Part shown: in pieces, positions 1 through 64,000 of the stretch
How positions within the stretch are numbered: position 1 is the first letter of the stretch
Layout of the letters: each line of letters begins with the position of its first letter
Assembly: GCF_008107625.1 (NCBI RefSeq)
Contig: NZ_SDKK01000005.1
Span: 44,324-108,323, forward strand
Origin: Zoogloea oleivorans
GTDB taxonomy: Bacteria > Pseudomonadota > Gammaproteobacteria > Burkholderiales > Rhodocyclaceae
Reading direction: 5' to 3'
Length of the DNA: 64,000 bases
Translations under genes and position numbers: made by a program
The notes under the pieces: model-generated
The model's database searches: none
What the model saw: only the letters and a program-made list of their open reading frames with translations
What the model was told of the DNA's origin: nothing

Positions 1-557
1 CGCCGGCCGTCCCGCGAGGCCCACGCGCCGTGCTGGCTGGCCGGGCTGCCGCCGGTGTCGAGGGTGCCGATCATCTCCATCATTTCGCCGGTGGGGTCAT
101 GGCCGAGGAGGCCCTTGAGCATCATGCCGGCCGGCGAGGCGAGCAGGTCGATACTGGCTTCCACGGCCGTGCGCAGGCCGGCGCTGGAGAAGCGTTCCGG
201 GCTGACGGCGGGGCTCAGCAGATAGCGGTTGGAAAACAGGATTTCCCGGTCGCGGGCGAGGACTGCGGCGTCACCGTTGCGTATCGAGATGAACAGGCCG
301 CCGTCTTCGAGGCGCTTGGCCAGCGCCCGGGACAGATCGGCCCGCTCGCTTGGCGTGCCGCCTTCGATGCCGACCAGCAGCAGGCGCGACAGTACGCCTT
401 CGGTGAGCTGTTCCACCAGCAGTTGCTGGGCCGGGGTGGGGTTGCGTGGCAGGAAGGCCGACATGTCGGCGCTGTAGTGGGCACGCAGGGCCAGGGTGGC
501 GCAGAGGGCCAGGCCGAGCAGCCACAGCAGGACGGGGCGGGCGAGGCGCAGTTTCAT
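1..557 (-). CDS. MMPL/RND-family predicted exporter, N-terminal part (cut by window edge)
   Basis: The reverse strand reads a membrane-anchored protein from the ATG at 557 to the window edge, about 185 residues. It starts with a hydrophobic segment (residues 8-24, LLWLLGLALCATLAL) and continues into a soluble region with SADMSAFLPRNPTPAQQ, which resembles the first periplasmic domain of MMPL-type exporters found in aryl-polyene clusters. Its ATG overlaps the stop of the preceding LolA-like gene (ATGA), so it is the distal part of the same operon. By family, the role would be moving a lipid-like product across or out of the inner membrane. Later transmembrane segments lie outside the window, so the family call rests on the N terminus and context. 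Confidence 0.75.
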   Translation of the reverse strand, partial: MKLRLARPVLLWLLGLALCATLALRAHYSADMSAFLPRNPTPAQQLLVEQLTEGVLSRLLLVGIEGGTPSERADLSRALAKRLEDGGLFISIRNGDAAVLARDREILFSNRYLLSPAVSPERFSSAGLRTAVEASIDLLASPAGMMLKGLLGHDPTGEMMEMIGTLDTGGSPASQHGAWASRDGR

Positions 558-1129
558 CGGTGTTCCGCCACCGGGTTGATGCTCATCACGGCGCGGTCGC
601 CGTCGGCTTGCAGGTATTCGACGCTGCGGACCTGCTCGCGGTTGCCGCCGATGGTGATGCGGGTGACCAGTTCGGCGATGCGCGGGTTGCTCGGCGACAG
701 GTTGAGGGTCCAGTTGTCACGGTTGCCGGACAGGTGCAGCGCGTAGTTGCGTTCGAGGGCCTGGCGGTTGCCGGACAGGGTGCCGCGGATGCTGTCCACG
801 AAGGCCAGGATCTCGGGTTGGTCGGTCAGGCGCAGGGTGAACTTCTGCTTGCCCCGTTCCAGGGTGATGGCGTCCTTGTCGAGCAGAAGGCGTTCCGGGC
901 GCGGCAGCAGGGTGCGTTTTTCAAGGTAGTCGGGCGCGGTGTAGCGCATTTCACCGGAGGAGATGACCGGCTTGTCGAGCAGGGCGATGTATTTTTTCTC
1001 GGTGAACAGGGCCTGCCCGCCCCGGTTGCGGGCCAGTTCGGTCATGAGCTGGGCGACGTCCCAGGCGGCCAGGGCCGGTGTGGTGGCGAGGGCCAGGACC
1101 AGGGTGGCGAGGAGGCGGCGTGGTGTCAT
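554..1129 (-). CDS. LolA-like periplasmic lipid carrier protein
   Basis: This is a 191-residue protein with a cleavable signal peptide (LLATLVLALATTPALA, then AWDVAQLM). The mature part has the LolA-like pattern: a start about hydrolysing or unloading partners (FTEKKYIALLDKPVISSGEMRY) followed by a beta-rich half-barrel and a C-terminal LSPSNPRIAELVTRI segment. LolA-fold proteins carry acyl chains through the periplasm, and versions of this length occur in aryl-polyene-type clusters next to an MMPL exporter, as here. The ATG overlaps the stop of the acyltransferase gene by four bases (1126-1129). The substrate is presumably the operon's lipid product rather than lipoproteins; that is inference. 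Confidence 0.8.
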   Translation of the reverse strand: MTPRRLLATLVLALATTPALAAWDVAQLMTELARNRGGQALFTEKKYIALLDKPVISSGEMRYTAPDYLEKRTLLPRPERLLLDKDAITLERGKQKFTLRLTDQPEILAFVDSIRGTLSGNRQALERNYALHLSGNRDNWTLNLSPSNPRIAELVTRITIGGNREQVRSVEYLQADGDRAVMSINPVAEHR

Positions 1130-2076
1130 GAGTGGTGTTTGTCCGGGCGGGCGGCAGGGGCGCGCCAGAAGTCGAAGAAGTTGAACCAGTTATAGGGGGC
1201 GTCGCGGCAGTTGTCTTCCAGTACGGCGGCGTAGGCGAGCTGGGCGGCGTCAATGGCGGCGGCCCGCTCCTTGCGCTCCACCGGGCTGAAGTCGGCGATG
1301 GGGGTGAAACGGATGCGGTAGCGGTTTTCGCCGAGATAGATGCCGCTCATGAACAGCACTGGCCGGCGCAGCATGGCGGCGAGGCGGAAGGGGCCGTTGG
1401 GAAAGGGGGCCGGGTCGCCGAGAAAGGGGATGCTGCGGGTGCCTTCGCCGCTCGGACTGCGGTCGGCCAGCACGCCGATGAGGTGGCCGGCGTCGAGGCG
1501 GTCGCGCAGGCGCAGCATGGAGTCCAGTTGCCCGAGGGGAAGGATGTCGCGGGTGGCGGCGGGGTTGATGGCGGCGAGAACACTGTTGATCTTGCGGGCG
1601 TTTTCCTCGTGCATGAGCATGCATACGGGGCGCTCGGTGTGATGGCGGCCGGCGGCCCGCAGCACTTCGAAGCTGCCCAGGTGGGCGCCGAAGAGCAATA
1701 GCCCGCGTCCGTCGGCGAGGGCGGCATCGACGAGTTCGGCACCGACGATGTCAAGGTCGAAAAGATCGAAGCGCCCGTTGAGAAAGTAGATCCGGTCGTG
1801 GATGGTGGTGGCGAAGGCCAGCACGTGGCGGTAGCGCTCGGCCAGCGTCGGGCGCCGGCCGAGGATGCGCTGCAGGTAGCTGCGGGAGGCGCGGCCAGCG
1901 GCCGGGGCGAACAGCACGAAGTAGCTTGCGATGCCGTGGAGCACCACCCGGCTGAGGCGGCGCCCCAGGGTCAGGGACAGCCACACCATGAGCCGCATGA
2001 CGCCGAGGGAACTGCGTTCGGTCTGGTTGGCCCATGTGGCACCGGCGGCCGGCGGGATATCCGCCGGCGTGCTCAC
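1126..2076 (-). CDS. LpxL/HtrB-like lysophospholipid acyltransferase family protein
   Basis: A 316-residue protein of the LPLAT superfamily, close in pattern to lauroyl/myristoyl acyltransferases. The catalytic HX4E motif is seen in LLFGAHLGSFEVL, followed by conserved blocks GVLADRSPSGEGTRSIPFLG and the PFRLAAMLRRPVLFM region. A basic, hydrophobic N-terminal segment (LGRRLSRVVLHGIASYFVLF) would anchor it to the inner membrane. It starts with GTG at 2076, overlapping the stop of the dehydratase gene (GTGA). In an aryl-polyene-like operon such an enzyme would move the finished acyl chain from carrier protein to a lipid or sugar anchor. The acceptor cannot be read from the sequence. Confidence 0.87.
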   Translation of the reverse strand: MSTPADIPPAAGATWANQTERSSLGVMRLMVWLSLTLGRRLSRVVLHGIASYFVLFAPAAGRASRSYLQRILGRRPTLAERYRHVLAFATTIHDRIYFLNGRFDLFDLDIVGAELVDAALADGRGLLLFGAHLGSFEVLRAAGRHHTERPVCMLMHEENARKINSVLAAINPAATRDILPLGQLDSMLRLRDRLDAGHLIGVLADRSPSGEGTRSIPFLGDPAPFPNGPFRLAAMLRRPVLFMSGIYLGENRYRIRFTPIADFSPVERKERAAAIDAAQLAYAAVLEDNCRDAPYNWFNFFDFWRAPAARPDKHHS

Positions 2077-2375
2077 GAGCTGGCTCCGAGGGTGAAACTG
2101 CCCGAGGCGACGATGCGCTCACCGGCAAGGATGTCGAAGCGCAGGGCGCTGGCAGTGGCGGGCGGGTAGCGGAACAGCAGGTGGGTGCCGGGGGCCACCG
2201 GGTGGAAGAACTTGGCGTTGCCCAGCCCGCGAATGGCAAGGTCGGCTTTCAGGGCGCTGGCGGCGAGACGCATGGCCTGGTCTACCAGCACGACGCCGGG
2301 CAGGATCGGGCGGCCCGGGAAGTGGCCGGCAAAGGCCGGGTGCGCGGCGGGAACAGTCCAGCGGATTTCCGTCAT
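2073..2375 (-). CDS. Hotdog-fold 3-hydroxyacyl-ACP dehydratase-like protein (ApeI/FabZ type)
   Basis: A short 100-residue protein beginning MTEIRWTVPAAHPAFAGHFP. It holds the FabZ/FabA signature HPAFAGHFPGRPILPGVV near residues 11-28, typical of single hotdog domains that dehydrate 3-hydroxyacyl-ACP intermediates, and ends with a strand-rich part (LRFDILAGERIVASGSFTLG). The ATG at 2375 was chosen because it overlaps the stop of the ligase gene (ATGA), as at every neighbouring junction; a much longer in-frame reading extends upstream but lies inside the ligase gene. It would provide the dehydration step for polyene or unsaturated chain building with the operon's ketosynthase. The ketoreductase partner is not in the window. 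Confidence 0.85.
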   Translation of the reverse strand: MTEIRWTVPAAHPAFAGHFPGRPILPGVVLVDQAMRLAASALKADLAIRGLGNAKFFHPVAPGTHLLFRYPPATASALRFDILAGERIVASGSFTLGASS

Positions 2376-3709
2376 TCGCCGGCCTTGTCCTTGCGCGGCA
2401 GCAGGGCCAGCAGGCTGGCCCGCGGCAGCTTGCTGGCGGCGTTGCGGGGCAGCGTGTCGGTGAAGATCAGCGGGCGCGGCAGGAACACCGGGTCGATGCG
2501 CGTGCGCAGGGCGTTCAGCAGGCTTCTGGCCGTGTGGTCGGGGGCGACGACGCAGGCGCACAGGCGGGTGACGTGGTCGTCGGGTTCTTCGTCAGGCATG
2601 AAGAACACGCCGTCACGGACGCCGGGCAGGCCGGCGAGCTGCTGGTTCAACCAGGCCAGGGAGGTGCGTTTGCCGGCGATGTTGACCAGGTCGGCGTTGC
2701 GTCCGTGGAGCAGGAAGTGGCGTTCGTCGGTGAGTTCGACGACGTCGTTGATCGGGACGATGCCTTCCACATGCCCGCCGCTGGCCACATGTCCATCGCC
2801 CGCAGGGCTCAGGCGGACTTCGCCGAGAAGATGCCAGGCGCGGGTGGCGGTGGAACGCCGGCTGGCCAGCTGGCCGGTTTCGGTGCAGCCGTAGATTTCG
2901 TGGAGCGGTGCGCCGAGGGTGCTTTCGGCGCGGGCGGCGAGTTCTTCCGAGAGGGGCGCGGTGGCGGACAGGATGAAGTCCATGGGCGGCACTTCAACCC
3001 CCGCGTCGAGCAGCGTGCGCAGGTGGAAGGGGGTGGTGACGAGGGCGCGGGGCGGCGGCACTGCGGCCAGCGCGACGGTGATGTCGGCCGGGTAGAAGGG
3101 GCGTCCCGACCAGGCTGCCGCGCCGCCGTGGAGGCTGATCAGTACGGTCGATTCGAAGCCGTACATGTGCTGCGGCGGGACGGTGCCGACGAGGGCGTGG
3201 CCGCGGGCGCCGAGGCGTTCGGCTTCGGACAGGGCGTTGGTGACGAGGGCGCCCCAGGTCTTGTGGTGGGTCAGCGGAATGCCGGTGGAGCCGGAGGTGT
3301 AGACGTGGGCGACGACCTGGTCGACGGGGATCTCGGGGACCGGCAGATTGCGGCCGGTCAGCGGCAGCGGTGGGGGGAAGGCCAGGCCGGGCAGGGCGAT
3401 GGCGTCGGGATGGCCGTCGTGCAGGCAGAACAGGTCCGGCGTTTCGCTGCGCAGGCGGGTGATGGCTTCCGGTGTGAGCGTGGAGGGCAGCAGGCTGACC
3501 CGCCCGCTGACGATGGCGGCGCCCAGCCCGACCAGGAAGTGGTAGCGGTTCTGGCAGATGTTGAGGATGTGGCCGCCAGCGGGCAGCAGGCCGGCCAGAT
3601 GGCTGACGTCGGCCAGGAAGCGGTCGCGGCTGACCGGGCCGTCGGGCTGCCAGGCGACGACGCTGTCCGGCGTCGGGTGGTCGGTGAGGGGCTGGGTGGA
3701 GAGGCTCAT
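2372..3709 (-). CDS. Acyl-AMP ligase (ANL superfamily, acyl-ACP/CoA synthetase-like)
   Basis: A 445-residue adenylating enzyme, somewhat short for its family. The A3 motif HVYTSGSTGIPLTHHK, the A5-type motif EIYGCTETGQLASRR and the A8-type LHGRNADLVNIAGKRTSL are all readable, followed by a C-terminal subdomain ending PRNAASKLPRASLLALL with the expected catalytic lysine region. It would activate a carboxylic acid starter and load it on one of the two acyl carrier proteins. In aryl-polyene operons the starter is 4-hydroxybenzoate or a coumarate; no ammonia lyase is seen here, so the substrate is open. Start at 3709 is fixed by the ATGA overlap with the membrane-protein gene. Confidence 0.88.
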   Translation of the reverse strand: MSLSTQPLTDHPTPDSVVAWQPDGPVSRDRFLADVSHLAGLLPAGGHILNICQNRYHFLVGLGAAIVSGRVSLLPSTLTPEAITRLRSETPDLFCLHDGHPDAIALPGLAFPPPLPLTGRNLPVPEIPVDQVVAHVYTSGSTGIPLTHHKTWGALVTNALSEAERLGARGHALVGTVPPQHMYGFESTVLISLHGGAAAWSGRPFYPADITVALAAVPPPRALVTTPFHLRTLLDAGVEVPPMDFILSATAPLSEELAARAESTLGAPLHEIYGCTETGQLASRRSTATRAWHLLGEVRLSPAGDGHVASGGHVEGIVPINDVVELTDERHFLLHGRNADLVNIAGKRTSLAWLNQQLAGLPGVRDGVFFMPDEEPDDHVTRLCACVVAPDHTARSLLNALRTRIDPVFLPRPLIFTDTLPRNAASKLPRASLLALLPRKDKAGE

Positions 3710-4365
3710 CGAGGCTGGGCGCTGTTCCGCCGGGTACTGGCCTGATAGGCCCGGATCGAGGCGATGACACCCTGGCGATCTTCCGGGGGCAGGGCCCGGC
3801 GCCGCATGAGGCCTTCGACCAGGAACATCAGGGCCAGTGAGGGCAGGTAGAGGATGTTGGAAAACAGGGACCAGACTGCTGCCGGAGCCAGAAAATAGAG
3901 CAGGATGGAGATGGCCGCACTGGCGAAGAAGAAGAGTGTCCAGGCCTGGGTCACCCGGCGGGTGTAGCGCTGCAGGGTGGGGCTGAGGCTGGGGTGGGAC
4001 ATGGCAGCGAAGGTGGTGCACACCGGGGTTTGCCCGGCTCCCAGGCTGCGTCCGAAGTACAGGCCGAGGGCGATGTTGGTGCTGAGGTACTGGGCCAGGT
4101 AGAGCCAGGTCAGGTTGTCGTGCAGCAGTGGCCACAATTGCAGGGCGAGGCCGACCACCAGCAGCCCGCCCAGTGTCGCCGGGAGCCAGCCGGAGCGCTT
4201 GAACAGGAGGGCCAGGCCAAAGGCCACGGCGGGCAGCAGGGTGACGAGGGCCGCCCACGGGGCTGCGTCGGGAACGGCGCTGACGTAATGGGCGAGGCCG
4301 TCGTAGGCGACGATCAGCCCGCCCGTGAGCAATCCGGCAAGGAGCGGGTGATCATTGCCGCTCAT
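3706..4365 (-). CDS. Integral membrane protein of the aryl-polyene-type operon (COG4648-like)
   Basis: A 219-residue protein with about six hydrophobic segments (for example LLAGLLTGGLIVAYDGLAHY, WAALVTLLPAVAFGLALLF, LPATLGGLLVVGLALQLW and LFFFASAAISILLYFLAP). The soluble piece GRSLGAGQTPVCTTFAAM sits between them. It resembles uncharacterised membrane proteins that recur between the ACP and ligase genes of aryl-polyene and related FAS II clusters, sometimes labelled COG4648. The ATG at 4365 overlaps the ACP stop (ATGA). A role as membrane scaffold for the soluble enzymes is a guess; no catalytic motif was recognised. Confidence 0.78.
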   Translation of the reverse strand: MSGNDHPLLAGLLTGGLIVAYDGLAHYVSAVPDAAPWAALVTLLPAVAFGLALLFKRSGWLPATLGGLLVVGLALQLWPLLHDNLTWLYLAQYLSTNIALGLYFGRSLGAGQTPVCTTFAAMSHPSLSPTLQRYTRRVTQAWTLFFFASAAISILLYFLAPAAVWSLFSNILYLPSLALMFLVEGLMRRRALPPEDRQGVIASIRAYQASTRRNSAQPR

Positions 4366-4652
4366 GCGGCCTTTTGGCTGGCGATGTAGTTGGTGAGGCT
4401 GCGCAAGGAGCTGAAGATGCTGGTGTTGTCTTCGCTGTCGGCGCGCAACTGGATGCCGTAGCGCTTGGAAATGACCAGGGCGATTTCCAGAATGTCGATG
4501 GAGTCGAGTCCGAGGCCTTCGCCAAAAAGCGAGGCGTCGGGTTCGATCTCGGCGGGCGACATCTCCAGGTTGAGGGCGCTCACGATGATCTCGGCAACTT
4601 CTGCCAGGGACGGGGTGGTGTCCGGAGTGGTATCGGGGGGCGTCGTGGTCAT
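4362..4652 (-). CDS. Acyl carrier protein
   Basis: A 96-residue acyl carrier protein. The phosphopantetheine attachment site is the serine in GLGLDSIDILEIAL (Ser51), and the helix pattern before and after it fits the family. The first 14 residues are rich in Thr and Pro (MTTTPPDTTPDTTP), an unusual flexible extension. It lies 38 bases after the ketosynthase gene and overlaps the membrane-protein gene by four bases. Together with the second carrier protein upstream it forms the ACP pair expected in aryl-polyene-like clusters. Confidence 0.93.
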   Translation of the reverse strand: MTTTPPDTTPDTTPSLAEVAEIIVSALNLEMSPAEIEPDASLFGEGLGLDSIDILEIALVISKRYGIQLRADSEDNTSIFSSLRSLTNYIASQKAA

Positions 4653-4690
4653 TGGGGTGTTCGAAAACAGGAAACGGGCGTGAAGGAGTC

Positions 4691-5944
4691 TCAGGCGGCC
4701 TCGGCCTTGCGAAAGGCAAGGACCGCGTTGCAGCCACCGAAGGCGAAGGAGTTGGACAGGGCGACCCGGGCGCCGGTGTTGCGCAGGGGGGCGCCGACGA
4801 TGTGGCGGACGCCCTCGCAACTGGCATCGATGGTGTCCAGGTTGGCGGTCGGGGGCAGGGCGTCGTGGTGCAGGGCGAGAACGGTGGTGAGGGCTTCGAT
4901 GGCGCCGGCGGCGCCCATCAGGTGGCCGTGCATCGATTTGGTGGCGCTGACCGGGAGCTGGCTGGCGCGCTCGCCGAACAGGGTGCGCAGGCTGTCGATT
5001 TCGATGGCGTCGCCCTCGATGATGGCGGTGCCGTGGGCGTTGACGTAGTCCACGTCGTCCGGCGTCAGGCCGGCGTCTTCGAGGGCCAGGCGCATGGCCC
5101 GTACCTGGCCGTCGCGGTCGGGACGCACCAGGTGGCTGTGGTCGCTGCAGGTGCCGTAACCGACGAGTTCGGCGAGGATGGTGGCGCCCCGTGTTTCGGC
5201 ATGTTCCCACTCTTCGAGGATCAGGGTGGCGGCACCCTCACCGAGGACCAGACCGCTGCGGTCCGGATGGAAGGGGCGGCATGCTGCGGACGCGCTGTCT
5301 GCGTCGCCGAGGGCGACTACCCGCAGGGCTTCCCAGGCTTTCATGACGGCGTAGGCAAGGGGCACGTCGGAGCCGCCGGTGACCATCAGCTTGGCTTCGC
5401 CGTTGCGGATGCGCTTGTAGCCTTCGCCGATGGCGGCGGCTGCCGAGGCGCAGGCCGCCACGTAGGTCAGGCTGGCGTTGCCGAGGCCGAGCTGGATCGA
5501 GATGTGAGAGGCGGCGGCATTGCTCATGCCGAGCACGACGGACAGCGGGGGCAGGCGGTCGCGCCCGTTTTGCCACATTTCCCGGTAGCCGCGCTCCCAC
5601 GTGCTGGTACTCCCCAGGGCCGAGCCCCAGGATACGCCGTAGTCGGGGTTGCCGACCCGCTGGCTGCGCTCGAAGCCAGCGTCCTTCCAGGCGTCAAAGC
5701 ACGAGGCCAGGGCCATCTGGACAGAGCGGTCGGTGCTGCTGGCAAGCGTTCGGCCAAGTGCGGCGTCGGCATTGAAGGCGGTGCAGTGGATGGCGGGCTG
5801 GGTAACCGGCTTGGGGGGCTCATCGGCAGTGAACAGGCGTACGAAGGATTCGCCTTCGAGGAGGCGCCCGAAGAAATGCCGGGAGTCCTGGCCTGCCGGG
5901 CTGACGACCCCCAGACCCGTCACGGCGACGCGATGGCCGGTCAT
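4691..5944 (-). CDS. Beta-ketoacyl-ACP synthase II-like (FabF type)
   Basis: A 417-residue condensing enzyme starting MTGHRVAVTGLGVVSPAGQD. The catalytic triad is complete: Cys in TYVAACASAAAAIG, His in YVNAHGTAIIEGD, and His in SATKSMHGHLMGAAGAI; the C-terminal glycine-rich NSFAFGGCNAVL motif is also present. It would extend acyl chains on the operon's carrier proteins by decarboxylative condensation. The start at 5944 lies four bases after the stop of the first ACP gene. A complete active site argues against a chain-length-factor subunit; such a partner, common in aryl-polyene operons, is not seen in this window. Confidence 0.94.
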   Translation of the reverse strand: MTGHRVAVTGLGVVSPAGQDSRHFFGRLLEGESFVRLFTADEPPKPVTQPAIHCTAFNADAALGRTLASSTDRSVQMALASCFDAWKDAGFERSQRVGNPDYGVSWGSALGSTSTWERGYREMWQNGRDRLPPLSVVLGMSNAAASHISIQLGLGNASLTYVAACASAAAAIGEGYKRIRNGEAKLMVTGGSDVPLAYAVMKAWEALRVVALGDADSASAACRPFHPDRSGLVLGEGAATLILEEWEHAETRGATILAELVGYGTCSDHSHLVRPDRDGQVRAMRLALEDAGLTPDDVDYVNAHGTAIIEGDAIEIDSLRTLFGERASQLPVSATKSMHGHLMGAAGAIEALTTVLALHHDALPPTANLDTIDASCEGVRHIVGAPLRNTGARVALSNSFAFGGCNAVLAFRKAEAA

Positions 5945-5948
5945 GCGT

Positions 5949-6200
5949 TCAGGTTTGCTCGGTTTTTTTGGATTCGGCGATGAACTCTTCGACGATGACC
6001 ACCAGTTCGCCGATGTTTTTGGGTGCCGGCGTGTCGCGCTCGAAGGTGACATGGAACTTGTCTTCGCATTCGAAGATCAGCTCAACGAGCATCAGCGAGT
6101 CGATTTGGAGTTCTGCCAGGGTCGTCTCCGGCTGGATCGTCGCAGGATCAATTTCAAGACGATCATGGAGAAAATCGCGGATGACGGTCAGGATGTCCAT
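5949..6200 (-). CDS. Acyl carrier protein, first gene seen in the aryl-polyene-like operon
   Basis: An 83-residue carrier protein (MDILTVIRDFLHDRLEIDPA) with the attachment serine in LAELQIDSLMLVELIFECED (Ser39 region) and the acidic helix II expected for partner recognition. It is the most upstream gene of the minus-strand operon: about 150 bases separate it from the next gene on that strand (the DUF4105 gene ends at 6349). That spacer is locally AT-richer (around 6250-6285) and probably contains the promoter, although no clear -35/-10 pair was identified. Confidence 0.92.
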   Translation of the reverse strand: MDILTVIRDFLHDRLEIDPATIQPETTLAELQIDSLMLVELIFECEDKFHVTFERDTPAPKNIGELVVIVEEFIAESKKTEQT

Positions 6201-6348
6201 GGCAAACAGGGGGAAATCTTCTGGTTACGGGGTTCTCGCACCTTTTATGGCAGCTGGCCGAGAATAATCGGTCCAATTTTAACATGAGGGCACCTCGAAA
6301 ACCTCGCCGCGACCGAAGGGCTCCGGCAGAACCGTGGTGGCGTGGCGT

Positions 6349-8241
6349 TCAGAAGTAGTGCTGCCAGCCCACTGATAGCCGGCGTTCCTGCTGTTCGGCG
6401 GAGGGCAGTTCGATCCGTGTCCATTCGTAGCCGGCGACGAAGTTGTCCCGTGGGCCGAGGCGTGTGCGCAGGTTGGCGCGGGCGGCGCTGCGGTCGAGGC
6501 GGTTTTCGACGAACCACTGGCGGCTGGCTTCCAGTTGCAGTCGACTGCGGCCACCCACGTCCCACAGGAGGCCGGCCAGCGGGCCGCTGCCGATGGACCA
6601 CCCGGCCTTGATGTCGCCGTGGCTGAGGACCTGGTTTTCGAGGAACACGTAGCCGAGCAGGCCGGACCATTCCCAGGCTGCGCCGGGGCCGCCGGCGACC
6701 ATCGGGCTGGCCGCCCGGTCGGCGCCGAGGGCCCGTTCCCAGCCGAAGCGGACTTTCCACGAGAGGGGCTGGGTCCAGCTGCGGCGGGGGGCGACGGAGA
6801 CGATGTCGACGGGCAGGAAGCGCTCGAGCTGCCAGCCGTGGCCTTCCCGCCAGTTGGCGCCGATGTCGAGAAAGCGGATCTGGGCGCCGCGGGCGTAACC
6901 GGTTTCCGGGTCAAGGAGATCGTGGTAGGCGGGGCGCAGGTCGAGGAACAGGGCGGATGCGCCGCCCAGGTGGCCGGTGGCGAGGCCGAAGCGGCCCGAG
7001 GCGTGGCCGGCTTCCGGGCGCGGCGGCACCGGTACGCTGCCGGTGTTGATGGCGGGCAGCTGGCTGCGGGTGGTCTGAATGGCTTTCAGGCGGGCCAGGG
7101 CGTCGTCCTGCTCAAGCTTGCCGGCGTGGCCGCGGAAGGACACCAGCCGGTCGGCAAATTCCAGTTGTTCGATGGCGGCAGTGCTGCTGCCCAGGCTGGC
7201 CGGGGGGCTGTGCCCGTCGGCCACGGTGATGGCTGCGTCCATCTGTGCGTTAGCGAGCCGGCTGGCCCGATGGGCGAGTTCGGTGCCCGCCGAGGGGCGG
7301 AAGGTGACGTCGCTGACCAGGCCGGGTACGCCGACCAGGCCTTTCACCGTATCGACGGGAATGGCGGTCCAGCGGAATTGCTGCGATACCCGCAGGCCCG
7401 GCCGGGCCACGTCGAGCAGGCGCAGGATCATGTAGGAGCAGTTTTCGTCGAAGAACCAGTAGTCGAAGCGGGTGGCGCCGATTTCCCAGGCGTGGCGCAG
7501 CAGCTGGCGGGTTTCATCGGTGCCGAGGTTGAGTCGGTATTCCCACACGTCGCGGCTTTCCATGTCGCTGTATTCACGCACCTTGGCGTAGTAGGGCGAG
7601 CTGGACAGGGTGCCGGGGTAGAGGCCGGTAAGGCCCTTGAGGGCGAAGCTGAAGCCGTCGGTGGCGTCGGCCTTGGCGGCGTAGTTGATGGTGTAGGCGA
7701 GGAGCCGGGTGGACTCGGTCTGGCCGACGGCGTCGATGCGCAGCAGGGTGTGGCCGAACATCGAGGCCGGGCTGTTCACGTAGGCCGACGGGAAGACCAG
7801 CGTGACGCCCGCCGGGTTGATTGCCTTCATCCACGCGTCGAGGCGCGGGCAGGGCTGCTCGGGGAAACGGGCCGGTTCAATGGCCAGGCGGCGCTTCAGC
7901 CAGTGGTAGCGGGCCGGGAAGCGGCACTGGGGGTGCTCGTCGGGTGTGTCGGGGCGGGCCGGTGCGAACAGGCGGGCGAGGGTGGCGTCGAGTTCGGCTG
8001 CCGGATTGGTGGCGCCATTCGGGGCGTTGAAGAAACCGGCGTCGTCGGCCAGGCTGCGCAGGCGGCCGGTGACAGGGTAGGGCTCGTACTGCAGCAGGTC
8101 GCTCCAGGCGGGGTCGTCGGCGAGGTGGCTGGCACGGGCGCTGGCCTGCAGTGTGCTCAGGTAGTCCGGTGTGTCGGCTTGGGCAGGGGCTGCGATGAAC
8201 GCGAGCCACAGGGAGGCGCCGAGGGCGAGCAGTGTTTTCAT
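6349..8241 (-). CDS. DUF4105 (Lnb N-terminal-like) exported protein
   Basis: A 630-residue exported protein. The signal peptide is MKTLLALGASLWLAFIAAPAQA. Residues about 100-300 match the DUF4105/Lnb N-terminal periplasmic domain: FPSAYVNSPASMFGHTLLRI, with the conserved Asn, Ser and His of this papain-like fold, and later FDYWFFDENCSYMILRLLD with a conserved Cys. The C-terminal 200 residues alternate short strands and end with an aromatic residue (LSVGWQHYF), as in an outer-membrane beta-barrel. In Lactobacillales-type Lnb proteins this fold processes lipoprotein acyl chains; whether this relative does so is unknown. The DUF3015 gene lies just upstream, separated by a terminator. Confidence 0.88.
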   Translation of the reverse strand: MKTLLALGASLWLAFIAAPAQADTPDYLSTLQASARASHLADDPAWSDLLQYEPYPVTGRLRSLADDAGFFNAPNGATNPAAELDATLARLFAPARPDTPDEHPQCRFPARYHWLKRRLAIEPARFPEQPCPRLDAWMKAINPAGVTLVFPSAYVNSPASMFGHTLLRIDAVGQTESTRLLAYTINYAAKADATDGFSFALKGLTGLYPGTLSSSPYYAKVREYSDMESRDVWEYRLNLGTDETRQLLRHAWEIGATRFDYWFFDENCSYMILRLLDVARPGLRVSQQFRWTAIPVDTVKGLVGVPGLVSDVTFRPSAGTELAHRASRLANAQMDAAITVADGHSPPASLGSSTAAIEQLEFADRLVSFRGHAGKLEQDDALARLKAIQTTRSQLPAINTGSVPVPPRPEAGHASGRFGLATGHLGGASALFLDLRPAYHDLLDPETGYARGAQIRFLDIGANWREGHGWQLERFLPVDIVSVAPRRSWTQPLSWKVRFGWERALGADRAASPMVAGGPGAAWEWSGLLGYVFLENQVLSHGDIKAGWSIGSGPLAGLLWDVGGRSRLQLEASRQWFVENRLDRSAARANLRTRLGPRDNFVAGYEWTRIELPSAEQQERRLSVGWQHYF

Positions 8242-8262
8242 GCTGGGGCGGCGGCGGACAAG

Positions 8263-8290
8263 AAAAAGCCCTGTGCGGGCACAGGGCTTT
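8263..8290 (-). terminator. Rho-independent terminator after the DUF3015 gene
   Basis: Read on the minus strand, an 11-base stem (AAGCCCTGTGC pairing with GCACAGGGCTT) with a loop of two or so bases is followed by a run of five T. It lies between the end of the DUF3015 gene (8308) and the start of the DUF4105 gene (8241), so DUF3015 transcripts should mostly end here and only readthrough would enter the DUF4105 gene. Confidence 0.85.
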
Positions 8291-8307
8291 GTGGGGCTGA
8301 AGCAGGC

Positions 8308-8790
8308 TCAGACCGCTTCGGCGTACTTGGCCAGGCGGCTGTCGGACTGCAGGGCAGCCTTGAGCTGGGTGGCGATGCTGTCGGCGGAATCCACGGCGGT
8401 GAAGATTTCGGCATGACGGGCCTTGGTCAGGCTCACGAAGGCAGCCTTGTCCTGGGCTTCAACCTTCAGCAGGGCCGCCAGTGCGTCCAGGGTCTCGCCC
8501 TGGCCGGAGGCTGCGTCGCGGGCCAGTTGGGCCTTGTTGCCATCGATGAACATGGCGGTTTTCCAGGCGGAGGAAACCACGCCATCCTGGCTGCAGCCGA
8601 GGGTGCCGGAGGTGATGCCGAAGGTCTGGTTGCCGAAGGTGCCATTGGTGGTCGCGGCGAGCACTTGCGGTGCGACACCTTTCTGACCTTCAAAAACCTT
8701 GGAGCCGAGGCCACAGGAGCCAACGTTGTTGGCAGCGGCAAAAGCGGTAACGGGGAGGAAAACGAACAGCGGAAACAGGACTTTTTTCAT
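8308..8790 (-). CDS. DUF3015 family exported protein
   Basis: A 160-residue protein with signal peptide MKKVLFPLFVFLPVTAFAA and then NNVGSCGLGSKVF, the start typical of DUF3015 proteins (NVGCGLG). Two cysteines (SCGLG and GTLGCSQDG) may form a disulfide. The middle segment GTFGNQTFGITSGTLGC is the second conserved block. Function is unknown for the family. The ATG at 8790 is used because the signal peptide begins there; in-frame codons further upstream encode nothing like the family. The product is probably periplasmic. It sits next to the DUF4105 gene in the same orientation. Confidence 0.88.
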   Translation of the reverse strand: MKKVLFPLFVFLPVTAFAAANNVGSCGLGSKVFEGQKGVAPQVLAATTNGTFGNQTFGITSGTLGCSQDGVVSSAWKTAMFIDGNKAQLARDAASGQGETLDALAALLKVEAQDKAAFVSLTKARHAEIFTAVDSADSIATQLKAALQSDSRLAKYAEAV

Positions 8791-8918
8791 ATCGCGTACC
8801 CTCGGATGATGTTGTTTGTTTTTTGCACTGTCGAAACCATGCCCGAAGAATCCTAGCGCATCCGGACGGGATTGGCTTACTCCAGAAAATGGGTGTTGTT
8901 TTTTTGCAAATAACTGCA

Positions 8919-10157
8919 TCAGAACAGGTCCACCTCGCCTGTGCTGCTGCCGGTTTGCTGAATGGATTCGAAGCGGATTTCCTGCTCGGAGCGCTCCGAG
9001 TCTTTCAGCAGATGGCCGAGGGTGGTGTTGCGCCGCTGGATGCGGGCCACGCCGTCGCGCTCTTCGACGTCCCGGTGGGCGTCAAAGAAACCATGGGCGT
9101 AGCGGCTCATGAAGTCGGTGTGCTGGTGCAGCTTGTCGAGTACCTGGCTGACGATGTCCTCGAACTGCATCGACACGACGCCCTGCATGACCCGGCCGTG
9201 GATCGATTCCGAGATTTCGTTGATGCGCCGGGACTGTTCGGTGGCGCGGGCGGTGAGTTCGCGCATTTCCTGGCTCATGGCGGCGACGCTGGCTTCGGAG
9301 GCTTCTGCCTGGCTGATGTCGGTGGAGCCCGAGACGTCCACGGCGACGCCTACGTCGTCGATGGCGGCGTGGATTTCCCGCAGCAGGGCGTCGATCTGAT
9401 CGCTGAATTTTTCGGTGCGCTGGGCAAGCTTGCGCACTTCGTCGGCCACCACGGCGAAGCCGCGTCCGGCCTCACCGGCCCGGGCCGCTTCGATGGCGGC
9501 GTTGAGGGCCAGCAGTTCGGTCTGGCTGTTGATCTGGTTTACCTCCGTCATCAGACGGGTAACGGCGTCCACCTTGTCGCGCATGGTGGCAAAGCGACTG
9601 GCGATGTCGGTGCCGCTGCCCTTGAGTTGCTGAACGGTGGTGACGAAGCCATGAATGGCATCGCGGGTTTCGGTGGCGAAGCGTTCGAGGCTGGTGCTCT
9701 GGGCGGCTTGATCGTGCGCGGCGGAGAGGGCGAGCAGTTCGTCGGCCAGGTGGCGCAGGGAATCGTTCCGCGCCGCGCTGTGACTGGTGGCGTTTCCGGT
9801 GAAGCTGCGGTTGAGCTCGCTGGCGGCGCTCGAGAACACATCCTGCATCTGGCCGAGGGATTCGCGCAGACGCAGGTACTGGGTTTCGCTGTTGCCGGCG
9901 ATCTGGTGACACAGGGCATCGTATTCGCGCACGCTGTCATCAATGCGCTGGCGTTGGGCCTGCTGTTTTTGACGGGCGCGAGCACGTGCCTTGTGGCTGA
10001 TCAGGGTGGCGGCGAGCAGGGCGACGATGGTGCCACCGCTCAGCACATAATCGAGCCAGCCTGGGCCACCGAGAGCGGCCGAGGCGATGCTGGCTATGGA
10101 CAGGGCAATGCCGGAAAAAATTGCGACATCATCGGCGCGCAGGGTCGAGGCGTGCAT
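8919..10157 (-). CDS. Methyl-accepting chemotaxis protein without periplasmic sensor domain
   Basis: A 412-residue chemoreceptor. Two hydrophobic segments lie close together near the N terminus ([18 protein letters not shown] and [20 protein letters not shown]), leaving almost no periplasmic loop. A long coiled-coil follows, with the CheA/CheW-binding hairpin tip near residues 225-260: [20 protein letters not shown] and [13 protein letters not shown]. The C terminus (SSTGEVDLF) shows no CheR-docking pentapeptide. It would report an intracellular or membrane-energy signal to the flagellar switch rather than an external ligand. No chemotaxis genes are adjacent, so it stands alone. Confidence 0.93.
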
Positions 10158-10250
10158 GGACAGGGACTGCGTGAAGGTCTCTTCCCGATATCGGCCCGCG
10201 TGCCCCGGACTTGATGCCTTTCTATGACGAAAGGTATAAGCCCCGATTGG

Positions 10251-11636
10251 CTAGCAGTCGGTCGTCGGCACGATCTTGCCCGGATTCATCAGGTTCAGTG
10301 GGTCGAGGGCGGCCTTCAGGCTGACCATCACGGCCACCCCTTCACCGTGTTCGGCGACGAGGAAATCGCGCTTGCCGAGGCCGATGCCGTGCTCGCCGGT
10401 GCAGGTGCCGTCCAGCGCCAGGGCGCGCTCGACGATGCGCCGGCCGAGGGCTTCGGCGCGGGCGATCTGGTCGGGGTTGTCCGGGTCGGTGAGGATCAGC
10501 ACGTGAAAATTGCCGTCGCCGACGTGGCCGACCACCGGGGCGGTAAGGCCACTGTCGGCGATGTCCTGCTGGGTGCCGGCGATGGCTTCGGCGAGGCGCG
10601 AGATGGGCACGCACACGTCGGTGGTCACGGCCCGGCAGCCGGGCTGCAGATTGAGACCGGCGAAATACACGTCGTGGCGGGCCTGCCACAGGCGGGTGCG
10701 GTCTTCGGGGCGGGTGGCCCATTCGAAGTCTTCGCCGCCGTTGTCGCGGGCCAGTTCCTGCACGGTTTGCGCCTGTTCTTCAACGCTGGCGGGCGAGCCG
10801 TGGAATTCGAAGACGAGCATCGGCGCTTCGCGCAGGCTGGTCTTGCTGAAGCGGTTCACCGAATGCACGGTGAGGGCGTCGAGGAGTTCGATGCGCGCCA
10901 CCGGTACGCCGAGCTGAATGGTCTGGATGACGGTCTGCACGGCGCTGGCCACGTCGGGGAAGGAGCAGGTGGCGGCGGATACGGCTTCGGGCAGCGGATG
11001 CAGGCGCACGGTGACTTCGGTGATGACGCCGAGCGTGCCTTCCGAGCCGACGAAGAGGCGGGTTAGGTCGTAGCCGGCCGACGACTTGCGGGCCCGGCCG
11101 CCGGTGCGGATGACGCGTCCGTCGGCGAGCACCACTTCCAGCGCCAGCACGTTTTCGCGCATGGTGCCGTAGCGCACGGCATTGGTGCCGGAGGCGCGGG
11201 TGGCCGTCATGCCGCCCAGCGAGGCGTCGGCGCCGGGATCGATGGGGAAGAACAGGCCGCTGCCGTGCAGGGCCGCGTTGAGGGCCTTGCGGGTCAGGCC
11301 GGGCTGAACGACCGCGTCCATGTCTTCGGCGTGAATGGCGAGGACCTGGTTCATTTCCGACATGTCGAGGCTGATGCCGCCGTGGGTGGCCAGCACGTGG
11401 CCTTCCAGCGAACTGCCGACGCCGAAGGGAATCAGCGGCACCCGGTGGGCGCGGCACAGATTGACGATGTCGACCACCTCGGCGGTGGAATGCGGCCACA
11501 CCACACCGTCGGGCAGCGCGTCGGGAAAGTGGGATTCGTCGTGGCCGTGGTGGGTGCGGATGGCCTCGGCGGTGGAAAAGCGCTTGCCGAAGTGCTGGGC
11601 GAGTTGCTGGACAAGGGTTTCGGGCAGGGCGGACAT
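10251..11636 (-). CDS. FAD-linked oxidase, D-lactate/glycolate dehydrogenase type
   Basis: A 461-residue flavoprotein. The FAD-binding PCMH domain occupies about residues 40-215, with PFGVGSSLEGHVL and the FAD-contact stretch PGADASLGGMTATRASGTNA; the C-terminal FAD-oxidase domain includes VVGHVGDGNFHVLI and GTCTGEHGIGLGKRDFL with the conserved histidines of 2-hydroxyacid oxidation. It oxidises a D-2-hydroxyacid, D-lactate being most likely. The ATG at 11636 is preferred; a TTG ten codons upstream is possible but has no better ribosome site. The ridA gene starts 149 bases away in the opposite direction. Confidence 0.88.
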   Translation of the reverse strand: MSALPETLVQQLAQHFGKRFSTAEAIRTHHGHDESHFPDALPDGVVWPHSTAEVVDIVNLCRAHRVPLIPFGVGSSLEGHVLATHGGISLDMSEMNQVLAIHAEDMDAVVQPGLTRKALNAALHGSGLFFPIDPGADASLGGMTATRASGTNAVRYGTMRENVLALEVVLADGRVIRTGGRARKSSAGYDLTRLFVGSEGTLGVITEVTVRLHPLPEAVSAATCSFPDVASAVQTVIQTIQLGVPVARIELLDALTVHSVNRFSKTSLREAPMLVFEFHGSPASVEEQAQTVQELARDNGGEDFEWATRPEDRTRLWQARHDVYFAGLNLQPGCRAVTTDVCVPISRLAEAIAGTQQDIADSGLTAPVVGHVGDGNFHVLILTDPDNPDQIARAEALGRRIVERALALDGTCTGEHGIGLGKRDFLVAEHGEGVAVMVSLKAALDPLNLMNPGKIVPTTDC

Positions 11637-11784
11637 GGCGATGGGCGGCGTCAGAATGGGCGGCAAAGGCGCAATTCGTCATCTTGCCACCGCCGTGCGC
11701 CGGACTGGAGCAGGGTAAACTCCACGGTGCGAGTTTTTCCGCCGAATCCACGGCCCGCCTGAGGCCCTTATCCGGAGTATTTCC

Positions 11785-12165
11785 ATGAGCAAGCAGATTA
11801 TCGCCACCCCGAACGCGCCCGCCGCCATCGGCACCTACTCCCAGGCCGTCAAGGCCGGCAACACGGTTTACCTGTCCGGCCAGATCGGCCTCGACCCGGC
11901 CACCATGCAGCTGGTCGAAGGCTTCGAAGCCCAGACCGTGCGCGTCTTCGAGAACCTCAAAGCGGTGGCCGAAGCGTCCGGCGGTTCGCTGGCCGATGCG
12001 GTCAAGCTGACCATCTACCTCACCGACCTGGCCAACTTTGCCAAGGTGAACGAAGTGATGGCGCGCTACTTTACCGAGCCCTACCCGGCCCGCGCCGCCG
12101 TGGGTGTGAAGGAGCTGCCCCGCGGCGCGGTGGTGGAATCCGACGCCATCCTGGTCATCGGCTGA
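11785..12165 (+). CDS. ridA: RidA family 2-iminobutanoate/2-iminopropanoate deaminase
   Basis: A 126-residue protein that is full length for the family. Signatures are readable: [20 protein letters not shown], then [15 protein letters not shown], and [20 protein letters not shown] with the catalytic arginine in PARAAV. RidA hydrolyses reactive enamine/imine intermediates released by PLP enzymes and so protects other PLP enzymes. A good ribosome site (GGAGT) lies just upstream of ATG 11785. recG follows after four bases in the same direction, so the two are probably cotranscribed. Confidence 0.95.
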
Positions 12166-12168
12166 GTC

Positions 12169-14277
12169 TTGCCCGTGCTCGTCGAGCCTGCCGGCACTTC
12201 GCCGGCCGAACCCGCGCCGCCGTCGCCCAAGAAGCCTGCCGTGCGCGGCTGGCCCGGCGTCGGGCCGCAGCTCGCCGAGCGGCTGGCGAAGATCGACATT
12301 TTTGCCCCGTCCGACCTGATCCTCCACCTGCCCCTGCGCTACGAGGACGAAACCCGCCTGACCATGCTGGCCGATGCCCGCGCCGGCGTGCATGTGCAGT
12401 GCGAGGTGGAGGTGCTGTCCAGCGAGGTCACCTTGCGCCCGCGGCGCCAGCTGGTGGCCCGGGCTTGCGACGCCAGCGGCGAGGTGATGCTGCGCTTCGT
12501 GCATTTTTACCCCAACCAGCAGAAGCAGCTGGCGGTGGGTGCGCGGCTGCGTATTTTTGGCGAAGTGCGCGACGGTTTTTTTGGCGCCGAGATGATCCAT
12601 CCGCGGGTCAAGCCGGTGAGCGCGGGCGAATCCCTGCCGGAGAGCCTGACGCCGGTGTATCCGACCACCGCCGGTCTGGCCCAGTCGGCCCTGCGCAAGC
12701 TGATCGGCGGGGCGCTGCGCCACAACACGGTAAATGATGAGCTGTCGCCAGTGCTGCGCCAGCGTCTCAACATGCCGACGCTGCCCGAGGCCCTGCGTTT
12801 GCTCCACGCGCCGCCGCCGTCGGTGTCGGCACTCGACATGGAGGACCGGGGCCATCCGGCCTGGCAGCGCATCAAGCTCGACGAACTCCTTGCCCAGCAA
12901 ATTTCCCTGCGCCGGGCTTACGCTGCCCGCCGGGCCAAGAACGCCCGCAGCCTGCCGCACCGGCAGCGCCTGACCCGCGAGTTGCTGGCGCAACTGCCCT
13001 TCGCGCTGACCGGTGCGCAAAGCCGCGCTTTTGCCGAAATCTCCCGCGATCTGGCCTCCGACCACCCGATGCAGCGTCTGTTGCAGGGCGATGTGGGCAG
13101 CGGCAAGACCTGCGTCGCCGCGCTGGCCATGCTGCAGGCGGCCGAAAACGGCCGTCAGGCGGTGCTGATGGCGCCCACCGAAATCCTCGCCGAACAGCAC
13201 TATCGCAAGCTCACCGACTGGCTCAGGCCGATGGGCATCGAGGTAGCCTGGCTGTCCGGCAGCCGCAAGAAAAAGGAGCGCGAGGCCACCATGGCGCGTC
13301 TTGCCTCCGGTGAAATCCTCCTGGCGGTGGGCACCCACGCGCTGATCGAAGACCCGGTGGTGCTGCCGCGGCTGGCCTTGGCCGTGGTGGACGAGCAGCA
13401 CCGCTTCGGCGTGCGCCAGCGCCTGGCCCTGCGCGAAAAGGGCGTCGCCGGCGAGTCGCCGCACATGCTGATGATGTCGGCCACGCCGATCCCGCGCACG
13501 CTGGCCATGAGCTACTACGCCGACCTCGACGTGTCGGTGCTCGACGAGTTGCCGCCGGGCCGCACGCCGATCGTCACCAAGCTGATCAAGGACGAGCGCC
13601 GCGACGAGGTGGTCCAGCGTGTCCGCGAGGCCTGCCTGAAGGGCCGGCAGGCTTACTGGGTGTGCCCGCTGATCGAGGAATCCGAGGCACTGCAGTTGAA
13701 GACCGCCCAGGAAACCTACGAAACGCTGTCCGCCGAGCTGCCCGACCTGGCCATCGGGCTGGTGCACGGGCGCCTCAAGAACGACGAGAAGTCGGCCACC
13801 ATGGCGGCCTTCGTGGCCGGTCAGATCCAGGTGCTGGTGGCGACCACGGTGATCGAGGTGGGCGTGGACGTGCCCAACGCCAGCCTGATGGTCATCGAGC
13901 ACGCCGAGCGCTTCGGCCTGGCCCAGTTGCACCAGCTGCGCGGGCGGGTCGGGCGCGGCGTGCATGAATCGGTGTGCATCCTGCTCTTCGCCCAGCCCCT
14001 GTCGCAAACCGGCCGCGAGCGCCTGAAGGCCATCTACGAGCACACGGACGGCTTCATCATCGCCCGCGAAGACCTGCGCATCCGCGGCCCCGGCGAATTC
14101 ATCGGCGCCCGCCAGAGTGGCGTGCCGCTGCTGCGCTATGCCGACCTCGAAGAAGACGCCGGCCTGGTGGACATCGCCCGCGGGCTGGCCGAGGAAATCC
14201 TGCACGACGCACCGCGGGTGGCTGATGCGATCACCGCGCGGTGGTTTGGCGGGCGGGCGGCGCTGCTCAAGGCGTGA
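12169..14277 (+). CDS. recG: ATP-dependent DNA helicase RecG
   Basis: A 702-residue RecG. The N-terminal wedge domain (OB-fold, about residues 60-170) is followed by helicase motifs: Walker A LLQGDVGSGKTCVAALAML, DEQHRFGVRQR (motif II with DEQH), MSATPIPRTLAMSYYADLD (motif III), and motifs V-VI ATTVIEVGVDVPNA and QLHQLRGRVGRG. It remodels stalled forks and Holliday junctions. The frame opens with TTG at 12169 and also has GTG at 12175; no ATG fits the N terminus, so the exact start is uncertain. Its 3' end overlaps the convergent GNAT gene by 11 bases. Confidence 0.96.
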   Translation: MPVLVEPAGTSPAEPAPPSPKKPAVRGWPGVGPQLAERLAKIDIFAPSDLILHLPLRYEDETRLTMLADARAGVHVQCEVEVLSSEVTLRPRRQLVARACDASGEVMLRFVHFYPNQQKQLAVGARLRIFGEVRDGFFGAEMIHPRVKPVSAGESLPESLTPVYPTTAGLAQSALRKLIGGALRHNTVNDELSPVLRQRLNMPTLPEALRLLHAPPPSVSALDMEDRGHPAWQRIKLDELLAQQISLRRAYAARRAKNARSLPHRQRLTRELLAQLPFALTGAQSRAFAEISRDLASDHPMQRLLQGDVGSGKTCVAALAMLQAAENGRQAVLMAPTEILAEQHYRKLTDWLRPMGIEVAWLSGSRKKKEREATMARLASGEILLAVGTHALIEDPVVLPRLALAVVDEQHRFGVRQRLALREKGVAGESPHMLMMSATPIPRTLAMSYYADLDVSVLDELPPGRTPIVTKLIKDERRDEVVQRVREACLKGRQAYWVCPLIEESEALQLKTAQETYETLSAELPDLAIGLVHGRLKNDEKSATMAAFVAGQIQVLVATTVIEVGVDVPNASLMVIEHAERFGLAQLHQLRGRVGRGVHESVCILLFAQPLSQTGRERLKAIYEHTDGFIIAREDLRIRGPGEFIGARQSGVPLLRYADLEEDAGLVDIARGLAEEILHDAPRVADAITARWFGGRAALLKA

Positions 14278-14977
14278 GGGGCGTCGCCGTCTGATCGTGC
14301 CGTGAGGCCTGGCGCAGCCGGGCGAGCTGACGTACCCAGCTCGTGCGATAGGTCGTGGTGTGGTACAGCGTGCGTCGGTGCTCGGTCCAGTGGGTATGCC
14401 ATGGGCGCAGGCGGCCATAGAACTCGAGGCGCCTTATCCTCCCTGTTTCAAAAAAGGATTGCAGCTCCGCCTCGCGCAGCAGGAAGGCTGGGGAGACATG
14501 CTTGCAGCCTTCGTCGTAGGTGGTTTTCAGGACGACCAGGGTGTCACCGCGGAGCTGGCACAGATTGGAGGCGACCATCCGGTCGTCGAACCAGTACTCG
14601 CACACCAGGGCTTCCCCGGCGCGGGCGGATTTTTCGAGGAGCTGTCGGTAGAAGCGTCCCTGCTCGTTGTCGGGATGGACTGCCGTGCCGATGCCGATCC
14701 CGGCTTTCCAGCCGGCGCTCTCCAGCGCGCCATAACGGGCGACCGCTGCCGCCATGTCTTCCGGCGCGGTGACTTCGCGCAACGAAATGTTGACCCCCTG
14801 GTCCGCCAGCTTGTGGCGCTGCTTGCGCAGGTTATGGCGAAGGTTCTTGCTGCGTTCGTGCCAGTAGGACTCGAAGCTGCCGACCAGTTCGAGCCAGCCG
14901 GTGTCGATGTAGTCGTCGGTGGGCGCCTGGTGCGATTGGGTGGGTGTGGATGAAAGCATATGCGGTTGGCCAAGCAT
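14267..14977 (-). CDS. GNAT acetyltransferase (Acetyltransf_6/FemAB-like), short version
   Basis: A 236-residue protein whose core, from ESYWHERSKNLRHNLRKQRH through ARAGEALVCEYWFDDRMVAS and LKTTYDEGCKHVSPAFLLRE, matches the C-terminal GNAT domain of FemAB/CelD-type proteins linked to exopolysaccharide loci. Those proteins are usually 330-400 residues, so the first domain seems to be missing, and residues 1-30 (MLGQPHMLSSTPTQSHQAPT) look unstructured. The start is the ATG at 14977; no homologous-looking N-terminal half was found in the 318 bases upstream. It is convergent with recG. The acyl acceptor is unknown. It may be a genuine short member or a 5'-truncated gene. Confidence 0.78.
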   Translation of the reverse strand: MLGQPHMLSSTPTQSHQAPTDDYIDTGWLELVGSFESYWHERSKNLRHNLRKQRHKLADQGVNISLREVTAPEDMAAAVARYGALESAGWKAGIGIGTAVHPDNEQGRFYRQLLEKSARAGEALVCEYWFDDRMVASNLCQLRGDTLVVLKTTYDEGCKHVSPAFLLREAELQSFFETGRIRRLEFYGRLRPWHTHWTEHRRTLYHTTTYRTSWVRQLARLRQASRHDQTATPLTP

Positions 14978-15188
14978 GCCTCGTGTCTTGCCCGTTCTGA
15001 TCGCAGCCTTTTTCAGGGCGAATGGGCGAGGAAATCAACTTTACATGACGTTTTACACCGCGTGGCGTGAGACTTATGTGCGAAAACGACATTAATCCCT
15101 TGTTGCAATGCAGCGAAGGTTTGGGTTTGGTGGGTTTTTTGGCGTTGCAGCATGTCAATTCGGTGCAAAGTCGTGCAGAAATGCGCAG

Positions 15189-15215
15189 CCGAACCCCGGT
15201 TCGGGGCGTATTTTT
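15189..15215 (+). promoter_or_regulatory. Leader hairpin pair with T-run upstream of the 15296 gene
   Basis: The 318-base gene-free stretch 14978-15295 separates two divergent genes and should hold both promoters. Within it, CCGAACCCCGGTTCGG can fold as a stem of six, and the overlapping CCCCGGTTCGGGG can fold as an alternative stem of four with a GGTTC loop; a T-run (tttttcc) follows. The element ends about 80 bases before the start codon of the plus-strand gene, as an attenuator or terminator in a leader would. The rest of the stretch is AT-richer than its surroundings but has no open frame resembling a gene. Confidence 0.35.
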
Positions 15216-15295
15216 CCCGAACTATCGGATTCCCGGATGGTATGCAATACTGCCCGCCCGCCAGCTGAATCACCCCGACTCCGGAAGGAAATTCC

Positions 15296-16222
15296 ATGCC
15301 GAATCCTGCATTGACGAGCATTGCCGAGGAAGCCAGGAACAACGCTGGTGCAGCTGCCGCGGCCTTGGGGCGCCTCCCCGACGGCGTATCGGTGGCCCGG
15401 TTCATCGCCGACTATGCTGCGGTGGGCCGCTTCGACCATTACCGCCATATTCCCGACGCTGCCCGTGCTGCGCTCGCCCAAGTCACCACGGCGCAAGGCC
15501 CCGAAGCTGCGCGGTCCTTTCTGCGTGCGGCGCTTGGGCAGGGCGTTGCCGAGTTGATCGTGTCCGGTCGCCTGGAGGCGCTGCCGCCGCGCATCGTCCA
15601 TCATCACAGCAAACAGTTGCAGCGTATCGCGAGCGCGATTGCCAGCGATGCCGACTGGTTCGACCCCGATAGCGACCTGTTGCTGAAAGACCTCGGCCTG
15701 GTCACGCTGCGCCTGTATGCCGCTGCGGCCCAGTTGCTCGACACCCGCTGCGGTATTCCCCGCTCCCTCATCCTCCGGGAAGGGCTGGCCGCCGTGCCGA
15801 AAAACCTGCTGAAATTCGTGCAACTGGGCGGTTTCAAGCCCTTCATCCAGATACACACCCACCTGTCGTTCCTGGATGATTTCAACGAAGAGGGCTGGAA
15901 CGAGTGCTATCGCTGTTGTGCCGACCTTTACCGGGTTCGGCCTGATCTTCTCGGCATGTATGGCAGCAGCTGGTTTTATGATCCCGCGCTGGCCGACATC
16001 AGTCCGCGTCTCGATTACCTGCGCGAGATTCCCGTCAGGGGCGGCGCCCAGCTGATTTTTGTCGAGGAGGGCGGCGAAGCGCTCGACAACGCCCTGTCCA
16101 CTTCGCCGAGCCGGCGCAAGCTGCACGACGAGGGTAAATACATGCCCAGGAGTTACATGATGGCGTGGGGCAGGCAACAGCAGATGGCCTGGGCTGCCCG
16201 CAATCCCGGCGGGGCTGCCTGA
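15296..16222 (+). CDS. Unrecognised protein, first gene of a pair with a polysaccharide deacetylase
   Basis: A 308-residue protein that I do not recognise. It has no signal peptide and no clear transmembrane segment. Alanine-rich helices fill the first third (ARNNAGAAAAALGRLPDGVS), with a histidine cluster (PRIVHHHSKQLQRI) near residue 102. The second half is rich in aromatic residues (IQIHTHLSFLDDFNEEGWNE, LLGMYGSSWFYDPALADIS) and ends with basic residues. The start has a purine-rich site (GGAAGGAAATTCC) upstream. The deacetylase begins three bases after its stop, so they are probably translated together and act in one pathway, likely cell-surface polysaccharide related. Confidence 0.85.
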   Translation: MPNPALTSIAEEARNNAGAAAAALGRLPDGVSVARFIADYAAVGRFDHYRHIPDAARAALAQVTTAQGPEAARSFLRAALGQGVAELIVSGRLEALPPRIVHHHSKQLQRIASAIASDADWFDPDSDLLLKDLGLVTLRLYAAAAQLLDTRCGIPRSLILREGLAAVPKNLLKFVQLGGFKPFIQIHTHLSFLDDFNEEGWNECYRCCADLYRVRPDLLGMYGSSWFYDPALADISPRLDYLREIPVRGGAQLIFVEEGGEALDNALSTSPSRRKLHDEGKYMPRSYMMAWGRQQQMAWAARNPGGAA

Positions 16223-16225
16223 AGC

Positions 16226-17269
16226 ATGAAGGCCGTCAAGCTGTCTGTTCTCCGTCTTGCCCGCACTGCCGGTCTGTTTCGTCTGTTTCGCTGGTTGAGT
16301 CGTTCGAAGGTGCGCATCCTGTGCTATCACGGCGGCAATATGGGTGACGAGCGCCGCTTCAACTCGCTGCTCTTCTGTCAGGCCGGCCTGCTGGAGGCCC
16401 GCCTGCAGTGGCTGCAGGACAAGGGTTTCTCCATCATTCCGCTCGACGCGGCGGTGACGATGCTCGGCAATGACCGCCCGCGCCCGCGGCTGCCGACCGT
16501 GCTGACCTTTGACGATGGCTGGTATTCCACCTTCAGGGGGCTTCACCCGGTCCTTGAGCGCCGCCAACTGCCCGCCACCCTGTACCTGTGCACCGGCTAT
16601 TTCGTGGCCGGCAGGCCTAACCTGGACGTGACCCTGAGCTACATCCTGTGGAAGGCGGGGCGGGCCCAGGCGAACATCCAGGGGTTCGATGCGGGCGTGG
16701 ATGGCGCCCACGACCTGTCCACTTCTGCCGGTAAAAAACGTCTGGCTGGCGCAATGTTGCGCTGGCTGGAGCAGAACGGAGCGAGCCGCGCAGGCGTCTG
16801 TGCCGACCTGGAACGCTTCGCCGCCCAGTTGGGTGTCTCTGCGGCCGAGCTGGACCTTGCATCCCGGCGCTTCGATTTCGTGCGTCCGGACGAGCTGCTG
16901 CAGATGGCCAGCCAGGGCTGGTCCATCGAACTGCACGGTCACGTCCACCAATATCCGGTTGGGCGGCCTGATGAACTCAAGGCTGATCTGGCGCGCTGCC
17001 AGGCCGAGATCGGCAAAGTGGGTCTGCCCATGGCGCGGCATTACTGCTATCCCAGCGGAGACCACGACGCCGACGCCCATCAACTGCTCAGAAATCTCGG
17101 TGTCGTCTCGGCCACAACCTGCATTCCCGGGCTCCTCGAGCGGGCTGACGAGCGACAGAGGTTCTACCTGAGCCGCTTCCTGGACGGGGAAAATATCCAT
17201 CCGCTGGAGTTCGAGTCCGAAATGAGCGGATTCGCCGACTTTCTCCGCCGGCTTGCCGGCCGCGGCTGA
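16226..17269 (+). CDS. Polysaccharide deacetylase (NodB homology domain)
   Basis: A 347-residue carbohydrate esterase family 4 protein. The NodB motif 1 is TVLTFDDGWYSTF (metal-binding and catalytic Asp pair, near residues 90-105); motif 2 is IELHGHVHQYP with the two metal-binding histidines spaced four residues apart; a third block is HYCYPSGDHD. A basic hydrophobic N-terminus (LSVLRLARTAGLFRLFRWLS) suggests membrane attachment rather than export. It would remove N- or O-acetyl groups from a surface polysaccharide. It follows the unrecognised 15296 gene by three bases and is followed by a hairpin before ubiC. Confidence 0.92.
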   Translation: MKAVKLSVLRLARTAGLFRLFRWLSRSKVRILCYHGGNMGDERRFNSLLFCQAGLLEARLQWLQDKGFSIIPLDAAVTMLGNDRPRPRLPTVLTFDDGWYSTFRGLHPVLERRQLPATLYLCTGYFVAGRPNLDVTLSYILWKAGRAQANIQGFDAGVDGAHDLSTSAGKKRLAGAMLRWLEQNGASRAGVCADLERFAAQLGVSAAELDLASRRFDFVRPDELLQMASQGWSIELHGHVHQYPVGRPDELKADLARCQAEIGKVGLPMARHYCYPSGDHDADAHQLLRNLGVVSATTCIPGLLERADERQRFYLSRFLDGENIHPLEFESEMSGFADFLRRLAGRG

Positions 17270-17281
17270 AGACTTTTTCCG

Positions 17282-17312
17282 AGCGCCCCAAAACCCCTAC
17301 AATTGGGGCGCT
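17282..17312 (+). promoter_or_regulatory. Perfect 10-base-pair inverted repeat carrying a TACAAT box, upstream of ubiC
   Basis: AGCGCCCCAA at 17282-17291 pairs exactly with TTGGGGCGCT at 17303-17312, loop of 11 bases. A good -10 hexamer TACAAT (17298-17303) lies in the loop and the start of the right arm, about 35 bases before the ubiC start; a convincing -35 was not found. With no T-run after it, the repeat could be a weak terminator of the deacetylase gene or an operator over the ubiC promoter. Confidence 0.4.
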
Positions 17313-17336
17313 GACTTAACCGCTTTTCCGTTTCTG

Positions 17337-17891
17337 ATGACCCTTGCCCATTTTCCGGGCCGCGATCCCTTTCGTTGCGCAGCATGGCGTGCCCCGCGCG
17401 ACATGCGCGGGTGGCTGACCGACGATCATTCCCTGACCGCCCGCATCCGGGCTCGTTGCGGCCGCTTCTCGCTGCAGGTGGTTTCCCAGGGCAAGGGCGT
17501 GGTCCTGCCCGACGAGTTGGCGGCGCTCGGCGTGCATCGTCATGGCGCCCTGTGGCAGCGCGAAGTTTTGCTGATCGCCGACGGCGAGCCGGTGGTCTTT
17601 GCCCGTTCGCTGGTTGCCGCAACGACGGTTCCCGCCGCCTGGCACCTGCTTCGCCACCTGGGTGGGCGACCGCTGGCAGCGGTGCTCTTCGATGATCCGC
17701 GGGTGCATCGTTCGCCCCTTGAGGCCGCCCGCCTGGATGCCCGCGACACGCGCTGGCATCACGCCGCCCAGGCCACCGGACGCAACGCGCTGCCGCCCCT
17801 GTGGGCGCGGCGCTCGGTCTTTCATCGGAGCGCTGCGCCGCTTCTCATCACTGAAGTCTTTCTGCCCGCCATCCGGAATCTGGCCCCATGA
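17337..17891 (+). CDS. ubiC: Chorismate lyase
   Basis: A 184-residue UbiC. Chorismate lyase releases pyruvate from chorismate to give 4-hydroxybenzoate, the first ubiquinone-specific step. The family core is seen in [20 protein letters not shown] and [12 protein letters not shown], followed by the C-terminal [18 protein letters not shown], where the conserved glutamate (TEVFLP) lies in the active site. The ATG at 17337 gives the usual family length; an earlier in-frame GTG/ATG would add 28 residues of unlikely sequence spanning the inverted repeat. The stop overlaps the ubiA start (ATGA), and the two enzymes act one after the other. Confidence 0.93.
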
Positions 17892-18769
17892 GCACCCTGA
17901 CCCTGCGCCAACGCGTGTCCGAATACGAAAAGCTGATGCGCCTCGACAAGCCCATCGGCATCCTGCTGCTGCTGTGGCCGACCTTGTGGGCGTTGTGGGT
18001 GGCCGGCGCCGGGCGGCCGTCGCTGCTGGTGGTGGCAATCTTCGTGATCGGTACGGTGCTGATGCGCTCGGCCGGCTGCGTGATCAACGACTACGCCGAC
18101 CGCAACTTCGACGGCCACGTGGAGCGCACCCGCAACCGGCCGCTGGCCGCCGGGCGGGTCCGTCCGAAGGAGGCGCTGCTGCTGGCGGCCGGCCTGTCGG
18201 TGTTGTCCTTCCTGCTGATCCTGCCCCTCAATGGCCTGACCATCGCACTCAGCGTGCCGGCGCTCTTCCTGGCCGGTAGCTACCCCTTTACCAAGCGCTT
18301 CCTGGCCATTCCCCAGGCCTACCTGGGCATTGCGTTCGGCTTCGGCATCCCGATGTCCTTCGCTGCGCTGCAGGGCGAGGTGCCGCTGGTGGGCTGGGTA
18401 ATGCTGATCGCCAACGTGTTTTGGGCGGTGGCCTACGATACCGAATACGCGATGGTCGATCGTCCGGACGATCTGAAGATCGGCATCAAGACTTCAGCCA
18501 TCACCTTCGGGCGCTTCGAGGTGACGGCGATCATGGTCTGCTATGCCGCGACGCTGCTGCTCGTCGGCTGGGCCGGGCTGCACACCGGCCGTGGCGCCGC
18601 CTTCATCGCCGGTCTGGCGGTGGCAGCCGGGATGATGGGTTACCACTACATGCTGATCCGCGACCGGGACCGGCCCAGATGCTTCAAGGCCTTCCTGCAC
18701 AACAACTGGGTGGGCGGGGTGATTTTTGCCGGCTGGGCAGTGGATTACCTGTTGAATCCCGCTATCTGA
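17888..18769 (+). CDS. ubiA: 4-hydroxybenzoate polyprenyltransferase
   Basis: A 293-residue integral membrane enzyme with about eight hydrophobic helices. Both aspartate-rich motifs of UbiA are present: [18 protein letters not shown] (first) and [20 protein letters not shown] (second), which bind the magnesium diphosphate of the isoprenoid. It attaches the polyprenyl tail to 4-hydroxybenzoate made by the preceding UbiC. The ATG overlaps the ubiC stop by four bases. Its end is four bases from the end of the convergent waaA gene, so there is no room for a separate terminator between them. Confidence 0.96.
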
Positions 18770-18773
18770 ACCG

Positions 18774-20123
18774 TTACCCCTGGCGCCCCGGCTTGCTGGG
18801 CCGGGCGGTCTTGAGGAGCGGCGTGAGCAGATCCACGGTGCGCGCGGTGGCACCCCGATGTGACTCGGCGAAGTGGCGGCCGGCCTCGCCCATGTTCTTG
18901 CGGCGTGCCGGGTTGTCGAGGATTTTCAGCGCCTGGTGCAGGCCGTCCTCAATGTTGTCGGCGCGCACGGCGGCGCCGGCCTCGATGGCCTGGTTGCAGA
19001 CCACCGAGAAGTTGAAGGTGTGGGGGCCGACGATTACCGGGCAACCCACCGCGCTGGCCTCGATGGGGTTCTGTCCGCCGAGCTGCTCCCATGAGCCGCC
19101 AATCAGCGCCACATCGGCGGCGCTGTAATACGCATACATTTCCCCCATCGAGTCACCGAGCCACACGCGGGTGTCGGCCATCACCGGCATGTCGCGGGAG
19201 CGACGCTGTACCTTCAGGCCGGCCCGTTGCACCAGTTTCGCCACCTCGTCGAAACGCTGGGGATGACGGGGCACCAGCACCAGCAGCACGTCCGGTGCGC
19301 ACAGGCGGGCGAAGGCGTCGAGCAGCGGGCCTTCCTCTCCTTCCCGGGTGCTTGCTGCGAGGAGAACCTGGCGCGGCCCGAAGCGGTTGCGAAAATCGGC
19401 GCCGAGGGCCTGCATCTCGGTTGGCGGTGCGATGTCGAACTTGATGTTGCCGGTGACCAGCAGGTTGCGGGCGCCGAGTTTTGCCATGCGCCGGCTGTCG
19501 CCTTCGGTCTGGGCGCCGATGGCGCTCAGGTGGGCGAAGGCGTTGCGGGCCAGGCTGCCGATGCGCCCGTAGCCGCGGGCAGAGCGCTCCGACAGGCGGG
19601 CATTGACCATGGTCAGCGGGGTGCCGGTACGTCTGCAGCCTTCAATCAGGTTCGGCCACAGCTCGGTTTCCATCAGGATGCCGATACGCGGATGAAAGTG
19701 GCGCAGGAAGCGCCGGATCGCCCACGGCAGATCGTAAGGAAGGTAAACGCTGTGCACACGTGGGGCGAGTTCGCCGAAGAGTTCGGCGGCGGTGGCCCGT
19801 CCGGTGGGCGTCATGTGGGTGAGGAGCACGCTGCACTCCGGGTGGGCATCCAGCAGGGCATGTAGCAGCGGGGCGCAGGCGCGGGTTTCGCCGACCGACA
19901 CTGCGTGCAGCCAGATGACCGGCCCGGGCATGCGGATGCGGTAGCGTCCAAGCCTTTCACCCAGGTGCTGCAGGTATTCGGGCTGACGACGGGCGCGCCA
20001 AGCCAGGCGCAGGAAGGCCAGCGGTGCGGCCAGATACCAGATGGCGGTGTAAAGGGTGCGAAGGATCAAGGAGATAGGGTGTGCTGCCAGGGCTCCGAAG
20101 TATAAAGTCGTTACAGATGGCAC
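18774..20123 (-). CDS. waaA: 3-deoxy-D-manno-octulosonic acid (Kdo) transferase
   Basis: A 449-residue GT-B enzyme that adds Kdo to lipid A precursor. An N-terminal membrane anchor ([19 protein letters not shown]) precedes the acceptor domain with [19 protein letters not shown], where the conserved Glu is catalytic, and [10 protein letters not shown]. The donor domain has [14 protein letters not shown] and the terminal signature [20 protein letters not shown]. The frame can begin at GTG 20123; the typical family start ([11 protein letters not shown]) would fit a TTG at 20069, so about 18 N-terminal residues are uncertain. It works in LPS core synthesis, in line with the O-polysaccharide genes further on. 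Confidence 0.94.
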
Positions 20124-20256
20124 GGATAGATCATGGAGTGGATTTACCCTGCAATGCGCCCGTGCGAAAATGCCGCGCTGCTGGCCGTGTATCCGGGTGT
20201 CGTTTTCTGTCCGGGCGGGCCGGATTCGATTTCAACAACTCAGGCATTCCCCGACC

Positions 20257-21264
20257 ATGAAAATTCTCGTTACCGGCGCAGCCGGTTTTATCGGCATGCA
20301 CACCAGCCAGCTCCTCCTGGCGCGAGGCGATCACGTGGTTGGTCTCGACAACCTGAACGACTATTACGACGTCCAGCTCAAGCACGACCGCCTGGCGCGC
20401 CTGACGCCCCACGAGAACTTCCGTTTCGTGAAAATGGACGTGTCGGACAACGAAGGCATGAAGAAGCTCTTTGCCGAAGAGCAGTTCGACAAGGTCATCC
20501 ACCTGGCCGCCCAGGCCGGCGTGCGCTACTCGCTGGTCAATCCCCAGGCCTATGTGGAGAGCAACCTGGTCGGCTTCATGAACATCCTGGAAGGCTGTCG
20601 CTACGGCAAGGTCAAGCACCTGGTGTATGCGAGCAGCTCCAGCGTGTACGGCGGCAACACCAAGATGCCGTTCTCCGAGCACGACAGCGTGGACCACCCG
20701 GTGAGCATCTACGCCGCCACCAAGAAGGCCAACGAGCTGATGGCCCACACCTACAGCCACCTGTACGGCCTGCCCACCACCGGCCTGCGCTTCTTCACCG
20801 TGTATGGTCCGTGGGGTCGTCCCGACATGGCCCTGTTCCTGTTCACCAAGGCCATCCTCGAAGGCCGTCCCATCGATGTGTTCAACCACGGCAAGATGAA
20901 GCGCGACTTCACCTTCGTCGACGATATCGTCCAGGGCGTCATCAAGACCCTCGATCACACGGCCGAGCCGGATGCCGCCTACAACGCCGACCAGCCGGAC
21001 CCGAGCACCAGCAACGTGCCCTACCGTGTGTTCAACATCGGCAACAACAACCCGGTGGAACTGATGGGCTTCGTCGAAGCCATCGAGGACGCGCTGGGCA
21101 TGAAAGCCGAGAAGAACTTCATGCCCCTGCAAGATGGCGATGTGCCTGCCACCTACGCCAACACTGACGCCCTCAACGCGTGGACCGGCTTTGTGCCGGC
21201 CACCCCGGTGCCGGTCGGCATTGGCCGGTTTGTCGAATGGTACCGGGGCTATTACGGAAAGTGA
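20257..21264 (+). CDS. UDP-glucuronate 4-epimerase-like NAD-dependent epimerase
   Basis: A 335-residue extended short-chain dehydrogenase/reductase. The NAD-binding motif GAAGFIGMH is at residues 7-15, and catalytic Ser and YxxxK are in ASSSSVYGG and [13 protein letters not shown]. Residues typical of the UDP-glucuronate 4-epimerase/CapI group include [16 protein letters not shown] and [20 protein letters not shown]. It would make UDP-galacturonate for LPS core or surface polysaccharide. The start is the ATG at 20257; there is no overlapping partner, and a hairpin terminator follows its stop. The specificity call rests on overall pattern, so a related UDP-sugar epimerase remains possible. Confidence 0.9.
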
Positions 21265-21275
21265 TGCATCCCGGG

Positions 21276-21297
21276 GCCGTGCCGAAGGCGGCACGGC
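21276..21297 (+). terminator. Hairpin terminator after the epimerase gene
   Basis: GCCGTGCCG pairs with CGGCACGGC (nine base pairs, AAGG loop) 12 bases after the epimerase stop, followed by ggtttgtg, a short and imperfect T-run. It probably ends the epimerase transcript and isolates the TPR-gsp operon that starts about 80 bases later. Confidence 0.65.
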
Positions 21298-21376
21298 GGT
21301 TTGTGACCCACATTCTGTCAATGTCCAATACGGCCTCGGTTAAACTATCCGCCGCATCTGTGGAAAACCGAGAACG

Positions 21377-23782
21377 ATGAAACCAAGTTTCGCCCTCACC
21401 CTGCTTGCCGCGAGCATGGTGAGCCTAGTGCCTGCCCCCGTGCTTGCCATCAGCACGACCTCCTCCGAGCCGACTGTGCTGGCTCCTCTTCAGGCTTACG
21501 AAGCGCGTATCCATGCCGCCAGAGCCGCTGTGGATGCGGCGGAGCAGGGTGGGCGTAGCGACGCACTGAAGGTTGCCGCGGCACTTAACGAGCTGGCTTC
21601 AATCCACTTTTTGAATGCCGATTATGATTTGGCCGAGCCGTTTTTCGAGCGGGCACTAGCGATTCGTGAAAGCCGTCTCGGCCCTGATCATCCCGATCTC
21701 GCCACATCGCTGAACAACCTCGGCCTCATCTACTTGGCTCAGGGGCATCTTGACAAGGTGGAAGCGCTTCTCCGGCGCGCGCTGGAAATTCGAGAAAGCG
21801 TGCGCGGCTACGCCAGCGTCGAGGTTGCCAACTCCCTCAACAACCTCGGTTCTTTCCACAAGGCTATGGGGAACTACGCCAAGGCCGCGCTGCTGCACAA
21901 GCGTGCCCTTGAGTTGCGCGAGCGGGCGCTGTCGCCGACTCACCCCGATGTGGCCATGTCTTTGAGCAATCTGGCGGAACTGTACCGTGCCCAAGGGCTC
22001 TTTCCGATCGCTGAACCCTTGCAGACCCGGGCACTCGCCATTCGCGAAAAGGCTTTGGCCGTGAATCACCCCGATGTCGCTGCATCCCTCTGTGAGCAGT
22101 GCGAGCTGTTGCGCGAGCAGGGGCGCTATGCCCAAGCCGGAAAGCTGTGCGCGCGTGCGCTGGATATTCGTGAGCGAGCCTTGGGTGGCCTGCATCCCGA
22201 TGTGGCGTTGTCGCTGGTCGCCATGGCTGAGCTGTACCGGGTTCAGTATCGTTATAGTGCTGCCGAGCCCCTTTATCTGCGTGCATTGGATATCCGCGAA
22301 AAGCGTCTGGGTAGAAAACATCCGGAAGTTGCCGTTTCCCTGTCACGTTTGGCTGCGCTGTATTCGGATCAGCGTCAGTACGCCCTCGCTGAACGTACCA
22401 TGCAACGTGCTCTTGCCATCCGCGAGACTCGCCTGGGACGTACTCATCCGGATTATGCCGAATCCCTCGCACGTCTGGCGCAGGTGGTAAGCGCCCAAGG
22501 CCGGAACGATGAGGCTGAATCCTTGCTCGATGAGGCTTTTGAAGCGTTGAGAGGGGGTGTCTGGTCTGATCATCCAGCATTGATCCTCGCCACAGCTACC
22601 CGGGCCCGGGTAGCTGTGGCGAGGGGCGATCTTGCCAAGGCTGAGCCCTTGTATCGCCGTGCCCTGGCCATGCGCGAGAAGAATCTGCCTGCTGACCATC
22701 CGGTCGTGGCACGCTCCCGCAATGAGTTGGCGGAACTCTACCGCCAGCAGGGACGCTACGTGGATGCAACACCCCAGTTCGCCCGCTCGGTGGCGGCGCT
22801 GGAAAAGGTGTTCGGTGCCGAACACCCCGAGTTGTTACCGCCCCTCACCGGTCTGGCGGCGATGAGCGTTGCCACTGGCGACCAGACCGCTCTTGATGAA
22901 TACAACAAGCGCCTGCTGGCGATTCAGTCGGGCTATCTGGGGCCCGATAGCCCGGTGGTGCTCGCACTTCTCCAAAATCAGGCCGACTCCTACCTGGCAC
23001 GCAAGCGTTATGCCGACGCGGCGCCGCTCTACGCCCGCCTGATCGCCGGTAGCGAGATGAGTCTTGGTGCATCGAGCCTGGCATTCGAGGCTCTCCTGGA
23101 GCAGGTAGCGGAGATCCATCGAGCTAACAGGGATTTGCCCGAAGCCGAGAAGCTCTATCGGCGTCTGCTGGCCCTGCGTGAAGCTCGTCCAGACGCAGAC
23201 AGCAATTCGTCGGTGACTTCCCTGCGCTTGATGCTGGCCGAGCTGGCCTTCTCACAGGAGCGCTATGCTGATGCTGCCACCGACTACCGTTATCTCCTTG
23301 AAACTCGTGCCGCTGAATTCAATCCGGGTAATGTTCAGACGGGCATTGTTCTGAATAATCTGGGCGAAGCCTTGCGTCTGCAGGGCAAGTCCAGCGAAGC
23401 CGAGCAGTGCTACAGGCAAGCCATTTTCATTCACCAGCGCCTGCCGGGTGCCCCCGGGGCTGACCAGGCTACTGCCGAAAACAATCTTGGTGTGTCCCTC
23501 TTCAGTCGTCGGGCGGGTCAAGAAGCTGCGACCCATCTGGTGGAGGCATTGCGCATTCGGGAACTTGTCCTGCAGGCCGATGATGTCGACTTGGCCATGT
23601 CACTCAACAACGTCGCCTCTGAGCGTATCGCCCGAGGTGATTACCGTGGCGCACTGCCGCTGCTGGAGCGGGCGAGTGTCATCGTGGATAAAAAACCGGA
23701 CGCCACCAAACTGAGAGTCACCATTCGCCAGATGCTGGATTCTGCGAAGGCCGCAACTCGCAGCAAGGCCGACGGGCAGTGA
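21377..23782 (+). CDS. Exported tetratricopeptide-repeat protein (kinesin-light-chain-like repeats)
   Basis: An 801-residue protein with a signal peptide (FALTLLAASMVSLVPAPVLA) followed almost entirely by 42-residue TPR units of the kinesin-light-chain type. At least ten repeats can be followed by the recurring pattern LGxxHPDxAxSLxNLAxLYxxQGxxxxAExLxxRALxIRE. Such repeats form a superhelix that binds peptides or proteins. It would lie in the periplasm and starts the run of genes leading into gspE 45 bases later, with no terminator between, so it is likely part of the secretion operon. A scaffold or substrate-binding role there is inference; repeats of this kind are not a standard Gsp component. 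Confidence 0.9.
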   Translation: MKPSFALTLLAASMVSLVPAPVLAISTTSSEPTVLAPLQAYEARIHAARAAVDAAEQGGRSDALKVAAALNELASIHFLNADYDLAEPFFERALAIRESRLGPDHPDLATSLNNLGLIYLAQGHLDKVEALLRRALEIRESVRGYASVEVANSLNNLGSFHKAMGNYAKAALLHKRALELRERALSPTHPDVAMSLSNLAELYRAQGLFPIAEPLQTRALAIREKALAVNHPDVAASLCEQCELLREQGRYAQAGKLCARALDIRERALGGLHPDVALSLVAMAELYRVQYRYSAAEPLYLRALDIREKRLGRKHPEVAVSLSRLAALYSDQRQYALAERTMQRALAIRETRLGRTHPDYAESLARLAQVVSAQGRNDEAESLLDEAFEALRGGVWSDHPALILATATRARVAVARGDLAKAEPLYRRALAMREKNLPADHPVVARSRNELAELYRQQGRYVDATPQFARSVAALEKVFGAEHPELLPPLTGLAAMSVATGDQTALDEYNKRLLAIQSGYLGPDSPVVLALLQNQADSYLARKRYADAAPLYARLIAGSEMSLGASSLAFEALLEQVAEIHRANRDLPEAEKLYRRLLALREARPDADSNSSVTSLRLMLAELAFSQERYADAATDYRYLLETRAAEFNPGNVQTGIVLNNLGEALRLQGKSSEAEQCYRQAIFIHQRLPGAPGADQATAENNLGVSLFSRRAGQEAATHLVEALRIRELVLQADDVDLAMSLNNVASERIARGDYRGALPLLERASVIVDKKPDATKLRVTIRQMLDSAKAATRSKADGQ

Positions 23783-23827
23783 GCGGTTTTTTTTCGGCGC
23801 TTCAACGCCATCAAACTGGCGGTGCCC

Positions 23828-25546
23828 ATGCTTGAACAGCAAATCTCCTTCGACGAAGCTCCGCACGTGATGCTGGGTGACATGCTGGTTGCCGACGGCA
23901 AGCTTGGTGCGCGGGATCTTGAACGCGCACTGTCGGCCCAGGTGGAAATGGGGGGCATGCTCGGGTCTGTGCTCATCCGGCTGGGGGTTGTGTCCGACCT
24001 GGATGTTGCGCGTGCGCTGTCGCGTCAGTTGGGGGTGCCGCTGATTGTGGCTGACGCGTTTCCTGGCGAGTTGCCGTTGCCGGAAGGGGTGGCCCCCGAT
24101 TTTCTGGTCTCTCACCGGGTGTTGCCTCTCGCCGAGCAGGACGGGGTGCTGACCGTGGTTTGCGCCGAGCCGCAGAACGCTTTTGTCGTCAAGGCCTTGC
24201 GTCTCGCCACCGGGCTGGAAATCCGGGTTGCGCTGGGGCTTGAGAATGAAATAGAAACGGCCCTGAAGGGGTTGCTGGAGGCTCCGTCCGAGGATGGCGA
24301 GGCGAGCGATGACGGTGATGGATTTGACACCGGCGGCGACTTTATCGAGCATCTGAAGGATCTGGCCAGCGAAGCGCCAGTGATTCGTCTGGTGAACCAT
24401 ATCGTTGCCCGGGTCATCGACCTGAGGGCCTCGGATATTCATCTCGAGCCCTTCGATGATGGTCTGCACGTGCGTTATCGGGTCGACGGGGTAATTCAGA
24501 TGGGCGAGTCCGTTGCTCCGGCCATGGCCGCCGCGGTCGTTTCACGGATCAAGCTGCTGGCTCACCTGAACATCGCCGAACGTCGTCTGCCACAGGATGG
24601 CCGCATCAACTTGCGCATCAAGGGGCGAGAGCTGGATCTGCGGGTTTCCACTGTGCCGACAGTGCACGGCGAGAGCGTGGTAATGCGTGTGCTCGACCGT
24701 GCCAGCATCCGATTCAGTCTGCACCAGATGGGCTTCAGCAAGGACACTCTGGAGGCGTTCGAGTCACTCCTGCTGCGGCCTCACGGTATTCTGCTGGTGA
24801 CTGGCCCGACCGGCTCGGGCAAGACCACCACGCTCTACGCTGCCCTCAGTAAACTCGATGCCCAGGCCACCAAAATCATCACCGTGGAAGACCCGGTCGA
24901 GTATCAGCTCGGTGGCATTAACCAGATTCAGGTTCACCCCCAGATCGGACTCAGCTTTGCCAGCGCGTTGCGGGCCATCCTCCGGCAGGATCCTGACATC
25001 ATCATGATCGGCGAAATGCGTGATGGGGAAACGGCGCAGATTGCCGTGCAGTCGGCCCTGACTGGTCACCTTGTGCTGTCCACTCTGCACACCAACACGG
25101 CTGCAGGTGCGGTGATACGTTTGCAGGATATGGGGCTGGAGCGTTATCTCATTACTTCCGCTGTGAATGGCGTGTTGGCACAGCGTCTGGTCCGCAAGTT
25201 GTGCGAGGCCTGCAAAGTGCCAGTCGATCTCGACGAGCAGGTCTTGCAGCGCAGTGGCCTGAAGCGTTTCATGCCGCCAGGGAGCTACCGGGTTTTTAAC
25301 CCGCAGGGCTGCCCCGCCTGCCGCCAGACCGGCTATGTCGGCCGTACCGGCATCCATGAACTCTTTGTTCTGGGCGAGAGCATGCACAAAGCCATCATCT
25401 CCGGTGCAGATGCTACCGCCTTGCATGAAACAGCACGTAAGTCGGGCATGTTTACCCTCTACGAGGATGGCTTGCGCAAGGTCGCTCTGGGCGAGACGAG
25501 TCTTGAGGAGGTGCTGCATGTGACGCAGGATCAAAGCAATGCCTGA
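23828..25546 (+). CDS. gspE: Type II secretion ATPase GspE
   Basis: A 572-residue secretion ATPase. The N-terminal MshEN/GspE_N domain (MLGDMLVADGKLGARDLERA) is followed by a linker rich in Asp/Glu near residues 155-170 and the ATPase core: LLVTGPTGSGKTTTLYAAL (Walker A), IIMIGEMRDGETAQIAVQSA (Walker B and Asp box) and LSTLHTNTAAGAV (His box). A zinc-binding four-cysteine knot appears as LCEACK and CPACR. It powers assembly of the pseudopilus from the cytoplasmic side. ATG 23828 is chosen over GTG 23822 two codons upstream. Its stop overlaps the gspF start by eight bases. Confidence 0.95.
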   Translation: MLEQQISFDEAPHVMLGDMLVADGKLGARDLERALSAQVEMGGMLGSVLIRLGVVSDLDVARALSRQLGVPLIVADAFPGELPLPEGVAPDFLVSHRVLPLAEQDGVLTVVCAEPQNAFVVKALRLATGLEIRVALGLENEIETALKGLLEAPSEDGEASDDGDGFDTGGDFIEHLKDLASEAPVIRLVNHIVARVIDLRASDIHLEPFDDGLHVRYRVDGVIQMGESVAPAMAAAVVSRIKLLAHLNIAERRLPQDGRINLRIKGRELDLRVSTVPTVHGESVVMRVLDRASIRFSLHQMGFSKDTLEAFESLLLRPHGILLVTGPTGSGKTTTLYAALSKLDAQATKIITVEDPVEYQLGGINQIQVHPQIGLSFASALRAILRQDPDIIMIGEMRDGETAQIAVQSALTGHLVLSTLHTNTAAGAVIRLQDMGLERYLITSAVNGVLAQRLVRKLCEACKVPVDLDEQVLQRSGLKRFMPPGSYRVFNPQGCPACRQTGYVGRTGIHELFVLGESMHKAIISGADATALHETARKSGMFTLYEDGLRKVALGETSLEEVLHVTQDQSNA

Positions 25547-26780
25547 GTACGGTTATCAGGCCGTCGATGCCCAGGGTGCCCGCAAGGACGGCGTCGTCGA
25601 GGCGCTGTCCGAAGATGCAGTGCTGCGCAGTCTGAGATCCCGTGGGCTGACGCCCTTGCGCATTTCTCTGGCCACAGCCGGGAGCGTCGAGCCTGCGGCC
25701 ATCGGTGGTATTGCCGTACCTGCATCCCGCCCACCGGGGAAGGGCAAGCCAACCCAAGCAGATCTGCTCGCGTTTACCTCCGAGTTGGCGATCATGCTGC
25801 GGGCCGGATTGTCTCTTGACCGGGCGCTCAAGGTCCTAGTCGGAATGAGTCACAAGGTGTCGGTGGGCAGTCTGCTCGAGGGGGTGCTCGCTGCAGTCAA
25901 GGGCGGGGCGCCGCTTAGTCGCGCGATCGCACCGCACCGGATCTTTTTTGGTGATTTTTACATCAATATGGTCCGCTCGGGCGAAATCGGTGGCCAATTG
26001 AGCGAGGTGCTGACCCGGCTTGTGGAGCATCTCGAGCGCATTCGCGCCCTCCGCGAAAGTGTCATCTCGGCGATGATCTACCCCGCCATTCTGTTGCTGG
26101 TGGCGGTTATTTCCGTGGTTGCCATGCTCGGTTTTGTTGTTCCCCAGTTTGAAACCCTCTTCAAGGACATGGGTGATGCGTTGCCCACGCCCACGCGGAT
26201 CGTGGTTGCAACCGGTCACTTTTTTACCGACTACGGATTGTTGCTCGGGGTGGGCGTTTTCTTGCTCGGAGCGGCGCTGAGCAAGTGGTTCTCTTCACCG
26301 GCCGGCCGTTTGTGGTGGCAGGGAAAGGCTTTGCGTCTGCCTGTGTTTGGCCGGATTTTCCTCAAATACGAGATCACCCGCTTTACACGCTCCCTGGGTA
26401 CCTTGCTCGGCAATGGTGTACCCGTTATCTCTGCACTCAACATCGCCACCGAAACCGTGGGTAATGTGCACGTCCGCAGCGCTTTCGAGCGCATCGCTCC
26501 GGCCATGAAAGGCGGTGGCCGAATGACCGACGCTCTTTATAAAACAGGTTTTTTTGAGCCAATGGCGATCAACCTCGTGCGCGTTGGCGAGGAAACTGGG
26601 CGCCTCGACAGTATGATGCTGGAGCTGTCGCGGATCCTCGATCGGGAGGTTGAGACCAGTATCAAGCGTGGGCTGACGCTCCTTGAGCCCTTGCTTATTC
26701 TGACGCTCGGCATGATGATCGCCGGGATTATCGTCTCGATCCTGATGGGCATTCTGTCTGTCAACGATCTGGCGGTGTAG
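25539..26780 (+). CDS. gspF: Type II secretion inner-membrane platform protein GspF
   Basis: A 413-residue protein with two copies of the T2SSF domain, each ending in hydrophobic segments (VISAMIYPAILLLVAVISVVA and FTDYGLLLGVGVFLLGAALS, then a C-terminal LEPLLILTLGMMIAGIIVSIL). The first conserved block reads FTSELAIMLRAGLSLDRALKV and the second FTRSLGTLLGNGVPVISALN. An extra N-terminal YGYQAVDAQGARKDG strand region is typical of GspF. It couples the ATPase to pseudopilin insertion. The start lies inside gspE (8-base overlap), showing translational coupling. Confidence 0.95.
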   Translation: MPEYGYQAVDAQGARKDGVVEALSEDAVLRSLRSRGLTPLRISLATAGSVEPAAIGGIAVPASRPPGKGKPTQADLLAFTSELAIMLRAGLSLDRALKVLVGMSHKVSVGSLLEGVLAAVKGGAPLSRAIAPHRIFFGDFYINMVRSGEIGGQLSEVLTRLVEHLERIRALRESVISAMIYPAILLLVAVISVVAMLGFVVPQFETLFKDMGDALPTPTRIVVATGHFFTDYGLLLGVGVFLLGAALSKWFSSPAGRLWWQGKALRLPVFGRIFLKYEITRFTRSLGTLLGNGVPVISALNIATETVGNVHVRSAFERIAPAMKGGGRMTDALYKTGFFEPMAINLVRVGEETGRLDSMMLELSRILDREVETSIKRGLTLLEPLLILTLGMMIAGIIVSILMGILSVNDLAV

Positions 26781-26809
26781 TACTTTTCAAACCAAGATTC
26801 GGAGTCCCC

Positions 26810-27250
26810 ATGCTGTACCTTTCCCGTTCTTCACGTCCGGCCCGTGCGGCCGGCTTCACGCTGGTCGAGTTGCTGGTCGTGCTGGCGATTCTGACCCTGC
26901 TGGTTGGCCTCGTCGGCCCCAAAATGCTGGGCCAACTGGGTGGTGCCAAAACTAAGACCGCAGGGGTCCAGATCAGCGATCTGGAGAAGTCGCTTGAGCT
27001 TTTCAAGCTTAGTGTCGGGCGTTTTCCGACTGACGAAGAAGGGCTCGACGCGCTGGTGAAGAAGCCCGCGTCGGCCAATGGCTGGGACGGTCCGTACCTA
27101 AAGGGCGGTACTGTACCTCTTGATCCGTGGAGCAACCCCTACAAGTACAAGCGCTCGCAGAATGGTGCCGATGTGGAGATCATCTCGCTGGGTGCGGACG
27201 GTTCTCCGGGTGGCGAGGGTGAGAATTCAGACATCCGTAATGGCAAGTAG
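26810..27250 (+). CDS. gspG: Type II secretion major pseudopilin GspG
   Basis: A 146-residue pseudopilin. A basic leader ends at the prepilin peptidase site in AAGFTLVELLVVLAILTLLV (cleavage after the glycine, glutamate at +5). The C terminus has the calcium-binding loop of major pseudopilins: GTVPLDPWSNPYKYK followed by EIISLGADGSPGGEGENSD with several acidic ligands. A ribosome site lies before ATG 26810 (GGAG). It forms the shaft of the pseudopilus that pushes substrates through the secretin. Confidence 0.97.
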   Translation: MLYLSRSSRPARAAGFTLVELLVVLAILTLLVGLVGPKMLGQLGGAKTKTAGVQISDLEKSLELFKLSVGRFPTDEEGLDALVKKPASANGWDGPYLKGGTVPLDPWSNPYKYKRSQNGADVEIISLGADGSPGGEGENSDIRNGK

Positions 27251-27737
27251 TGGTGCCGGCCCGGCCTTCAGGCCGGGCATTCCGAAGGCACGCAGGGCCT
27301 TCGCCGGTTTCACCCTTCTCGAACTGATCGTCGCCTTTGCTGTTATCGCGCTTCTGCTGGGGCTGGCGCCAGTCGCCTTCGGCAAGCTCATGGAAACATC
27401 CCACTACCGCAGCACTGTTCGGCACATGCTCGCTGGCATGACGGCTACACGCCAACTGGCGACGCAGACGGGGCAGAGCGCGGCCTTCTTTGTTGATATG
27501 GAAAAGCGGGTTTTCGGACCGCAAGGCAAAGTGGATTACGCCTTGCCCGAGTCAGTCCAGGTACGTCTGATCGTGGCAGGCGTCGAAGCGGGGCAAGGGG
27601 GGGGGAGCATCCGCTTCTATCCTGGAGGTGGAGCCACGGGTGGAAGCGTGGACGTCTTCAAACGTTCGGGTGACGGTGTGCGCCTGCGCGTTGACTGGTT
27701 ACTCGGTAGCGTTACCCAAGAGCCGATCTCCCGATGA
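27240..27737 (+). CDS. gspH: Type II secretion minor pseudopilin GspH-like
   Basis: A 165-residue pseudopilin. The class III signal is FAGFTLLELIVAFAVIALLL, preceded by a basic leader; the GspH/FimT-type body is short and beta-rich (RLIVAGVEAGQGGGSIRFY then GGSVDVFKRSGDGVRLRVDW). The chosen ATG (27240) overlaps the last 11 bases of gspG; longer in-frame readings begin inside gspG and have no signal. It is expected at the pseudopilus base or tip complex with I, J and K. Confidence 0.9.
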   Translation: MASSGAGPAFRPGIPKARRAFAGFTLLELIVAFAVIALLLGLAPVAFGKLMETSHYRSTVRHMLAGMTATRQLATQTGQSAAFFVDMEKRVFGPQGKVDYALPESVQVRLIVAGVEAGQGGGSIRFYPGGGATGGSVDVFKRSGDGVRLRVDWLLGSVTQEPISR

Positions 27738-28141
27738 ATATTCGCCGTTCGCAGCTCCAGCGGGGTTTTTCCCTGCTGGAGGTGCTCGTTGCCTTTGCCA
27801 TCATGGCACTCTCCCTGGCGGTGCTTTACCGAACCAGCGGTGGCAGCGTCAGGGCGGTTGCCGATGCCGAGCGCTATGAGCGTGCCGTTCGCACCGCCCG
27901 GTCGGTGTTGGCGATGTACGACGGGGTGCCCGAGTCGGGATTGTTTCTTGATGGCGTGGATGGTGGCCTGCGCTGGCAGGTAAAGTCTGCCGCCTATCCG
28001 CTTCCCGCCTCGCCAGGCCCCGCTGTGCCCCTTCACCGGGTCGATGTCGAAGTGGTTTTCGGCAACGAGGAGCGTCCCCAGTCCCTGATGTTGTCTACGC
28101 TTCTTCCTCAGCTCAAGCCCTCGCCCGGAGCGCCCCGGTGA
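27734..28141 (+). CDS. gspI: Type II secretion minor pseudopilin GspI
   Basis: A 135-residue pseudopilin with class III signal RGFSLLEVLVAFAIMALSLA (glutamate +5). The remainder is compact, with the central RSVLAMYDGVPESGLFLDGV and terminal RVDVEVVFGNEERPQSLML strands expected of GspI. It starts at an ATGA overlap with gspH and overlaps the gspJ start by four bases. With GspJ and GspK it forms the tip complex that starts pseudopilus assembly. Confidence 0.92.
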   Translation: MNIRRSQLQRGFSLLEVLVAFAIMALSLAVLYRTSGGSVRAVADAERYERAVRTARSVLAMYDGVPESGLFLDGVDGGLRWQVKSAAYPLPASPGPAVPLHRVDVEVVFGNEERPQSLMLSTLLPQLKPSPGAPR

Positions 28142-28797
28142 AGGGCAAGCGGTCCCGGCGCCAGCTGGGCTTCACCATCATCGAGCTGATCATTTCGCTG
28201 GTGATCGTAGCGATCATCATGGTGGGTTTGCTCACGGCCATGCGTTCCTTCGGTATCACTGAGGAGAAACTCGACAAGCGCTTGGTGCTGGTTGATCAGC
28301 GGCGTGTCATTTCGGGGTTTCTCGACGATATTCTGGGCGTTGCGGTGCTTCGCCCGCGTCTGGCAAAGGTTGGTACTCCCGAGGAAAGCACTTTTCTCGG
28401 TCGTCCCGACAGTGTGCAGTGGGTTGGTGTGATGCCTGCCCGACATGGCGTGGGGGGGCTGTACCATTTCCGGCTTTACGTGGTGGGAGCCACTGAGGGC
28501 GGGAGTGCGCTGATGCTGTCTTATCTACCCTTCGCCGGCCTTGAGGTGCTGCCGGACTGGTCTCTGGCCGAGCAGCGGATCCTGGTGGATCGGCTTGAAG
28601 GTTTTTCGCTTCTCTATCAGCTGGAGGGCGCGGGCGAGTGGCTTGCCGAGTGGCGCAATACCGCCGAGCCGCGCAAGCTGGCGCGGGTTCGGCTGTCCAT
28701 TGTCGCAGGTGGCGCGGAGTGGCCATTGCTGGTCTTTCCGGTGCGCAGTTTGATGCCAGATGGTACCGGGGTTCGGATCGTGAATGGGCCGGGGTAA
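28138..28797 (+). CDS. gspJ: Type II secretion minor pseudopilin GspJ
   Basis: A 219-residue pseudopilin. It begins with GTG at 28138 (GTGA overlap with gspI). The basic leader MKGKRSRRQ precedes LGFTIIELIISLVIVAIIMV, again with glutamate at +5. The C-terminal WPLLVFPVRSLMPDGTGVRI strand region resembles GspJ. It is the bridging subunit of the I-J-K tip complex. gspK starts five bases after its stop. Confidence 0.92.
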   Translation: MKGKRSRRQLGFTIIELIISLVIVAIIMVGLLTAMRSFGITEEKLDKRLVLVDQRRVISGFLDDILGVAVLRPRLAKVGTPEESTFLGRPDSVQWVGVMPARHGVGGLYHFRLYVVGATEGGSALMLSYLPFAGLEVLPDWSLAEQRILVDRLEGFSLLYQLEGAGEWLAEWRNTAEPRKLARVRLSIVAGGAEWPLLVFPVRSLMPDGTGVRIVNGPG

Positions 28798-28801
28798 GGT
28801 G

Positions 28802-29716
28802 ATGAGAGAGTCCTCGAGGCTTCGGCGGCAGCGTGCCTATGCACTGATTGCCGTGTTGTGGATGATCAGCGCACTGATGCTGCTGGTGTCCGCCTTGGTA
28901 TATCAGGCCCGTACCGAACTGCGGACGGTGACAGCTGGGCGTGAATCAGCTGTGGCAGAGGCGCGCGGCGATGCCGCAATCCAGCTCGCCCTGCGCGAGA
29001 TTGTGTCGGACGCCAAGGTGTTTTCACGGCAGCGTACCCTCGATCTCATGTTTGACGGGGAGGGGGTCAGGGTTGTCGTGACGCCATTGAACGGTCTGAT
29101 TTCTATCAACGCTGCGTCCGAGCCCCTGCTGGCGGCACTCTTTGTGCATGGCGCCGGGCTTGATCCGGCAAGAGCGCAGGCACTGGCTCAGCGAGTTATT
29201 GACTGGCGCGATCCCGATGCCAGGGCACTCCCTCAAGGCGCCGAAAGTCCCGAATATATAGCAGCTGGCGTGGCTTTCAGGGCCCGTGGAGGGCCGTTCG
29301 AGGCCACTGAAGATCTTCTTCAGGTGCTTGGAGTGGACTTTGAAACCTATGATAAAATTAAAAACTTGATAACTGTCGATGGTGGTTCGGCACGCACCAA
29401 TCCTCTTGCTGCGCCCTTTGAAGTCTTGCGCGTGCTTGCCCAAGGAAACACCGCTATCGCGGATAGGTTTTCTACTGTGCGAGACTCGGGGCAAGGCCAA
29501 GTTGATACCACCAGTTTGATGCAGGAATTCATCGACCAATCCTCCTCGTTGCGATTTCGGCTAAAGGCTTTTGTGCCCGTTGGTGGAGAGCGCTTTCTTG
29601 TGTGCTCTCAGATTGTGGATGCTAACTCAACGGCATCTATTCGTCTGCCTTGGCGGGTGTTGCGCGCCGAACGGTCGTTTGGTGTGGTCGCCGATATTGC
29701 TGCAATGCCCCGCTGA
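28802..29716 (+). CDS. gspK: Type II secretion tip pseudopilin GspK
   Basis: A 304-residue minor pseudopilin. It has the long alpha domain of GspK (LDPARAQALAQRVIDWRDPD and FRARGGPFEATEDLLQVLGV are typical). The N-terminal segment AYALIAVLWMISALMLLVSAL lacks the +5 glutamate found in all the other pseudopilins; this absence is normal for GspK and places it at the tip. ATG 28802 is chosen because a good ribosome site (GGGTAAGG) lies just ahead; an in-frame ATG at 28784 lies within the end of gspJ. gspL follows directly (TGA then ATG). Confidence 0.93.
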   Translation: MRESSRLRRQRAYALIAVLWMISALMLLVSALVYQARTELRTVTAGRESAVAEARGDAAIQLALREIVSDAKVFSRQRTLDLMFDGEGVRVVVTPLNGLISINAASEPLLAALFVHGAGLDPARAQALAQRVIDWRDPDARALPQGAESPEYIAAGVAFRARGGPFEATEDLLQVLGVDFETYDKIKNLITVDGGSARTNPLAAPFEVLRVLAQGNTAIADRFSTVRDSGQGQVDTTSLMQEFIDQSSSLRFRLKAFVPVGGERFLVCSQIVDANSTASIRLPWRVLRAERSFGVVADIAAMPR

Positions 29717-30745
29717 ATGACAACCAAGAAGAGTCGTTACAACCTGTTCGGGCTTGATCTGGCTGCGCTCGCCCGCTTCGTTCAGGAAGGATGGGCCGAG
29801 GCTGCTTTCTGGCCAGTCTTTCGATGGATGAGTCCACGTCAGCCCGTCCGCGTGATTAGTGCTGACGGGGGCGAAAGCGTACGACTTGGCGTTTCTGCTG
29901 ATGTGGTTGATTTCAAGGGGAAAGTCGATCTGTTGGCGATTGAGTTGCCTGAGGATTTGGTTTTGCGCCGATTTCAGGTGCTGCCGCGTTTGAGTGAGGC
30001 AGATCTTGGCGCGGCTGTTGCCCTTGATGCGCGTAGCGCTAGTCCCTTTCCTGAGAACGACCTGGTTTGGGGCTTCTCTCGACGAGGCGTTACCGACGGT
30101 GATCAACTCCGTATCGAGTCGGTGCTCGCCTCGCGCTCCCAGATTCAGAAGCGTTTGGCTGCCTTGGGTTTGGGAGAGACTGCCGGCCAGCCGGAGGTAT
30201 GGGCCGGCGGACTTCAGCCAATTATAATTCGCGGCTTTGGCGAGTCTGATCGCAAGAGCTTGGGATGGCGTGCTCGCTGGCTTTTCTTCTTCCTGCTGGC
30301 CCTCGGACTGATTTTGACGGCAGCCATTACCTTGACGCCACTCTTGCAGTTGAGGGCGCAGGTAATTGATGCCAATACGCGTAATCAGAGGCTTGTCAAT
30401 AACGCTGCGCCTCAGGTGCGTTTGCGCGCAGATCTAGTGAAGCTGAATTTGGATCTTGAGCGGGTCAACGGTTTTGTCGCTAATTACGCTAATCCACTGC
30501 TGACCCTTGATGAGCTGTCTCTGCTGTTGCCGGATGACGTGTTGGTGAATACGCTCGAGTTCAAGGGAAATATCGTCCGTCTCTCTGGTCAGGCAGCGAA
30601 TGCGGCCAAGTTACTTGACCTTCTCGGTGCTCAGCCTGGTTATCAGGAGGTCAAGGCCCCTTCGGCGACTACGAGGGTGCAGGGGAGCGGCAAGGAGTAT
30701 TTCACCATCGAGTTCAAGATCAATCGCGCGGAAAAGGTCCAATGA
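29717..30745 (+). CDS. gspL: Type II secretion GspL/PilN-like inner-membrane assembly protein
   Basis: A 342-residue protein. A cytoplasmic actin-like half (VVDFKGKVDLLAIELPEDLV to SRSQIQKRLAALGLG) is followed by one transmembrane helix (ARWLFFFLLALGLILTAAIT) and a periplasmic PilN-type half with LLPDDVLVNTLEFKGNIVRL. It recruits GspE to the membrane and dimerises with the next gene's product. Codons become more AT-rich than in gspE-gspF, but the frame is intact. It overlaps the next gene by four bases (ATGA). Confidence 0.85.
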   Translation: MTTKKSRYNLFGLDLAALARFVQEGWAEAAFWPVFRWMSPRQPVRVISADGGESVRLGVSADVVDFKGKVDLLAIELPEDLVLRRFQVLPRLSEADLGAAVALDARSASPFPENDLVWGFSRRGVTDGDQLRIESVLASRSQIQKRLAALGLGETAGQPEVWAGGLQPIIIRGFGESDRKSLGWRARWLFFFLLALGLILTAAITLTPLLQLRAQVIDANTRNQRLVNNAAPQVRLRADLVKLNLDLERVNGFVANYANPLLTLDELSLLLPDDVLVNTLEFKGNIVRLSGQAANAAKLLDLLGAQPGYQEVKAPSATTRVQGSGKEYFTIEFKINRAEKVQ

Positions 30746-31293
30746 GCCTGATTCGCTACAGGGCTCTCATCAGTGTTGGCGGGGCCTTCTGCATCGTTCT
30801 TGCGTCGCTTGCGGCAGCTGCCTGGTACGGCTGGGAGCGCTATCTTCAGGCAGAGGTCGCACTGCAGAATATAGAGCCCCGCTATGCTCGGTTGCTTGGT
30901 TTGCAGATGGCAGACGCCCCACTTAAGAAGGCTGTGATCGATGCCTATGCCGGCCTGCGGCGCTGGTCGTATCCGTCCGATCAGGATGTGGGCAAGGCTG
31001 GCAATGATGTGCAGCAGCGGGCCCGTCAGGCGGCAGAGCTGGGGGGCATGACTATCGTGAGCAGTCAGGTGCTTTCCGTGCGAGTTGAGAATGGTCTTGA
31101 ACAAATTCCTGTCTCTTTGACGCTGGAAGGGGCGCTGCAGAGTCTGCAGGCGACCCTTGCCGCGATGACGGGAGGTGCGCCGGCACTGTTTGTGGATTCG
31201 CTCAGCGTTCGTGCCATTGACAAGGGGGATGTGAAGCTGCCCCAGCAGGTGTCTGTGACCATGGTCGTTGTATCTCTTCGCGTGCAACCATGA
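30742..31293 (+). CDS. gspM: Type II secretion GspM-like (PilO-type) protein
   Basis: A 183-residue protein: one N-terminal transmembrane helix (ISVGGAFCIVLASLAAAAWY) and a periplasmic ferredoxin-like domain with a coiled stretch (QQRARQAAELGGMTIVSSQV) and strands LEQIPVSLTLEGALQSLQAT. Small size and pattern fit the GspM 'b' or PilO-like form seen in type II systems of this gene order. It pairs with GspL and starts at an ATGA overlap. Sequence conservation in this family is low, so the label rests on position and architecture. Confidence 0.8.
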   Translation: MSLIRYRALISVGGAFCIVLASLAAAAWYGWERYLQAEVALQNIEPRYARLLGLQMADAPLKKAVIDAYAGLRRWSYPSDQDVGKAGNDVQQRARQAAELGGMTIVSSQVLSVRVENGLEQIPVSLTLEGALQSLQATLAAMTGGAPALFVDSLSVRAIDKGDVKLPQQVSVTMVVVSLRVQP

Positions 31294-31946
31294 GGTTCAA
31301 ATCATGGCTTCCGATGCTCTTTCTGGATCTGGCTTTGCTCGGCTGTTTGGCGGCCCTGTGGCTGGATGAGGATTACGATGTCAAAAGTGTGCAATGGCGT
31401 GCGCCTGCTGCTGTTGTTCCGAGCGCTGATTCCCTGTTGATGTTCAAAGTGGTGCCGCCGCAAAACGATCTTGTCCAGTTCAACAGTACGAGCGAGCGCC
31501 CGTTGTTTTGGGCGAGCCGGCGACCACCTCCGCCTCCGCCTCCGGAGCCCAAGAAGGGTGAGGAAAAAGAGCCGGATCCTTTGGCGGATATCCGGCTGGT
31601 TGGCTTGATAGATGGTGTCGGGCGTGGTGGTGTGATTGCGCTGACAGGTGGCAAGTTCCGGCGGGTGGGGCTCGGCGAACCCCTTGGTGGCTGGGTTCTT
31701 GAAGGTATAGAAGGTTTTTCGGCACGCTTCAAAAGTGCTTCTGGTGATGTGCGGACACTAGTGCTCAAGCATGCCGCACAAGGGAGCTCCAGCCTTGCTG
31801 TCCAGGGCGTTGCCGCCGTCGCTGACGGCATGCCTAGAATTGTCGGGAACGACGGAAAATCGAGAACAGTGGAAGAGGCGATCGCAGATCGCCGGGCTCG
31901 GAAGGCGGCCCTGCTTTCGCGTGGGAACAAGCGCCCTCCGCAGTGA
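31290..31946 (+). CDS. GspC-like protein with one membrane helix, proline-rich linker and HR domain
   Basis: A 218-residue protein: a membrane helix (LPMLFLDLALLGCLAALWL), a stretch ending in RRPPPPPPPEPKKGEEKE, then DIRLVGLIDGVGRGGVIALT and FRRVGLGEPLGGWVLEGIE, which matches the HR (homology region) domain of GspC/PilP that contacts the secretin N0 domain. The C-terminal 50 residues are basic and lack a PDZ domain. It thus supplies the inner-membrane link to GspD; whether it should be called GspC or GspN in this gene order is uncertain. It overlaps gspM by four bases and lies eight bases before gspD. Confidence 0.8.
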   Translation: MRFKSWLPMLFLDLALLGCLAALWLDEDYDVKSVQWRAPAAVVPSADSLLMFKVVPPQNDLVQFNSTSERPLFWASRRPPPPPPPEPKKGEEKEPDPLADIRLVGLIDGVGRGGVIALTGGKFRRVGLGEPLGGWVLEGIEGFSARFKSASGDVRTLVLKHAAQGSSSLAVQGVAAVADGMPRIVGNDGKSRTVEEAIADRRARKAALLSRGNKRPPQ

Positions 31947-31953
31947 TCAATAA

Positions 31954-34284
31954 ATGGGTTCCCTAAGGATGAAACGGCTGCAATCTGTTGCTTTAATGGT
32001 GTCTCTGGCTCTGCTCTGTCAAGCTGCCTTGGCTCAGGGTATACCCGGAGCAACGCCACCGGCATTGCCCGGTTCGCTCTCCGCGGACGCCGCAGGCCGC
32101 ACCTCTATGGATGTTGGTGCTCCGGTTGATGTCTATCGTGCGGAGGGCTCTGTTGCGCCTGCCACTGTTCCTGATACCGGGCCGGCTGGCAGTGCGCTTT
32201 CTGCTGCCAAAACCAAGCGATCTAATCCTGTGCTGATCAAGGGGAATGATCAGGTGGTCAAGCTTCCGGCTGCACGGAATATGGTTGCCGTAGACGAAAC
32301 CGGCGTCGCGCTGCGTTTCGAGCAGGCCCCGGTAACGGAAGTGCTTCATGCTGTCCTGGGCGATCTTCTGAAGCTTGATTACGCAATCGTGCCGCCGCTT
32401 TCGGGTGACATCACGCTGCATACGCAGAATCCGGTTCCCCGAGACCAGCTCCTGACCATCATCGAGTCGCTGCTTCTGAATAACGGGATTGTCATGGTTC
32501 CCGATGTGAACGGTCGCTACCGTATCGGCAAGGCGGATGTGATGAAAAGTGCGGTGCCGATCCTGCGAAGAGCGGATTCGGGCGCTGCAGGGTATGGCAG
32601 CGTGATCATCCCGCTGCAAAACATCGGAGCGGCCGAGATGGCTGACATCCTGCGTCCCGTGGCAGGTCCGGAAGCTTTTGTCCGGGTGGATCTGTTGCGC
32701 AATTTGCTCGTTCTGGCGGGCTCCCGCAATCAGATTGAAGGCTGGCTGGAGATTGTCTCTACCTTTGATGTGGACTTGCTCAAGGGGATGTCGGTGGGTC
32801 TTTTTCCGCTTGAGCACACATCGGTCAAAGAAATCGAGGCGGCCTTGCGCTCTTTGTTCGCGAGTGGCGAGTCTGCTGCCAAGGGGCTGACGGCGGCTGC
32901 CGGTGCCGCCGGCGGATCTGCCACAAAGACGGACGATGCGAGTGCCGTGCCTGCAATTCGACTGGCGGGGCCGCTGGGTGGATTGGTGCGTGTGCTCGGG
33001 ATTGAGCGGCTGAATGCTCTGCTTGTCATCACGCCGCGTGCCCACATGCTTGATCAAGCGAAGGTCTGGATCGAGCGGCTCGACAAACCGATGGACTCCG
33101 ATGGGGAGGCTCAGCTTTACGTGTATCCGGTTCAGAACGGGTCGGCTCAGCATCTTGCTAATTTGTTGAACGGGCTTTATGCGCCACAGCCTACCACCAC
33201 CTCAGGTCAGTCCACGACAGGGGTTGCTCCCGGTCTGGTCGCCACAACCCAGGCGACTGCCGGTTTTGGTACGGGTTCAAGCGCTTTTGGTGCGGGGGGC
33301 TTCGGTTCCATGAGCGCGGGGGCCGGTACTCGAGCCGGTCAGGGGCAGATTAATCCTTCTTCGGTCACGCAGGTCAGTCTGGGCAAGGACATTCGTGTCG
33401 TTTCGGACAACAACAACAACGCCTTGCTGATTCATGCGCCGAAGCGCGATTATAAGCGGATCGAGGCTGCGCTCAGGCAGCTCGACATCACCCCCAACCA
33501 GGTTCTCATTGAGGCGAGCATTGTTGAGGTGACCCTGACCGACGAAACCAAGTACGGCTTGCAATGGTATTTTCAGGGTGGTGTAGGGCGTAGTGGCTGG
33601 AGTGGGGTTGGTGTGCTCAGTAACTCGACGACGGGTGCCATCGACGCTGCACAGCAGGGATTTTCCTATACGGTTACCAACCCGCTTGGTGCGGTACGGG
33701 CCGTGCTTAACGCGATGGCCGACAAGCAGTTGGTGAACGTAATCTCATCGCCGTCCGTGATGGTCCTGGATAATCAGACTGCATCGATTCAGGTGGGGGA
33801 TCAGCAGCCTATCAGGTCGTCGACCACCTTGACCGATGGCGGTGTGAGCACGTCCTCCATCCAGTACAAGGATACCGGTGTGCTGCTTTCGGTGATTCCC
33901 TCGGTCAATGCGGGTAACTTGATCACCATGCAGATCAATCAAAGCATTTCTGATGTTGGAAGCGTGGATTCCGCGACGGGGCAGCGTACTTTTCTGCAGC
34001 GGATGATCGCTAGCAAGGTTGCGGTTCGTTCGGGAGAAACGATTGTTCTCGGTGGTTTGATTCGGGATAATAAGGGCGATGGAAAGCAGGGCATCCCGTT
34101 GCTGCAGGATATTCCTGTGCTGGGGGCCTTGTTTTCGACCACTACACTCAGTAAGACCCGAACAGAGTTGCTTGTCATGATCACGCCCAAGGTTGTTCGT
34201 ACGGAGCAGGATGTGCGCGAAGTCGGTGCCGAGTTGAAGTCCAAAATGTACGGGCTGAAGCCTTTGCTGTCGCCCAAGCGCTGA
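31954..34284 (+). CDS. gspD: Type II secretion secretin GspD
   Basis: A 776-residue outer-membrane secretin. The signal peptide ends in LLCQAALAQ. An N0-type domain (ALRFEQAPVTEVLHAVLGDL) is followed by three N-domain repeats (VIIPLQNIGAAEMADILRPV, GLFPLEHTSVKEIEAALRSL, LYVYPVQNGSAQHLANLLNG) and the secretin core with QQPIRSSTTLTDGGVSTSSI, then SGETIVLGGLIRDNKGDGKQ. A Gly/Ser-rich insert (GFGTGSSAFGAGGFGSMSAG) lies near residue 430. ATG 31954 is used; ATG 31969 five codons later is also possible. A candidate pilotin gene follows 28 bases after the stop. Confidence 0.95.
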   Translation: MGSLRMKRLQSVALMVSLALLCQAALAQGIPGATPPALPGSLSADAAGRTSMDVGAPVDVYRAEGSVAPATVPDTGPAGSALSAAKTKRSNPVLIKGNDQVVKLPAARNMVAVDETGVALRFEQAPVTEVLHAVLGDLLKLDYAIVPPLSGDITLHTQNPVPRDQLLTIIESLLLNNGIVMVPDVNGRYRIGKADVMKSAVPILRRADSGAAGYGSVIIPLQNIGAAEMADILRPVAGPEAFVRVDLLRNLLVLAGSRNQIEGWLEIVSTFDVDLLKGMSVGLFPLEHTSVKEIEAALRSLFASGESAAKGLTAAAGAAGGSATKTDDASAVPAIRLAGPLGGLVRVLGIERLNALLVITPRAHMLDQAKVWIERLDKPMDSDGEAQLYVYPVQNGSAQHLANLLNGLYAPQPTTTSGQSTTGVAPGLVATTQATAGFGTGSSAFGAGGFGSMSAGAGTRAGQGQINPSSVTQVSLGKDIRVVSDNNNNALLIHAPKRDYKRIEAALRQLDITPNQVLIEASIVEVTLTDETKYGLQWYFQGGVGRSGWSGVGVLSNSTTGAIDAAQQGFSYTVTNPLGAVRAVLNAMADKQLVNVISSPSVMVLDNQTASIQVGDQQPIRSSTTLTDGGVSTSSIQYKDTGVLLSVIPSVNAGNLITMQINQSISDVGSVDSATGQRTFLQRMIASKVAVRSGETIVLGGLIRDNKGDGKQGIPLLQDIPVLGALFSTTTLSKTRTELLVMITPKVVRTEQDVREVGAELKSKMYGLKPLLSPKR

Positions 34285-34312
34285 GTGAAGTGACTCTGCA
34301 TAAGCGCGAGTC

Positions 34313-34798
34313 GTGAAACGATTTTCATCTTTCGAAAGTGCCGTGAGTGTGATGATGCAAGATGCTTTTTTTCTGCGCAACGTGATTTCTGGCCGCGCCC
34401 TCAGCCGTGCGCGGTGGGCTACGATGGCGGCTGCCAGCATGCTCATGCTTGCAGGGTGTGCGGCTTTTGCACCAAAGGCGCCGGAGCTTGAAGTCCGGGA
34501 AAGAGCCCAGGCCCGGTGGGATGCCTTGATTGCTGGAAATTGGGAAAAGGCCTATAGTTACTCGACGCCTGCGTACCGTAAAGCGGTGGATTTGTTCGGC
34601 TTTAGGGCAAGATCCGCAGGGCCGGTTAAACTTAAGAGCGCCGAGGTCGTTAATGCAAGGTGCAGGGATCTGACATGCGAGGTAACCGTCCGTGTCGGGT
34701 TTGCACCGCTGCAGCGGGGATATCCGGAAACTTTTACTGATCTTGAGGACCGATGGGTTCTTGAGAGTGGTGACTGGTGGCGCTACGAGCGGTTCTAG
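34313..34798 (+). CDS. Small lipoprotein directly after gspD, possible secretin pilotin
   Basis: A 161-residue protein with a lipobox LMLAGC (Cys49 from the GTG start). In-frame ATGs at 34352 and 34355 would give a more usual 34-residue signal peptide and may be the true start. The mature part is about 110 residues: LEVRERAQARWDALIAGNWE, AYSYSTPAYRKAVDLFGFRA and RDLTCEVTVRVGF, with two cysteines that could pair, ending in WVLESGDWWRYERF. No family was recognised with confidence; the fold pattern recalls NTF2-like or DUF4440-type domains. Its location next to the secretin and its lipid anchor make a pilotin role plausible, but not shown. Confidence 0.78.
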   Translation: MKRFSSFESAVSVMMQDAFFLRNVISGRALSRARWATMAAASMLMLAGCAAFAPKAPELEVRERAQARWDALIAGNWEKAYSYSTPAYRKAVDLFGFRARSAGPVKLKSAEVVNARCRDLTCEVTVRVGFAPLQRGYPETFTDLEDRWVLESGDWWRYERF

Positions 34799-34856
34799 TT
34801 TTAAAATTTGTTGCTTTGCAGCATGATGTTTCGACGAATGGTTGACTTGTGTAAGA

Positions 34857-34880
34857 TTTTGTTGTTTTGATGCAACAAAA
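34857..34880. repeat. Perfect 8-base-pair inverted repeat upstream of the surface-protein gene
   Basis: TTTTGTTG (34857-34864) pairs exactly with CAACAAAA (34873-34880), loop of eight. It lies 24 bases before the candidate -35 box of the next gene and 59 bases after the lipoprotein stop. With no T-run following, an operator is as likely as a terminator. Confidence 0.4.
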
Positions 34881-34903
34881 CATTGCTGCATTGTGCTGGT
34901 GAG

Positions 34904-34933
34904 TTGTTCAAAAAAATTGCTGTCTGTGCTAAT
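34904..34933 (+). promoter_or_regulatory. Candidate sigma-70 promoter of the surface-protein gene
   Basis: TTGTTC (34904-34909) and GCTAAT (34928-34933) are separated by 18 bases, with TG just before the -10 (TGTGCTAAT). This predicts a leader of about 55 bases before ATG 34997. The 198-base spacer 34799-34996 is clearly AT-richer than the surrounding genes. An upstream TTGACT at about 34842 lacks a matching -10. Confidence 0.45.
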
Positions 34934-34996
34934 GTCTCATTCAGCGTAAGACTTGATTACGTTGCGTTCATTTTTAAGCTATTTAGGAGTTCTTGT

Positions 34997-36469
34997 ATGA
35001 AGAAAAGTCTTCTTGCTGTTGGTGTTGCCGCTACTCTGGGTGCTCTGTCCGGCGTTTCGAACGCAGCGATGACCGTTGCCCAGAACGGTGTTGGTCAAAT
35101 CAACATTCTGCCGTACTACACCGTTCAGAATGGCAATACCACCCTGATCAGCATCGCCAACACCGACGAACTGAACGGCAAGGCTGTCAAGGTTCGTTTC
35201 CGCGGCGCTCAGTTCTCTGACGACGTCTTTGACTTCCAGGTCTTCCTGTCCCCGGCTGACGTGTGGACCGCTGCTGTGACCCTGGATGGTAACGTTGCGC
35301 GCCTGACGACGAACGACAATTCCTGCACGCTGCCGGCCAAAGCTGATTTGAATCAGAAATTTGTGACCGCCCGTCTGCTGGATGCCAACAAGGCCCAAGG
35401 CACCCGTGAAGGCTATGTTGAAATTATCAACATGGGCGATATCCCCGTTTCCGCCGTTCCTGACTCGCTGTACGTGGCTACCAAGCACGTCAATGGCGTT
35501 GCTCCTTGCACCACGGCTGTTCTGATTGGCGATGTCGCCGCTCCGAACGACCTGACTGGTAAGCTGACCAATCCGAAGACCGGCCTGACCTCCTTTGCGA
35601 CCATTATCAACGTTGCAAACTCCAAGGCCTTCACCGTTCCGGCAACTGCCCTGAACCAGATTGACGGTGTTACTGGTCTGCCGTCGCTTGTCGTCCCGGT
35701 TCGCTACTCCCGTCAGGCTAACCTGACCACTGGTACGCTTTCTTTTGGTTCCGTCTCCCCCGCGTTTGCTTCTGCTCAGACCGCCGATAGCGTGTTCGAC
35801 CCTGCTACCGGCAACGTAAAGATGTACGAGTTCGACCTGCCTGACTTGTCGACTCCGTACGGAACTGCTAACGCCGCTGCACAACTGGCCGAACTGCAAA
35901 CTGCTCTGGCCAAGGGTTCTGTCGTGACCGAGTACGCCACCGATGATTCCATCCTGGCCTCTACCGATGTGGTTCTGTCCCAGCCGACCCGTCGTTACTA
36001 CTACACCTGGACCGACACCCCGACCGCTGCTACCGATCCGCTGCGCACTCTCGCGACTGTCGACGGTGCTACCGGTGTCTACAGCAGCTTGGATGCTGAT
36101 ACCAACTCCGTTACTGTTGGCGCCCCTAGCGTCTATGATCGCGAAGAGCGTACCGTCTCTGCTGAAAACAACATCGTGATCTCCCCGAACCCGCAAGGTT
36201 CTGCCACTTGGACCCTGATTGGCGAAGTCTCCGTGGTTTCGATTAACAACGGTGCTGGTAAGACTGGCGCTCTGGGCGCTGAGATTACCGCTCAGGACTA
36301 CACCTTTGCTTACAACGACGGTCTGGTTCGTTTGAGCACTACTGCAGGCGTTCAAGCACTGCCGGTGATCGGCTTCACCGCCGTGAATGTGTTCAATGCG
36401 AGCGCTGGTGGTGCCGCCGGTACCAACTACGGTCAAGTGCTGCCGCTGAAGTGGAACACCGCTCCGTAA
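34997..36469 (+). CDS. Abundant exported surface protein (S-layer-like candidate)
   Basis: A 490-residue exported protein: signal peptide MKKSLLAVGVAATLGALSGV ending at SNA-AM, then QINILPYYTVQNGNTTLIS and VFDFQVFLSPADVWTAAV, a pattern I associate with widespread exported hypotheticals of proteobacteria. The mature part is rich in Thr, Val, Ala and Asn, poor in Lys, beta-strand-like, with two cysteines (NSCTLP and APCTTA). Codon use is strongly biased to ctg, gtt, gct, cgt, acc and aac, unlike the neighbouring genes, as in very highly expressed genes. A strong ribosome site (TAGGAGT) precedes ATG 34997 and a double hairpin terminator follows. It is proposed as the main substrate of the adjacent type II system, by inference only. 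Confidence 0.82.
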   Translation: MKKSLLAVGVAATLGALSGVSNAAMTVAQNGVGQINILPYYTVQNGNTTLISIANTDELNGKAVKVRFRGAQFSDDVFDFQVFLSPADVWTAAVTLDGNVARLTTNDNSCTLPAKADLNQKFVTARLLDANKAQGTREGYVEIINMGDIPVSAVPDSLYVATKHVNGVAPCTTAVLIGDVAAPNDLTGKLTNPKTGLTSFATIINVANSKAFTVPATALNQIDGVTGLPSLVVPVRYSRQANLTTGTLSFGSVSPAFASAQTADSVFDPATGNVKMYEFDLPDLSTPYGTANAAAQLAELQTALAKGSVVTEYATDDSILASTDVVLSQPTRRYYYTWTDTPTAATDPLRTLATVDGATGVYSSLDADTNSVTVGAPSVYDREERTVSAENNIVISPNPQGSATWTLIGEVSVVSINNGAGKTGALGAEITAQDYTFAYNDGLVRLSTTAGVQALPVIGFTAVNVFNASAGGAAGTNYGQVLPLKWNTAP

Positions 36470-36483
36470 TCTAGCTGGACTGA

Positions 36484-36552
36484 AAACCTTCTGCGTTTCT
36501 GGGAAGGTTCTTCAAACGACAAAGGCGGGCATAGCCCGCCTTTGTCGTTTTT
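36484..36552 (+). terminator. Two tandem hairpins, the second a strong rho-independent terminator
   Basis: First hairpin: AACCTTC pairs with GAAGGTT (about 36485-36509). Second: AACGACAAAGGCGGGC (36515-36530) pairs perfectly over 16 bases with GCCCGCCTTTGTCGTT (36534-36549), loop ATA, followed by T-run to 36552. The arrangement suits a heavily transcribed single gene and should isolate the foldase gene downstream. Confidence 0.92.
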
Positions 36553-36625
36553 AGCAAAGGGCTTCCCATTGATTCGGATGTCCATTGTTTGAACGAATAC
36601 TGTTTTTCCGATTTTCTCCATTGGG

Positions 36626-37519
36626 GTGATTACGTTGAAGTTGTCGACTCTGTACCTCGTTCCCTTTTTTGTAACGCTTGTCTCCAGCCAATCGGTTTGT
36701 GCGGCCGATGAAGTTGTCGTGACTCATGCCAAGGTCACCGTGAGTTCTGCCGATTTGCAGGCCGACATGGCAGGGCGATCGCCCGAGTTGCTGAAGCGTA
36801 TGCGCGAGCCTGACTCTCCCTCGGCTGAGCGGATGGCTGCCGACATCATGCTGCGTCGCCTGGTGGCGAACAAAGCCCGCGAAGAGGGCCTGGTGACCCG
36901 CAAGGATATCCTTGATCGCCTCAAGTTGGCGGAAGAACGTGCCTTGTACGAGATCTACATGGAGCAGGCCGAGTCCAAGACCGTGTCAGAGAGTCAGATC
37001 GAAGCCATCGCCCGCGATGAGTACAAGGCATTTCCCGAAAAATTTACCAAGCCTGAAGAAGTGCGTGCACGCCACATTCTTTTCCGGGCTTGCGGCAGTG
37101 ATCGGACAGCCTCCCGCGCGTTGGCCGAGTCCGTGCTCGAAAAGCTGCGCAATGGTGAGTCCTTCGAAGAGCTTGCCCAGAAGTATTCCGATGATCCCGG
37201 CTCAGGCAGGCGGGGCGGTGATCTCGGCATGAAGCCGAAGGGCGCGATGGTGCCCGAGTTCGAGGCGGTCGCCTTCGCCATGAAGAAGCCCGGAGAGCTT
37301 TCCGGGATCGTGGAGACCAACTTCGGGTTGCACATCATTCGTTTCGAAGAGCGCCAGGCGCCGGTGTTGCGCCCCTTTGACGAGGTGAAAGATGCCCTCA
37401 TGGAAAGTGTCCGCAATCGCATGCGAGGTGAGGTCCGCAAGAAAATCGCTGATCCGCTACGCGATCCTGCCGCGATCAAGATTGACGCGGACGCCGTACG
37501 GCGCGCAGTAAGCAAGTAA
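36626..37519 (+). CDS. Parvulin-type peptidyl-prolyl isomerase (SurA/PpiC-like), exported
   Basis: A 297-residue exported foldase. A signal peptide (LYLVPFFVTLVSSQSVCAAD) precedes an N-terminal helical chaperone part and a rotamase domain: VRARHILFRACGSDRTASRA, LAQKYSDDPGSGRRGGDLGM and PGELSGIVETNFGLHIIRFE, with the parvulin histidines. It acts in the periplasm. The frame opens at GTG 36626; a TTG at 36635 has the better ribosome site (GGGGTGA) and may be the true start. Placed directly after the abundant exported protein, it may assist its folding before secretion. A role within the polysaccharide region downstream (EpsD-like isomerases occur there) is the alternative. Confidence 0.92.
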   Translation: MITLKLSTLYLVPFFVTLVSSQSVCAADEVVVTHAKVTVSSADLQADMAGRSPELLKRMREPDSPSAERMAADIMLRRLVANKAREEGLVTRKDILDRLKLAEERALYEIYMEQAESKTVSESQIEAIARDEYKAFPEKFTKPEEVRARHILFRACGSDRTASRALAESVLEKLRNGESFEELAQKYSDDPGSGRRGGDLGMKPKGAMVPEFEAVAFAMKKPGELSGIVETNFGLHIIRFEERQAPVLRPFDEVKDALMESVRNRMRGEVRKKIADPLRDPAAIKIDADAVRRAVSK

Positions 37520-37561
37520 CACGCACATTTTCATGATGCCTGCGAGTGCCGGACGGATTCA

Positions 37562-38353
37562 ATGAACATCCTGACCGAACTTTGGCAGCAGCGCTGGTTG
37601 TTCCTCACCTTTGTCCGGCGCGAGGTCACCAGCCGCTATTCCGGAACGATTGCCGGCGGATTGTGGGCGCTCGGTCAACCCGTGCTTTTGTTGATGATCT
37701 ACGGATTCGTCTTTCGAAAGGTCTTCAAGGTCGGGTTTCCCGAGTTGGGCGAGCACAGTTTCGTTGCATTTGTGGCCTGTGCCCTGTGGCCGTGGATGGC
37801 CTTCCAGGAAGGGGTGCAGAGGGCGACCCATGCGGTCGTGGGTAACTCCGGCCTGGTCAAGAAAGTGCATTTTCCCCATGAATTGCTGGTGTTCGCGTCC
37901 ATTGGCGCCACCTTCTTCATTCATTTCGTGGGGTTTATGGTGGTCATCTGTGCCCTGGCCATCGCTGGCGAGCCGTTCCGGTTTTCCGGGCTGCCGGTAG
38001 TGCTGATGGGCTGGCTGGCGCTGTTGCTGCTGGCTTCGGCCATAGCTTTGGTGACGGCATCCTTTCAGGTTTTTCTGAAGGACATCGACCACATGCTGGG
38101 CCCGGCGCTGATGATCATGTTTTATGTCACGCCGATTCTGTATCCCACGACTCAGGTGCCAGAGTCGGTGCGCTGGATCGTTGCTTTCAACCCGCTCGTG
38201 CATCTGCTCGAGCCCATCCGTGCTGGCTTGATGCACGGCAATCTCGCAGCTTTCGGGCAGCTTTCCCTTTTTATCATTGGCGGTGCAGGTGCCGTGTTCG
38301 CAGCAGTGCTGCTGTTTCGGCGTCTCTCCGACTATTTCGAGGATTTCATCTGA
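37562..38353 (+). CDS. wzm: ABC-2 type polysaccharide exporter permease (Wzm/KpsM-like)
   Basis: A 263-residue permease with six hydrophobic segments (WALGQPVLLLMIYGFVF, SFVAFVACALWPWMAFQEG, FASIGATFFIHFVGFMVVI and others). Features of the ABC-2 permeases of O-antigen export are readable: FLTFVRREVTSRYSGTIAG near the N terminus and MIMFYVTPILYPTTQVPESV in the fifth segment. It forms the channel that moves undecaprenyl-linked polysaccharide across the inner membrane with the ATPase encoded next. Its last base is shared with the wzt start (38353). Confidence 0.94.
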   Translation: MNILTELWQQRWLFLTFVRREVTSRYSGTIAGGLWALGQPVLLLMIYGFVFRKVFKVGFPELGEHSFVAFVACALWPWMAFQEGVQRATHAVVGNSGLVKKVHFPHELLVFASIGATFFIHFVGFMVVICALAIAGEPFRFSGLPVVLMGWLALLLLASAIALVTASFQVFLKDIDHMLGPALMIMFYVTPILYPTTQVPESVRWIVAFNPLVHLLEPIRAGLMHGNLAAFGQLSLFIIGGAGAVFAAVLLFRRLSDYFEDFI

Positions 38354-39552
38354 TGAGCGGGAATCCTGTTGAAGCCCCGCTGATCAGCCTGTCGGGTATC
38401 GGCAAATCGTATCCGATTGCAAATTCAGCCGCCGGTCGTATTCGTACCTTGTATTCCCTGCTGCGCCGCCAGCCTTTTGCCGAGCGTTATGACGCACTCA
38501 CGGACATCAGTCTTGAAGTACGCCGCGGAGAATCGTTGGGGCTGATCGGAATGAATGGGGCGGGCAAGTCGACGCTTCTGAAGATTATTGCCGGCGTAGT
38601 CAAGCCAACTGCAGGAGCGTTGCAGCTTCGGGGACGCATCAGTGCCTTGCTAGAGCTCGGGGCGGGTTTTCACCCGGAGTACACCGGTCGCCAGAATGTA
38701 TTTCTGGCGACCGCGTTGATGGGGTTGAGTGAGCGTGAGACACGGGAACGGCTAGACGACATTCTGGCTTTTGCCGATATCGGCGAGCATGTGGATCAGC
38801 CGATCAAGCATTACTCTTCCGGCATGATCGTGCGTCTCGGCTTTGCCGTTGCGACAACGGTCAGTCCGGACATCCTGATCACCGACGAAGTGCTGGCTGT
38901 TGGAGATGAGTCCTTTCAGCGCAAATGCATTGCGTGGATGGAAAACTACCTCTCGAGTGGCGGCACGTTGCTGCTGTGTGCTCACAGCATGTTCCACATT
39001 CAAAAGCTCTGCCAGAAGGCTGCATGGATTCATGACGGCCGCCTGCAGGCCTATGGAGACTCGCACCGCGTGACGCGGGAGTATCTAGCCTGGCATGACT
39101 CAAAGAGTACGCCGAAGGCGCAGGATCACGCGATGGCCATATCAAGCGGCACCTATGCGTTGCTTTCCATGTCGCTGAACGGCTTTCCCAGTCAGGAGGG
39201 GGTGACTGTGCCGGTTGGTGCGTCGCTGCGAATCGGTGGCCGGGTATTTTCGCCGGACGGACGCGTGCCGACTGCGTTGGTCGGATTCGTCCGCAAAGAT
39301 GGCATGCCGATTTATGGTGTTTCCTCCGAGATGGATGGTCATGTTCTGGCTCGCGTCGGCGCACAGGAGTACGAATTTGAATTCGAGGTACCTGAGCTTT
39401 CGTTACTGCCGGGTGAATACAGGGTCAAGGGGCACGCGCTGGATCCCGAGGGGTATCGTCTTTTTGATGAGCTGATTGGCGAGCTGACGGTGATCGGGGA
39501 AAGTCGTGAGCTCGGTGTGTGTCGGTTGCCGCATCGATGGAACGCCATTTGA
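38353..39552 (+). CDS. wzt: ABC polysaccharide exporter ATPase with C-terminal Wzt carbohydrate-binding domain
   Basis: A 399-residue ATPase. The nucleotide-binding domain has Walker A GLIGMNGAGKSTLLKII, signature HYSSGMIVRLGFAV and Walker B PDILITDEVLAVGD, the last two as in Wzt proteins. After residue 250 a separate beta-sandwich domain (VGASLRIGGRVFSPDGRVPT, YGVSSEMDGHVLARVGAQEY) matches the Wzt C-terminal domain that recognises the modified end of the O-chain, implying a chain with a capped terminus. It works with the preceding Wzm. The last 16 bases overlap the next gene. Confidence 0.95.
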   Translation: MSGNPVEAPLISLSGIGKSYPIANSAAGRIRTLYSLLRRQPFAERYDALTDISLEVRRGESLGLIGMNGAGKSTLLKIIAGVVKPTAGALQLRGRISALLELGAGFHPEYTGRQNVFLATALMGLSERETRERLDDILAFADIGEHVDQPIKHYSSGMIVRLGFAVATTVSPDILITDEVLAVGDESFQRKCIAWMENYLSSGGTLLLCAHSMFHIQKLCQKAAWIHDGRLQAYGDSHRVTREYLAWHDSKSTPKAQDHAMAISSGTYALLSMSLNGFPSQEGVTVPVGASLRIGGRVFSPDGRVPTALVGFVRKDGMPIYGVSSEMDGHVLARVGAQEYEFEFEVPELSLLPGEYRVKGHALDPEGYRLFDELIGELTVIGESRELGVCRLPHRWNAI

Positions 39553-41534
39553 GTTCTCTCATCGCCCATGTTAAATGGTGGGCGGAGCGGGGCAGGTTGG
39601 GTTCGCAGGGGCTGGCCCTGCTGTTTGGCGGAGCTTTCGGACTTGCGATGAGTTTGGTCGCCTGGTCGCCGGATGTGGCTTTAGGCCTGATTTTGCCCAT
39701 TGTCGTCAGTGTTCTCTGGGCTGAAACCCTGCGCGCGCGCGCAGGGTTTTCCAGTCTAGCCGGAGGCTGGGTGCTGGCTGTGCTGCTGTTGCTCGCTGTG
39801 CTGGCTGGTCTTGGATTGCTCGGGGTTCCGGCTGTCGTAGTTGCCGCCATTTTGATTGCGGTGCTGGGTGTGGGATGTTATGTAGCGGCCCCCGCCCTCT
39901 GCAATACTGCATCGTCAGCTGCTCCTCTTGTCCTGTTACTGTTTCTGGCATCTGTCGCGCTTCTGTTCTGGGGGGAAAGTGCGTGGACCGCGTCGGTCAG
40001 CATTGCTACTGGCGGTCAGCAGAAAATCTGGCAGGACTGGTATTTTCATGGCGCACTGATCGATATGCTGGCGCAGGGTGCGGTGCGCCCAGTGCATGAC
40101 CTGCGCGGTGTCGGCCTGCCACTGGCACCTTACCATTACCTGAGTTACGGTCTGCCCGCCTGGCTGGAGTCCCTGACTGGGGCGAGTGGCCTGGGTCTGG
40201 CTCTGACTCTGTGGTGGCCGCTCGGTCTGCTGCTGCTTGTAGCTGCGGGTTCTGAATGGGTTGCCCGCCTTCGGCCGGATTTTCCCTGGCTGGCCGTGCT
40301 GCTGCCCCTGATGTTGTTCTGGCCGGATGCAGCTGCGCTGGGGTCCGGTCAGCGCTTCCTGGGCTGGCATTGGCTGCAGACGATTTCTCCCGGCAGCCTG
40401 TATGGCTGTGCTGCGGCGCTGCTCCTGACGAGTTGGCTGGCGGGGCAGTGGCAGTGTGCCACTGTGGCTCCCTCAAGAACACTGCTAATAATGGCTGGTG
40501 CCTTGGCTGTTTCCATGTTTTTCAAGGCCCAGATTATTTTGTTGGCAGGTCCCTTACTCCTTTTCTGGTGGGGTGGCACGCTGCCGGGTGGGGGGGGGCG
40601 ACGCCGGATGTTGACGGGCGGAATGGCCATCGTAGCACTGGTCATCCTTCTGTGGCTGCCGTTGCCAGGCCTTCCCCTGATGCGCCTTGGCGGCGGTGGG
40701 TGGCGTGAATACTGGCCTGCTTTGTTGCATTTGCAAGAGGCTGGTTGGCTTTCGGGCTTGCGCGCCGGATGGATGGCGCCCTTCGTCATTTTGGCAGGTA
40801 CGCTCGGGTGGATGCTGGTCGGCATCCTGGCCTGGCCGCGAGCCCCGTGGCCGGTGCGCTACTGGATGCTCTTGTTGATTGGCGGCTACCTTCTGTTTGC
40901 ATTAGGCCTTGATCCCGATAATAGGGGTGGAGCGGGGACGCCGGAAGAAGTGCAGCACCGTCCGCTGGTCTGGGTGCTTCCCATGTGGTGGCTGACAACC
41001 GGTCCCTTCCTGTTTCCGGACTCTGTCAGTGGGATGCTTCAGCGGCGTTGGTCGGGTGTGCTTTGCACGATGATGGTCGTTGTAGTCGGCTGCATCGCCG
41101 GTGCTGCTTTCGGACCGGGCGTGCAGCGGGGCCCGGGAAGTATCGCGGGGACGCCGGCATTGTCGAAGGGAATGGTTGAGGCTGCGGCTTTCATCAGAAA
41201 GAAGGCCAGGGCCGGCGACATTTGCCAGAATGCAGATGCTGACCCTCAGTTCCGATGGGCGGCCCTTAGCCAGTGCGCTCCCTACTGGATTGGTTTCAAC
41301 TTGCATGCCCGAAGTACGGGCCCGGTACGCGAGCGGGCTGCCGAATGGTTGCGCATTCGGGGGTTGCCGGCTGTCGAGCGGGTCGAGGCGTTCCGGCGCG
41401 CTGGCATTCGATGGTACAGTGCGGGGCCGTTTCCCCCCGGCCGTGGCGATGTTTTGCCCGATGATTCTCGCTTGCCCTTAACGCCGGCATTCCAGTCTGG
41501 CGATGGTTATGTCGTCTACCAAATTCCTTCCTGA
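39537..41534 (+). CDS. Large multi-spanning membrane protein, GT-C-like by architecture
   Basis: A 665-residue protein with about 12-13 hydrophobic helices in its first 530 residues and a soluble C-terminal domain (PALSKGMVEAAAFIRKKARA to GDGYVVYQIPS). The soluble loop after the fourth or fifth helix reads WQDWYFHGALIDMLAQGAVR and PLAPYHYLSYGLPAWL, a location where GT-C enzymes keep their catalytic residues. The ATG at 39537 overlaps the wzt gene by 16 bases, so translation is coupled. I do not recognise the family; a polyprenol-phosphate-dependent glycosyltransferase or O-antigen-processing protein are the likeliest roles. A run of seven G at 40594 is a possible assembly weak point, but the frame holds. 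Confidence 0.75.
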   Translation: MERHLSSLIAHVKWWAERGRLGSQGLALLFGGAFGLAMSLVAWSPDVALGLILPIVVSVLWAETLRARAGFSSLAGGWVLAVLLLLAVLAGLGLLGVPAVVVAAILIAVLGVGCYVAAPALCNTASSAAPLVLLLFLASVALLFWGESAWTASVSIATGGQQKIWQDWYFHGALIDMLAQGAVRPVHDLRGVGLPLAPYHYLSYGLPAWLESLTGASGLGLALTLWWPLGLLLLVAAGSEWVARLRPDFPWLAVLLPLMLFWPDAAALGSGQRFLGWHWLQTISPGSLYGCAAALLLTSWLAGQWQCATVAPSRTLLIMAGALAVSMFFKAQIILLAGPLLLFWWGGTLPGGGGRRRMLTGGMAIVALVILLWLPLPGLPLMRLGGGGWREYWPALLHLQEAGWLSGLRAGWMAPFVILAGTLGWMLVGILAWPRAPWPVRYWMLLLIGGYLLFALGLDPDNRGGAGTPEEVQHRPLVWVLPMWWLTTGPFLFPDSVSGMLQRRWSGVLCTMMVVVVGCIAGAAFGPGVQRGPGSIAGTPALSKGMVEAAAFIRKKARAGDICQNADADPQFRWAALSQCAPYWIGFNLHARSTGPVRERAAEWLRIRGLPAVERVEAFRRAGIRWYSAGPFPPGRGDVLPDDSRLPLTPAFQSGDGYVVYQIPS

Positions 41535-42669
41535 TGCTTTGCCCGTAATTCCCATGAACAGCCTGAAGGGGTTGTACGGGATGTTCGATGCCGCCCTGAA
41601 TGCCGCTGCGGCTCGGGTCATTCGCAGCGGCTGGACGATTCTCGGCCCGGAAGTGGAGGCCTTCGAGGTGGCTTGGGCTGAGCATGTCGGAGTGGGGCAT
41701 TGTGTTGGCGTGGCCAGTGGCAGTGATGCCCTGCAATTGGCCCTGCGGGCGCTCGATGTGGGCCCCGGTGACGAAGTGCTGACGGTAGCCAATGCGGGTG
41801 GATACAGCACGCAGGCGATTCTGGCTCTCGGGGCTCAGCCAATATTCCTGGATGTCGAGCCCGATTCCCTGCTGCTGGATGGCGGAGCCATTTTTGCGGC
41901 CGTCACTCCGCGAACGCGGGCGCTGATCGTAACCCATCTGTACGGACAGATGGCCCCCATGCCGGCTGTGCTGGCAGCCTGCCGGGCCGCCGGTATTTCC
42001 GTTGTCGAAGATGCGGCCCAGGCTCACGGGGCGAACTGGGCCGGGCGACAGGCCGGCGCATGGGGCGATGTAGCCTGTTTCAGCTTCTATCCGACGAAGA
42101 ACCTTGGTGCCCTCGGCGATGGCGGCGCCGTATGCTGTTCCGATGCGGGGCTGGCCGCCAAACTGCGCCAGTTGCGTCAATATGGCTGGCAGCCGAAATA
42201 TCAGGTCCGGATGGCGGGAGGAATGAATAGCCGCCTTGACGAAATGCAGGCGGCCTTTCTACGCGTTTTGCTACCAGCCCTTCCTGAGTCCAATGCGGCG
42301 CGGCGTCGGGTGGCGGCCAGCTACTTGAAGGGACTGGAGGGGGTGCCGGGCTTTGTCGCTATTTCGCGTCCCGAGGATGCCGAGGATGTCGCCCATTTGT
42401 TTGTTCTGCGCCATCCCGAGCGGGACCGGGTGCGTGCGGCACTGCTGGCGCAGGGTATTCAGACCGATATCCACTACCCCGTTCCCGACCATCTACAGTC
42501 CGGTTTTATCGAACGCGTCTCGCAACTCGGGTTGTTGGCCATGCCGGCAGCCGGGGCTTTGCCCGTGACCGAGGCCGCCTGCGCCGAAGTCTTCAGCTTG
42601 CCTTGTCATCCCTTTCTGGATGTGACGGAACTGAGCCGTGTATCCAGCGTTCTGCGGGAGGTCTGGTAA
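41503..42669 (+). CDS. DegT/DnrJ/EryC1/StrS sugar aminotransferase (FdtB/QdtB-like)
   Basis: A 388-residue PLP enzyme. The PLP-phosphate stretch ASGSDALQLALRAL, the Asp in VVEDAAQAHGA, and the Schiff-base lysine in FSFYPTKNLGALGDGGA are all present; MNSRLDEMQAAFLRVLLPAL matches the family. The nearest pattern is the transaminase that makes dTDP-3-amino-3,6-dideoxyhexoses, which fits the ketoisomerase-acetyltransferase fusion encoded two genes on. ATG 41503 or 41509 both lie inside the end of the preceding gene; 41554 would also leave the core intact. The stop overlaps the next start (TAATG). Confidence 0.9.
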   Translation: MVMSSTKFLPDALPVIPMNSLKGLYGMFDAALNAAAARVIRSGWTILGPEVEAFEVAWAEHVGVGHCVGVASGSDALQLALRALDVGPGDEVLTVANAGGYSTQAILALGAQPIFLDVEPDSLLLDGGAIFAAVTPRTRALIVTHLYGQMAPMPAVLAACRAAGISVVEDAAQAHGANWAGRQAGAWGDVACFSFYPTKNLGALGDGGAVCCSDAGLAAKLRQLRQYGWQPKYQVRMAGGMNSRLDEMQAAFLRVLLPALPESNAARRRVAASYLKGLEGVPGFVAISRPEDAEDVAHLFVLRHPERDRVRAALLAQGIQTDIHYPVPDHLQSGFIERVSQLGLLAMPAAGALPVTEAACAEVFSLPCHPFLDVTELSRVSSVLREVW

Positions 42670-43634
42670 TGCCGGCGGAGAGGCCCCTGTTTTCCCTGAT
42701 CGTGCCGGTTTATCGCAACGAGGGGTCACTGCCGGAATTGCTCGCTCAGGTTGCAGCGATGGCCTCGCGTCTCGCCGGCCGGCTGGAGCTGGTGATCGTT
42801 GTCGATGCCAGTCCTGATGGCTCTTATGGATACCTGCTGGAGAATCTGTCTCGCCAGTCCTTCCAGAGCCAGTTGCTGCTGCTGGCGCGTAACTTCGGTT
42901 CCTTTGCCGCCATCCGGGAGGGCCTGCGCCAGGCGCGAGGCGATTACCTGGCCGTGATGGCCGCCGATCTGCAGGAGCCGATCGAGCTGATCGAACGCTT
43001 TTTCCAGACCCTTGCTGCGGGGGATGCCGATGTGGTGGTGGGCAGCCGTGAGGGCAGAGACGATCCCTGGCTCCAACGTATTCCGGCGCAACTGTTCTGG
43101 TCGCTCTACCGGCGCCTGATCAACCCCGAAATTCCGCCGGGTGGTGTCGATGTGTTCGGCTGTACCCGTGGGTTTGCCGCCCACCTTGTAGCGCTGCCGG
43201 AGGCACGCAGCTCGCTGGTGGGGCAGTTGTTCTGGTTGGGGCATCGGCGCAAGGTGCTCGGCTATACCCGGTTGGCCCGGGTCTATGGCTCCAGTGCCTG
43301 GAGTTTTCGGGGCAAGCTGGCCTACCTGTCCGATAGCCTTTTCGCCTTTTCTGATCTGCCCATCCGCATCCTGCTCGGCGTTGGGGTGCTGGGGCTAGTG
43401 CTGGCGCTGGTTCTGGGGCTTGCGGTGGTGGTGGCCAAGGTGACCGGCAGGGTACCGGTGCCTGGCTATGCGGCCCTGATGGTGGCGATGACTTTTTTTG
43501 CGGGACTCAACGCCCTCGGGCTAGGGCTGATCGGCTCCTATGCGTGGCGTGCCTACGAAAACAGCAAGCAGCGGCCGTTGGCGTTGATGTTGACCCAGCA
43601 TGATTTTAGCGGGAAGGGTGATGATGGCCGGTGA
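42669..43634 (+). CDS. GtrB-like membrane glycosyltransferase (family 2, DPM1/ArnC type)
   Basis: A 321-residue protein. The GT2 domain ([18 protein letters not shown], then [20 protein letters not shown] and the DXD-like [16 protein letters not shown]) is followed by two transmembrane helices near the C terminus ([20 protein letters not shown] and [20 protein letters not shown]) and a basic tail. This layout belongs to enzymes that load a sugar on undecaprenyl phosphate. A GtrA-type flippase partner is encoded at 44580. Start is at ATG 42669, sharing one base with the preceding stop. Confidence 0.92.
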
Positions 43635-44583
43635 GGCGAGCGAACTTGGGACCACCAACGTCTTCGTGCATGCCCAGGCTCTGTGCGAGAGCAGCCAGAT
43701 TGGTGCTGGCTCGCGGGTGTGGGCTTTTGCCCACATTCTGCCCGGAGCCCGTCTGGGGGCTGACTGCAACGTCTGCGATCATGTTTTCATTGAAAATCGG
43801 GTGCTGATCGGTGATCGCGTCACCATCAAGTGCGGTGTGCAATTGTGGGATGGCATCGAGTTAGGCGACGATGTTTTCATCGGTCCCAACGCCACTTTCT
43901 GCAATGATCGCATGCCTCGCAGCAAGTGCTATCCAGCCGAATATCTGAAGACCCGGGTTGAGCAGAAGGCATCCATTGGTGCCAATGCGACAATCCTGCC
44001 AGGCGTGACGATAGGCCGTAACGCCATGGTCGGAGCCGGTGCGGTGGTTACCCGCTCCGTACCGCCGAATGCCATCGTGGTCGGTAATCCGGCACGGATC
44101 GTCGGCTACGTGGATACGGTAGGCCAGGTGGCGCCGGGGGCCGTGGTGCCGCAGGTCTCCTCCTCTCGTTTCGGAGGTGTACAGCTCTTTCGGCAGCCGC
44201 TGATCAAGGACATGCGCGGCGACCTGACAGTGGGTGAGTGCGGCAGTTCCTTGCCCTTCACACCTCAGCGCTACTTCATCGTGATGAATGTGCCAAGCCA
44301 GGAGGTGCGCGGCGAGCACGCTCACCGGCAATGCGAGCAATTCCTGCTGTGCGTGAGTGGCCGTTGCCAAGTCATGACCGATGATGGCCGTCTGCGCCAG
44401 GAATACACCTTGGATGATCCGACACTCGGGCTTTACCTGCCGCCCATGACTTGGGGCGTGCAGTATCGTTATTCATCGGATGCGGTCCTGCTAGTCTTCG
44501 CTTCGCATTGCTACGACGCCGACGACTATATTCGTGATTACCAGCTGTTTCTCGATACGGTTGGGGCGGGTCAGGTGGCGTGA
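43621..44583 (+). CDS. Fusion of left-handed beta-helix acyltransferase and dTDP-4-keto-6-deoxyglucose ketoisomerase (FdtD-like)
   Basis: A 320-residue two-domain enzyme. Residues 1-180 are hexapeptide repeats ([56 protein letters not shown]) typical of sugar N-acetyltransferases. Residues about 190-315 are a cupin of the FdtA/QdtA/WxcM class, with [20 protein letters not shown] and [20 protein letters not shown] carrying the conserved His pair. A comparable bifunctional enzyme, FdtD, makes and acetylates the 3-amino sugar with an FdtB partner. Here the aminotransferase at 41503 supplies that partner, giving dTDP-Fuc3NAc or dTDP-Qui3NAc. The start is one of two ATGs at 43621/43624. Confidence 0.92.
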
Positions 44584-44975
44584 GCAGGATGGGAATTCGT
44601 CCGGAGTTGCTCCGTTTTGTGCTAGTCGGTGTAGCCAATACGCTGGCGACGACCTTGCTGTACTGGGTCCTGCTTGCCGCGGGGATTCCTCCTGCGGCGG
44701 GTTTTGCGACGGCTTTCGTCTCGGGCATTGGGCTTGCGTGGTGGATGAACGGACGTTTCACCTTTTCTACCCGACACTCACGATGGGGGCTGGTGGTGTA
44801 TCCGCTGGTCTATGTGCCGTCCTGGGCACTCGGGCAATGGCTGCTAGGGATATTCATCGGTAGGGAAGTCCCGCCCTGGTTGGCAGGGCCACTGGCCAGC
44901 CTGTTGATTGTGCCTCTGAGCTTTGCGCTGAACCGTTTTTTCTTTCGTGGGTGGGGTCCCCGCCCACAGGCCTGA
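44580..44975 (+). CDS. GtrA family flippase-like membrane protein
   Basis: A 131-residue protein with four hydrophobic helices: [53 protein letters not shown] and [20 protein letters not shown]. The motif [10 protein letters not shown] and the terminal NRFFFRGW are the family marks. GtrA proteins are thought to flip the undecaprenyl-phosphate sugar made by GtrB. It starts at GTG 44580 overlapping the fusion-enzyme gene by four bases. Confidence 0.92.
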
Positions 44976-45021
44976 GGTCTGGCGTGCTCCCGTCTCAATC
45001 AATCTATTTGGATCTGGATTC

Positions 45022-45903
45022 ATGGCTTTGACATTTACCGGTGAGCGCTTTCTCCCGACCTGTGAAGGGGAGATGGTCTACGAGCATTGGCATCGCTATC
45101 TTTTTGCCCGGGAACACGTGGCCGGCAAGCGGGTTCTCGATGTGGCCAGTGGTGAAGGCTACGGCAGTGCGCTGTTGGCGGAGTGGGCCAACAGCGTGAC
45201 CGGTGTTGATATTTCCTCAGATGCCGTGAGGCATGCTGGCGAGCGCTATGGCAGTGCCGCCAACCTGAAATACCTGTGCGCCAGCTGCGCCAGGATTCCC
45301 TTGCCGGATGCCAGTTTCGACGTGATCGTATCCTTCGAAACCATCGAGCACATGACCGAGCACGAGGCCTTCATGGCCGAGGTCGAACGCCTCCTGGCGC
45401 CGGGCGGCCTGTTCATCATCTCGTCGCCGAACCGGGTCGAGTACACCGATCGGACCGGCTACAAGAACGAGTTTCATGTGAAGGAACTCGATGGACCCGA
45501 GCTAAGAGCCTTGCTGAATGCCCATTTTCCGGCTCAGCACTGGTTTGCCCAGCGCCCCTGTTTTCATTCCATGCTGTGGTCTCTCGAAGGGCCCGCGGTC
45601 GAGGCCCGCGTGCTTGCGGTGGACGGTGTAGATGCCTACCCGGTCGAGTTGTATTACCTGGTGTGCTGTGCAAAGGACGCCAGTGTGCTGGAGGCCATCG
45701 TGCCTGCTCTCAGTCTGGTGGCGGATCGACACCATTCGGTCTATCAGGAATGGAGCCGCACTTACGCCGAGAACCGGCAACTGACCGAGAAAGTCGCCAT
45801 GCTGGAAAAGCGTCTTGAGGCCACCTCGGTGGAGGAGGCCCCTTCTGTCTTCAGGTTGTTTAATAGGCTTGTGCGGAGTGTGCTGAATTTTTTCAAGTCG
45901 TGA
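45022..45903 (+). CDS. SAM-dependent methyltransferase with C-terminal helical tail
   Basis: A 293-residue class I methyltransferase. SAM-binding motif I is VLDVASGEGYGSALLAEWAN, followed by VTGVDISSDAVRHA and FDVIVSFETIEHMTEHE; LAPGGLFIISSPNRVEYTDR is motif III. The last 60 residues form a helical or coiled stretch (ENRQLTEKVAMLEKRLEAT) ending in LVRSVLNFFKS, as in glycan-modifying methyltransferases associated with a membrane. It may cap the O-chain, which would agree with the Wzt binding domain. ATG 45022 is chosen; an earlier frame has no family match. A hairpin follows its stop. Confidence 0.9.
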   Translation: MALTFTGERFLPTCEGEMVYEHWHRYLFAREHVAGKRVLDVASGEGYGSALLAEWANSVTGVDISSDAVRHAGERYGSAANLKYLCASCARIPLPDASFDVIVSFETIEHMTEHEAFMAEVERLLAPGGLFIISSPNRVEYTDRTGYKNEFHVKELDGPELRALLNAHFPAQHWFAQRPCFHSMLWSLEGPAVEARVLAVDGVDAYPVELYYLVCCAKDASVLEAIVPALSLVADRHHSVYQEWSRTYAENRQLTEKVAMLEKRLEATSVEEAPSVFRLFNRLVRSVLNFFKS

Positions 45904-45911
45904 TTGCCCGG

Positions 45912-45946
45912 AGGTGATGAAAGTCAGCGGCTTGTGTTCATCACCT
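45912..45946 (+). terminator. Hairpin terminator after the methyltransferase gene
   Basis: AGGTGATGAA (45912-45921) pairs perfectly with TTCATCACCT (45937-45946), ten base pairs, 15-base loop, followed by tgctgtaatttt with a short T-run. It begins nine bases after the stop and likely ends the wzm-to-methyltransferase unit. Confidence 0.6.
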
Positions 45947-46043
45947 TGCTGTAATTTTCGATTGCGTATTCTTTTTCTCTTGGGTGGATAGGCAATTTTG
46001 TAGTGTTGTATGCAATAAAGTGCAGTCAGAGGCGACATGAGCT

Positions 46044-47723
46044 ATGAATGAAAAAAGCACATCCTCGATTTTAAGGTTTTGTTTTTTCCGCGGATGGTCT
46101 TTTTTGATGTCGAGCGGGCGTTCTGGATTTGCAATTTTTATTGCATGTCTTGTTGTAGGTGTTATGTACGCCCCCGGTTTCAATGGGTTCTGGCATGGAG
46201 ACGACTTCCCGAATTTGCATCGGGTTTATGCTCAGTCGCAGCAAGGGAGTCTTTGGTCGGATACGTTTCTGCTTTTTTCAGAGCCGGTGCCCTCGTTGGG
46301 GGCGTTTTACCGTCCAATGATGATGCTGAGCCTTGCGCTTAATTACGTAATTGGCGATGCGGTGTATGCGAATTGGTACGGTGTCAATTTTTTTGTTCAT
46401 GTATTGAACACGCTATTGATTGCGCTGGTTGTCAGGAGATTGGCAAAGAGTTGCAATTGCGACCCGAAATTGTCCGCTCCACTCGCCGCTGTTTTTTTTG
46501 GACTTTGTCCGTCCGTAGCAGAAGGCGTCTATTGGGTGTCTGCACGTTCCGATGGCTGGGTAACGCTTTTTTCACTCTGTGGTATATATTTTTGGGCTGG
46601 AAATAAATCTTCATCATTTTTGGGGTCAGCGTATCTTCTGCCGCTGCTTCTAATTGTTGCGCTTGGATTCAAAGAGTCCGCTGCGGTGTTGCCACTGCAG
46701 ATGTTGCTGCTGGCTGTTGCCTGGAATGGGCCACTTTCTCGCGATCAGCGCCTGGCTATTGCCGCCGCTTTTTTAGTCGTGTTCTTTTTTTTGGTTTGGC
46801 GGACATACCTGTTTGGTAACGCTTGGCAGGTCTATGCGGAGAATGCCGTAGGTATTCCTCTTTATGTGAAGTTATGGAATGCATTGCGATCTCTCGGGCC
46901 ATGGTGGACGGCATTGGGGCAGGCAACCCCCGTACTGTCCCCGGTTTATCTTGTCTGTTGCCTTGTGGGGCTGATGTTGCTCGCTTTTCCCCGACCGATG
47001 CCGCAATGGCGCCTGACACTAGCGCTTTTAGGTGCAAGTGGAGGGCTGGTATTGGCGACTCTATTAAATGTAGGGGCACTGAGTTCAACCGGAGAAGGAG
47101 GACGGTTGAGTTATGGACCCGTGGCCTGGTTGGGGCTGGTCGTTGGCGTTTTGATGTCTCCAGTGCGGCCGCTAACGAAATCACAGTATTGGAGGTTTTT
47201 TACCGCCTTCGTGGTCTTTTCTGCGGCGCTACTCACTGGCGGCGGTGTGCTGTGGGGGCACCTCGATAAGGTCTGGCAGGCGCAGGCTCGCATGCAATTT
47301 ATTACGCGGTCTATCCCTATGTGGGCAGAAACTCACCAGGGTATTACCATGCTTATGGTTCCTGATAACGATGGTGTTGTGGTTATGGCCCGCAATGCTC
47401 AAGCAGGTATTGTGTTAGAGCCAGTTCAGAAGCAAGCATACCTCCATCGTGTAGTGCCCACGTTATCTTCAGAGGTTCAGATGCGGCAGGAGCAATTTTG
47501 CCGTGGTATGGCTCAACGGCTTCAGGTGGTGCGCCCTCGTTTTGCTAATTCTGAGACGCTTGCTGCTATAGTTGTCCCAGCAGGAACTGTTTGGCCGAAT
47601 CATGTTGCGTGCTGGTCGAAATCACAACAGAAATTCGTTTCCTTACGGATGCCGCCGATTGATGCATCTTGTCATGCATGGATGACGTCAATTCGTAGCG
47701 ATATAGAAAATTGCCAGCTTTAA
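46044..47723 (+). CDS. Multi-spanning membrane protein, GT-C (PMT/GT39-like) candidate, atypical composition
   Basis: A 559-residue protein with about ten hydrophobic helices in the first 420 residues and a soluble C-terminal domain. The first outer loop reads FWHGDDFPNLHRVYAQSQ, with an acidic pair after the first helix, and later FYRPMMMLSLALNYVIG and GLCPSVAEGVYWVSARSD; acidic loop-1 residues and the YRP pattern occur in GT-C enzymes. Codons are far more AT-rich than in neighbours (many ttt, gat, aat), suggesting acquisition from elsewhere. It sits alone between a terminator and a decayed transposase. The sugar transferred is unknown. Confidence 0.72.
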   Translation: MNEKSTSSILRFCFFRGWSFLMSSGRSGFAIFIACLVVGVMYAPGFNGFWHGDDFPNLHRVYAQSQQGSLWSDTFLLFSEPVPSLGAFYRPMMMLSLALNYVIGDAVYANWYGVNFFVHVLNTLLIALVVRRLAKSCNCDPKLSAPLAAVFFGLCPSVAEGVYWVSARSDGWVTLFSLCGIYFWAGNKSSSFLGSAYLLPLLLIVALGFKESAAVLPLQMLLLAVAWNGPLSRDQRLAIAAAFLVVFFFLVWRTYLFGNAWQVYAENAVGIPLYVKLWNALRSLGPWWTALGQATPVLSPVYLVCCLVGLMLLAFPRPMPQWRLTLALLGASGGLVLATLLNVGALSSTGEGGRLSYGPVAWLGLVVGVLMSPVRPLTKSQYWRFFTAFVVFSAALLTGGGVLWGHLDKVWQAQARMQFITRSIPMWAETHQGITMLMVPDNDGVVVMARNAQAGIVLEPVQKQAYLHRVVPTLSSEVQMRQEQFCRGMAQRLQVVRPRFANSETLAAIVVPAGTVWPNHVACWSKSQQKFVSLRMPPIDASCHAWMTSIRSDIENCQL

Positions 47724-47725
47724 GC

Positions 47726-47918
47726 CATTTTCTTCTACACAACTCACTCGATTTCCCTGCGTGCGATACAGGTTGATCAATTCGATCACGTCGGTCAGGG
47801 TAGGTGCTTCACGGTTGGTCAGCACATGCCATTCGATGGGTTTGACGCCAGATGGCGCATCGCGTGCGCCTTGTGGCCCTCCCGAGAAGGCAGCGTGAAC
47901 GCCATTTTGCCCAAGGGC
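47726..47918 (-). pseudogene. Decayed IS4-type transposase fragment
   Basis: Translated on the minus strand, this stretch gives GVKPIEWHVLTNREAPTLTD followed by IELINLYRTQG; then the frame must shift to read IARREIE, matching the transposase pattern (W.LLTNR.....VI.LI..YR.RWEIE) of IS4-family elements. The start, the DDE residues and the end of the gene are missing, so it is a relic of under 200 bases. The rest of the gene-free stretch to the IS3 element (47919-48132) shows no coding frame; it is AT-rich and holds the palindrome at 48075. Confidence 0.72.
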
Positions 47919-48074
47919 TCACCTTTACAGGAGCATAAAACCTTCACAGCCCCTTGATCTGCAAGAGAAATCCAGCCTGGAAGAATTGTCTTTTATGCTG
48001 TCCACGCCCCGGTACTGCAGCCGCTCAGCCTTAAATAGCTTCTCCCCCGATCATTGCATCAGTCCAAAAAATCA

Positions 48075-48102
48075 TTTTTTCATATGAAAAAATTGCTTCC
48101 TC
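48075..48102 (+). repeat. Left copy of an AT-rich palindromic direct repeat
   Basis: The perfect 18-base palindrome TTTTTTCATATGAAAAAA is followed by TTGCTTCCTC. A near-identical 27-base copy in the same orientation lies at 49482. The IS3-family element lies between the two. Confidence 0.75.
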
Positions 48103-48132
48103 ATATAACGGAATGATTTTGTCACGTGACGC

Positions 48133-48162
48133 TGTATTGACCCAGTAAAACCCTGCACAGGT
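48133..48162 (+). repeat. IS3-family left terminal inverted repeat
   Basis: Begins TGTATTGACCCAG and ends TGCACAGGT. It matches the right end with two mismatches and one gap. Confidence 0.9.
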
Positions 48163-48185
48163 GTTAACCTTGAAAGGAACGACAC

Positions 48186-48500
48186 ATGAGTACGGCGATG
48201 GAAGACGAAATCAAGCGTTGGACGGCCAAGCGCAAGAGCGCCTTGGTGATGGAAGTCCTGCAAGGGAAGACGACGGTGGCGGAGGCGAGCCGTTCGTACG
48301 ATCTGCCCCCTTCAGAGATCGAGACCTGGATCGATGAGGCGAAGCGTGGGATGGAGAACGCGCTGCGTGCCAACCCGCTGGACATCCGGGAGCAGTACGA
48401 GAAGCAGATCAAGCACCTGCAGGAAGCCTACGGGGAAGCGATGCTGGAGCTGCGTGCCCGAAAAAAATTGCAGTCCCTGCTGGGCGAGGACGAGAAGTGA
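48186..48500 (+). CDS. IS3-family transposase OrfA
   Basis: A 104-residue protein with helix-turn-helix pattern (ALVMEVLQGKTTVAEASRSY then LPPSEIETWIDEAKRGMENA) and a C-terminal leucine-zipper-like helix (YEKQIKHLQEAYGEAMLELR). It binds the terminal repeats. The ribosome site GAAAGGAACG is just upstream of the ATG. Codons near its 3' end include a run of seven A (48461-48467), where a -1 slip leads into the orfB frame with no intervening stop, so an OrfAB fusion transposase is expected. Confidence 0.92.
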   Translation: MSTAMEDEIKRWTAKRKSALVMEVLQGKTTVAEASRSYDLPPSEIETWIDEAKRGMENALRANPLDIREQYEKQIKHLQEAYGEAMLELRARKKLQSLLGEDEK

Positions 48501-49318
48501 TCGAGACGATCCGCCAGGGACTCAAGGAAGAAGGTGTTGTCGTCTCGATCAGTCAGCTGTGCCGGTGGTTTGAAGTGCCCCGTCGCACCTTCTACTACCA
48601 CTCGGTGAAGGCTCCGCCGAAGGTGCAGCCCCGCTTTGCCGAACCGATCAAGGCCATGATTGAGGACAACCCGTCCTTTGGCTACCGGACGGTGGCGCAT
48701 CTGCTGGGGTTCAACAAGAACACCGTGCAGCGGGTGTTTCAGCTGCGTGGCTGGCAGGTTAGGAAGCGCCCGGTGGGCTTCAGGCCGCGGATCGAAGCAC
48801 GACGCTCCAGGGCCTCCCAACCCAACGAGCGTTGGGCGACGGATCTATGTCGGGTCTGGGCTGGTCGAGATGGCTGGGCCACGCTGGCGTTGGTGATCGA
48901 CTGTTTCAGCCGTGAGCTTCTGGGCTGGCACGTCTCCCGCAGCGGCAAATCCCGCACCGCCGAAAGTGCGCTGGAGCAGGCCCTGATCGCCCGCTTCGGC
49001 ACGCTGGGGCGCGTGAAGGAGCCCTTCCTGCTGCGCTCGGACAATGGCCTGGTCTTCACCAGCCGCAGCTATACAGCACTGGTCAAGAGCTATGGCCTGA
49101 AGCAGGAGTTCATCACGCCCTACACCCCGCAACAGAATGGGCTGGTGGAGCGGATGATCCGCACGCTGAAGGAGCAGTGCATCCACCGCCACCGCTTTGA
49201 GACCCTGCAACATGCCAGCCGTGTCATTGGCGACTGGATCCAGTTCTACAACCACCAGCGGCCCCATCAGGCGCTGGAAATGAAGACACCCGCTGAGGCA
49301 TTCGCTTTAGCGGCATGA
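48497..49318 (+). CDS. IS3-family transposase OrfB (DDE integrase)
   Basis: A 273-residue rve-type integrase. Catalytic residues are Asp in NERWATDLCRVWAG, Asp in PFLLRSDNGLVF and Glu in QQNGLVERMIRTLKE. The N-terminal HTH_21-type part (PIKAMIEDNPSFGYRTVAHL) is typical. It can start alone at GTG 48497, overlapping orfA (GTGA), but the active enzyme is probably the frameshifted OrfAB. The reading frame is unbroken to the right terminal repeat, which begins in its stop codon. Confidence 0.95.
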   Translation: MIETIRQGLKEEGVVVSISQLCRWFEVPRRTFYYHSVKAPPKVQPRFAEPIKAMIEDNPSFGYRTVAHLLGFNKNTVQRVFQLRGWQVRKRPVGFRPRIEARRSRASQPNERWATDLCRVWAGRDGWATLALVIDCFSRELLGWHVSRSGKSRTAESALEQALIARFGTLGRVKEPFLLRSDNGLVFTSRSYTALVKSYGLKQEFITPYTPQQNGLVERMIRTLKEQCIHRHRFETLQHASRVIGDWIQFYNHQRPHQALEMKTPAEAFALAA

Positions 49319-49346
49319 CCTGTGCAGGATTTGCTGGGTCAATACA
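49318..49346 (-). repeat. IS3-family right terminal inverted repeat
   Basis: Read on the minus strand it begins TGTATTGACCCAG and ends CCTGCACAGGT, matching the left end. It starts at the last base of the orfB stop codon. Confidence 0.9.
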
Positions 49347-49481
49347 ACGCGGCCATTGGGGCACGTCACCTGGACATGGGGTCACGGCACTTGGGCCTTG
49401 CGTCATGACCTCCGGGGAGCGCTACATGTGTCGCAGGCATTCCGTGGTGTGTCTTAATTTGTGCGTCACACCAAGGAATGT

Positions 49482-49508
49482 TTTTTTCATATGAAAAAAT
49501 GATTCCTC
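49482..49508 (+). repeat. Right copy of the AT-rich palindromic direct repeat
   Basis: TTTTTTCATATGAAAAAA again, followed by TGATTCCTC. Around it AGGAAT and ATTCCT extend the symmetry to about 34 bases. It lies 10 bases past the end of the LPLAT-like gene on the minus strand and may double as that operon's end structure. Confidence 0.75.
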
Positions 49509-49518
49509 GGGACGACAA

Positions 49519-50439
49519 TTAGTTATGGTCAAGGGCGTTGGTCGCCAGTTGGTGTGTCAAAAAGCAATGCGCGCAAAGCCACAGGTGCCAGGCCTCAGGT
49601 TTTTCTGTAATTGCGTCGTTCAGCAACGTTGACATAAACCCAATCTGTTCCGACGGGGAGCCTGGGGGTACCGGAAAGATGTCCAGGGTTCGTTTTCCGG
49701 TGCGCCAGTCAACGCTCATCAGGAATGCCGTAGCGGGAACGTCTTCTGTGGCGGCAATCTCCAGCAGACCGGAGGGGAGTGCTGCCGGACGGCCAAATAG
49801 TGTCATGCCGAGCCTGCCCTTTTCGGCTTGATGAGGGGGAACGTCAATCAGGCCTATTACGCAGATGCCTTGTTCGAAGGCTTTGCGGATCGACTTGATG
49901 CTGCCACCCGTATAAATCACGGGTGCGTTTCCGGCCTGTCTTACTTCGTGCATCCGGAAGCGGGCAATCCAGTAGGGAATCAGTTTGTTTCCGAAGGATG
50001 CGAGCGAAAACCGGATCGACAGAAAAGCCGCGCGGAGGCCTGTGCTGCGTATGTGTCGCAGGGACCACATGCCGGCACCGAAGTGAAAGGTGATGCCTAC
50101 AAACGGGCCGGTGGGCCAGGCTCCGGTGATAGTCACATGCTTTTCCAGCCATCGGTCCGAGCGGGTGGCGGAAATAAAGGCGTCAGCGCGATCTATCAGA
50201 ATTGTCAGGCGATAGCGGCGTAGCCATTCGGAATTGGGCGTGATGCCGAAAATGGCGCGGTAGCCTTCGCTGGCCGCTGCACATTCCTGAAATAGCAGGC
50301 GTGGGTTGCTGGCGAGGCGCGAGAGCCCGCGAAAATAAAGAGGCCACGGGAGCAGAGCGCCTGCGCCGGGAATCAGCAGGTGTTCGATGAGCCTTCGGAG
50401 GCTTGCCTTTGCGCTCGGCAGGAGAGGCCGCCTTTTCAC
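49519..50439 (-). CDS. LPLAT-like acyltransferase homologue lacking the HX4D/E acid
   Basis: A 306-residue protein resembling LpxL-type acyltransferases in layout: basic hydrophobic start (LIEHLLIPGAGALLPWPLYF), then VGITFHFGAGMWSLRHIRS, NKLIPYWIARFRMHEVRQAG and VIGLIDVPPHQAEKGRLGMT, which correspond to the active-site, lipid-binding and DxP blocks. In the first block, His is followed by FGAG and Met, so the usual Asp/Glu four residues on is absent. It may therefore act by another mechanism or only bind acyl chains. Start is GTG 50439, overlapping the HAD gene by four bases. The operon context suggests modification of a surface glycan. Confidence 0.75.
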   Translation of the reverse strand: MKRRPLLPSAKASLRRLIEHLLIPGAGALLPWPLYFRGLSRLASNPRLLFQECAAASEGYRAIFGITPNSEWLRRYRLTILIDRADAFISATRSDRWLEKHVTITGAWPTGPFVGITFHFGAGMWSLRHIRSTGLRAAFLSIRFSLASFGNKLIPYWIARFRMHEVRQAGNAPVIYTGGSIKSIRKAFEQGICVIGLIDVPPHQAEKGRLGMTLFGRPAALPSGLLEIAATEDVPATAFLMSVDWRTGKRTLDIFPVPPGSPSEQIGFMSTLLNDAITEKPEAWHLWLCAHCFLTHQLATNALDHN

Positions 50440-52490
50440 CCCTGTGCCCGGCGATGTTGCCAGCGCACCCGCACATATTTGTAAACCTTGCCTGCCGATA
50501 CCGCGGTGGTGAGGAAAGCCTTGTGCACCGGGTGCAGGTCGGTGCGCTTCTTCAGGCCGGCGGCCCACTGGGACTGGCGGATGTACTGGATGAGGCTGTG
50601 CCGGTCGCGGCGGATGAAGGGCGCGCGCAGCAGGACGCCCATGGAGGGCACGGCGCTTTGTTCGACGAACTGACCGACGCCGAAGACCTCGTTGTGGTTC
50701 AGGGAGGTGTAGGCCTCGAAGAGTTCCTGCGGGGTACGGCTAACCAGTGCGTTCCAGATGGCCAGGGCCTGGGGGCGCAGTTCAGCGCTCGATACCGCGT
50801 GGTTGTCGAGGTATTCAGCCCATTCCCGTGCAGCGAAGAGTACGCCTTGCTGGAAATGGGAGACGTAGCTGTCGAAGACGGTGTTCTCTTCGGCATCGAT
50901 GAGACGTTTGGCCTCTACGCGGCCTGACGCCGTGCGGCGATAGCCTTCGACGCTGCCGTTCGGCGAATTGCTGAGCATTTCGAGCGGGGCCACGGCGTCG
51001 AGCAGGTGGCTGGCTTCGAGTTGTTTGTTGAGGTCGGGGCCGAAGGCGTACTTGCGACAGTTGGCAGGTTGTTCGTTGAGGACGCGGGCCAGGCCGAGGT
51101 AGTGGCCGAAGACGGTTCGTCCGGACAGCAGGTGGGCGAGGTTGTCCTGGATGGTGCCGCGCCAGCCGATGTCGACGATGCCGAGGCGGGTGTCGGTGGC
51201 GGCGAGTCCGTGCTGTTCGAGGTAGGCGAGGAGGAGTTCGCGGTCACTGGCGGACTTGCCGGACAGCAGGGCCTGGAATTCGGCGTCGGCGAAGAGGGCC
51301 TGGACGCGGGCGTCCTGCCACGGGTAGATGACTTCTTCACCCACGGGCAGGCCGTGGCGGGCGCCCAGTGTTTCCAGCGCCGCCGGTTCGATGCCCAGCG
51401 AGCGGGCGAGGGCGAACAGGGACTGGGTGCTGTAGAGGTTCCACATGCGCATCAGCTCGCCGGTGCTCACTTCGCGCAGGGAGGCGCTGAAGGTGGCGAG
51501 GCGGCTGACTTCGAGAATGCCTGCGGGAGGCAATTCGACCCCGGTGATGCGCCCGGTGGGGAACAGGCTGCGGTAGATGTCGATGAAGAACTCACCCTCG
51601 CGGGTGAAGAAGAACAGCTTGTCGAGCTTTTCGTGGATGCTTTGTTCTGCTACCGACAGGCAGAAGCCAACCCACAGGGGGGCGGCCTGGGTGCCCAGCA
51701 GAAAGGCCGCCCGGGCATTGTCGCTGCGGCTGCCGAGGGCTTCCTCGACCTTGCCGGCGATGATCTGCTCCAGGTGCCCGAAGAACACTGCCCGGTCGGC
51801 GAACAGGCTTTCGCGCAGCTCCCGGTCGGCGTGCTGTTCGTCGGGCAGGTAATGCACCGAGGTGATGCCGATGGCGCCGGGAATGCTGACGTCCGAGTGT
51901 GCGTTGTCGCCGATGTGAACGTGATGCTCGGGTGCCAGCGCGAAGGCCTCATGGACGTGCTTGAATAACTGGCCGGAACGCTTGTTGAGGCGGATGTCGC
52001 AGGAGCTGATGCCGTCCGGGGCGACGTCGTCGAGGCCGTGGTGCTGCAGCAGTTCGTTGAGCATGCTCGCGGGCATGTAGAAGTCGGACAGGAACAGGGT
52101 GCGCTCGGCCGGATACTGGCCGATCACGTCGCGGCAGCCGGGGTCGGGGAAGGTGTTGGCCTTCTCGAGGGCCAGTTCGGCGGCGACGAGTTCATCGACG
52201 AGTTGGGCGACGTTCAGGTTCGGTGCGGTGACGACCCGCCGGACGAGATGATCGAGTACGGCGTGCAGGGTGTATTCGTCGTCGCTGCCCTGGCGCGAGG
52301 TGGCGCGGGCCAGTTCGCCTTCGATCTGGCAGCGCTCCCGGAAGATCGCCCAGTGGTCGGGGAAGCCGTCCGCCAGGCTCTGGCCGAAGCGCAGCTGGAG
52401 GTGGCGCGCGGCGCTGAGCTTGATGAAGTCCGGGTGGCACTTGCGCCTGAGAAGGGTGTCCCAGACGTCGAGCGTTTTGAGCTTGTACAT
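50436..52490 (-). CDS. HAD-superfamily hydrolase-like protein (COG5610-like), large
   Basis: A 684-residue protein. The N-terminal 210 residues are a HAD domain: motif I LKTLDVWDTLLRRK, motif II AERTLFLSDFYMP and motif III HHVHIGDNAHSDVSIPGAIG. The remaining 470 residues form a separate domain found in COG5610-type proteins of polysaccharide clusters (EKLDKLFFFTREGEFFIDIY, IVDIGWRGTIQDNLAHLLSG, EWAEYLDNHAVSSAELRPQA). Phosphate release from a sugar phosphate or lipid carrier is plausible; the large domain has no assigned job. It overlaps the LPLAT-like gene and follows the glycosyltransferase gene after 13 bases. Confidence 0.85.
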   Translation of the reverse strand: MYKLKTLDVWDTLLRRKCHPDFIKLSAARHLQLRFGQSLADGFPDHWAIFRERCQIEGELARATSRQGSDDEYTLHAVLDHLVRRVVTAPNLNVAQLVDELVAAELALEKANTFPDPGCRDVIGQYPAERTLFLSDFYMPASMLNELLQHHGLDDVAPDGISSCDIRLNKRSGQLFKHVHEAFALAPEHHVHIGDNAHSDVSIPGAIGITSVHYLPDEQHADRELRESLFADRAVFFGHLEQIIAGKVEEALGSRSDNARAAFLLGTQAAPLWVGFCLSVAEQSIHEKLDKLFFFTREGEFFIDIYRSLFPTGRITGVELPPAGILEVSRLATFSASLREVSTGELMRMWNLYSTQSLFALARSLGIEPAALETLGARHGLPVGEEVIYPWQDARVQALFADAEFQALLSGKSASDRELLLAYLEQHGLAATDTRLGIVDIGWRGTIQDNLAHLLSGRTVFGHYLGLARVLNEQPANCRKYAFGPDLNKQLEASHLLDAVAPLEMLSNSPNGSVEGYRRTASGRVEAKRLIDAEENTVFDSYVSHFQQGVLFAAREWAEYLDNHAVSSAELRPQALAIWNALVSRTPQELFEAYTSLNHNEVFGVGQFVEQSAVPSMGVLLRAPFIRRDRHSLIQYIRQSQWAAGLKKRTDLHPVHKAFLTTAVSAGKVYKYVRVRWQHRRAQG

Positions 52491-52503
52491 GCGGCGGGTG
52501 TGT

Positions 52504-53718
52504 TTATCGATTCTCGAGCAGTCGACGCGCCACGCGCAGGCCCCAGCCGAGGAAGCGGCGCAGGCGGGGGGGGAGCGAGTTTACGTAGGCGTTTGGCGGT
52601 GAGGACAGGCGCTTCTGGATGCTGGCCGGAAGGGTGCCGACGTAATGGCGGGAGGTTTCTGCCGGCGCGGTGTAGAGGCGCTCGACGCCGGCGAGATCCG
52701 GCGTCTGGCCCTTCAGGACGCGCTCGACCGCGTCACGGAACTGGTCGGTTTCGACGCTCAGGGGCCGGTCGGCCATGAAGTGGGTACCGGCCTGGCTCAT
52801 GCTGGCGCGGGTGGCGGGCTTGTCGAGCAGGCGCAGGATGCTTTCGGCGATGCATTCGGGCGTCTGGTTGGCCAGGGTGACGGCTTCCGGTGGGAAGTCG
52901 TAGAGGGTGTTCTCGCGCCACATTTCGACGACCGGCAGGCCGGCAGCCATCATCTCGAAGGGGATCCGTGACGGGTTCGAGGCGCTCAGGCACAGCCCTA
53001 CGGCGCTGCGGTTGTACAGGGCATTGCAGTCTTGCAGGTTGAGCAGGCCAAGGTGCTCGTGCTCGAACCAGATCTGCCCCTTCTCCCGGGCGGGAGAGCC
53101 GTACAGATAAATCTTCACCTCGGGCATGCGATGCTTGACGATGCCCAGCGCTTCCAGGCCCAGGCGGCTGCAGCGACGCGGCTTGTCGGGCTGGTGGATG
53201 AAGCACACTGCGAGTTCCTTTTTGGCCTCGGGCAGTGGGCGATAGATGTCGAGATTGGCCCCGAAGTCGAAATGGTAGGCCGCCACGCCGAAACGATCGG
53301 CGAGTTCATGGCGCAGCCAGCGCCCGATGGTCACCGGGGTGAGCCCGTAGCGGTAGGAGTTCTCCGCCATCAGGTAGGCGTCACCCATCGGATTGAAGCA
53401 GGCTTCGTAATCCTGGACGAAGTACAGCTTGCGGCACGGGAAGGGCAGGTCGCGGACGAAGGCGGCGGAGTACCAGATGGTGGCGATGGCCGCGTCGGCG
53501 GGCTGGATGTTGTCCCAGCCGAAACTCACCCGTTCGAAGCTGTAACCGAAGATCTGCTCGATCAGTTGCCGGCCCTTGTCGGGGTCGGTGTGTGTGCCTT
53601 CGAGGTAGAGATGGCAGCGGTGTCCGTGCCGTTCGAGGGCGAGGGCGTGTTCGAGCATCGTCCGATGCCCGCCCGAGCCTTCGATCAGCCTCGGGATGAG
53701 CCAGGCGATAGTTGCCAT
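52504..53718 (-). CDS. Glycosyltransferase, GT-B fold (rhamnan-synthesis WsaF-like group)
   Basis: A 404-residue protein starting MATIAWLIPRLIEGSGGHRT, a nucleotide-sugar-enzyme N terminus with the glycine-rich EGSGGHRTM. The donor half has AVCFIHQPDKPRRCSRLGLE, LYGSPAREKGQIWFEHEHLG and LCLSASNPSRIPFEMMAAGL, equivalent to the EX7E region of retaining GT-B enzymes. It ends with a basic amphipathic tail (LPPRLRRFLGWGLRVARRLL) that suggests membrane contact. It begins the three-gene minus-strand operon with the HAD and LPLAT-like genes. ATG 53718 is chosen; longer readings are not supported by family pattern. Confidence 0.85.
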   Translation of the reverse strand: MATIAWLIPRLIEGSGGHRTMLEHALALERHGHRCHLYLEGTHTDPDKGRQLIEQIFGYSFERVSFGWDNIQPADAAIATIWYSAAFVRDLPFPCRKLYFVQDYEACFNPMGDAYLMAENSYRYGLTPVTIGRWLRHELADRFGVAAYHFDFGANLDIYRPLPEAKKELAVCFIHQPDKPRRCSRLGLEALGIVKHRMPEVKIYLYGSPAREKGQIWFEHEHLGLLNLQDCNALYNRSAVGLCLSASNPSRIPFEMMAAGLPVVEMWRENTLYDFPPEAVTLANQTPECIAESILRLLDKPATRASMSQAGTHFMADRPLSVETDQFRDAVERVLKGQTPDLAGVERLYTAPAETSRHYVGTLPASIQKRLSSPPNAYVNSLPPRLRRFLGWGLRVARRLLENR

Positions 53719-53813
53719 GAAGGGTTTTCTTGCTCCGTGCGATGTGCCATGAGAAGGCGTCGGTCTGATCTGCCGGGATCCTGTGCCGAGGCCTTGAAGA
53801 GGGGGCGAATTAT

Positions 53814-53837
53814 CGCATGGGCTTGTCCGTCCATGCG
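53814..53837 (-). terminator. Weak hairpin after the membrane-protein gene 53841
   Basis: CGCATGG pairs with CCATGCG (seven base pairs, ten-base loop) four bases after the stop of the minus-strand gene, followed on that strand by ATAATTCG instead of a T-run. It is at best a weak terminator; the rest of 53719-53840 should hold the promoter of the 53718 gene. Confidence 0.4.
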
Positions 53838-53840
53838 CGA

Positions 53841-55766
53841 TCACTGCGCCGCCCTGGCCCGGGTCAGCCGTAGAAAAAGGAAGAGCAGGCCCAGGACGTA
53901 AATTAGCGCGGTGTTTGACACCCCCGTGTTGAAACGCCTCTTCTTTCTCTGCTCTCCAGGGGAGGGTGGAAGCTGGATCGTCTGGATTCCCGGTTGTTCG
54001 GAATAGGTGTCCACCACACGGTGCATGCCGACCTCGTCTATTGCCACGCGTCCGTTGTCCGGCCCGGTTTCCAGCTTTATTTCGATAGTCTGTCTCAACC
54101 CATCCAGGCTGGCCACAACGGGACTGAGCCGGGATGTCGATTGGTAGGCGTGACCGATCCAGTCCCACGTCATTGGACGCGTATCGCCTTCAAAGGCTGG
54201 CGCCATCCACAGCGGGGTGGCGGTGCTGCCAATTCGGGTGACGCTCACCGGTTTTTCATCAAGGGGGGTGAGGGTGATGATCCTTTTGGTTGCCGGGAGA
54301 TTGAATGTAAAGGCGAATGTGATCATGCCTGCCGAAAATGCAGCGATGACCAGACTGGTCAATTTTACGGCTCGTTCTGCATGGCTTCTCGTGGCAGTGG
54401 GCGGGCGCTTTCTGGCCGTCTTCAGCGCGCAAAGAATTACGATGATCAGTCCGAGATACGCTGCAAAGCCACACCAGTAGAAATAACGGTATTCGGCAGA
54501 GACATTGAAAAAGAAATACGTGATCAGGTAAATCAGGCCGGACAGCAGGACGGCCAGGGCAAACCGCCCTTCCTTGGTGGATTGCAGATTCAGTCTGAAC
54601 AATGTCAGCAGTCCGATGACGGAGAGCAGTCCAAATACCCATGGCCGGCCCACCCGGTCATTGAGTTTTGATCGGGCGTAATCCTGGGCGATTTGCGTGT
54701 CTGGCCTGGGCGGATTGTCCTGCACCATCCAGCCCCATGGGTTGTCGGCGCTATACAGCATTTGCCGTGAGTTTGGATCGAACATGGACTTCTTGAAGGT
54801 TGGTACGAGCATCGCGAAATAGGATCGCGGATGATCGATGATTGCCTTCAGCCATGACTCGGTGAGGGTACGGGAGCCCCAGAGCCCTTGTGCCCGAAGG
54901 TTCTGGGAAATGAAGCGACACTGCCCCCAGTTGGATGCCGTATCCCACTGCACGGGGCTGTAGCAGGACTCGACGATTTGCCTTGCTTCTTCCTCACGCC
55001 ACTTTCCGGGAAACTGGTTCTCCTGCTCGTGATAAGAAAGGGCCAGAAGTTGATAGGTCTTGATGCTGTCGCCCGGATGGGAGTTCGGAACCTGCAGCAG
55101 CGTGTTCTGTACGCTGTAGATCAGGGGAAGAACGGCGAGAACCGCTCCGCTGAGCAGAATCGTTCGCCGTGCGCCCAGATTTGAATTGGCGTAGAGCAGC
55201 AGCGGAATCAGGCAGAAAACGGCATTCAGGCGCGTGAGAAAACCCGCTGCTATAAATAGGTTGGCGGCAATTTGCAGGCAGATTGCCAGTCGTCGGGAGC
55301 GCCAGTCGCATTGCGCCAGATAAGCCAGACTGGCTCCTGCCAGAAGGATGGCGGCGAGCATCGCATCGGTGTGTACGTGCCCGAGATAATTGAATGCGCC
55401 GGGCAGCAAGGGCATGAACAGGATAAGGTATGACCATGCGCCGAGTCGTGGCCTGAGGGCCAGAGCCAGTCCAGCCAGGGCGCTCCATATCAGCAGGTTG
55501 TCGAAAACGATGAAGCCGACCGGGCCGGGCAGGAAGTCAAGGAGGACTGACCACAGCACTGTGATGCTGGGGGAGTGCCAGTCTCCGTATGTTTCGGACA
55601 GGGCCTCCTGCAGTTGATACAAGGAGTCTCCATTCAGGTAGCCCGGATAGTTTGCAGATATTACAAACGCAAAGCCGAGTATGGTGGTGACCAGAACGGA
55701 TAAGGCATAAGCGAATTGGCGGAGCCCTGGGTTCTGCATTTTCAGGCGGAAGCGGAGGATGCCCAT
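53841..55766 (-). CDS. Large membrane protein, GT-C-like, third gene of a Gtr-type cassette
   Basis: A 641-residue protein with about 11 hydrophobic helices and a long periplasmic-type region near the C terminus. The first loop is SANYPGYLNGDSLYQLQEAL and DWHSPSITVLWSVLL, with an acidic residue and a WHSP motif where GT-C enzymes have catalytic carboxylates; a further long loop (QENQFPGKWREEEARQIVES) contains four or so acidic residues. A final helix (ALIYVLGLLFLFLRLTRARA) ends the chain. It follows the GtrA gene by four bases. As in phage gtr cassettes it would be the specific transferase that adds the sugar flipped by GtrA. The sugar is unknown. Confidence 0.78.
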   Translation of the reverse strand: MGILRFRLKMQNPGLRQFAYALSVLVTTILGFAFVISANYPGYLNGDSLYQLQEALSETYGDWHSPSITVLWSVLLDFLPGPVGFIVFDNLLIWSALAGLALALRPRLGAWSYLILFMPLLPGAFNYLGHVHTDAMLAAILLAGASLAYLAQCDWRSRRLAICLQIAANLFIAAGFLTRLNAVFCLIPLLLYANSNLGARRTILLSGAVLAVLPLIYSVQNTLLQVPNSHPGDSIKTYQLLALSYHEQENQFPGKWREEEARQIVESCYSPVQWDTASNWGQCRFISQNLRAQGLWGSRTLTESWLKAIIDHPRSYFAMLVPTFKKSMFDPNSRQMLYSADNPWGWMVQDNPPRPDTQIAQDYARSKLNDRVGRPWVFGLLSVIGLLTLFRLNLQSTKEGRFALAVLLSGLIYLITYFFFNVSAEYRYFYWCGFAAYLGLIIVILCALKTARKRPPTATRSHAERAVKLTSLVIAAFSAGMITFAFTFNLPATKRIITLTPLDEKPVSVTRIGSTATPLWMAPAFEGDTRPMTWDWIGHAYQSTSRLSPVVASLDGLRQTIEIKLETGPDNGRVAIDEVGMHRVVDTYSEQPGIQTIQLPPSPGEQRKKRRFNTGVSNTALIYVLGLLFLFLRLTRARAAQ

Positions 55767-55770
55767 TGGA

Positions 55771-56163
55771 TTAAGCGTGCGGTTTGAAAACAACGTGCTT
55801 GCTGAGCAGGAAGTTGATGGCCATTCCGGCCAGGGATCCAGCTGCAACAAAAGCCATCAAGCCGAGGTTTGATACCTTGAAATTGAAGATCAGCAGCGAG
55901 TAAAGGCCGATGCTGGCGCAGCCTCCTGCCAGAGCCGTAATGAAATAAGCAGCAAACTCCTGGTACAGGGATGAATACTTTCTTCGGTTGCGAAAGGTCA
56001 GACTGCGGTTGATGATCCATGTGACAAAAACTGCCGCGACGAAGGAGGCAAGCCTGCCGAAGTAAGGGCCAATCAAGGGGTTCGCCAGCAGCAATACCCC
56101 TGCATCGGCGGCATAACCGACAAGTCCGGCAAGGGTGAAGTGGGCAAGCTCCCTTTTCAGCAT
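55771..56163 (-). CDS. GtrA family flippase-like membrane protein (second copy)
   Basis: A 130-residue protein with four helices: FTLAGLVGYAADAGVLLLAN, LASFVAAVFVTWIINRSLTF, FAAYFITALAGGCASIGLYS and GLMAFVAAGSLAGMAINFLL. The early glycine and the INRSLTFRNR block match GtrA. It overlaps the upstream GT2 gene by seven bases and precedes the GT-C-like gene by four bases, forming a compact three-gene cassette on the minus strand. Confidence 0.92.
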   Translation of the reverse strand: MLKRELAHFTLAGLVGYAADAGVLLLANPLIGPYFGRLASFVAAVFVTWIINRSLTFRNRRKYSSLYQEFAAYFITALAGGCASIGLYSLLIFNFKVSNLGLMAFVAAGSLAGMAINFLLSKHVVFKPHA

Positions 56164-57116
56164 TCAGAAGCCGCAGCCTTGCCGAATCTTTCGCCTATGC
56201 TCAGATAGCTGAGTTGTTTGACTTCCCTGCGTCCAACCGTGACCGTTTCGAGAATCAGACCTGATGTAAAGCTGATGGCGCTTAACAGGCAAAGTCCGGT
56301 GCTGAGAATGGCGGTCGGGAAGCGGGGTACCAGGCCGGTCTGGAGATAAGTCACGACTAGCGGAAAGCCAAGCGCGAGTCCTGCCAGGACGAATGCCAGT
56401 GCGATGAGGGAGTAAAACCGCAACGGACGTTCCAGGGCAAACAGCTTGACGATGGTTTTCAGAATACGGACGCCATCCGAATAGGTTCGCAATTTGCTGG
56501 TGGAGCCCTCCGGGCGCACACCATAAGGGGTTACTACCTCGCCGTAAGGCATGCGCAATTCGAGCGCATGAATCGTGAATTCTGTTTCGGTCTCAAAGCC
56601 ATGGGACATGGCCGGAAATGATTTTACGTAGCGGCGCGAAAATGCACGGTAGCCTGACAGCATGTCGGTGAATTTTCCGCCGAATATCCTGGTCATGGTT
56701 CCGGTCAGCAATTTGTTGCCGATTTCATGCCCGGGCCGATAGGCATCTGTGTGCTGATGCTCACGAACGCCGACCACCATGTCCAGATGTTCGGTGATGA
56801 GTTTTTCGACGAGTTTTCCAGCACTGGGCGCGTGGTAGGTGGCATCACCGTCGATCATCAGGTAAACATCGGCATCCACGTCGGCAAACATGCGCCGTAC
56901 CACGTTGCCCTTACCTGGCATGGCGACATGGCGCACGATGGCGCCCGCTTCAAGGGCTTTGGTGCGGGTTGCATCCGTTGAGTTGTTGTCGAACACATAG
57001 ATGTCGGCCTGTGGCAGAGCCTCCCTGAATCCCTTTACAACCTCGGTGACCGTGAGTTCCTCGTTGTAGCAGGGAACCAGCACCGCAATGCGCAGTTTGT
57101 CGAAGTTAAGAGCCAT
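56157..57116 (-). CDS. GtrB/DPM1-like family 2 glycosyltransferase
   Basis: A 319-residue protein: IAVLVPCYNEELTVTEVVKG starts the GT2 domain, YVFDNNSTDATRTKALEAGA binds nucleotide, VYLMIDGDATYHAP carries the metal-binding Asp (DGD), and GYRAFSRRYVKSFPAMSHGF is typical of polyprenol-phosphate hexose synthases. Two C-terminal helices (FYSLIALAFVLAGLALGFPL and AILSTGLCLLSAISFTSGLI) anchor it. It makes the undecaprenyl-linked sugar used by the next two genes. AT-rich bases 57117-57160 ahead of it likely contain the cassette promoter. Confidence 0.92.
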   Translation of the reverse strand: MALNFDKLRIAVLVPCYNEELTVTEVVKGFREALPQADIYVFDNNSTDATRTKALEAGAIVRHVAMPGKGNVVRRMFADVDADVYLMIDGDATYHAPSAGKLVEKLITEHLDMVVGVREHQHTDAYRPGHEIGNKLLTGTMTRIFGGKFTDMLSGYRAFSRRYVKSFPAMSHGFETETEFTIHALELRMPYGEVVTPYGVRPEGSTSKLRTYSDGVRILKTIVKLFALERPLRFYSLIALAFVLAGLALGFPLVVTYLQTGLVPRFPTAILSTGLCLLSAISFTSGLILETVTVGRREVKQLSYLSIGERFGKAAASEC

Positions 57117-57160
57117 TTTTATACGTAATTAGCTAAATCTGAATGGTTGTGGCGTGCGGG

Positions 57161-58294
57161 CTATTGAAAATGGGTGTTCTGCTGTCTGGCGTCGGCGTTT
57201 TTCGGTGTTCCCTCCATTAGTTTTTTCATGCGTGCCTGCAGGCCTGGTTCAACGCGTGTGGCGACGAGCCAGGCGATCAGTACGGATGCCACGATTGCCA
57301 GTGTTGCCATTAGTGAGTAGCTGACATTCTTGACCAAAGAGGGAAACAGGGCGAAGAGTTTTCGCTCGAATATGGCGTGCGCCCAGAATCCCAGGTCGGC
57401 ATGGATCAGATAAAAAGGGTAGCTCATTCCTCCAAGGACGGCAGCCCAGCGGGCGTTCGGGCCAATTTGAGGTGTCTTGGCGGCGATGAAAACCAGTGCC
57501 GCGATGACCGGGCCGGCCAGGCTGATGCCGAGGCTGGGGAAAAACTGCAGGTAGCTGCCGCCAAGCCATTCATCGATGTGTTGAACGTGCTTCGAAATGA
57601 GTGCAAAGGAGACGATCAGGGCTGCTGTCGTGAAGCGCGGTGGATTGCCGGTATGGATTCGGTAGAGGATGATGCCGGCGCAGAAATGTCCGGCATATTC
57701 GGGAATGAAGAGCCGCTCGATGCCGATGTTGGGCTGGATGTACTGGTTGATGAAAGCGATGGTCAGCCACAGCCACAGGATTTGGTCATTGCGGCTTTTC
57801 CAGATGCCGCTGGCTATCAACAGGGCGACCAGCGCGTAGAACTGGATTTCGATTGCCAGTGTCCAGTAAACCGATGACAGGGGTTCCACGCCAAAGAACT
57901 GGGGGAAGTAGGTCAGTGTGGCAATCCAGCGCGGAATGATGTTGTTTGCCGAGATCCCGGGCAGCATGATCGCCATGGTGGCCGTGATCGCCGAGCAGGC
58001 GACGAAGGCCGGAAAGAGGCGGGTTGCCCGGGCTGCGAGGAAGGCTTGTGCGCTGCGCCCTTCCGAGGTGAGGGTAATGACGAATCCGCTGATCACGAAA
58101 AACAGGTCCACGCCAAGGTCGCCCCAGTGCGCTGCATCGATGAAGAGTGTCTTTGGCCAATATCCCTGTAGTGGGCCAATGAAATAGTAATGATAGAAAA
58201 GCACTGCAGACGCCGCGAAGAAGCGGAGGATGTCAAGGGTTTCAAGCCGTTTTTTTCGCATCTGTGAGTTGGAGGAGGAGACGCTGGTGGTCAT
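57161..58294 (-). CDS. Acyltransferase 3 family membrane protein (OafA-like)
   Basis: A 377-residue protein with ten hydrophobic helices. The first block LDILRFFAASAVLFYHYYFI has the conserved Arg and His, and DLGVDLFFVISGFVITLTSE and VYWTLAIEIQFYALVALLIA follow the family. Such proteins transfer acetyl or other acyl groups from CoA to periplasmic sugars, commonly O-antigen. The C terminus is short and basic, with no SGNH domain. The ATG at 58294 overlaps the stop of the upstream glycosyltransferase (ATGA); earlier in-frame codons are ignored for that reason. Confidence 0.92.
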   Translation of the reverse strand: MTTSVSSSNSQMRKKRLETLDILRFFAASAVLFYHYYFIGPLQGYWPKTLFIDAAHWGDLGVDLFFVISGFVITLTSEGRSAQAFLAARATRLFPAFVACSAITATMAIMLPGISANNIIPRWIATLTYFPQFFGVEPLSSVYWTLAIEIQFYALVALLIASGIWKSRNDQILWLWLTIAFINQYIQPNIGIERLFIPEYAGHFCAGIILYRIHTGNPPRFTTAALIVSFALISKHVQHIDEWLGGSYLQFFPSLGISLAGPVIAALVFIAAKTPQIGPNARWAAVLGGMSYPFYLIHADLGFWAHAIFERKLFALFPSLVKNVSYSLMATLAIVASVLIAWLVATRVEPGLQARMKKLMEGTPKNADARQQNTHFQ

Positions 58295-59580
58295 CGGGGA
58301 TGCACTCCGCCTGCTGTCGTCAGGCGCCGCAGCAGCCGTTTGCAGCGGTTCCACGGGTTGTTCCGGATTTCGATAGCCTGCGTCTCGATGGTGACGTCCC
58401 GCTCCGCGATGGCGATATCCCGTTGCCGGATCTCGTGGCCCATCTGCTCCATGGCGGTCCAGCGTTGCTCCAGCATGGCCGCTTGGGCGCTAAGGGCTTC
58501 CCAGCGTTCTTCGATCAGTTTTGCCTGGGCGGCGATGCAGATGTCCCGCTCCGCGATCGTGTTGCTCATTTGTTTGATGGTGGCACCGCGCTCGTCGATC
58601 AGGGCGGCCTGAGCCGTCAGGGCGGCCTGTTGTTCGGACAGGCTTCTGGCCGACAGAAGAATCCGCTCGTCCAGCCCACTGGTGCGGGCGAGGGCGGGTA
58701 AAAACCAGTTGCCGTCGGTCTGGCGGGCTAGCGCACGCAGGGCGTCGGGGTCGGGCAGGTGGGCGGCTGCGACGAGAAAGCTGAGGGTCGAGACCGGGTG
58801 AAGGCTGCGGTTGCGCAGCAGGGCGGTGCACGCGGTGGTGGCGTCGAGCTCCGGATGGTGCTGGCGGAGTGCGAGGGTCTGGATGTAGGCGTTTTCGTGC
58901 ACGTGCCGCCAGACGTCGTCTTCGGCAAGGGTGTTGGTGGGATGGACCCGGTAGTCGACCAGCTCTTCGCGCAGCCACAGGGGCGCTTCGGTGGCACTGG
59001 CGCGCAGGGCCCATTCCCAGTCGTGGGTGTAGCGCAGGTCGGAGAATTCGCCGATCTTCTCCAGAAGCTTGCGCGGGAAGACGAAGTTCGAGGTGGTGAT
59101 GGCCAGGTTGCTGGTGAGCAGCCAGCTGGCTGGTGGCTGGTCGGTGCACAGCCGGCAGGCCGCAGCATGATCTTGCGCGCGCTCGTGATCCGGGGCCGGA
59201 TGGCCATCCGAGTCGATGAAGCGGACGTCGCTGAAGGCCAGGCGTTGTGTGTCGCCGATGGCGTCCACCATCCGCTCCAGGCGTCGGGGGTGGAAGGCAT
59301 CGTCGGAGTTGAGGATGGCCAGGTAATCGCCGCCAGCGAGGGCGAGTCCTTCGTTGAGGGTGGCGTGGGCGCCTCGATTGGTGTCGTGGCGAAGGGCGCG
59401 GAGGCGGGGGTCGCGAAGTGACTGGATGGCTGCCCAGGTGCCGTCCCGCGAGGCGTCGTCGATGACGATCAGTTCCAGGTCGCCAAGGCTCTGGGCGAGG
59501 ACGCTTTCGAGGGCTTCGACCACGTAGGTTTCATGGTTGAAGGCGGGGACGACCACGCTGATCTTGGGGGCTGTTTTCAC
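58291..59580 (-). CDS. Family 2 glycosyltransferase with long C-terminal coiled coil
   Basis: A 429-residue protein. The GT2 domain (ISVVVPAFNHETYVVEALES, VIDDASRDGTWAAIQSLRDP, LAILNSDDAFHPRRLERMVD with the metal-binding SDD) covers residues 1-230. After residue 310 come 90 residues of heptad-patterned sequence (ALIDERGATIKQMSNTIAER, AAMLEQRWTAMEQMGHEIRQ), a predicted coiled coil, ending with a basic tail. Such tails occur in glycosyltransferases that assemble or measure chain length. GTG start at 59580 overlaps the large transferase gene (GTGA), and its stop overlaps the acyltransferase start. Confidence 0.87.
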   Translation of the reverse strand: MKTAPKISVVVPAFNHETYVVEALESVLAQSLGDLELIVIDDASRDGTWAAIQSLRDPRLRALRHDTNRGAHATLNEGLALAGGDYLAILNSDDAFHPRRLERMVDAIGDTQRLAFSDVRFIDSDGHPAPDHERAQDHAAACRLCTDQPPASWLLTSNLAITTSNFVFPRKLLEKIGEFSDLRYTHDWEWALRASATEAPLWLREELVDYRVHPTNTLAEDDVWRHVHENAYIQTLALRQHHPELDATTACTALLRNRSLHPVSTLSFLVAAAHLPDPDALRALARQTDGNWFLPALARTSGLDERILLSARSLSEQQAALTAQAALIDERGATIKQMSNTIAERDICIAAQAKLIEERWEALSAQAAMLEQRWTAMEQMGHEIRQRDIAIAERDVTIETQAIEIRNNPWNRCKRLLRRLTTAGGVHPR

Positions 59581-62500
59581 GGTGTGGGTTTCGCAGGCGA
59601 TTGCTGGGTGTCGTCGAGGACCTGACGGCTGCGCAGGATGATCCGGGTGCGTCGGGAGGGCGCCATGTCGAGCCAGGCCAGCAGGGCCGCACAGGCGCTG
59701 TCGTGGGTGTCTGGCGTGACGTGATGAGACTGCTCCACCGGCAGGTAGTCAGCGGTTGTGGCGGCGTCGGCTGGACTCAGGATGAACAGCCCTGCGTCGA
59801 TGGCGGCCTCCCCGTTTTGCCGCAAGCTGGCTTCATCGTAGGCCAGAAAGGCATCGGCGGAGAGGAGAAAGGCTTCCCGGTCGTGCAGGGATTCAGCGAA
59901 GAAAAGTTGCCGGGTCGCTACCAGCGTGGACATTTCTTCCTGCACGGAGTCCCAGCAGGTGGCGTCTGTGGTGCTTCCGGCCAGTATGGCGCAGATGTCG
60001 TTTCGGGCGGAGGTGATTGAACGGATGAGTTGGATGTAGCGGGAACTGACGGCTTTATCCGGTGGTGTGCCGATGCTCAGTACGATCAAACCTTGGTCGG
60101 GAATGCCGAACCAGTGGCGAACCCGTTCCCGGATTTCACGGCGGCCTGCCGCATCAAGCTGGGGGAGGGATGGGCCATGGGGGGCGTGTATGAATGCTGC
60201 TGGTGGAGGAGGAGGGTTTGCCGGTCTCTTGCGTATGGCCAAGCTGAGGCTCCGCAGAGGTGCCGAGAGTCGCCAGGAGTTGGAGGCCAGGAGTTCCTGC
60301 AGGCGTGTCTCGCTGTGATGATTCCGGTCTTCCAGATTCGCAATCCATTCTTGCTGGCTGCGAACGGTTTCCTGCAGATTCGTCATGGCATGATGGACGT
60401 GCCGGTCTTCTTCCGCTCGACGGCGTAGGCTGTCGATACGCCGTGCGACAGTCCGGTCGGCAGGGTTGGCCATGGGCACCGGCAAGAGCACTTCGTAATC
60501 AGCGACCATCGTTTTGTTGCTGCGAGGTGGGTGCGACTGCAGCGTGCGGCGCATGGCTGCAAGCTGAGCGGGCATTGAGAGCAGTTGTTCGAGAGCCGTC
60601 GCAAGGGCCTTGGCCTCGGGTTCGACGAGCACGCCGGTGATGCCGTCTGCGATGCGTTCGGCAAAAGCGCCGACACGGGTTGCGACGACCGGAATTCCGA
60701 GCGCGAACATTTCGCTCAGGGTATAGCTGAAGGATTCGGGGAGCACCGATACGAGTAGTGCGCAGTCTGGTGCGAAGTTCCGGACGATTTCGGCTAGTTC
60801 GTGGTGTGCATAGTTCTCGATGACCTCTACACCAGCTCGGCCTTTGAAGGGGCGACCGAAGTCGCCGCTTCCCAGCAGCAGGATGTCCGCTTTGTCGAGG
60901 AGGGCCGGCAGGGCTTCGCGGAGCAGGCCAAGCCCCTTGTGGGGGGCCAGACGGCCGGGGATGAGAATGCGCGGGCGATGTGAGTCCGGCCGGGTAGAAG
61001 GTGCTGATCCGGCGGGGAGTTGTTGTGGATCAAGGCCGTGCTCGATGCGGGTCCAGGGCTTGTCGGCCAGGCCGGGTTGCAGTGCTGCCCAGCGTTGGTG
61101 GATGCTGTGGCTGGGTGCAACCACTTGGACTGACGGGTGGGCGATGTGCGCGGCGTACTCGCGACGGAGAATGTGCCAGTCGATATCAACCGTGTTGTGC
61201 CAGAAGACGTTGAGAGAGTTGGTGCGCAGGCATCCGGCCAGACGTTCGGGCTGACAGTCTGTGCAGGTGTTGTCGAAGTGGGCGAACAGGGCGGGACAGA
61301 ATGGATAGAGGTCGTGCAGGACGACGATGGTCGGCTGGCCGCTGCAGAGTGCTTCGAGGCTGTGTCCGATCAGGGAGGAAACGACAAGGCTGCCAACATG
61401 AAAGTCGGTCATGACTTCATCCAGAATGCGCGCGTATTCCGGGTGGGATGGTGTGCTGGCGCGGATAGGGAGTTGCAGGTCCCAGGTGAGTAGCGAGAGG
61501 TAATCTACGGCGGGCTCGACGAGCTCAAGCCGGAATCCTGCTGCGTTGCGGTGGCTCACCGAGCGCAATAGCAGGTTGCGTCGCTTGGTATCGGTGCGGC
61601 AGTAGTCGGCGATCCAGCGGTCGGTACCGCCGCCCCAACTGTGACTAATGTGCAGTTGCACTGGGCGTGGTTGTGTCGTCTGCTGCTCATTGGCCGTTGT
61701 GCTGGCGCTGTCGTTGTGCTGGGCGTGTACCTCGGCTTCCTCGGCGCCGCCGCAGGCGCAACGTGCTCGGTCGATCATCTGGCGCAGCGGGGCGATGGGG
61801 TCGCGACCGATGAAGGCCCTGATCATGTCGAGATAATCCGGGTGGGCCTCAAGGAGGCGTTTCATGGCGTTTTCCTGCAGCGTCGCACGTTCTGCAGAAA
61901 AGCTGACTCCGCCTTCGTGAAAGACGAAGACGTCGGCGGCCAGGAGGTTTTGCCAGCCTTGCGCTGCGGCGCGCCTGCAGAAGTCGTTCTCTTCACCGTA
62001 GCCGCGGCCGAAGCGCTCGGCGTCGAAAAGGCCGACCTGATCGAGGCAGGTTCGCCGGATATACATGCAGAAACCAACCCCGGTGGGGATTTCGATGGTC
62101 CGGCCGGGCAGGGTTTCGGCAATCAGACGGTCGAGCCCGGCCAGGCCGAGGGTGCCCGGAACGCCGCCGTTCCAGCCCTCGAAGGGATAGGAGCAGATGG
62201 TGGCGTTGTTGGAGAAGGGGGTCAGCGTGCCGGCGGCGGGGTTGTGCTGCGCGGTGGCGACGAGCCGGTCGAGCCAGTCGTTGGCGACTTCGGTGTCGCT
62301 GTTGAGCAGGACGAGGTCACGCCCGGGATGCAGGGACATCCCGCGGTTTACGGTGAGGACGAAGCCCAGGTTGCGCTCGTTGGTGAGGAGCGTGAGGCGA
62401 CCTTCCGCCGCGAGCTGCTCCAGCCATTCGCTCAATGCCGGTTCGGGGCTGGCATCGTTGATGGCGACCAGTTCGAAGGGGGTGCGTTGTGCGTTGTTCA

Positions 62501-62591
62501 GGACGCTTTCAAGGCAGCGCCGTGTTTCGGCCAGGCCCCGATAGATGGGTACGATGACATCAATGGGGATGGTCTTCACTGGGGTTATCAT
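59577..62591 (-). CDS. Large multidomain glycosyltransferase: GT-A (family 2) plus GT-B (family 4)
   Basis: A 1004-residue protein. Residues about 5-260 form a GT2 domain (IPIDVIVPIYRGLAETRRCL, LLNSDTEVANDWLDRLVATA, GFCMYIRRTCLDQVGLFDAE). A GT-B domain spans about 320-720: HISHSWGGGTDRWIADYCRT, RILIPGRLAPHKGLGLLREA and VLPESFSYTLSEMFALGIPV (EX7E). A coiled stretch near 760-800 (ETVRSQQEWIANLEDRNHHS) leads to a last 180-residue region (GLIVLSIGTPPDKAVSSRYI) that looks like another half-domain. It may add two different sugars in turn. ATG 62591 is chosen; an in-frame extension upstream has no domain pattern. It is the first gene of a three-gene operon. Confidence 0.87.
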   Translation of the reverse strand: MITPVKTIPIDVIVPIYRGLAETRRCLESVLNNAQRTPFELVAINDASPEPALSEWLEQLAAEGRLTLLTNERNLGFVLTVNRGMSLHPGRDLVLLNSDTEVANDWLDRLVATAQHNPAAGTLTPFSNNATICSYPFEGWNGGVPGTLGLAGLDRLIAETLPGRTIEIPTGVGFCMYIRRTCLDQVGLFDAERFGRGYGEENDFCRRAAAQGWQNLLAADVFVFHEGGVSFSAERATLQENAMKRLLEAHPDYLDMIRAFIGRDPIAPLRQMIDRARCACGGAEEAEVHAQHNDSASTTANEQQTTQPRPVQLHISHSWGGGTDRWIADYCRTDTKRRNLLLRSVSHRNAAGFRLELVEPAVDYLSLLTWDLQLPIRASTPSHPEYARILDEVMTDFHVGSLVVSSLIGHSLEALCSGQPTIVVLHDLYPFCPALFAHFDNTCTDCQPERLAGCLRTNSLNVFWHNTVDIDWHILRREYAAHIAHPSVQVVAPSHSIHQRWAALQPGLADKPWTRIEHGLDPQQLPAGSAPSTRPDSHRPRILIPGRLAPHKGLGLLREALPALLDKADILLLGSGDFGRPFKGRAGVEVIENYAHHELAEIVRNFAPDCALLVSVLPESFSYTLSEMFALGIPVVATRVGAFAERIADGITGVLVEPEAKALATALEQLLSMPAQLAAMRRTLQSHPPRSNKTMVADYEVLLPVPMANPADRTVARRIDSLRRRAEEDRHVHHAMTNLQETVRSQQEWIANLEDRNHHSETRLQELLASNSWRLSAPLRSLSLAIRKRPANPPPPPAAFIHAPHGPSLPQLDAAGRREIRERVRHWFGIPDQGLIVLSIGTPPDKAVSSRYIQLIRSITSARNDICAILAGSTTDATCWDSVQEEMSTLVATRQLFFAESLHDREAFLLSADAFLAYDEASLRQNGEAAIDAGLFILSPADAATTADYLPVEQSHHVTPDTHDSACAALLAWLDMAPSRRTRIILRSRQVLDDTQQSPAKPTP

Positions 62592-62760
62592 TAGGCTGTG
62601 TCCGCCAACCGCTGCAGAAGAGGGGTGGGCGGCGCATCGGCTTTCGCATCGAATGGGGAGGCATGTATTGTGCCAACAAGAAATCGATGGTGCCATGTTG
62701 TCGTAAGGGTGCTGCGAAGAATGGCGACTTGTCGAGTGGGATCGGGTTGAAAGGTCTGGT

Positions 62761-63609
62761 TTGAGCTGTATGGGATTTTCGGTGTTGATGGCCACTTACG
62801 GGCGCGACGATGTGGGGCATCTCGAGGAAGCGCTTGAGAGCCTGGTGCGTCAAACCCTGAAGCCCTCGGAAGTGGTGTTGGTGGAAGACGGGCCGATCAG
62901 CGCAGAGGCCCGGCTGGTCGTCGAGCGGTATCGCGCTGTGCTCAATATCAAGTCGGTTGTCATGCCGGGCAATGTGGGCCTGGCGACAGCCTTGAACGAA
63001 GGGCTCCGCCAGTGTGCGAACGAGGTGGTTGCGCGCTTCGATAGCGATGACATTGCCGTGCCCGAGCGTTTTGCGCGGCAACTTGTGGCCATTGAGGGCG
63101 ATCAGTCGGCCGATGTCGTTGGCTGCTTCGCCCAAGAGATGGATATTGCCGGCAAGCTCGGCGGAATGCGTTCGATGCCGGTGGGGCATGAGCAGATTCT
63201 GGAGAACCTGTGGGCCTGTCCGATCATTCATCCGAGCGTGATTTACCGGCGCAGCAGGATTCTCGCCGTCGGCGCTTATCGGACCGACCTTCGGCGGAGC
63301 GAGGATTATGACTTGTGGTTTCGCTGTGCGAAGGCGGGCCTGCGCTTTGCGAATCTGCCGGAAGCGCTGATCCTGCATCGTTTCGACCAGACCAGCCATC
63401 TTCGTCATTCCTTTGGCGATGCTTTCGAGCGCGCGATGACCGGGTATCGGGGCGCCTGTCTGCTGGGTATGCCTGTGTGGAAGCGGCTGGCATGTTTCGT
63501 ACCCCTGCTGCGGGCCGTGTTGCCCACCCCTTTACGGCATCCGGCCTATCGTTTTCTGTCCCGTTTTGATCCGCGCCGCAAAACGCCCGTGAAGGGGGCC
63601 GACATCTGA
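62761..63609 (+). CDS. Family 2 glycosyltransferase (EpsE/LgtA-like)
   Basis: A 282-residue protein with GT2 motifs FSVLMATYGRDDVGHLEEAL, VLVEDGPISAEARLVVERYR, VVARFDSDDIAVPERFARQL (DSDD metal site) and RTDLRRSEDYDLWFRCAKAG (ED motif, catalytic base). It has no transmembrane segment. The start may be TTG 62761, which is placed well behind an AAGG ribosome site, or ATG 62770. It is transcribed divergently from the 1004-residue transferase; the shared 169-base spacer should hold both promoters. It ends the polysaccharide region. Confidence 0.9.
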   Translation: MSCMGFSVLMATYGRDDVGHLEEALESLVRQTLKPSEVVLVEDGPISAEARLVVERYRAVLNIKSVVMPGNVGLATALNEGLRQCANEVVARFDSDDIAVPERFARQLVAIEGDQSADVVGCFAQEMDIAGKLGGMRSMPVGHEQILENLWACPIIHPSVIYRRSRILAVGAYRTDLRRSEDYDLWFRCAKAGLRFANLPEALILHRFDQTSHLRHSFGDAFERAMTGYRGACLLGMPVWKRLACFVPLLRAVLPTPLRHPAYRFLSRFDPRRKTPVKGADI

Positions 63610-63693
63610 TGCCTTTGTGGTATTCGATGTCGTCGCTGCACGATAGAATTTCCACTCGTCATTTTTTGGATTGTGCGACTGGAAATGCGCCTG

Positions 63694-64000
63694 ATGAATT
63701 CTTCAAGACCGCGAAGCCGGGCCTGGCTCTGTGCCGCAGCATTGCTTCTGGCGCTGGCCGGCCCGTCCTGTGTGCTGGCCAAGGCGGGCCCCGAGGCGCC
63801 ACCATTGCTCCTCGCCGAAGTCCTGCGCGGCGATGTCGATGTGACCCGCTATTGGGTCAGTGAGAAACTCGATGGTGTCCGCGCGGTCTGGGATGGTCAT
63901 GCGTTGCGCTTTCGCAGCGGTCGCCCGGTGCACGCGCCGGCCTGGTTTGTCGCCGGCTTGCCGCCCGAGCCCCTCGATGGGGAGTTGTGGATTGGCCGTG
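63694..64000 (+). CDS. LigE-type ATP-dependent DNA ligase with signal peptide (cut by window edge)
   Basis: About 102 residues are visible. A signal peptide (SRAWLCAAALLLALAGPSCV, cleavage near LAKA) is followed by the adenylation domain: YWVSEKLDGVRAVWDGHALR carries motif I (KLDGVR, catalytic lysine) and LDGELWIGRG is motif III. Small LigE ligases of Neisseria, Haemophilus and other betaproteobacteria have this leader and are thought to act on extracellular or incoming DNA. ATG 63694 lies behind a GGAAA site; ATG 63685 three codons earlier is in frame. The C-terminal OB-fold lies outside the window. Confidence 0.86.
   Translation, partial: MNSSRPRSRAWLCAAALLLALAGPSCVLAKAGPEAPPLLLAEVLRGDVDVTRYWVSEKLDGVRAVWDGHALRFRSGRPVHAPAWFVAGLPPEPLDGELWIGR

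Follow-up and report, generated by a model that had tools for sequence, protein, structure and literature searches.

A predicted VexE-like acyltransferase linked to the glycan exporter of an NpdA-type S-layer locus in Zoogloea oleivorans

VexE, the C-6 β-hydroxyacyltransferase of the Vi antigen, is encoded in an ABC-exporter locus and acylates UDP-GlcNAc at C-6 from β-hydroxyacyl-ACP (PMC9597891). It is active with Tyr at the acid position of the HX4D/E motif and requires the His and an Asp of block 3; according to its authors, it is not clear if the Vi-type strategy of assembly has further variants (PMC9597891). In PatA, the dyad is formed by His126 and Glu200 of block 3 (PMC4792965). For E. 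coli LpxL, the excerpted text of PMC6286764 gives a 3000-fold effect of E137A versus only 15-fold for D200A, and describes E127 of A. baumannii LpxM as critical. Two described S-layer loci are relevant as well. The NpdA locus carries genes of the type II secretion system (T2SS) upstream of the npdA homologue, and gsp genes are the only ones named in the part of the text considered (PMC10765051). In the O antigen cluster of Aeromonas salmonicida, wzm and wzt are separated by T2SS genes and an S-layer gene, and the layer is tethered by LPS (PMC4483657, in excerpt).

The window analysed here is a stretch of 64,000 nucleotides from contig NZ_SDKK01000005.1 of Zoogloea oleivorans. On its plus strand, T2SS genes at 23822..31946 include E (T2SSE, E 1e-142), G (T2SSG) and M (T2SSM_b), the rest being assigned from order and size; the GspD secretin follows at 31954..34284 (TIGR02517, 443 bits, cut-off 351). 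Between gspD and npdA there is a small lipoprotein-like protein (34313..34798) with a lipobox-like LAGC recognised by eye, relatives of which were found by tblastn in 31 of the 46 LPLAT loci described below. The NpdA-like surface-layer protein (34997..36469, plus strand, in an ORF opening at 34883) matched no Pfam family; it is 38 % identical over 546 columns to an NpdA-cluster protein of Paracidovorax citrulli (L057_4), which, judging by species, size and place, is probably the published NpdA. Further along the same strand are a peptidyl-prolyl isomerase of PPIC type that belongs to the S-layer locus (36626..37519; Rotamase_3, E 4e-30), Wzm, the permease of a polysaccharide ABC exporter (37562..38353; ABC2_membrane, 60.9 bits), and Wzt, its ATPase (38353..39552; ABC_tran, 77 bits). 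Wzt has 149 residues after the ATPase domain, and its Wzt_C score is 21.7 bits against a cut-off of 30.4.

The position of the NpdA homologue beside a T2SS cluster (GspD, E, G, M) agrees with the published NpdA locus; to the gsp genes named in that text (PMC10765051, in part) we add the downstream Wzm–Wzt, PPIase and LPLAT or methyltransferase genes. The mixture of T2SS and S-layer genes with wzm/wzt also resembles the A. salmonicida A-layer/O-antigen cluster. The vapA product is another S-layer protein than NpdA, set apart by description, and the word "acyltransferase" is absent from the excerpted text of PMC4483657. The window additionally encodes a SAM methyltransferase (44947..45903, plus; Methyltransf_11, E 5e-24), an IS3-family insertion sequence (48186..49318, plus; NF033516 transpos_IS3, 211.5 bits at a cut-off of 160 for 48497-49318, the first ORF being assigned from its place), and a glycosyltransferase with GT2 and GT4 modules (59577..62795, minus; Pfam), relatives of which occur in 29 of the 46 LPLAT loci. 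Relatives of the methyltransferase occur in loci L051 (230 bits) and L049 (207 bits); in L051 it directly follows the LPLAT gene.

Next to the insertion sequence, three coupled minus-strand genes occupy 49519-53718, as a sequence-only reading had stated. The first is a WsaF-like GT of the GT-B type (52504..53718, 404 aa), scoring 71.6 bits with Pfam WsaF_C (cut-off 27), above the cut-off with Glyco_trans_1_2 and just under it with WsaF_N (26.4 bits against 27). Its amphipathic C-terminal tail, also noted earlier, has a hydrophobic moment of 0.79 over 18 residues from 385. The gene of a COG5610-type HAD protein (50436..52490, 684 aa) begins 13 bases downstream, and its stop is overlapped by 4 bases by the gene of an LPLAT-like acyltransferase (49519..50439, 306 aa, GTG start).

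The HAD protein had been credited with a 470-residue unassigned domain, which turned out to be homologous to the gPRT of a solved ribofuranosyltransferase (7shg, Thermobacillus composti). A single phmmer alignment covers residues 4-619 (E 3.7e-40), and an undescribed fold for residues 210-684 is thus ruled out. The HAD motifs DVWDTL at 8, SDFYMP at 135, NKRSG at 169 and GDNAHSD at 194 align with 7shg, and the gPRT motifs TREGE at 296 and DIGWRGTIQDN at 440 correspond to SREGE and DVGWKGTIQDN. The protein, composed of a HAD phosphatase (residues ~1-217) and a PRPP-dependent gPRT, shares the two-domain organization and the motifs of both parts with 7shg, Bcs3 of H. influenzae b and the K. pneumoniae O4/O7 enzymes. 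It differs in having about 65 further C-terminal residues beyond the 7shg match, and by phmmer the match to Bcs3 is limited to the HAD part (E 6e-8). Modelling of its structure with three input sequences gave a poor result (pLDDT 57.5, pTM 0.44), which was left out of the interpretation. By homology, this is a known kind of bifunctional PRP-gPRT, predicted to add ribofuranose from PRPP. In such enzymes the phosphatase of the PRP domain takes off the 5-phosphate of the newly added ribose (PMC11127046), hence the predicted substrate is not a lipid phosphate. Of the earlier proposal of a set that glycosylates, dephosphorylates and acylates or binds a lipid, the three kinds of enzyme stand, acylation being probable, and all three are encoded in a glycan locus; the lipid-phosphate target has to be replaced by ribose 5-phosphate.

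The LPLAT-like protein matched no Pfam family even at E 10, PF03279 included, and no NCBIfam model; a PDB sequence search with its profile reached PatA weakly (E 0.13). Alignment to a Lip_A_acyltrans set by hhalign yielded probabilities of 97.9 (local) and 99.1 (global). The AF2 model (pLDDT 91.9) is closest to PatA (5f2t; Z 21.9, 230 residues, 2.8 Å) and LpxM (5kn7; Z 21.5, 264 residues, 6.4 Å), with identities of 9-15 % in the structural alignments, and the third-best match is PlsC with Z 7.9. By this model the protein has the LPLAT fold of the LpxM/PatA type.

As noticed before, the acid of the HX4D/E motif is replaced by Met in the window protein (H119-FGAG-M124-W125). Among nine sequences collected by homology (the window protein and eight others), this position is occupied by M, L, F, W (five sequences) or H and never by an acid, and H119 and D199 are invariant. 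A larger alignment of 44 rows, 28-38 % identical to the window protein, has M in 37, L in four and F in three rows, no acid, and H119 and D199 in every row; since it was gathered partly by a pattern over this very motif, only the nine homology-collected sequences are unbiased in this respect. L060 (fused ORF), L076 (stop inside) and L085 (truncated start) are not part of this alignment. R162, D83, D86 and W284 are likewise invariant over the 44 rows. Control Lip_A_acyltrans proteins, a subset of all listed matches comprising 29 fetched as loci and four others, have both the HX4D/E acid and the block-3 Asp in 33 of 33 cases, and D199 aligns with the latter.

Given the strong effect of the HX4D/E acid in LpxL and LpxM reported in the excerpt of PMC6286764, the protein could be crippled. 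It would then be an LPLAT devoid of catalysis whose role is to bind a lipid tail and lead the substrate to Wzm–Wzt; the loss of the acid in the whole subfamily seen agrees with this, yet the six residues H119, D199, R162, D83, D86 and W284 are invariant over the 44 rows, VexE remains active despite a comparable loss, and the block-3 dyad of PatA also weakens this reading, so that we regard a dead enzyme as improbable. The earlier reading had named as counter-evidence a known LPLAT subfamily in which the active-site acid comes from another position, and the literature contains exactly this, the dyad of PatA and the block-3 Asp of VexE, with Asp199 invariant here. Loss of the HX4D/E acid with retention of His and the block-3 Asp is the pattern published for active VexE.

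Compared through its published description, VexE shares with the window protein an LPLAT fold whose closest matches are PatA and LpxM, the replaced acid, the retained His and block-3 Asp, and a glycan ABC exporter in the locus. Unlike VexE, the protein of 306 aa has no N-terminal TPR domain, for which there is no room, as the matches span residues 51-298 (PatA) or 2-306 (LpxM) of the model; its relatives lie beside wzt in S-layer loci, and the acid is replaced by Met, Leu or Phe (Trp or His in distant members) rather than Tyr. PatA and LpxM, with the same fold by model, both retain an acid at the HX4D/E position. We lean towards the reading that the LPLAT-like protein is a VexE-like acyltransferase, its activity being predicted, that lipid-modifies the glycan exported in the NpdA S-layer locus.

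A search of the genome collection with the single LPLAT sequence retrieved no relative, and the nine-row alignment was too diverse for this purpose; hence a three-row alignment was used, and because of its motif pattern FH(W/F)G(A/T)G(M/L/F)W is over-represented among the resulting 46 loci. Fusions of EamA and LPLAT adjoin chemotaxis genes, PPK2 and others, and no S-layer genes were seen beside those looked at. One of three LPLAT matches in a phylum sample (G182) was rejected as an ordinary Lip_A_acyltrans protein. In 35 of the 46 loci the LPLAT gene directly follows wzt, with at most 150 bases between the Wzt match and its start, and in 41 it lies at most 3 kb downstream. The same loci contain matches to the NpdA surface-layer protein (32 loci), the type II secretin (28) and the PPIase (33), all of which are present in the window too. 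In L075, L077 and L078 the gene is located elsewhere than after wzt, with weak ABC matches further downstream only, and in L069 there was no ABC exporter match. The window gene is displaced as well: it lies 10 kb from wzt on the opposite strand, with the IS3 element alongside.

This context bears on two alternatives. One, the view of the sequence-only reading, is a self-contained trio making its own new glycolipid. The tight coupling in the window, with its short gap and overlap, fits it, but the IS3 element flanks the displaced LPLAT gene and a PRP-gPRT homologue occurs in only two of the 46 LPLAT loci by tblastn. The WsaF–PRP-gPRT pair is found in one, L053 (PRP-gPRT 42 % identical to that of the window), where the LPLAT gene sits after wzt and no trio is formed. 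A conserved operon of three is thereby ruled out for the 46 loci seen, and we hold the trio view to be very improbable. The other alternative is that the protein carries out a late acylation of lipid A, or acylates some other ordinary lipid, and is encoded in the locus by chance. The fold and the remote sequence relationship to LpxM/LpxL agree with that, as do hits to PF03279 in 19 of the 44 relatives when E values up to 1 are admitted; L060 scores 23.1 bits with this family, against a cut-off of 22.3. However, ordinary Lip_A_acyltrans genes form a pair at another place in the genome (G000:C37:10596-12307), a third match lies at 1126-2076 of the window, and the LPLAT gene is tied to wzt and NpdA; this role is therefore considered unlikely.

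The association with NpdA was also assessed by genome. In a Comamonadaceae-type family represented by 220 genomes, LPLAT was found at full length (E < 1e-90) in seven, five of which were fetched, and all seven belong to the 22 genomes with a strong NpdA match (E < 1e-100). Fisher's test gives 3.8e-8, which is no true probability, as the genomes are related. Fifteen of these 22 genomes had no full-length LPLAT, therefore the S-layer does not need it. In 299 genomes of a family taken as Burkholderiaceae in the narrow sense (f5), NpdA had no match, and LPLAT was represented by partial C-terminal matches only, in 19 genomes. A tblastn search of plasmids for relatives of the P. citrulli NpdA-cluster protein yielded none. 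A distant second LPLAT group (L161 and L162; 52 and 35 bits), from genomes without an NpdA match, has the same Wzm–Wzt–LPLAT order, the exporter genes being read by eye, with HX4M and HX4L and the block-3 Asp.

NpdA loci without LPLAT were then compared. Fifteen were available and 11 were counted, as in two the 19 kb retrieved contained neither a T2SS nor an exporter match and two were cut by a contig end. In all 11 a methyltransferase, mtA, lies downstream of wzt, at a distance of at most 215 bases in nine, 642 in L145 and 1124 in L142. Among the LPLAT loci mtA occurs in two of 52 rows (L086 and L090), or two of 50 after removal of two duplicates. In nearly all loci seen, the slot after wzt is thus taken by a methyltransferase or by an LPLAT that lacks the usual acid. 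Trees of the Wzt domains were built from 63 loci reduced to 52 rows: L059, L069, L073, L075, L077 and L078 had no Wzt row, the ATPase match of L051, L054 and L087 was too short, and L154 and L155 were taken as duplicates of L066 and L065, whose contigs have identical lengths. The mtA label requires three changes on the tree of Wzt C-terminal domains versus six on that of the ATPase domains, and the C-terminal domains of L086 and L090 are nearest to those of mtA loci.

These observations agree with a further alternative, that LPLAT caps the non-reducing glycan end with an acyl in place of a methyl group and that the C-terminal domain of Wzt reads the cap for export. Methyl caps are bound by such domains, according to the excerpted text of PMC9445017. 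Moreover, Wzt keeps this domain in loci both with and without LPLAT; therefore a non-reducing-end cap fits better than a reducing-end anchor. On the other hand, six LPLAT loci without an mtA match (L055, L057, L062, L068, L072 and L156) fall inside the C-terminal clade that contains the 13 mtA rows. The 3'-end of wzt directly adjoins the following gene, and the two could therefore be transferred in one recombination tract with no functional link, and L059 and L073 are short around wzt, where mtA could be missed. We know of no case of an acyl cap read by Wzt, and the literature listings contained none. Overall, the cap seems doubtful. We would give as little weight to its extension, by which LPLAT-like enzymes lacking the HX4D/E acid would make up a broad class, so far undescribed, of partners of ABC glycan exporters; they would cap the glycan with an acyl instead of a methyl group, this cap being read by a co-evolved Wzt C-terminal domain and the lipid-tipped glycan tying the S-layer to the cell in NpdA bacteria.

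Under the preferred reading of a VexE-like enzyme, His119, held by Asp199 of block 3 as in PatA and VexE and not by an acid of HX4D/E, would take a proton from a sugar hydroxyl (a predicted dyad), and the activated hydroxyl would attack the thioester of acyl-ACP or acyl-CoA. The sugar acylated in this way, which VexE as a precedent suggests to be a nucleotide sugar or the one at the reducing end, would become the lipid-modified terminus of the glycan before export by Wzm–Wzt. The gPRT would transfer ribofuranose-5-phosphate from PRPP, the HAD domain would remove the phosphate, and the WsaF-like GT would add a neighbouring residue. The exported glycan may then help to keep the NpdA layer attached to the cell. 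The acyltransferase activity, donor, acceptor, chain end and role in S-layer attachment are those we infer for the LPLAT system.

Most of the original puzzle is thus resolved: one protein is a ribose-adding enzyme of a known kind, another a probable VexE-like acyltransferase. Of lasting use is the observation that NpdA-type S-layer loci carry their own glycan exporter. This opens to testing the attachment of the NpdA layer to the cell, a subject absent from the part of the NpdA paper considered (PMC10765051), and the LPLAT loci are concrete candidates, found in harmless bacteria, for further variants of Vi-type assembly.

Three coupled genes occupy the minus strand of the window, as the sequence-only reading had proposed: a WsaF-like glycosyltransferase (52504-53718; Pfam WsaF_C, 71.6 bits), a COG5610-type HAD protein (50436-52490) and an LPLAT-like protein (49519-50439). 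The first two are separated by 13 bases, and the last two overlap by 4. The HAD and LPLAT-like proteins had no Pfam match at E 0.001; they were assigned, respectively, by a phmmer match and by an AF2 model with structural alignment. Nearby, the region 53841-57116 encodes a membrane protein of no assigned family, a small GtrA-like protein (identified by eye) and a GT2 whose match to AglJ is under the cut-off; together they resemble a periplasmic glycosylation set of three components. At 43600-44583 a hexapeptide acetyltransferase is fused to an FdtA/WxcM-like domain, as in dideoxy-amino-sugar pathways.

Among PDB sequences the HAD protein matched 7shg ('Ribofuranosyl transferase', E 3.7e-40, phmmer), with a single alignment covering residues 4-619; another match (E 6e-8) was to the Hib capsule polymerase Bcs3, in its HAD part. 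The alignment with 7shg includes the HAD motifs as well as TREGE and DIGWRGTIQDN, which are gPRT motifs. According to PMC11127046, PMC11231755 and PMC10299916, such proteins combine a PRP phosphatase with a PRPP-using gPRT: ribofuranose-5-phosphate is added by the gPRT, and the phosphate is then taken off by the phosphatase. Given the 7shg match, the shared motifs and this literature, the domain that had been described as unassigned is a known one. The fold model of the protein was poor and was left out of the reading. PRP-gPRT homologues were matched in 21 of 299 genomes of the phylum, the window's own included, several by the HAD part only.

The AF2 model of the LPLAT-like protein (alignment of 44 sequences) had pLDDT 91.9 and pTM 0.89. 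Its top Foldseek matches were LpxM and PatA; VIA-align gave Z 21.9 for PatA (230 residues, 2.8 A) and Z 21.5 for LpxM (264 residues, 6.4 A), with PlsC next at 7.9. Comparison of the LPLAT profile with 33 Lip_A_acyltrans proteins yielded 97.9% (local) and 99.1% (global), and paired D199 with the block-3 Asp of the latter. All 33 of these controls have both the HX4D/E acid and the block-3 Asp. In the window family the acid is found in 0/44 sequences and the block-3 Asp in 44/44. Since the 44 sequences were gathered partly via a motif pattern, the fair set for the loss of the acid is the nine collected purely by homology, where the counts are 0/9 and 9/9; the earlier observation of a missing acid is confirmed. 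A further, diverged Lip_A_acyltrans gene (1126-2076, 43.7 bits) lies at the window start, and a typical Lip_A_acyltrans pair is located at another place on this contig (G000:C37:10596-12307).

A known LPLAT subfamily supplying its acid elsewhere, which the sequence-only reading had named as a way in which its proposal could fail, is described in the papers on PatA and VexE. According to PMC4792965, His126 of PatA acts with block-3 Glu200, the HX4D mutant D131A retains 37% activity, and block-3 use is proposed also for HtrB and MsbB. VexE has Tyr instead of the HX4D/E acid; mutation of its His abolishes activity and mutation of the block-3 Asp substantially reduces it. Its substrate is UDP-GlcNAc, which it acylates at C-6 to provide the glycolipid terminus of Vi (PMC9597891). 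Like VexE, the window family lacks the HX4D/E acid and retains the His and the block-3 Asp. In contrast, LpxL and LpxM rely on that acid: in LpxL it outweighs the block-3 Asp (3000-fold vs 15-fold), and in LpxM E127 is required (PMC6286764). Weighing the PatA and VexE precedents against these two, we consider the window protein probably active by analogy.

A scan of named genomes yielded 46 loci with LPLAT relatives, mostly from Comamonadaceae, plus Azoarcus, Sedimenticola and others. Neighbors were counted from tblastn searches using proteins of the window (E ≤1e-5), many loci being clipped by contig ends. Wzt was matched in 44/46 loci (weakly and placed elsewhere in L075, L077 and L078) and Wzm in 36/46. 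Matches were also obtained for PPIase (33/46), NpdA (32/46), the small lipoprotein (31/46) and GspD (28/46). The GT2-GT4 protein was matched in 29/46 loci, PRP-gPRT in two and WsaF in one, so the trio is not conserved across these 46 loci. In 35/46 the LPLAT gene begins within 150 bases of where the Wzt match stops, and in 41/46 it is at most 3 kb downstream. As LPLAT in the relatives mostly follows wzt without PRP-gPRT or WsaF, the trio is confined to the window within this sample. The gene set of the relatives is also present, in the same order, on the window's plus strand (31954-39552); the window LPLAT lies 10 kb beyond it, on the opposite strand, adjoining an IS3 element (48186-49318). 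In L083 (Curvibacter sp. HBC61) relatives of both IS3 ORFs follow LPLAT. One Sedimenticola locus, L053, contains the whole set, with LPLAT after wzt and an intact WsaF-PRP-gPRT pair 5.8 kb away; judging from this locus, the pair looks like an older unit than the trio.

Several loci show other arrangements: tandem LPLAT copies after wzt (L048, L049, ~9000-10800); LPLAT fused to an mtB-type SAM methyltransferase (L060:8965-10743); and, in a single genus, an HX4W LPLAT domain fused behind an EamA-type transporter (L035:8971-10770, L036:9531-11276, L037:8331-10094, L038:9641-11374, L039:8447-10423; EamA match checked in L036 alone), whose tested neighbors include chemotaxis genes and PPK2. LPLAT-like proteins in L159:3850-7653 and L160:1656-4852 adjoin ABC transporters whose first part resembles a C39 peptidase (by eye), and may possibly modify a secreted peptide with lipid.

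The product of 34997-36469 is 38% identical to its Paracidovorax citrulli counterpart, which, from species, size and place, we infer to be the published S-layer protein NpdA of this species, near whose gene gsp genes are named (PMC10765051). The word 'acyltransferase' is absent from that text and 'ABC transporter' appears a single time, within a reference; none of the main articles listed by our literature searches deals with Wzm/Wzt or LPLAT as parts of NpdA loci. Among 220 genomes of the family taken as that of Curvibacter, 22 had strong NpdA (E <1e-100) and seven, all among these 22, had full-length LPLAT (E <1e-90); weak NpdA occurred in four more and weak partial LPLAT in 11. In G856 the two are on separate contigs, and in G1030 a C-terminal NpdA piece alone shares the LPLAT contig. 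With LPLAT in 7/22 strong-NpdA genomes, it is an optional part of NpdA loci. G840 and G856 each give six NpdA matches, some in tandem; of the six in G840, one is a short fragment. Two weak LPLAT matches (52 and 35 bits) come from genomes without an NpdA match, in Wzm-Wzt-LPLAT order (L161:4582-7598, L162:1558-4542), with HX4M and HX4L plus the block-3 Asp and a methyltransferase-like ORF after LPLAT (neighbors identified by eye). The exporter link thus recurs apart from the S-layer.

All 15 strong-NpdA loci without full-length LPLAT were fetched. In 11, used for the exporter and methyltransferase count, Wzm and Wzt are downstream of PPIase; two have no T2SS or exporter in the fetched stretch and two are clipped by the contig end. 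The methyltransferase mtA is downstream of wzt in 11/11 (≤215 bases in nine, 642 in L145, 1124 in L142). Among rows with LPLAT it occurs in 2/52 (2/50 minus two duplicates), both times between wzt and LPLAT. Families mtB and mtC are present in loci both with and without LPLAT. This swap after wzt leans towards an acyl group serving as a non-reducing-end cap in place of mtA, as does the Wzt C-terminal domain, on whose tree the mtA label changes three times (bootstrap 2-3) vs six on the ATPase-domain tree (5-7). However, six LPLAT loci without mtA carry Wzt C-terminal domains inside the mtA-row clade, and adjacent genes may be exchanged together without a functional link; known chemistry leans instead to a VexE-like acylated sugar.

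The earlier reading is correct in its sequence facts; most of what it found puzzling now has an explanation, and what is left is a new context of moderate interest. Taken with the VexE precedent, the association with the exporter and the optional one with NpdA loci lead us to favor lipid modification of the exported glycan by the LPLAT-like acyltransferase, which may act at the reducing end, as VexE does, or as a cap at the non-reducing end.
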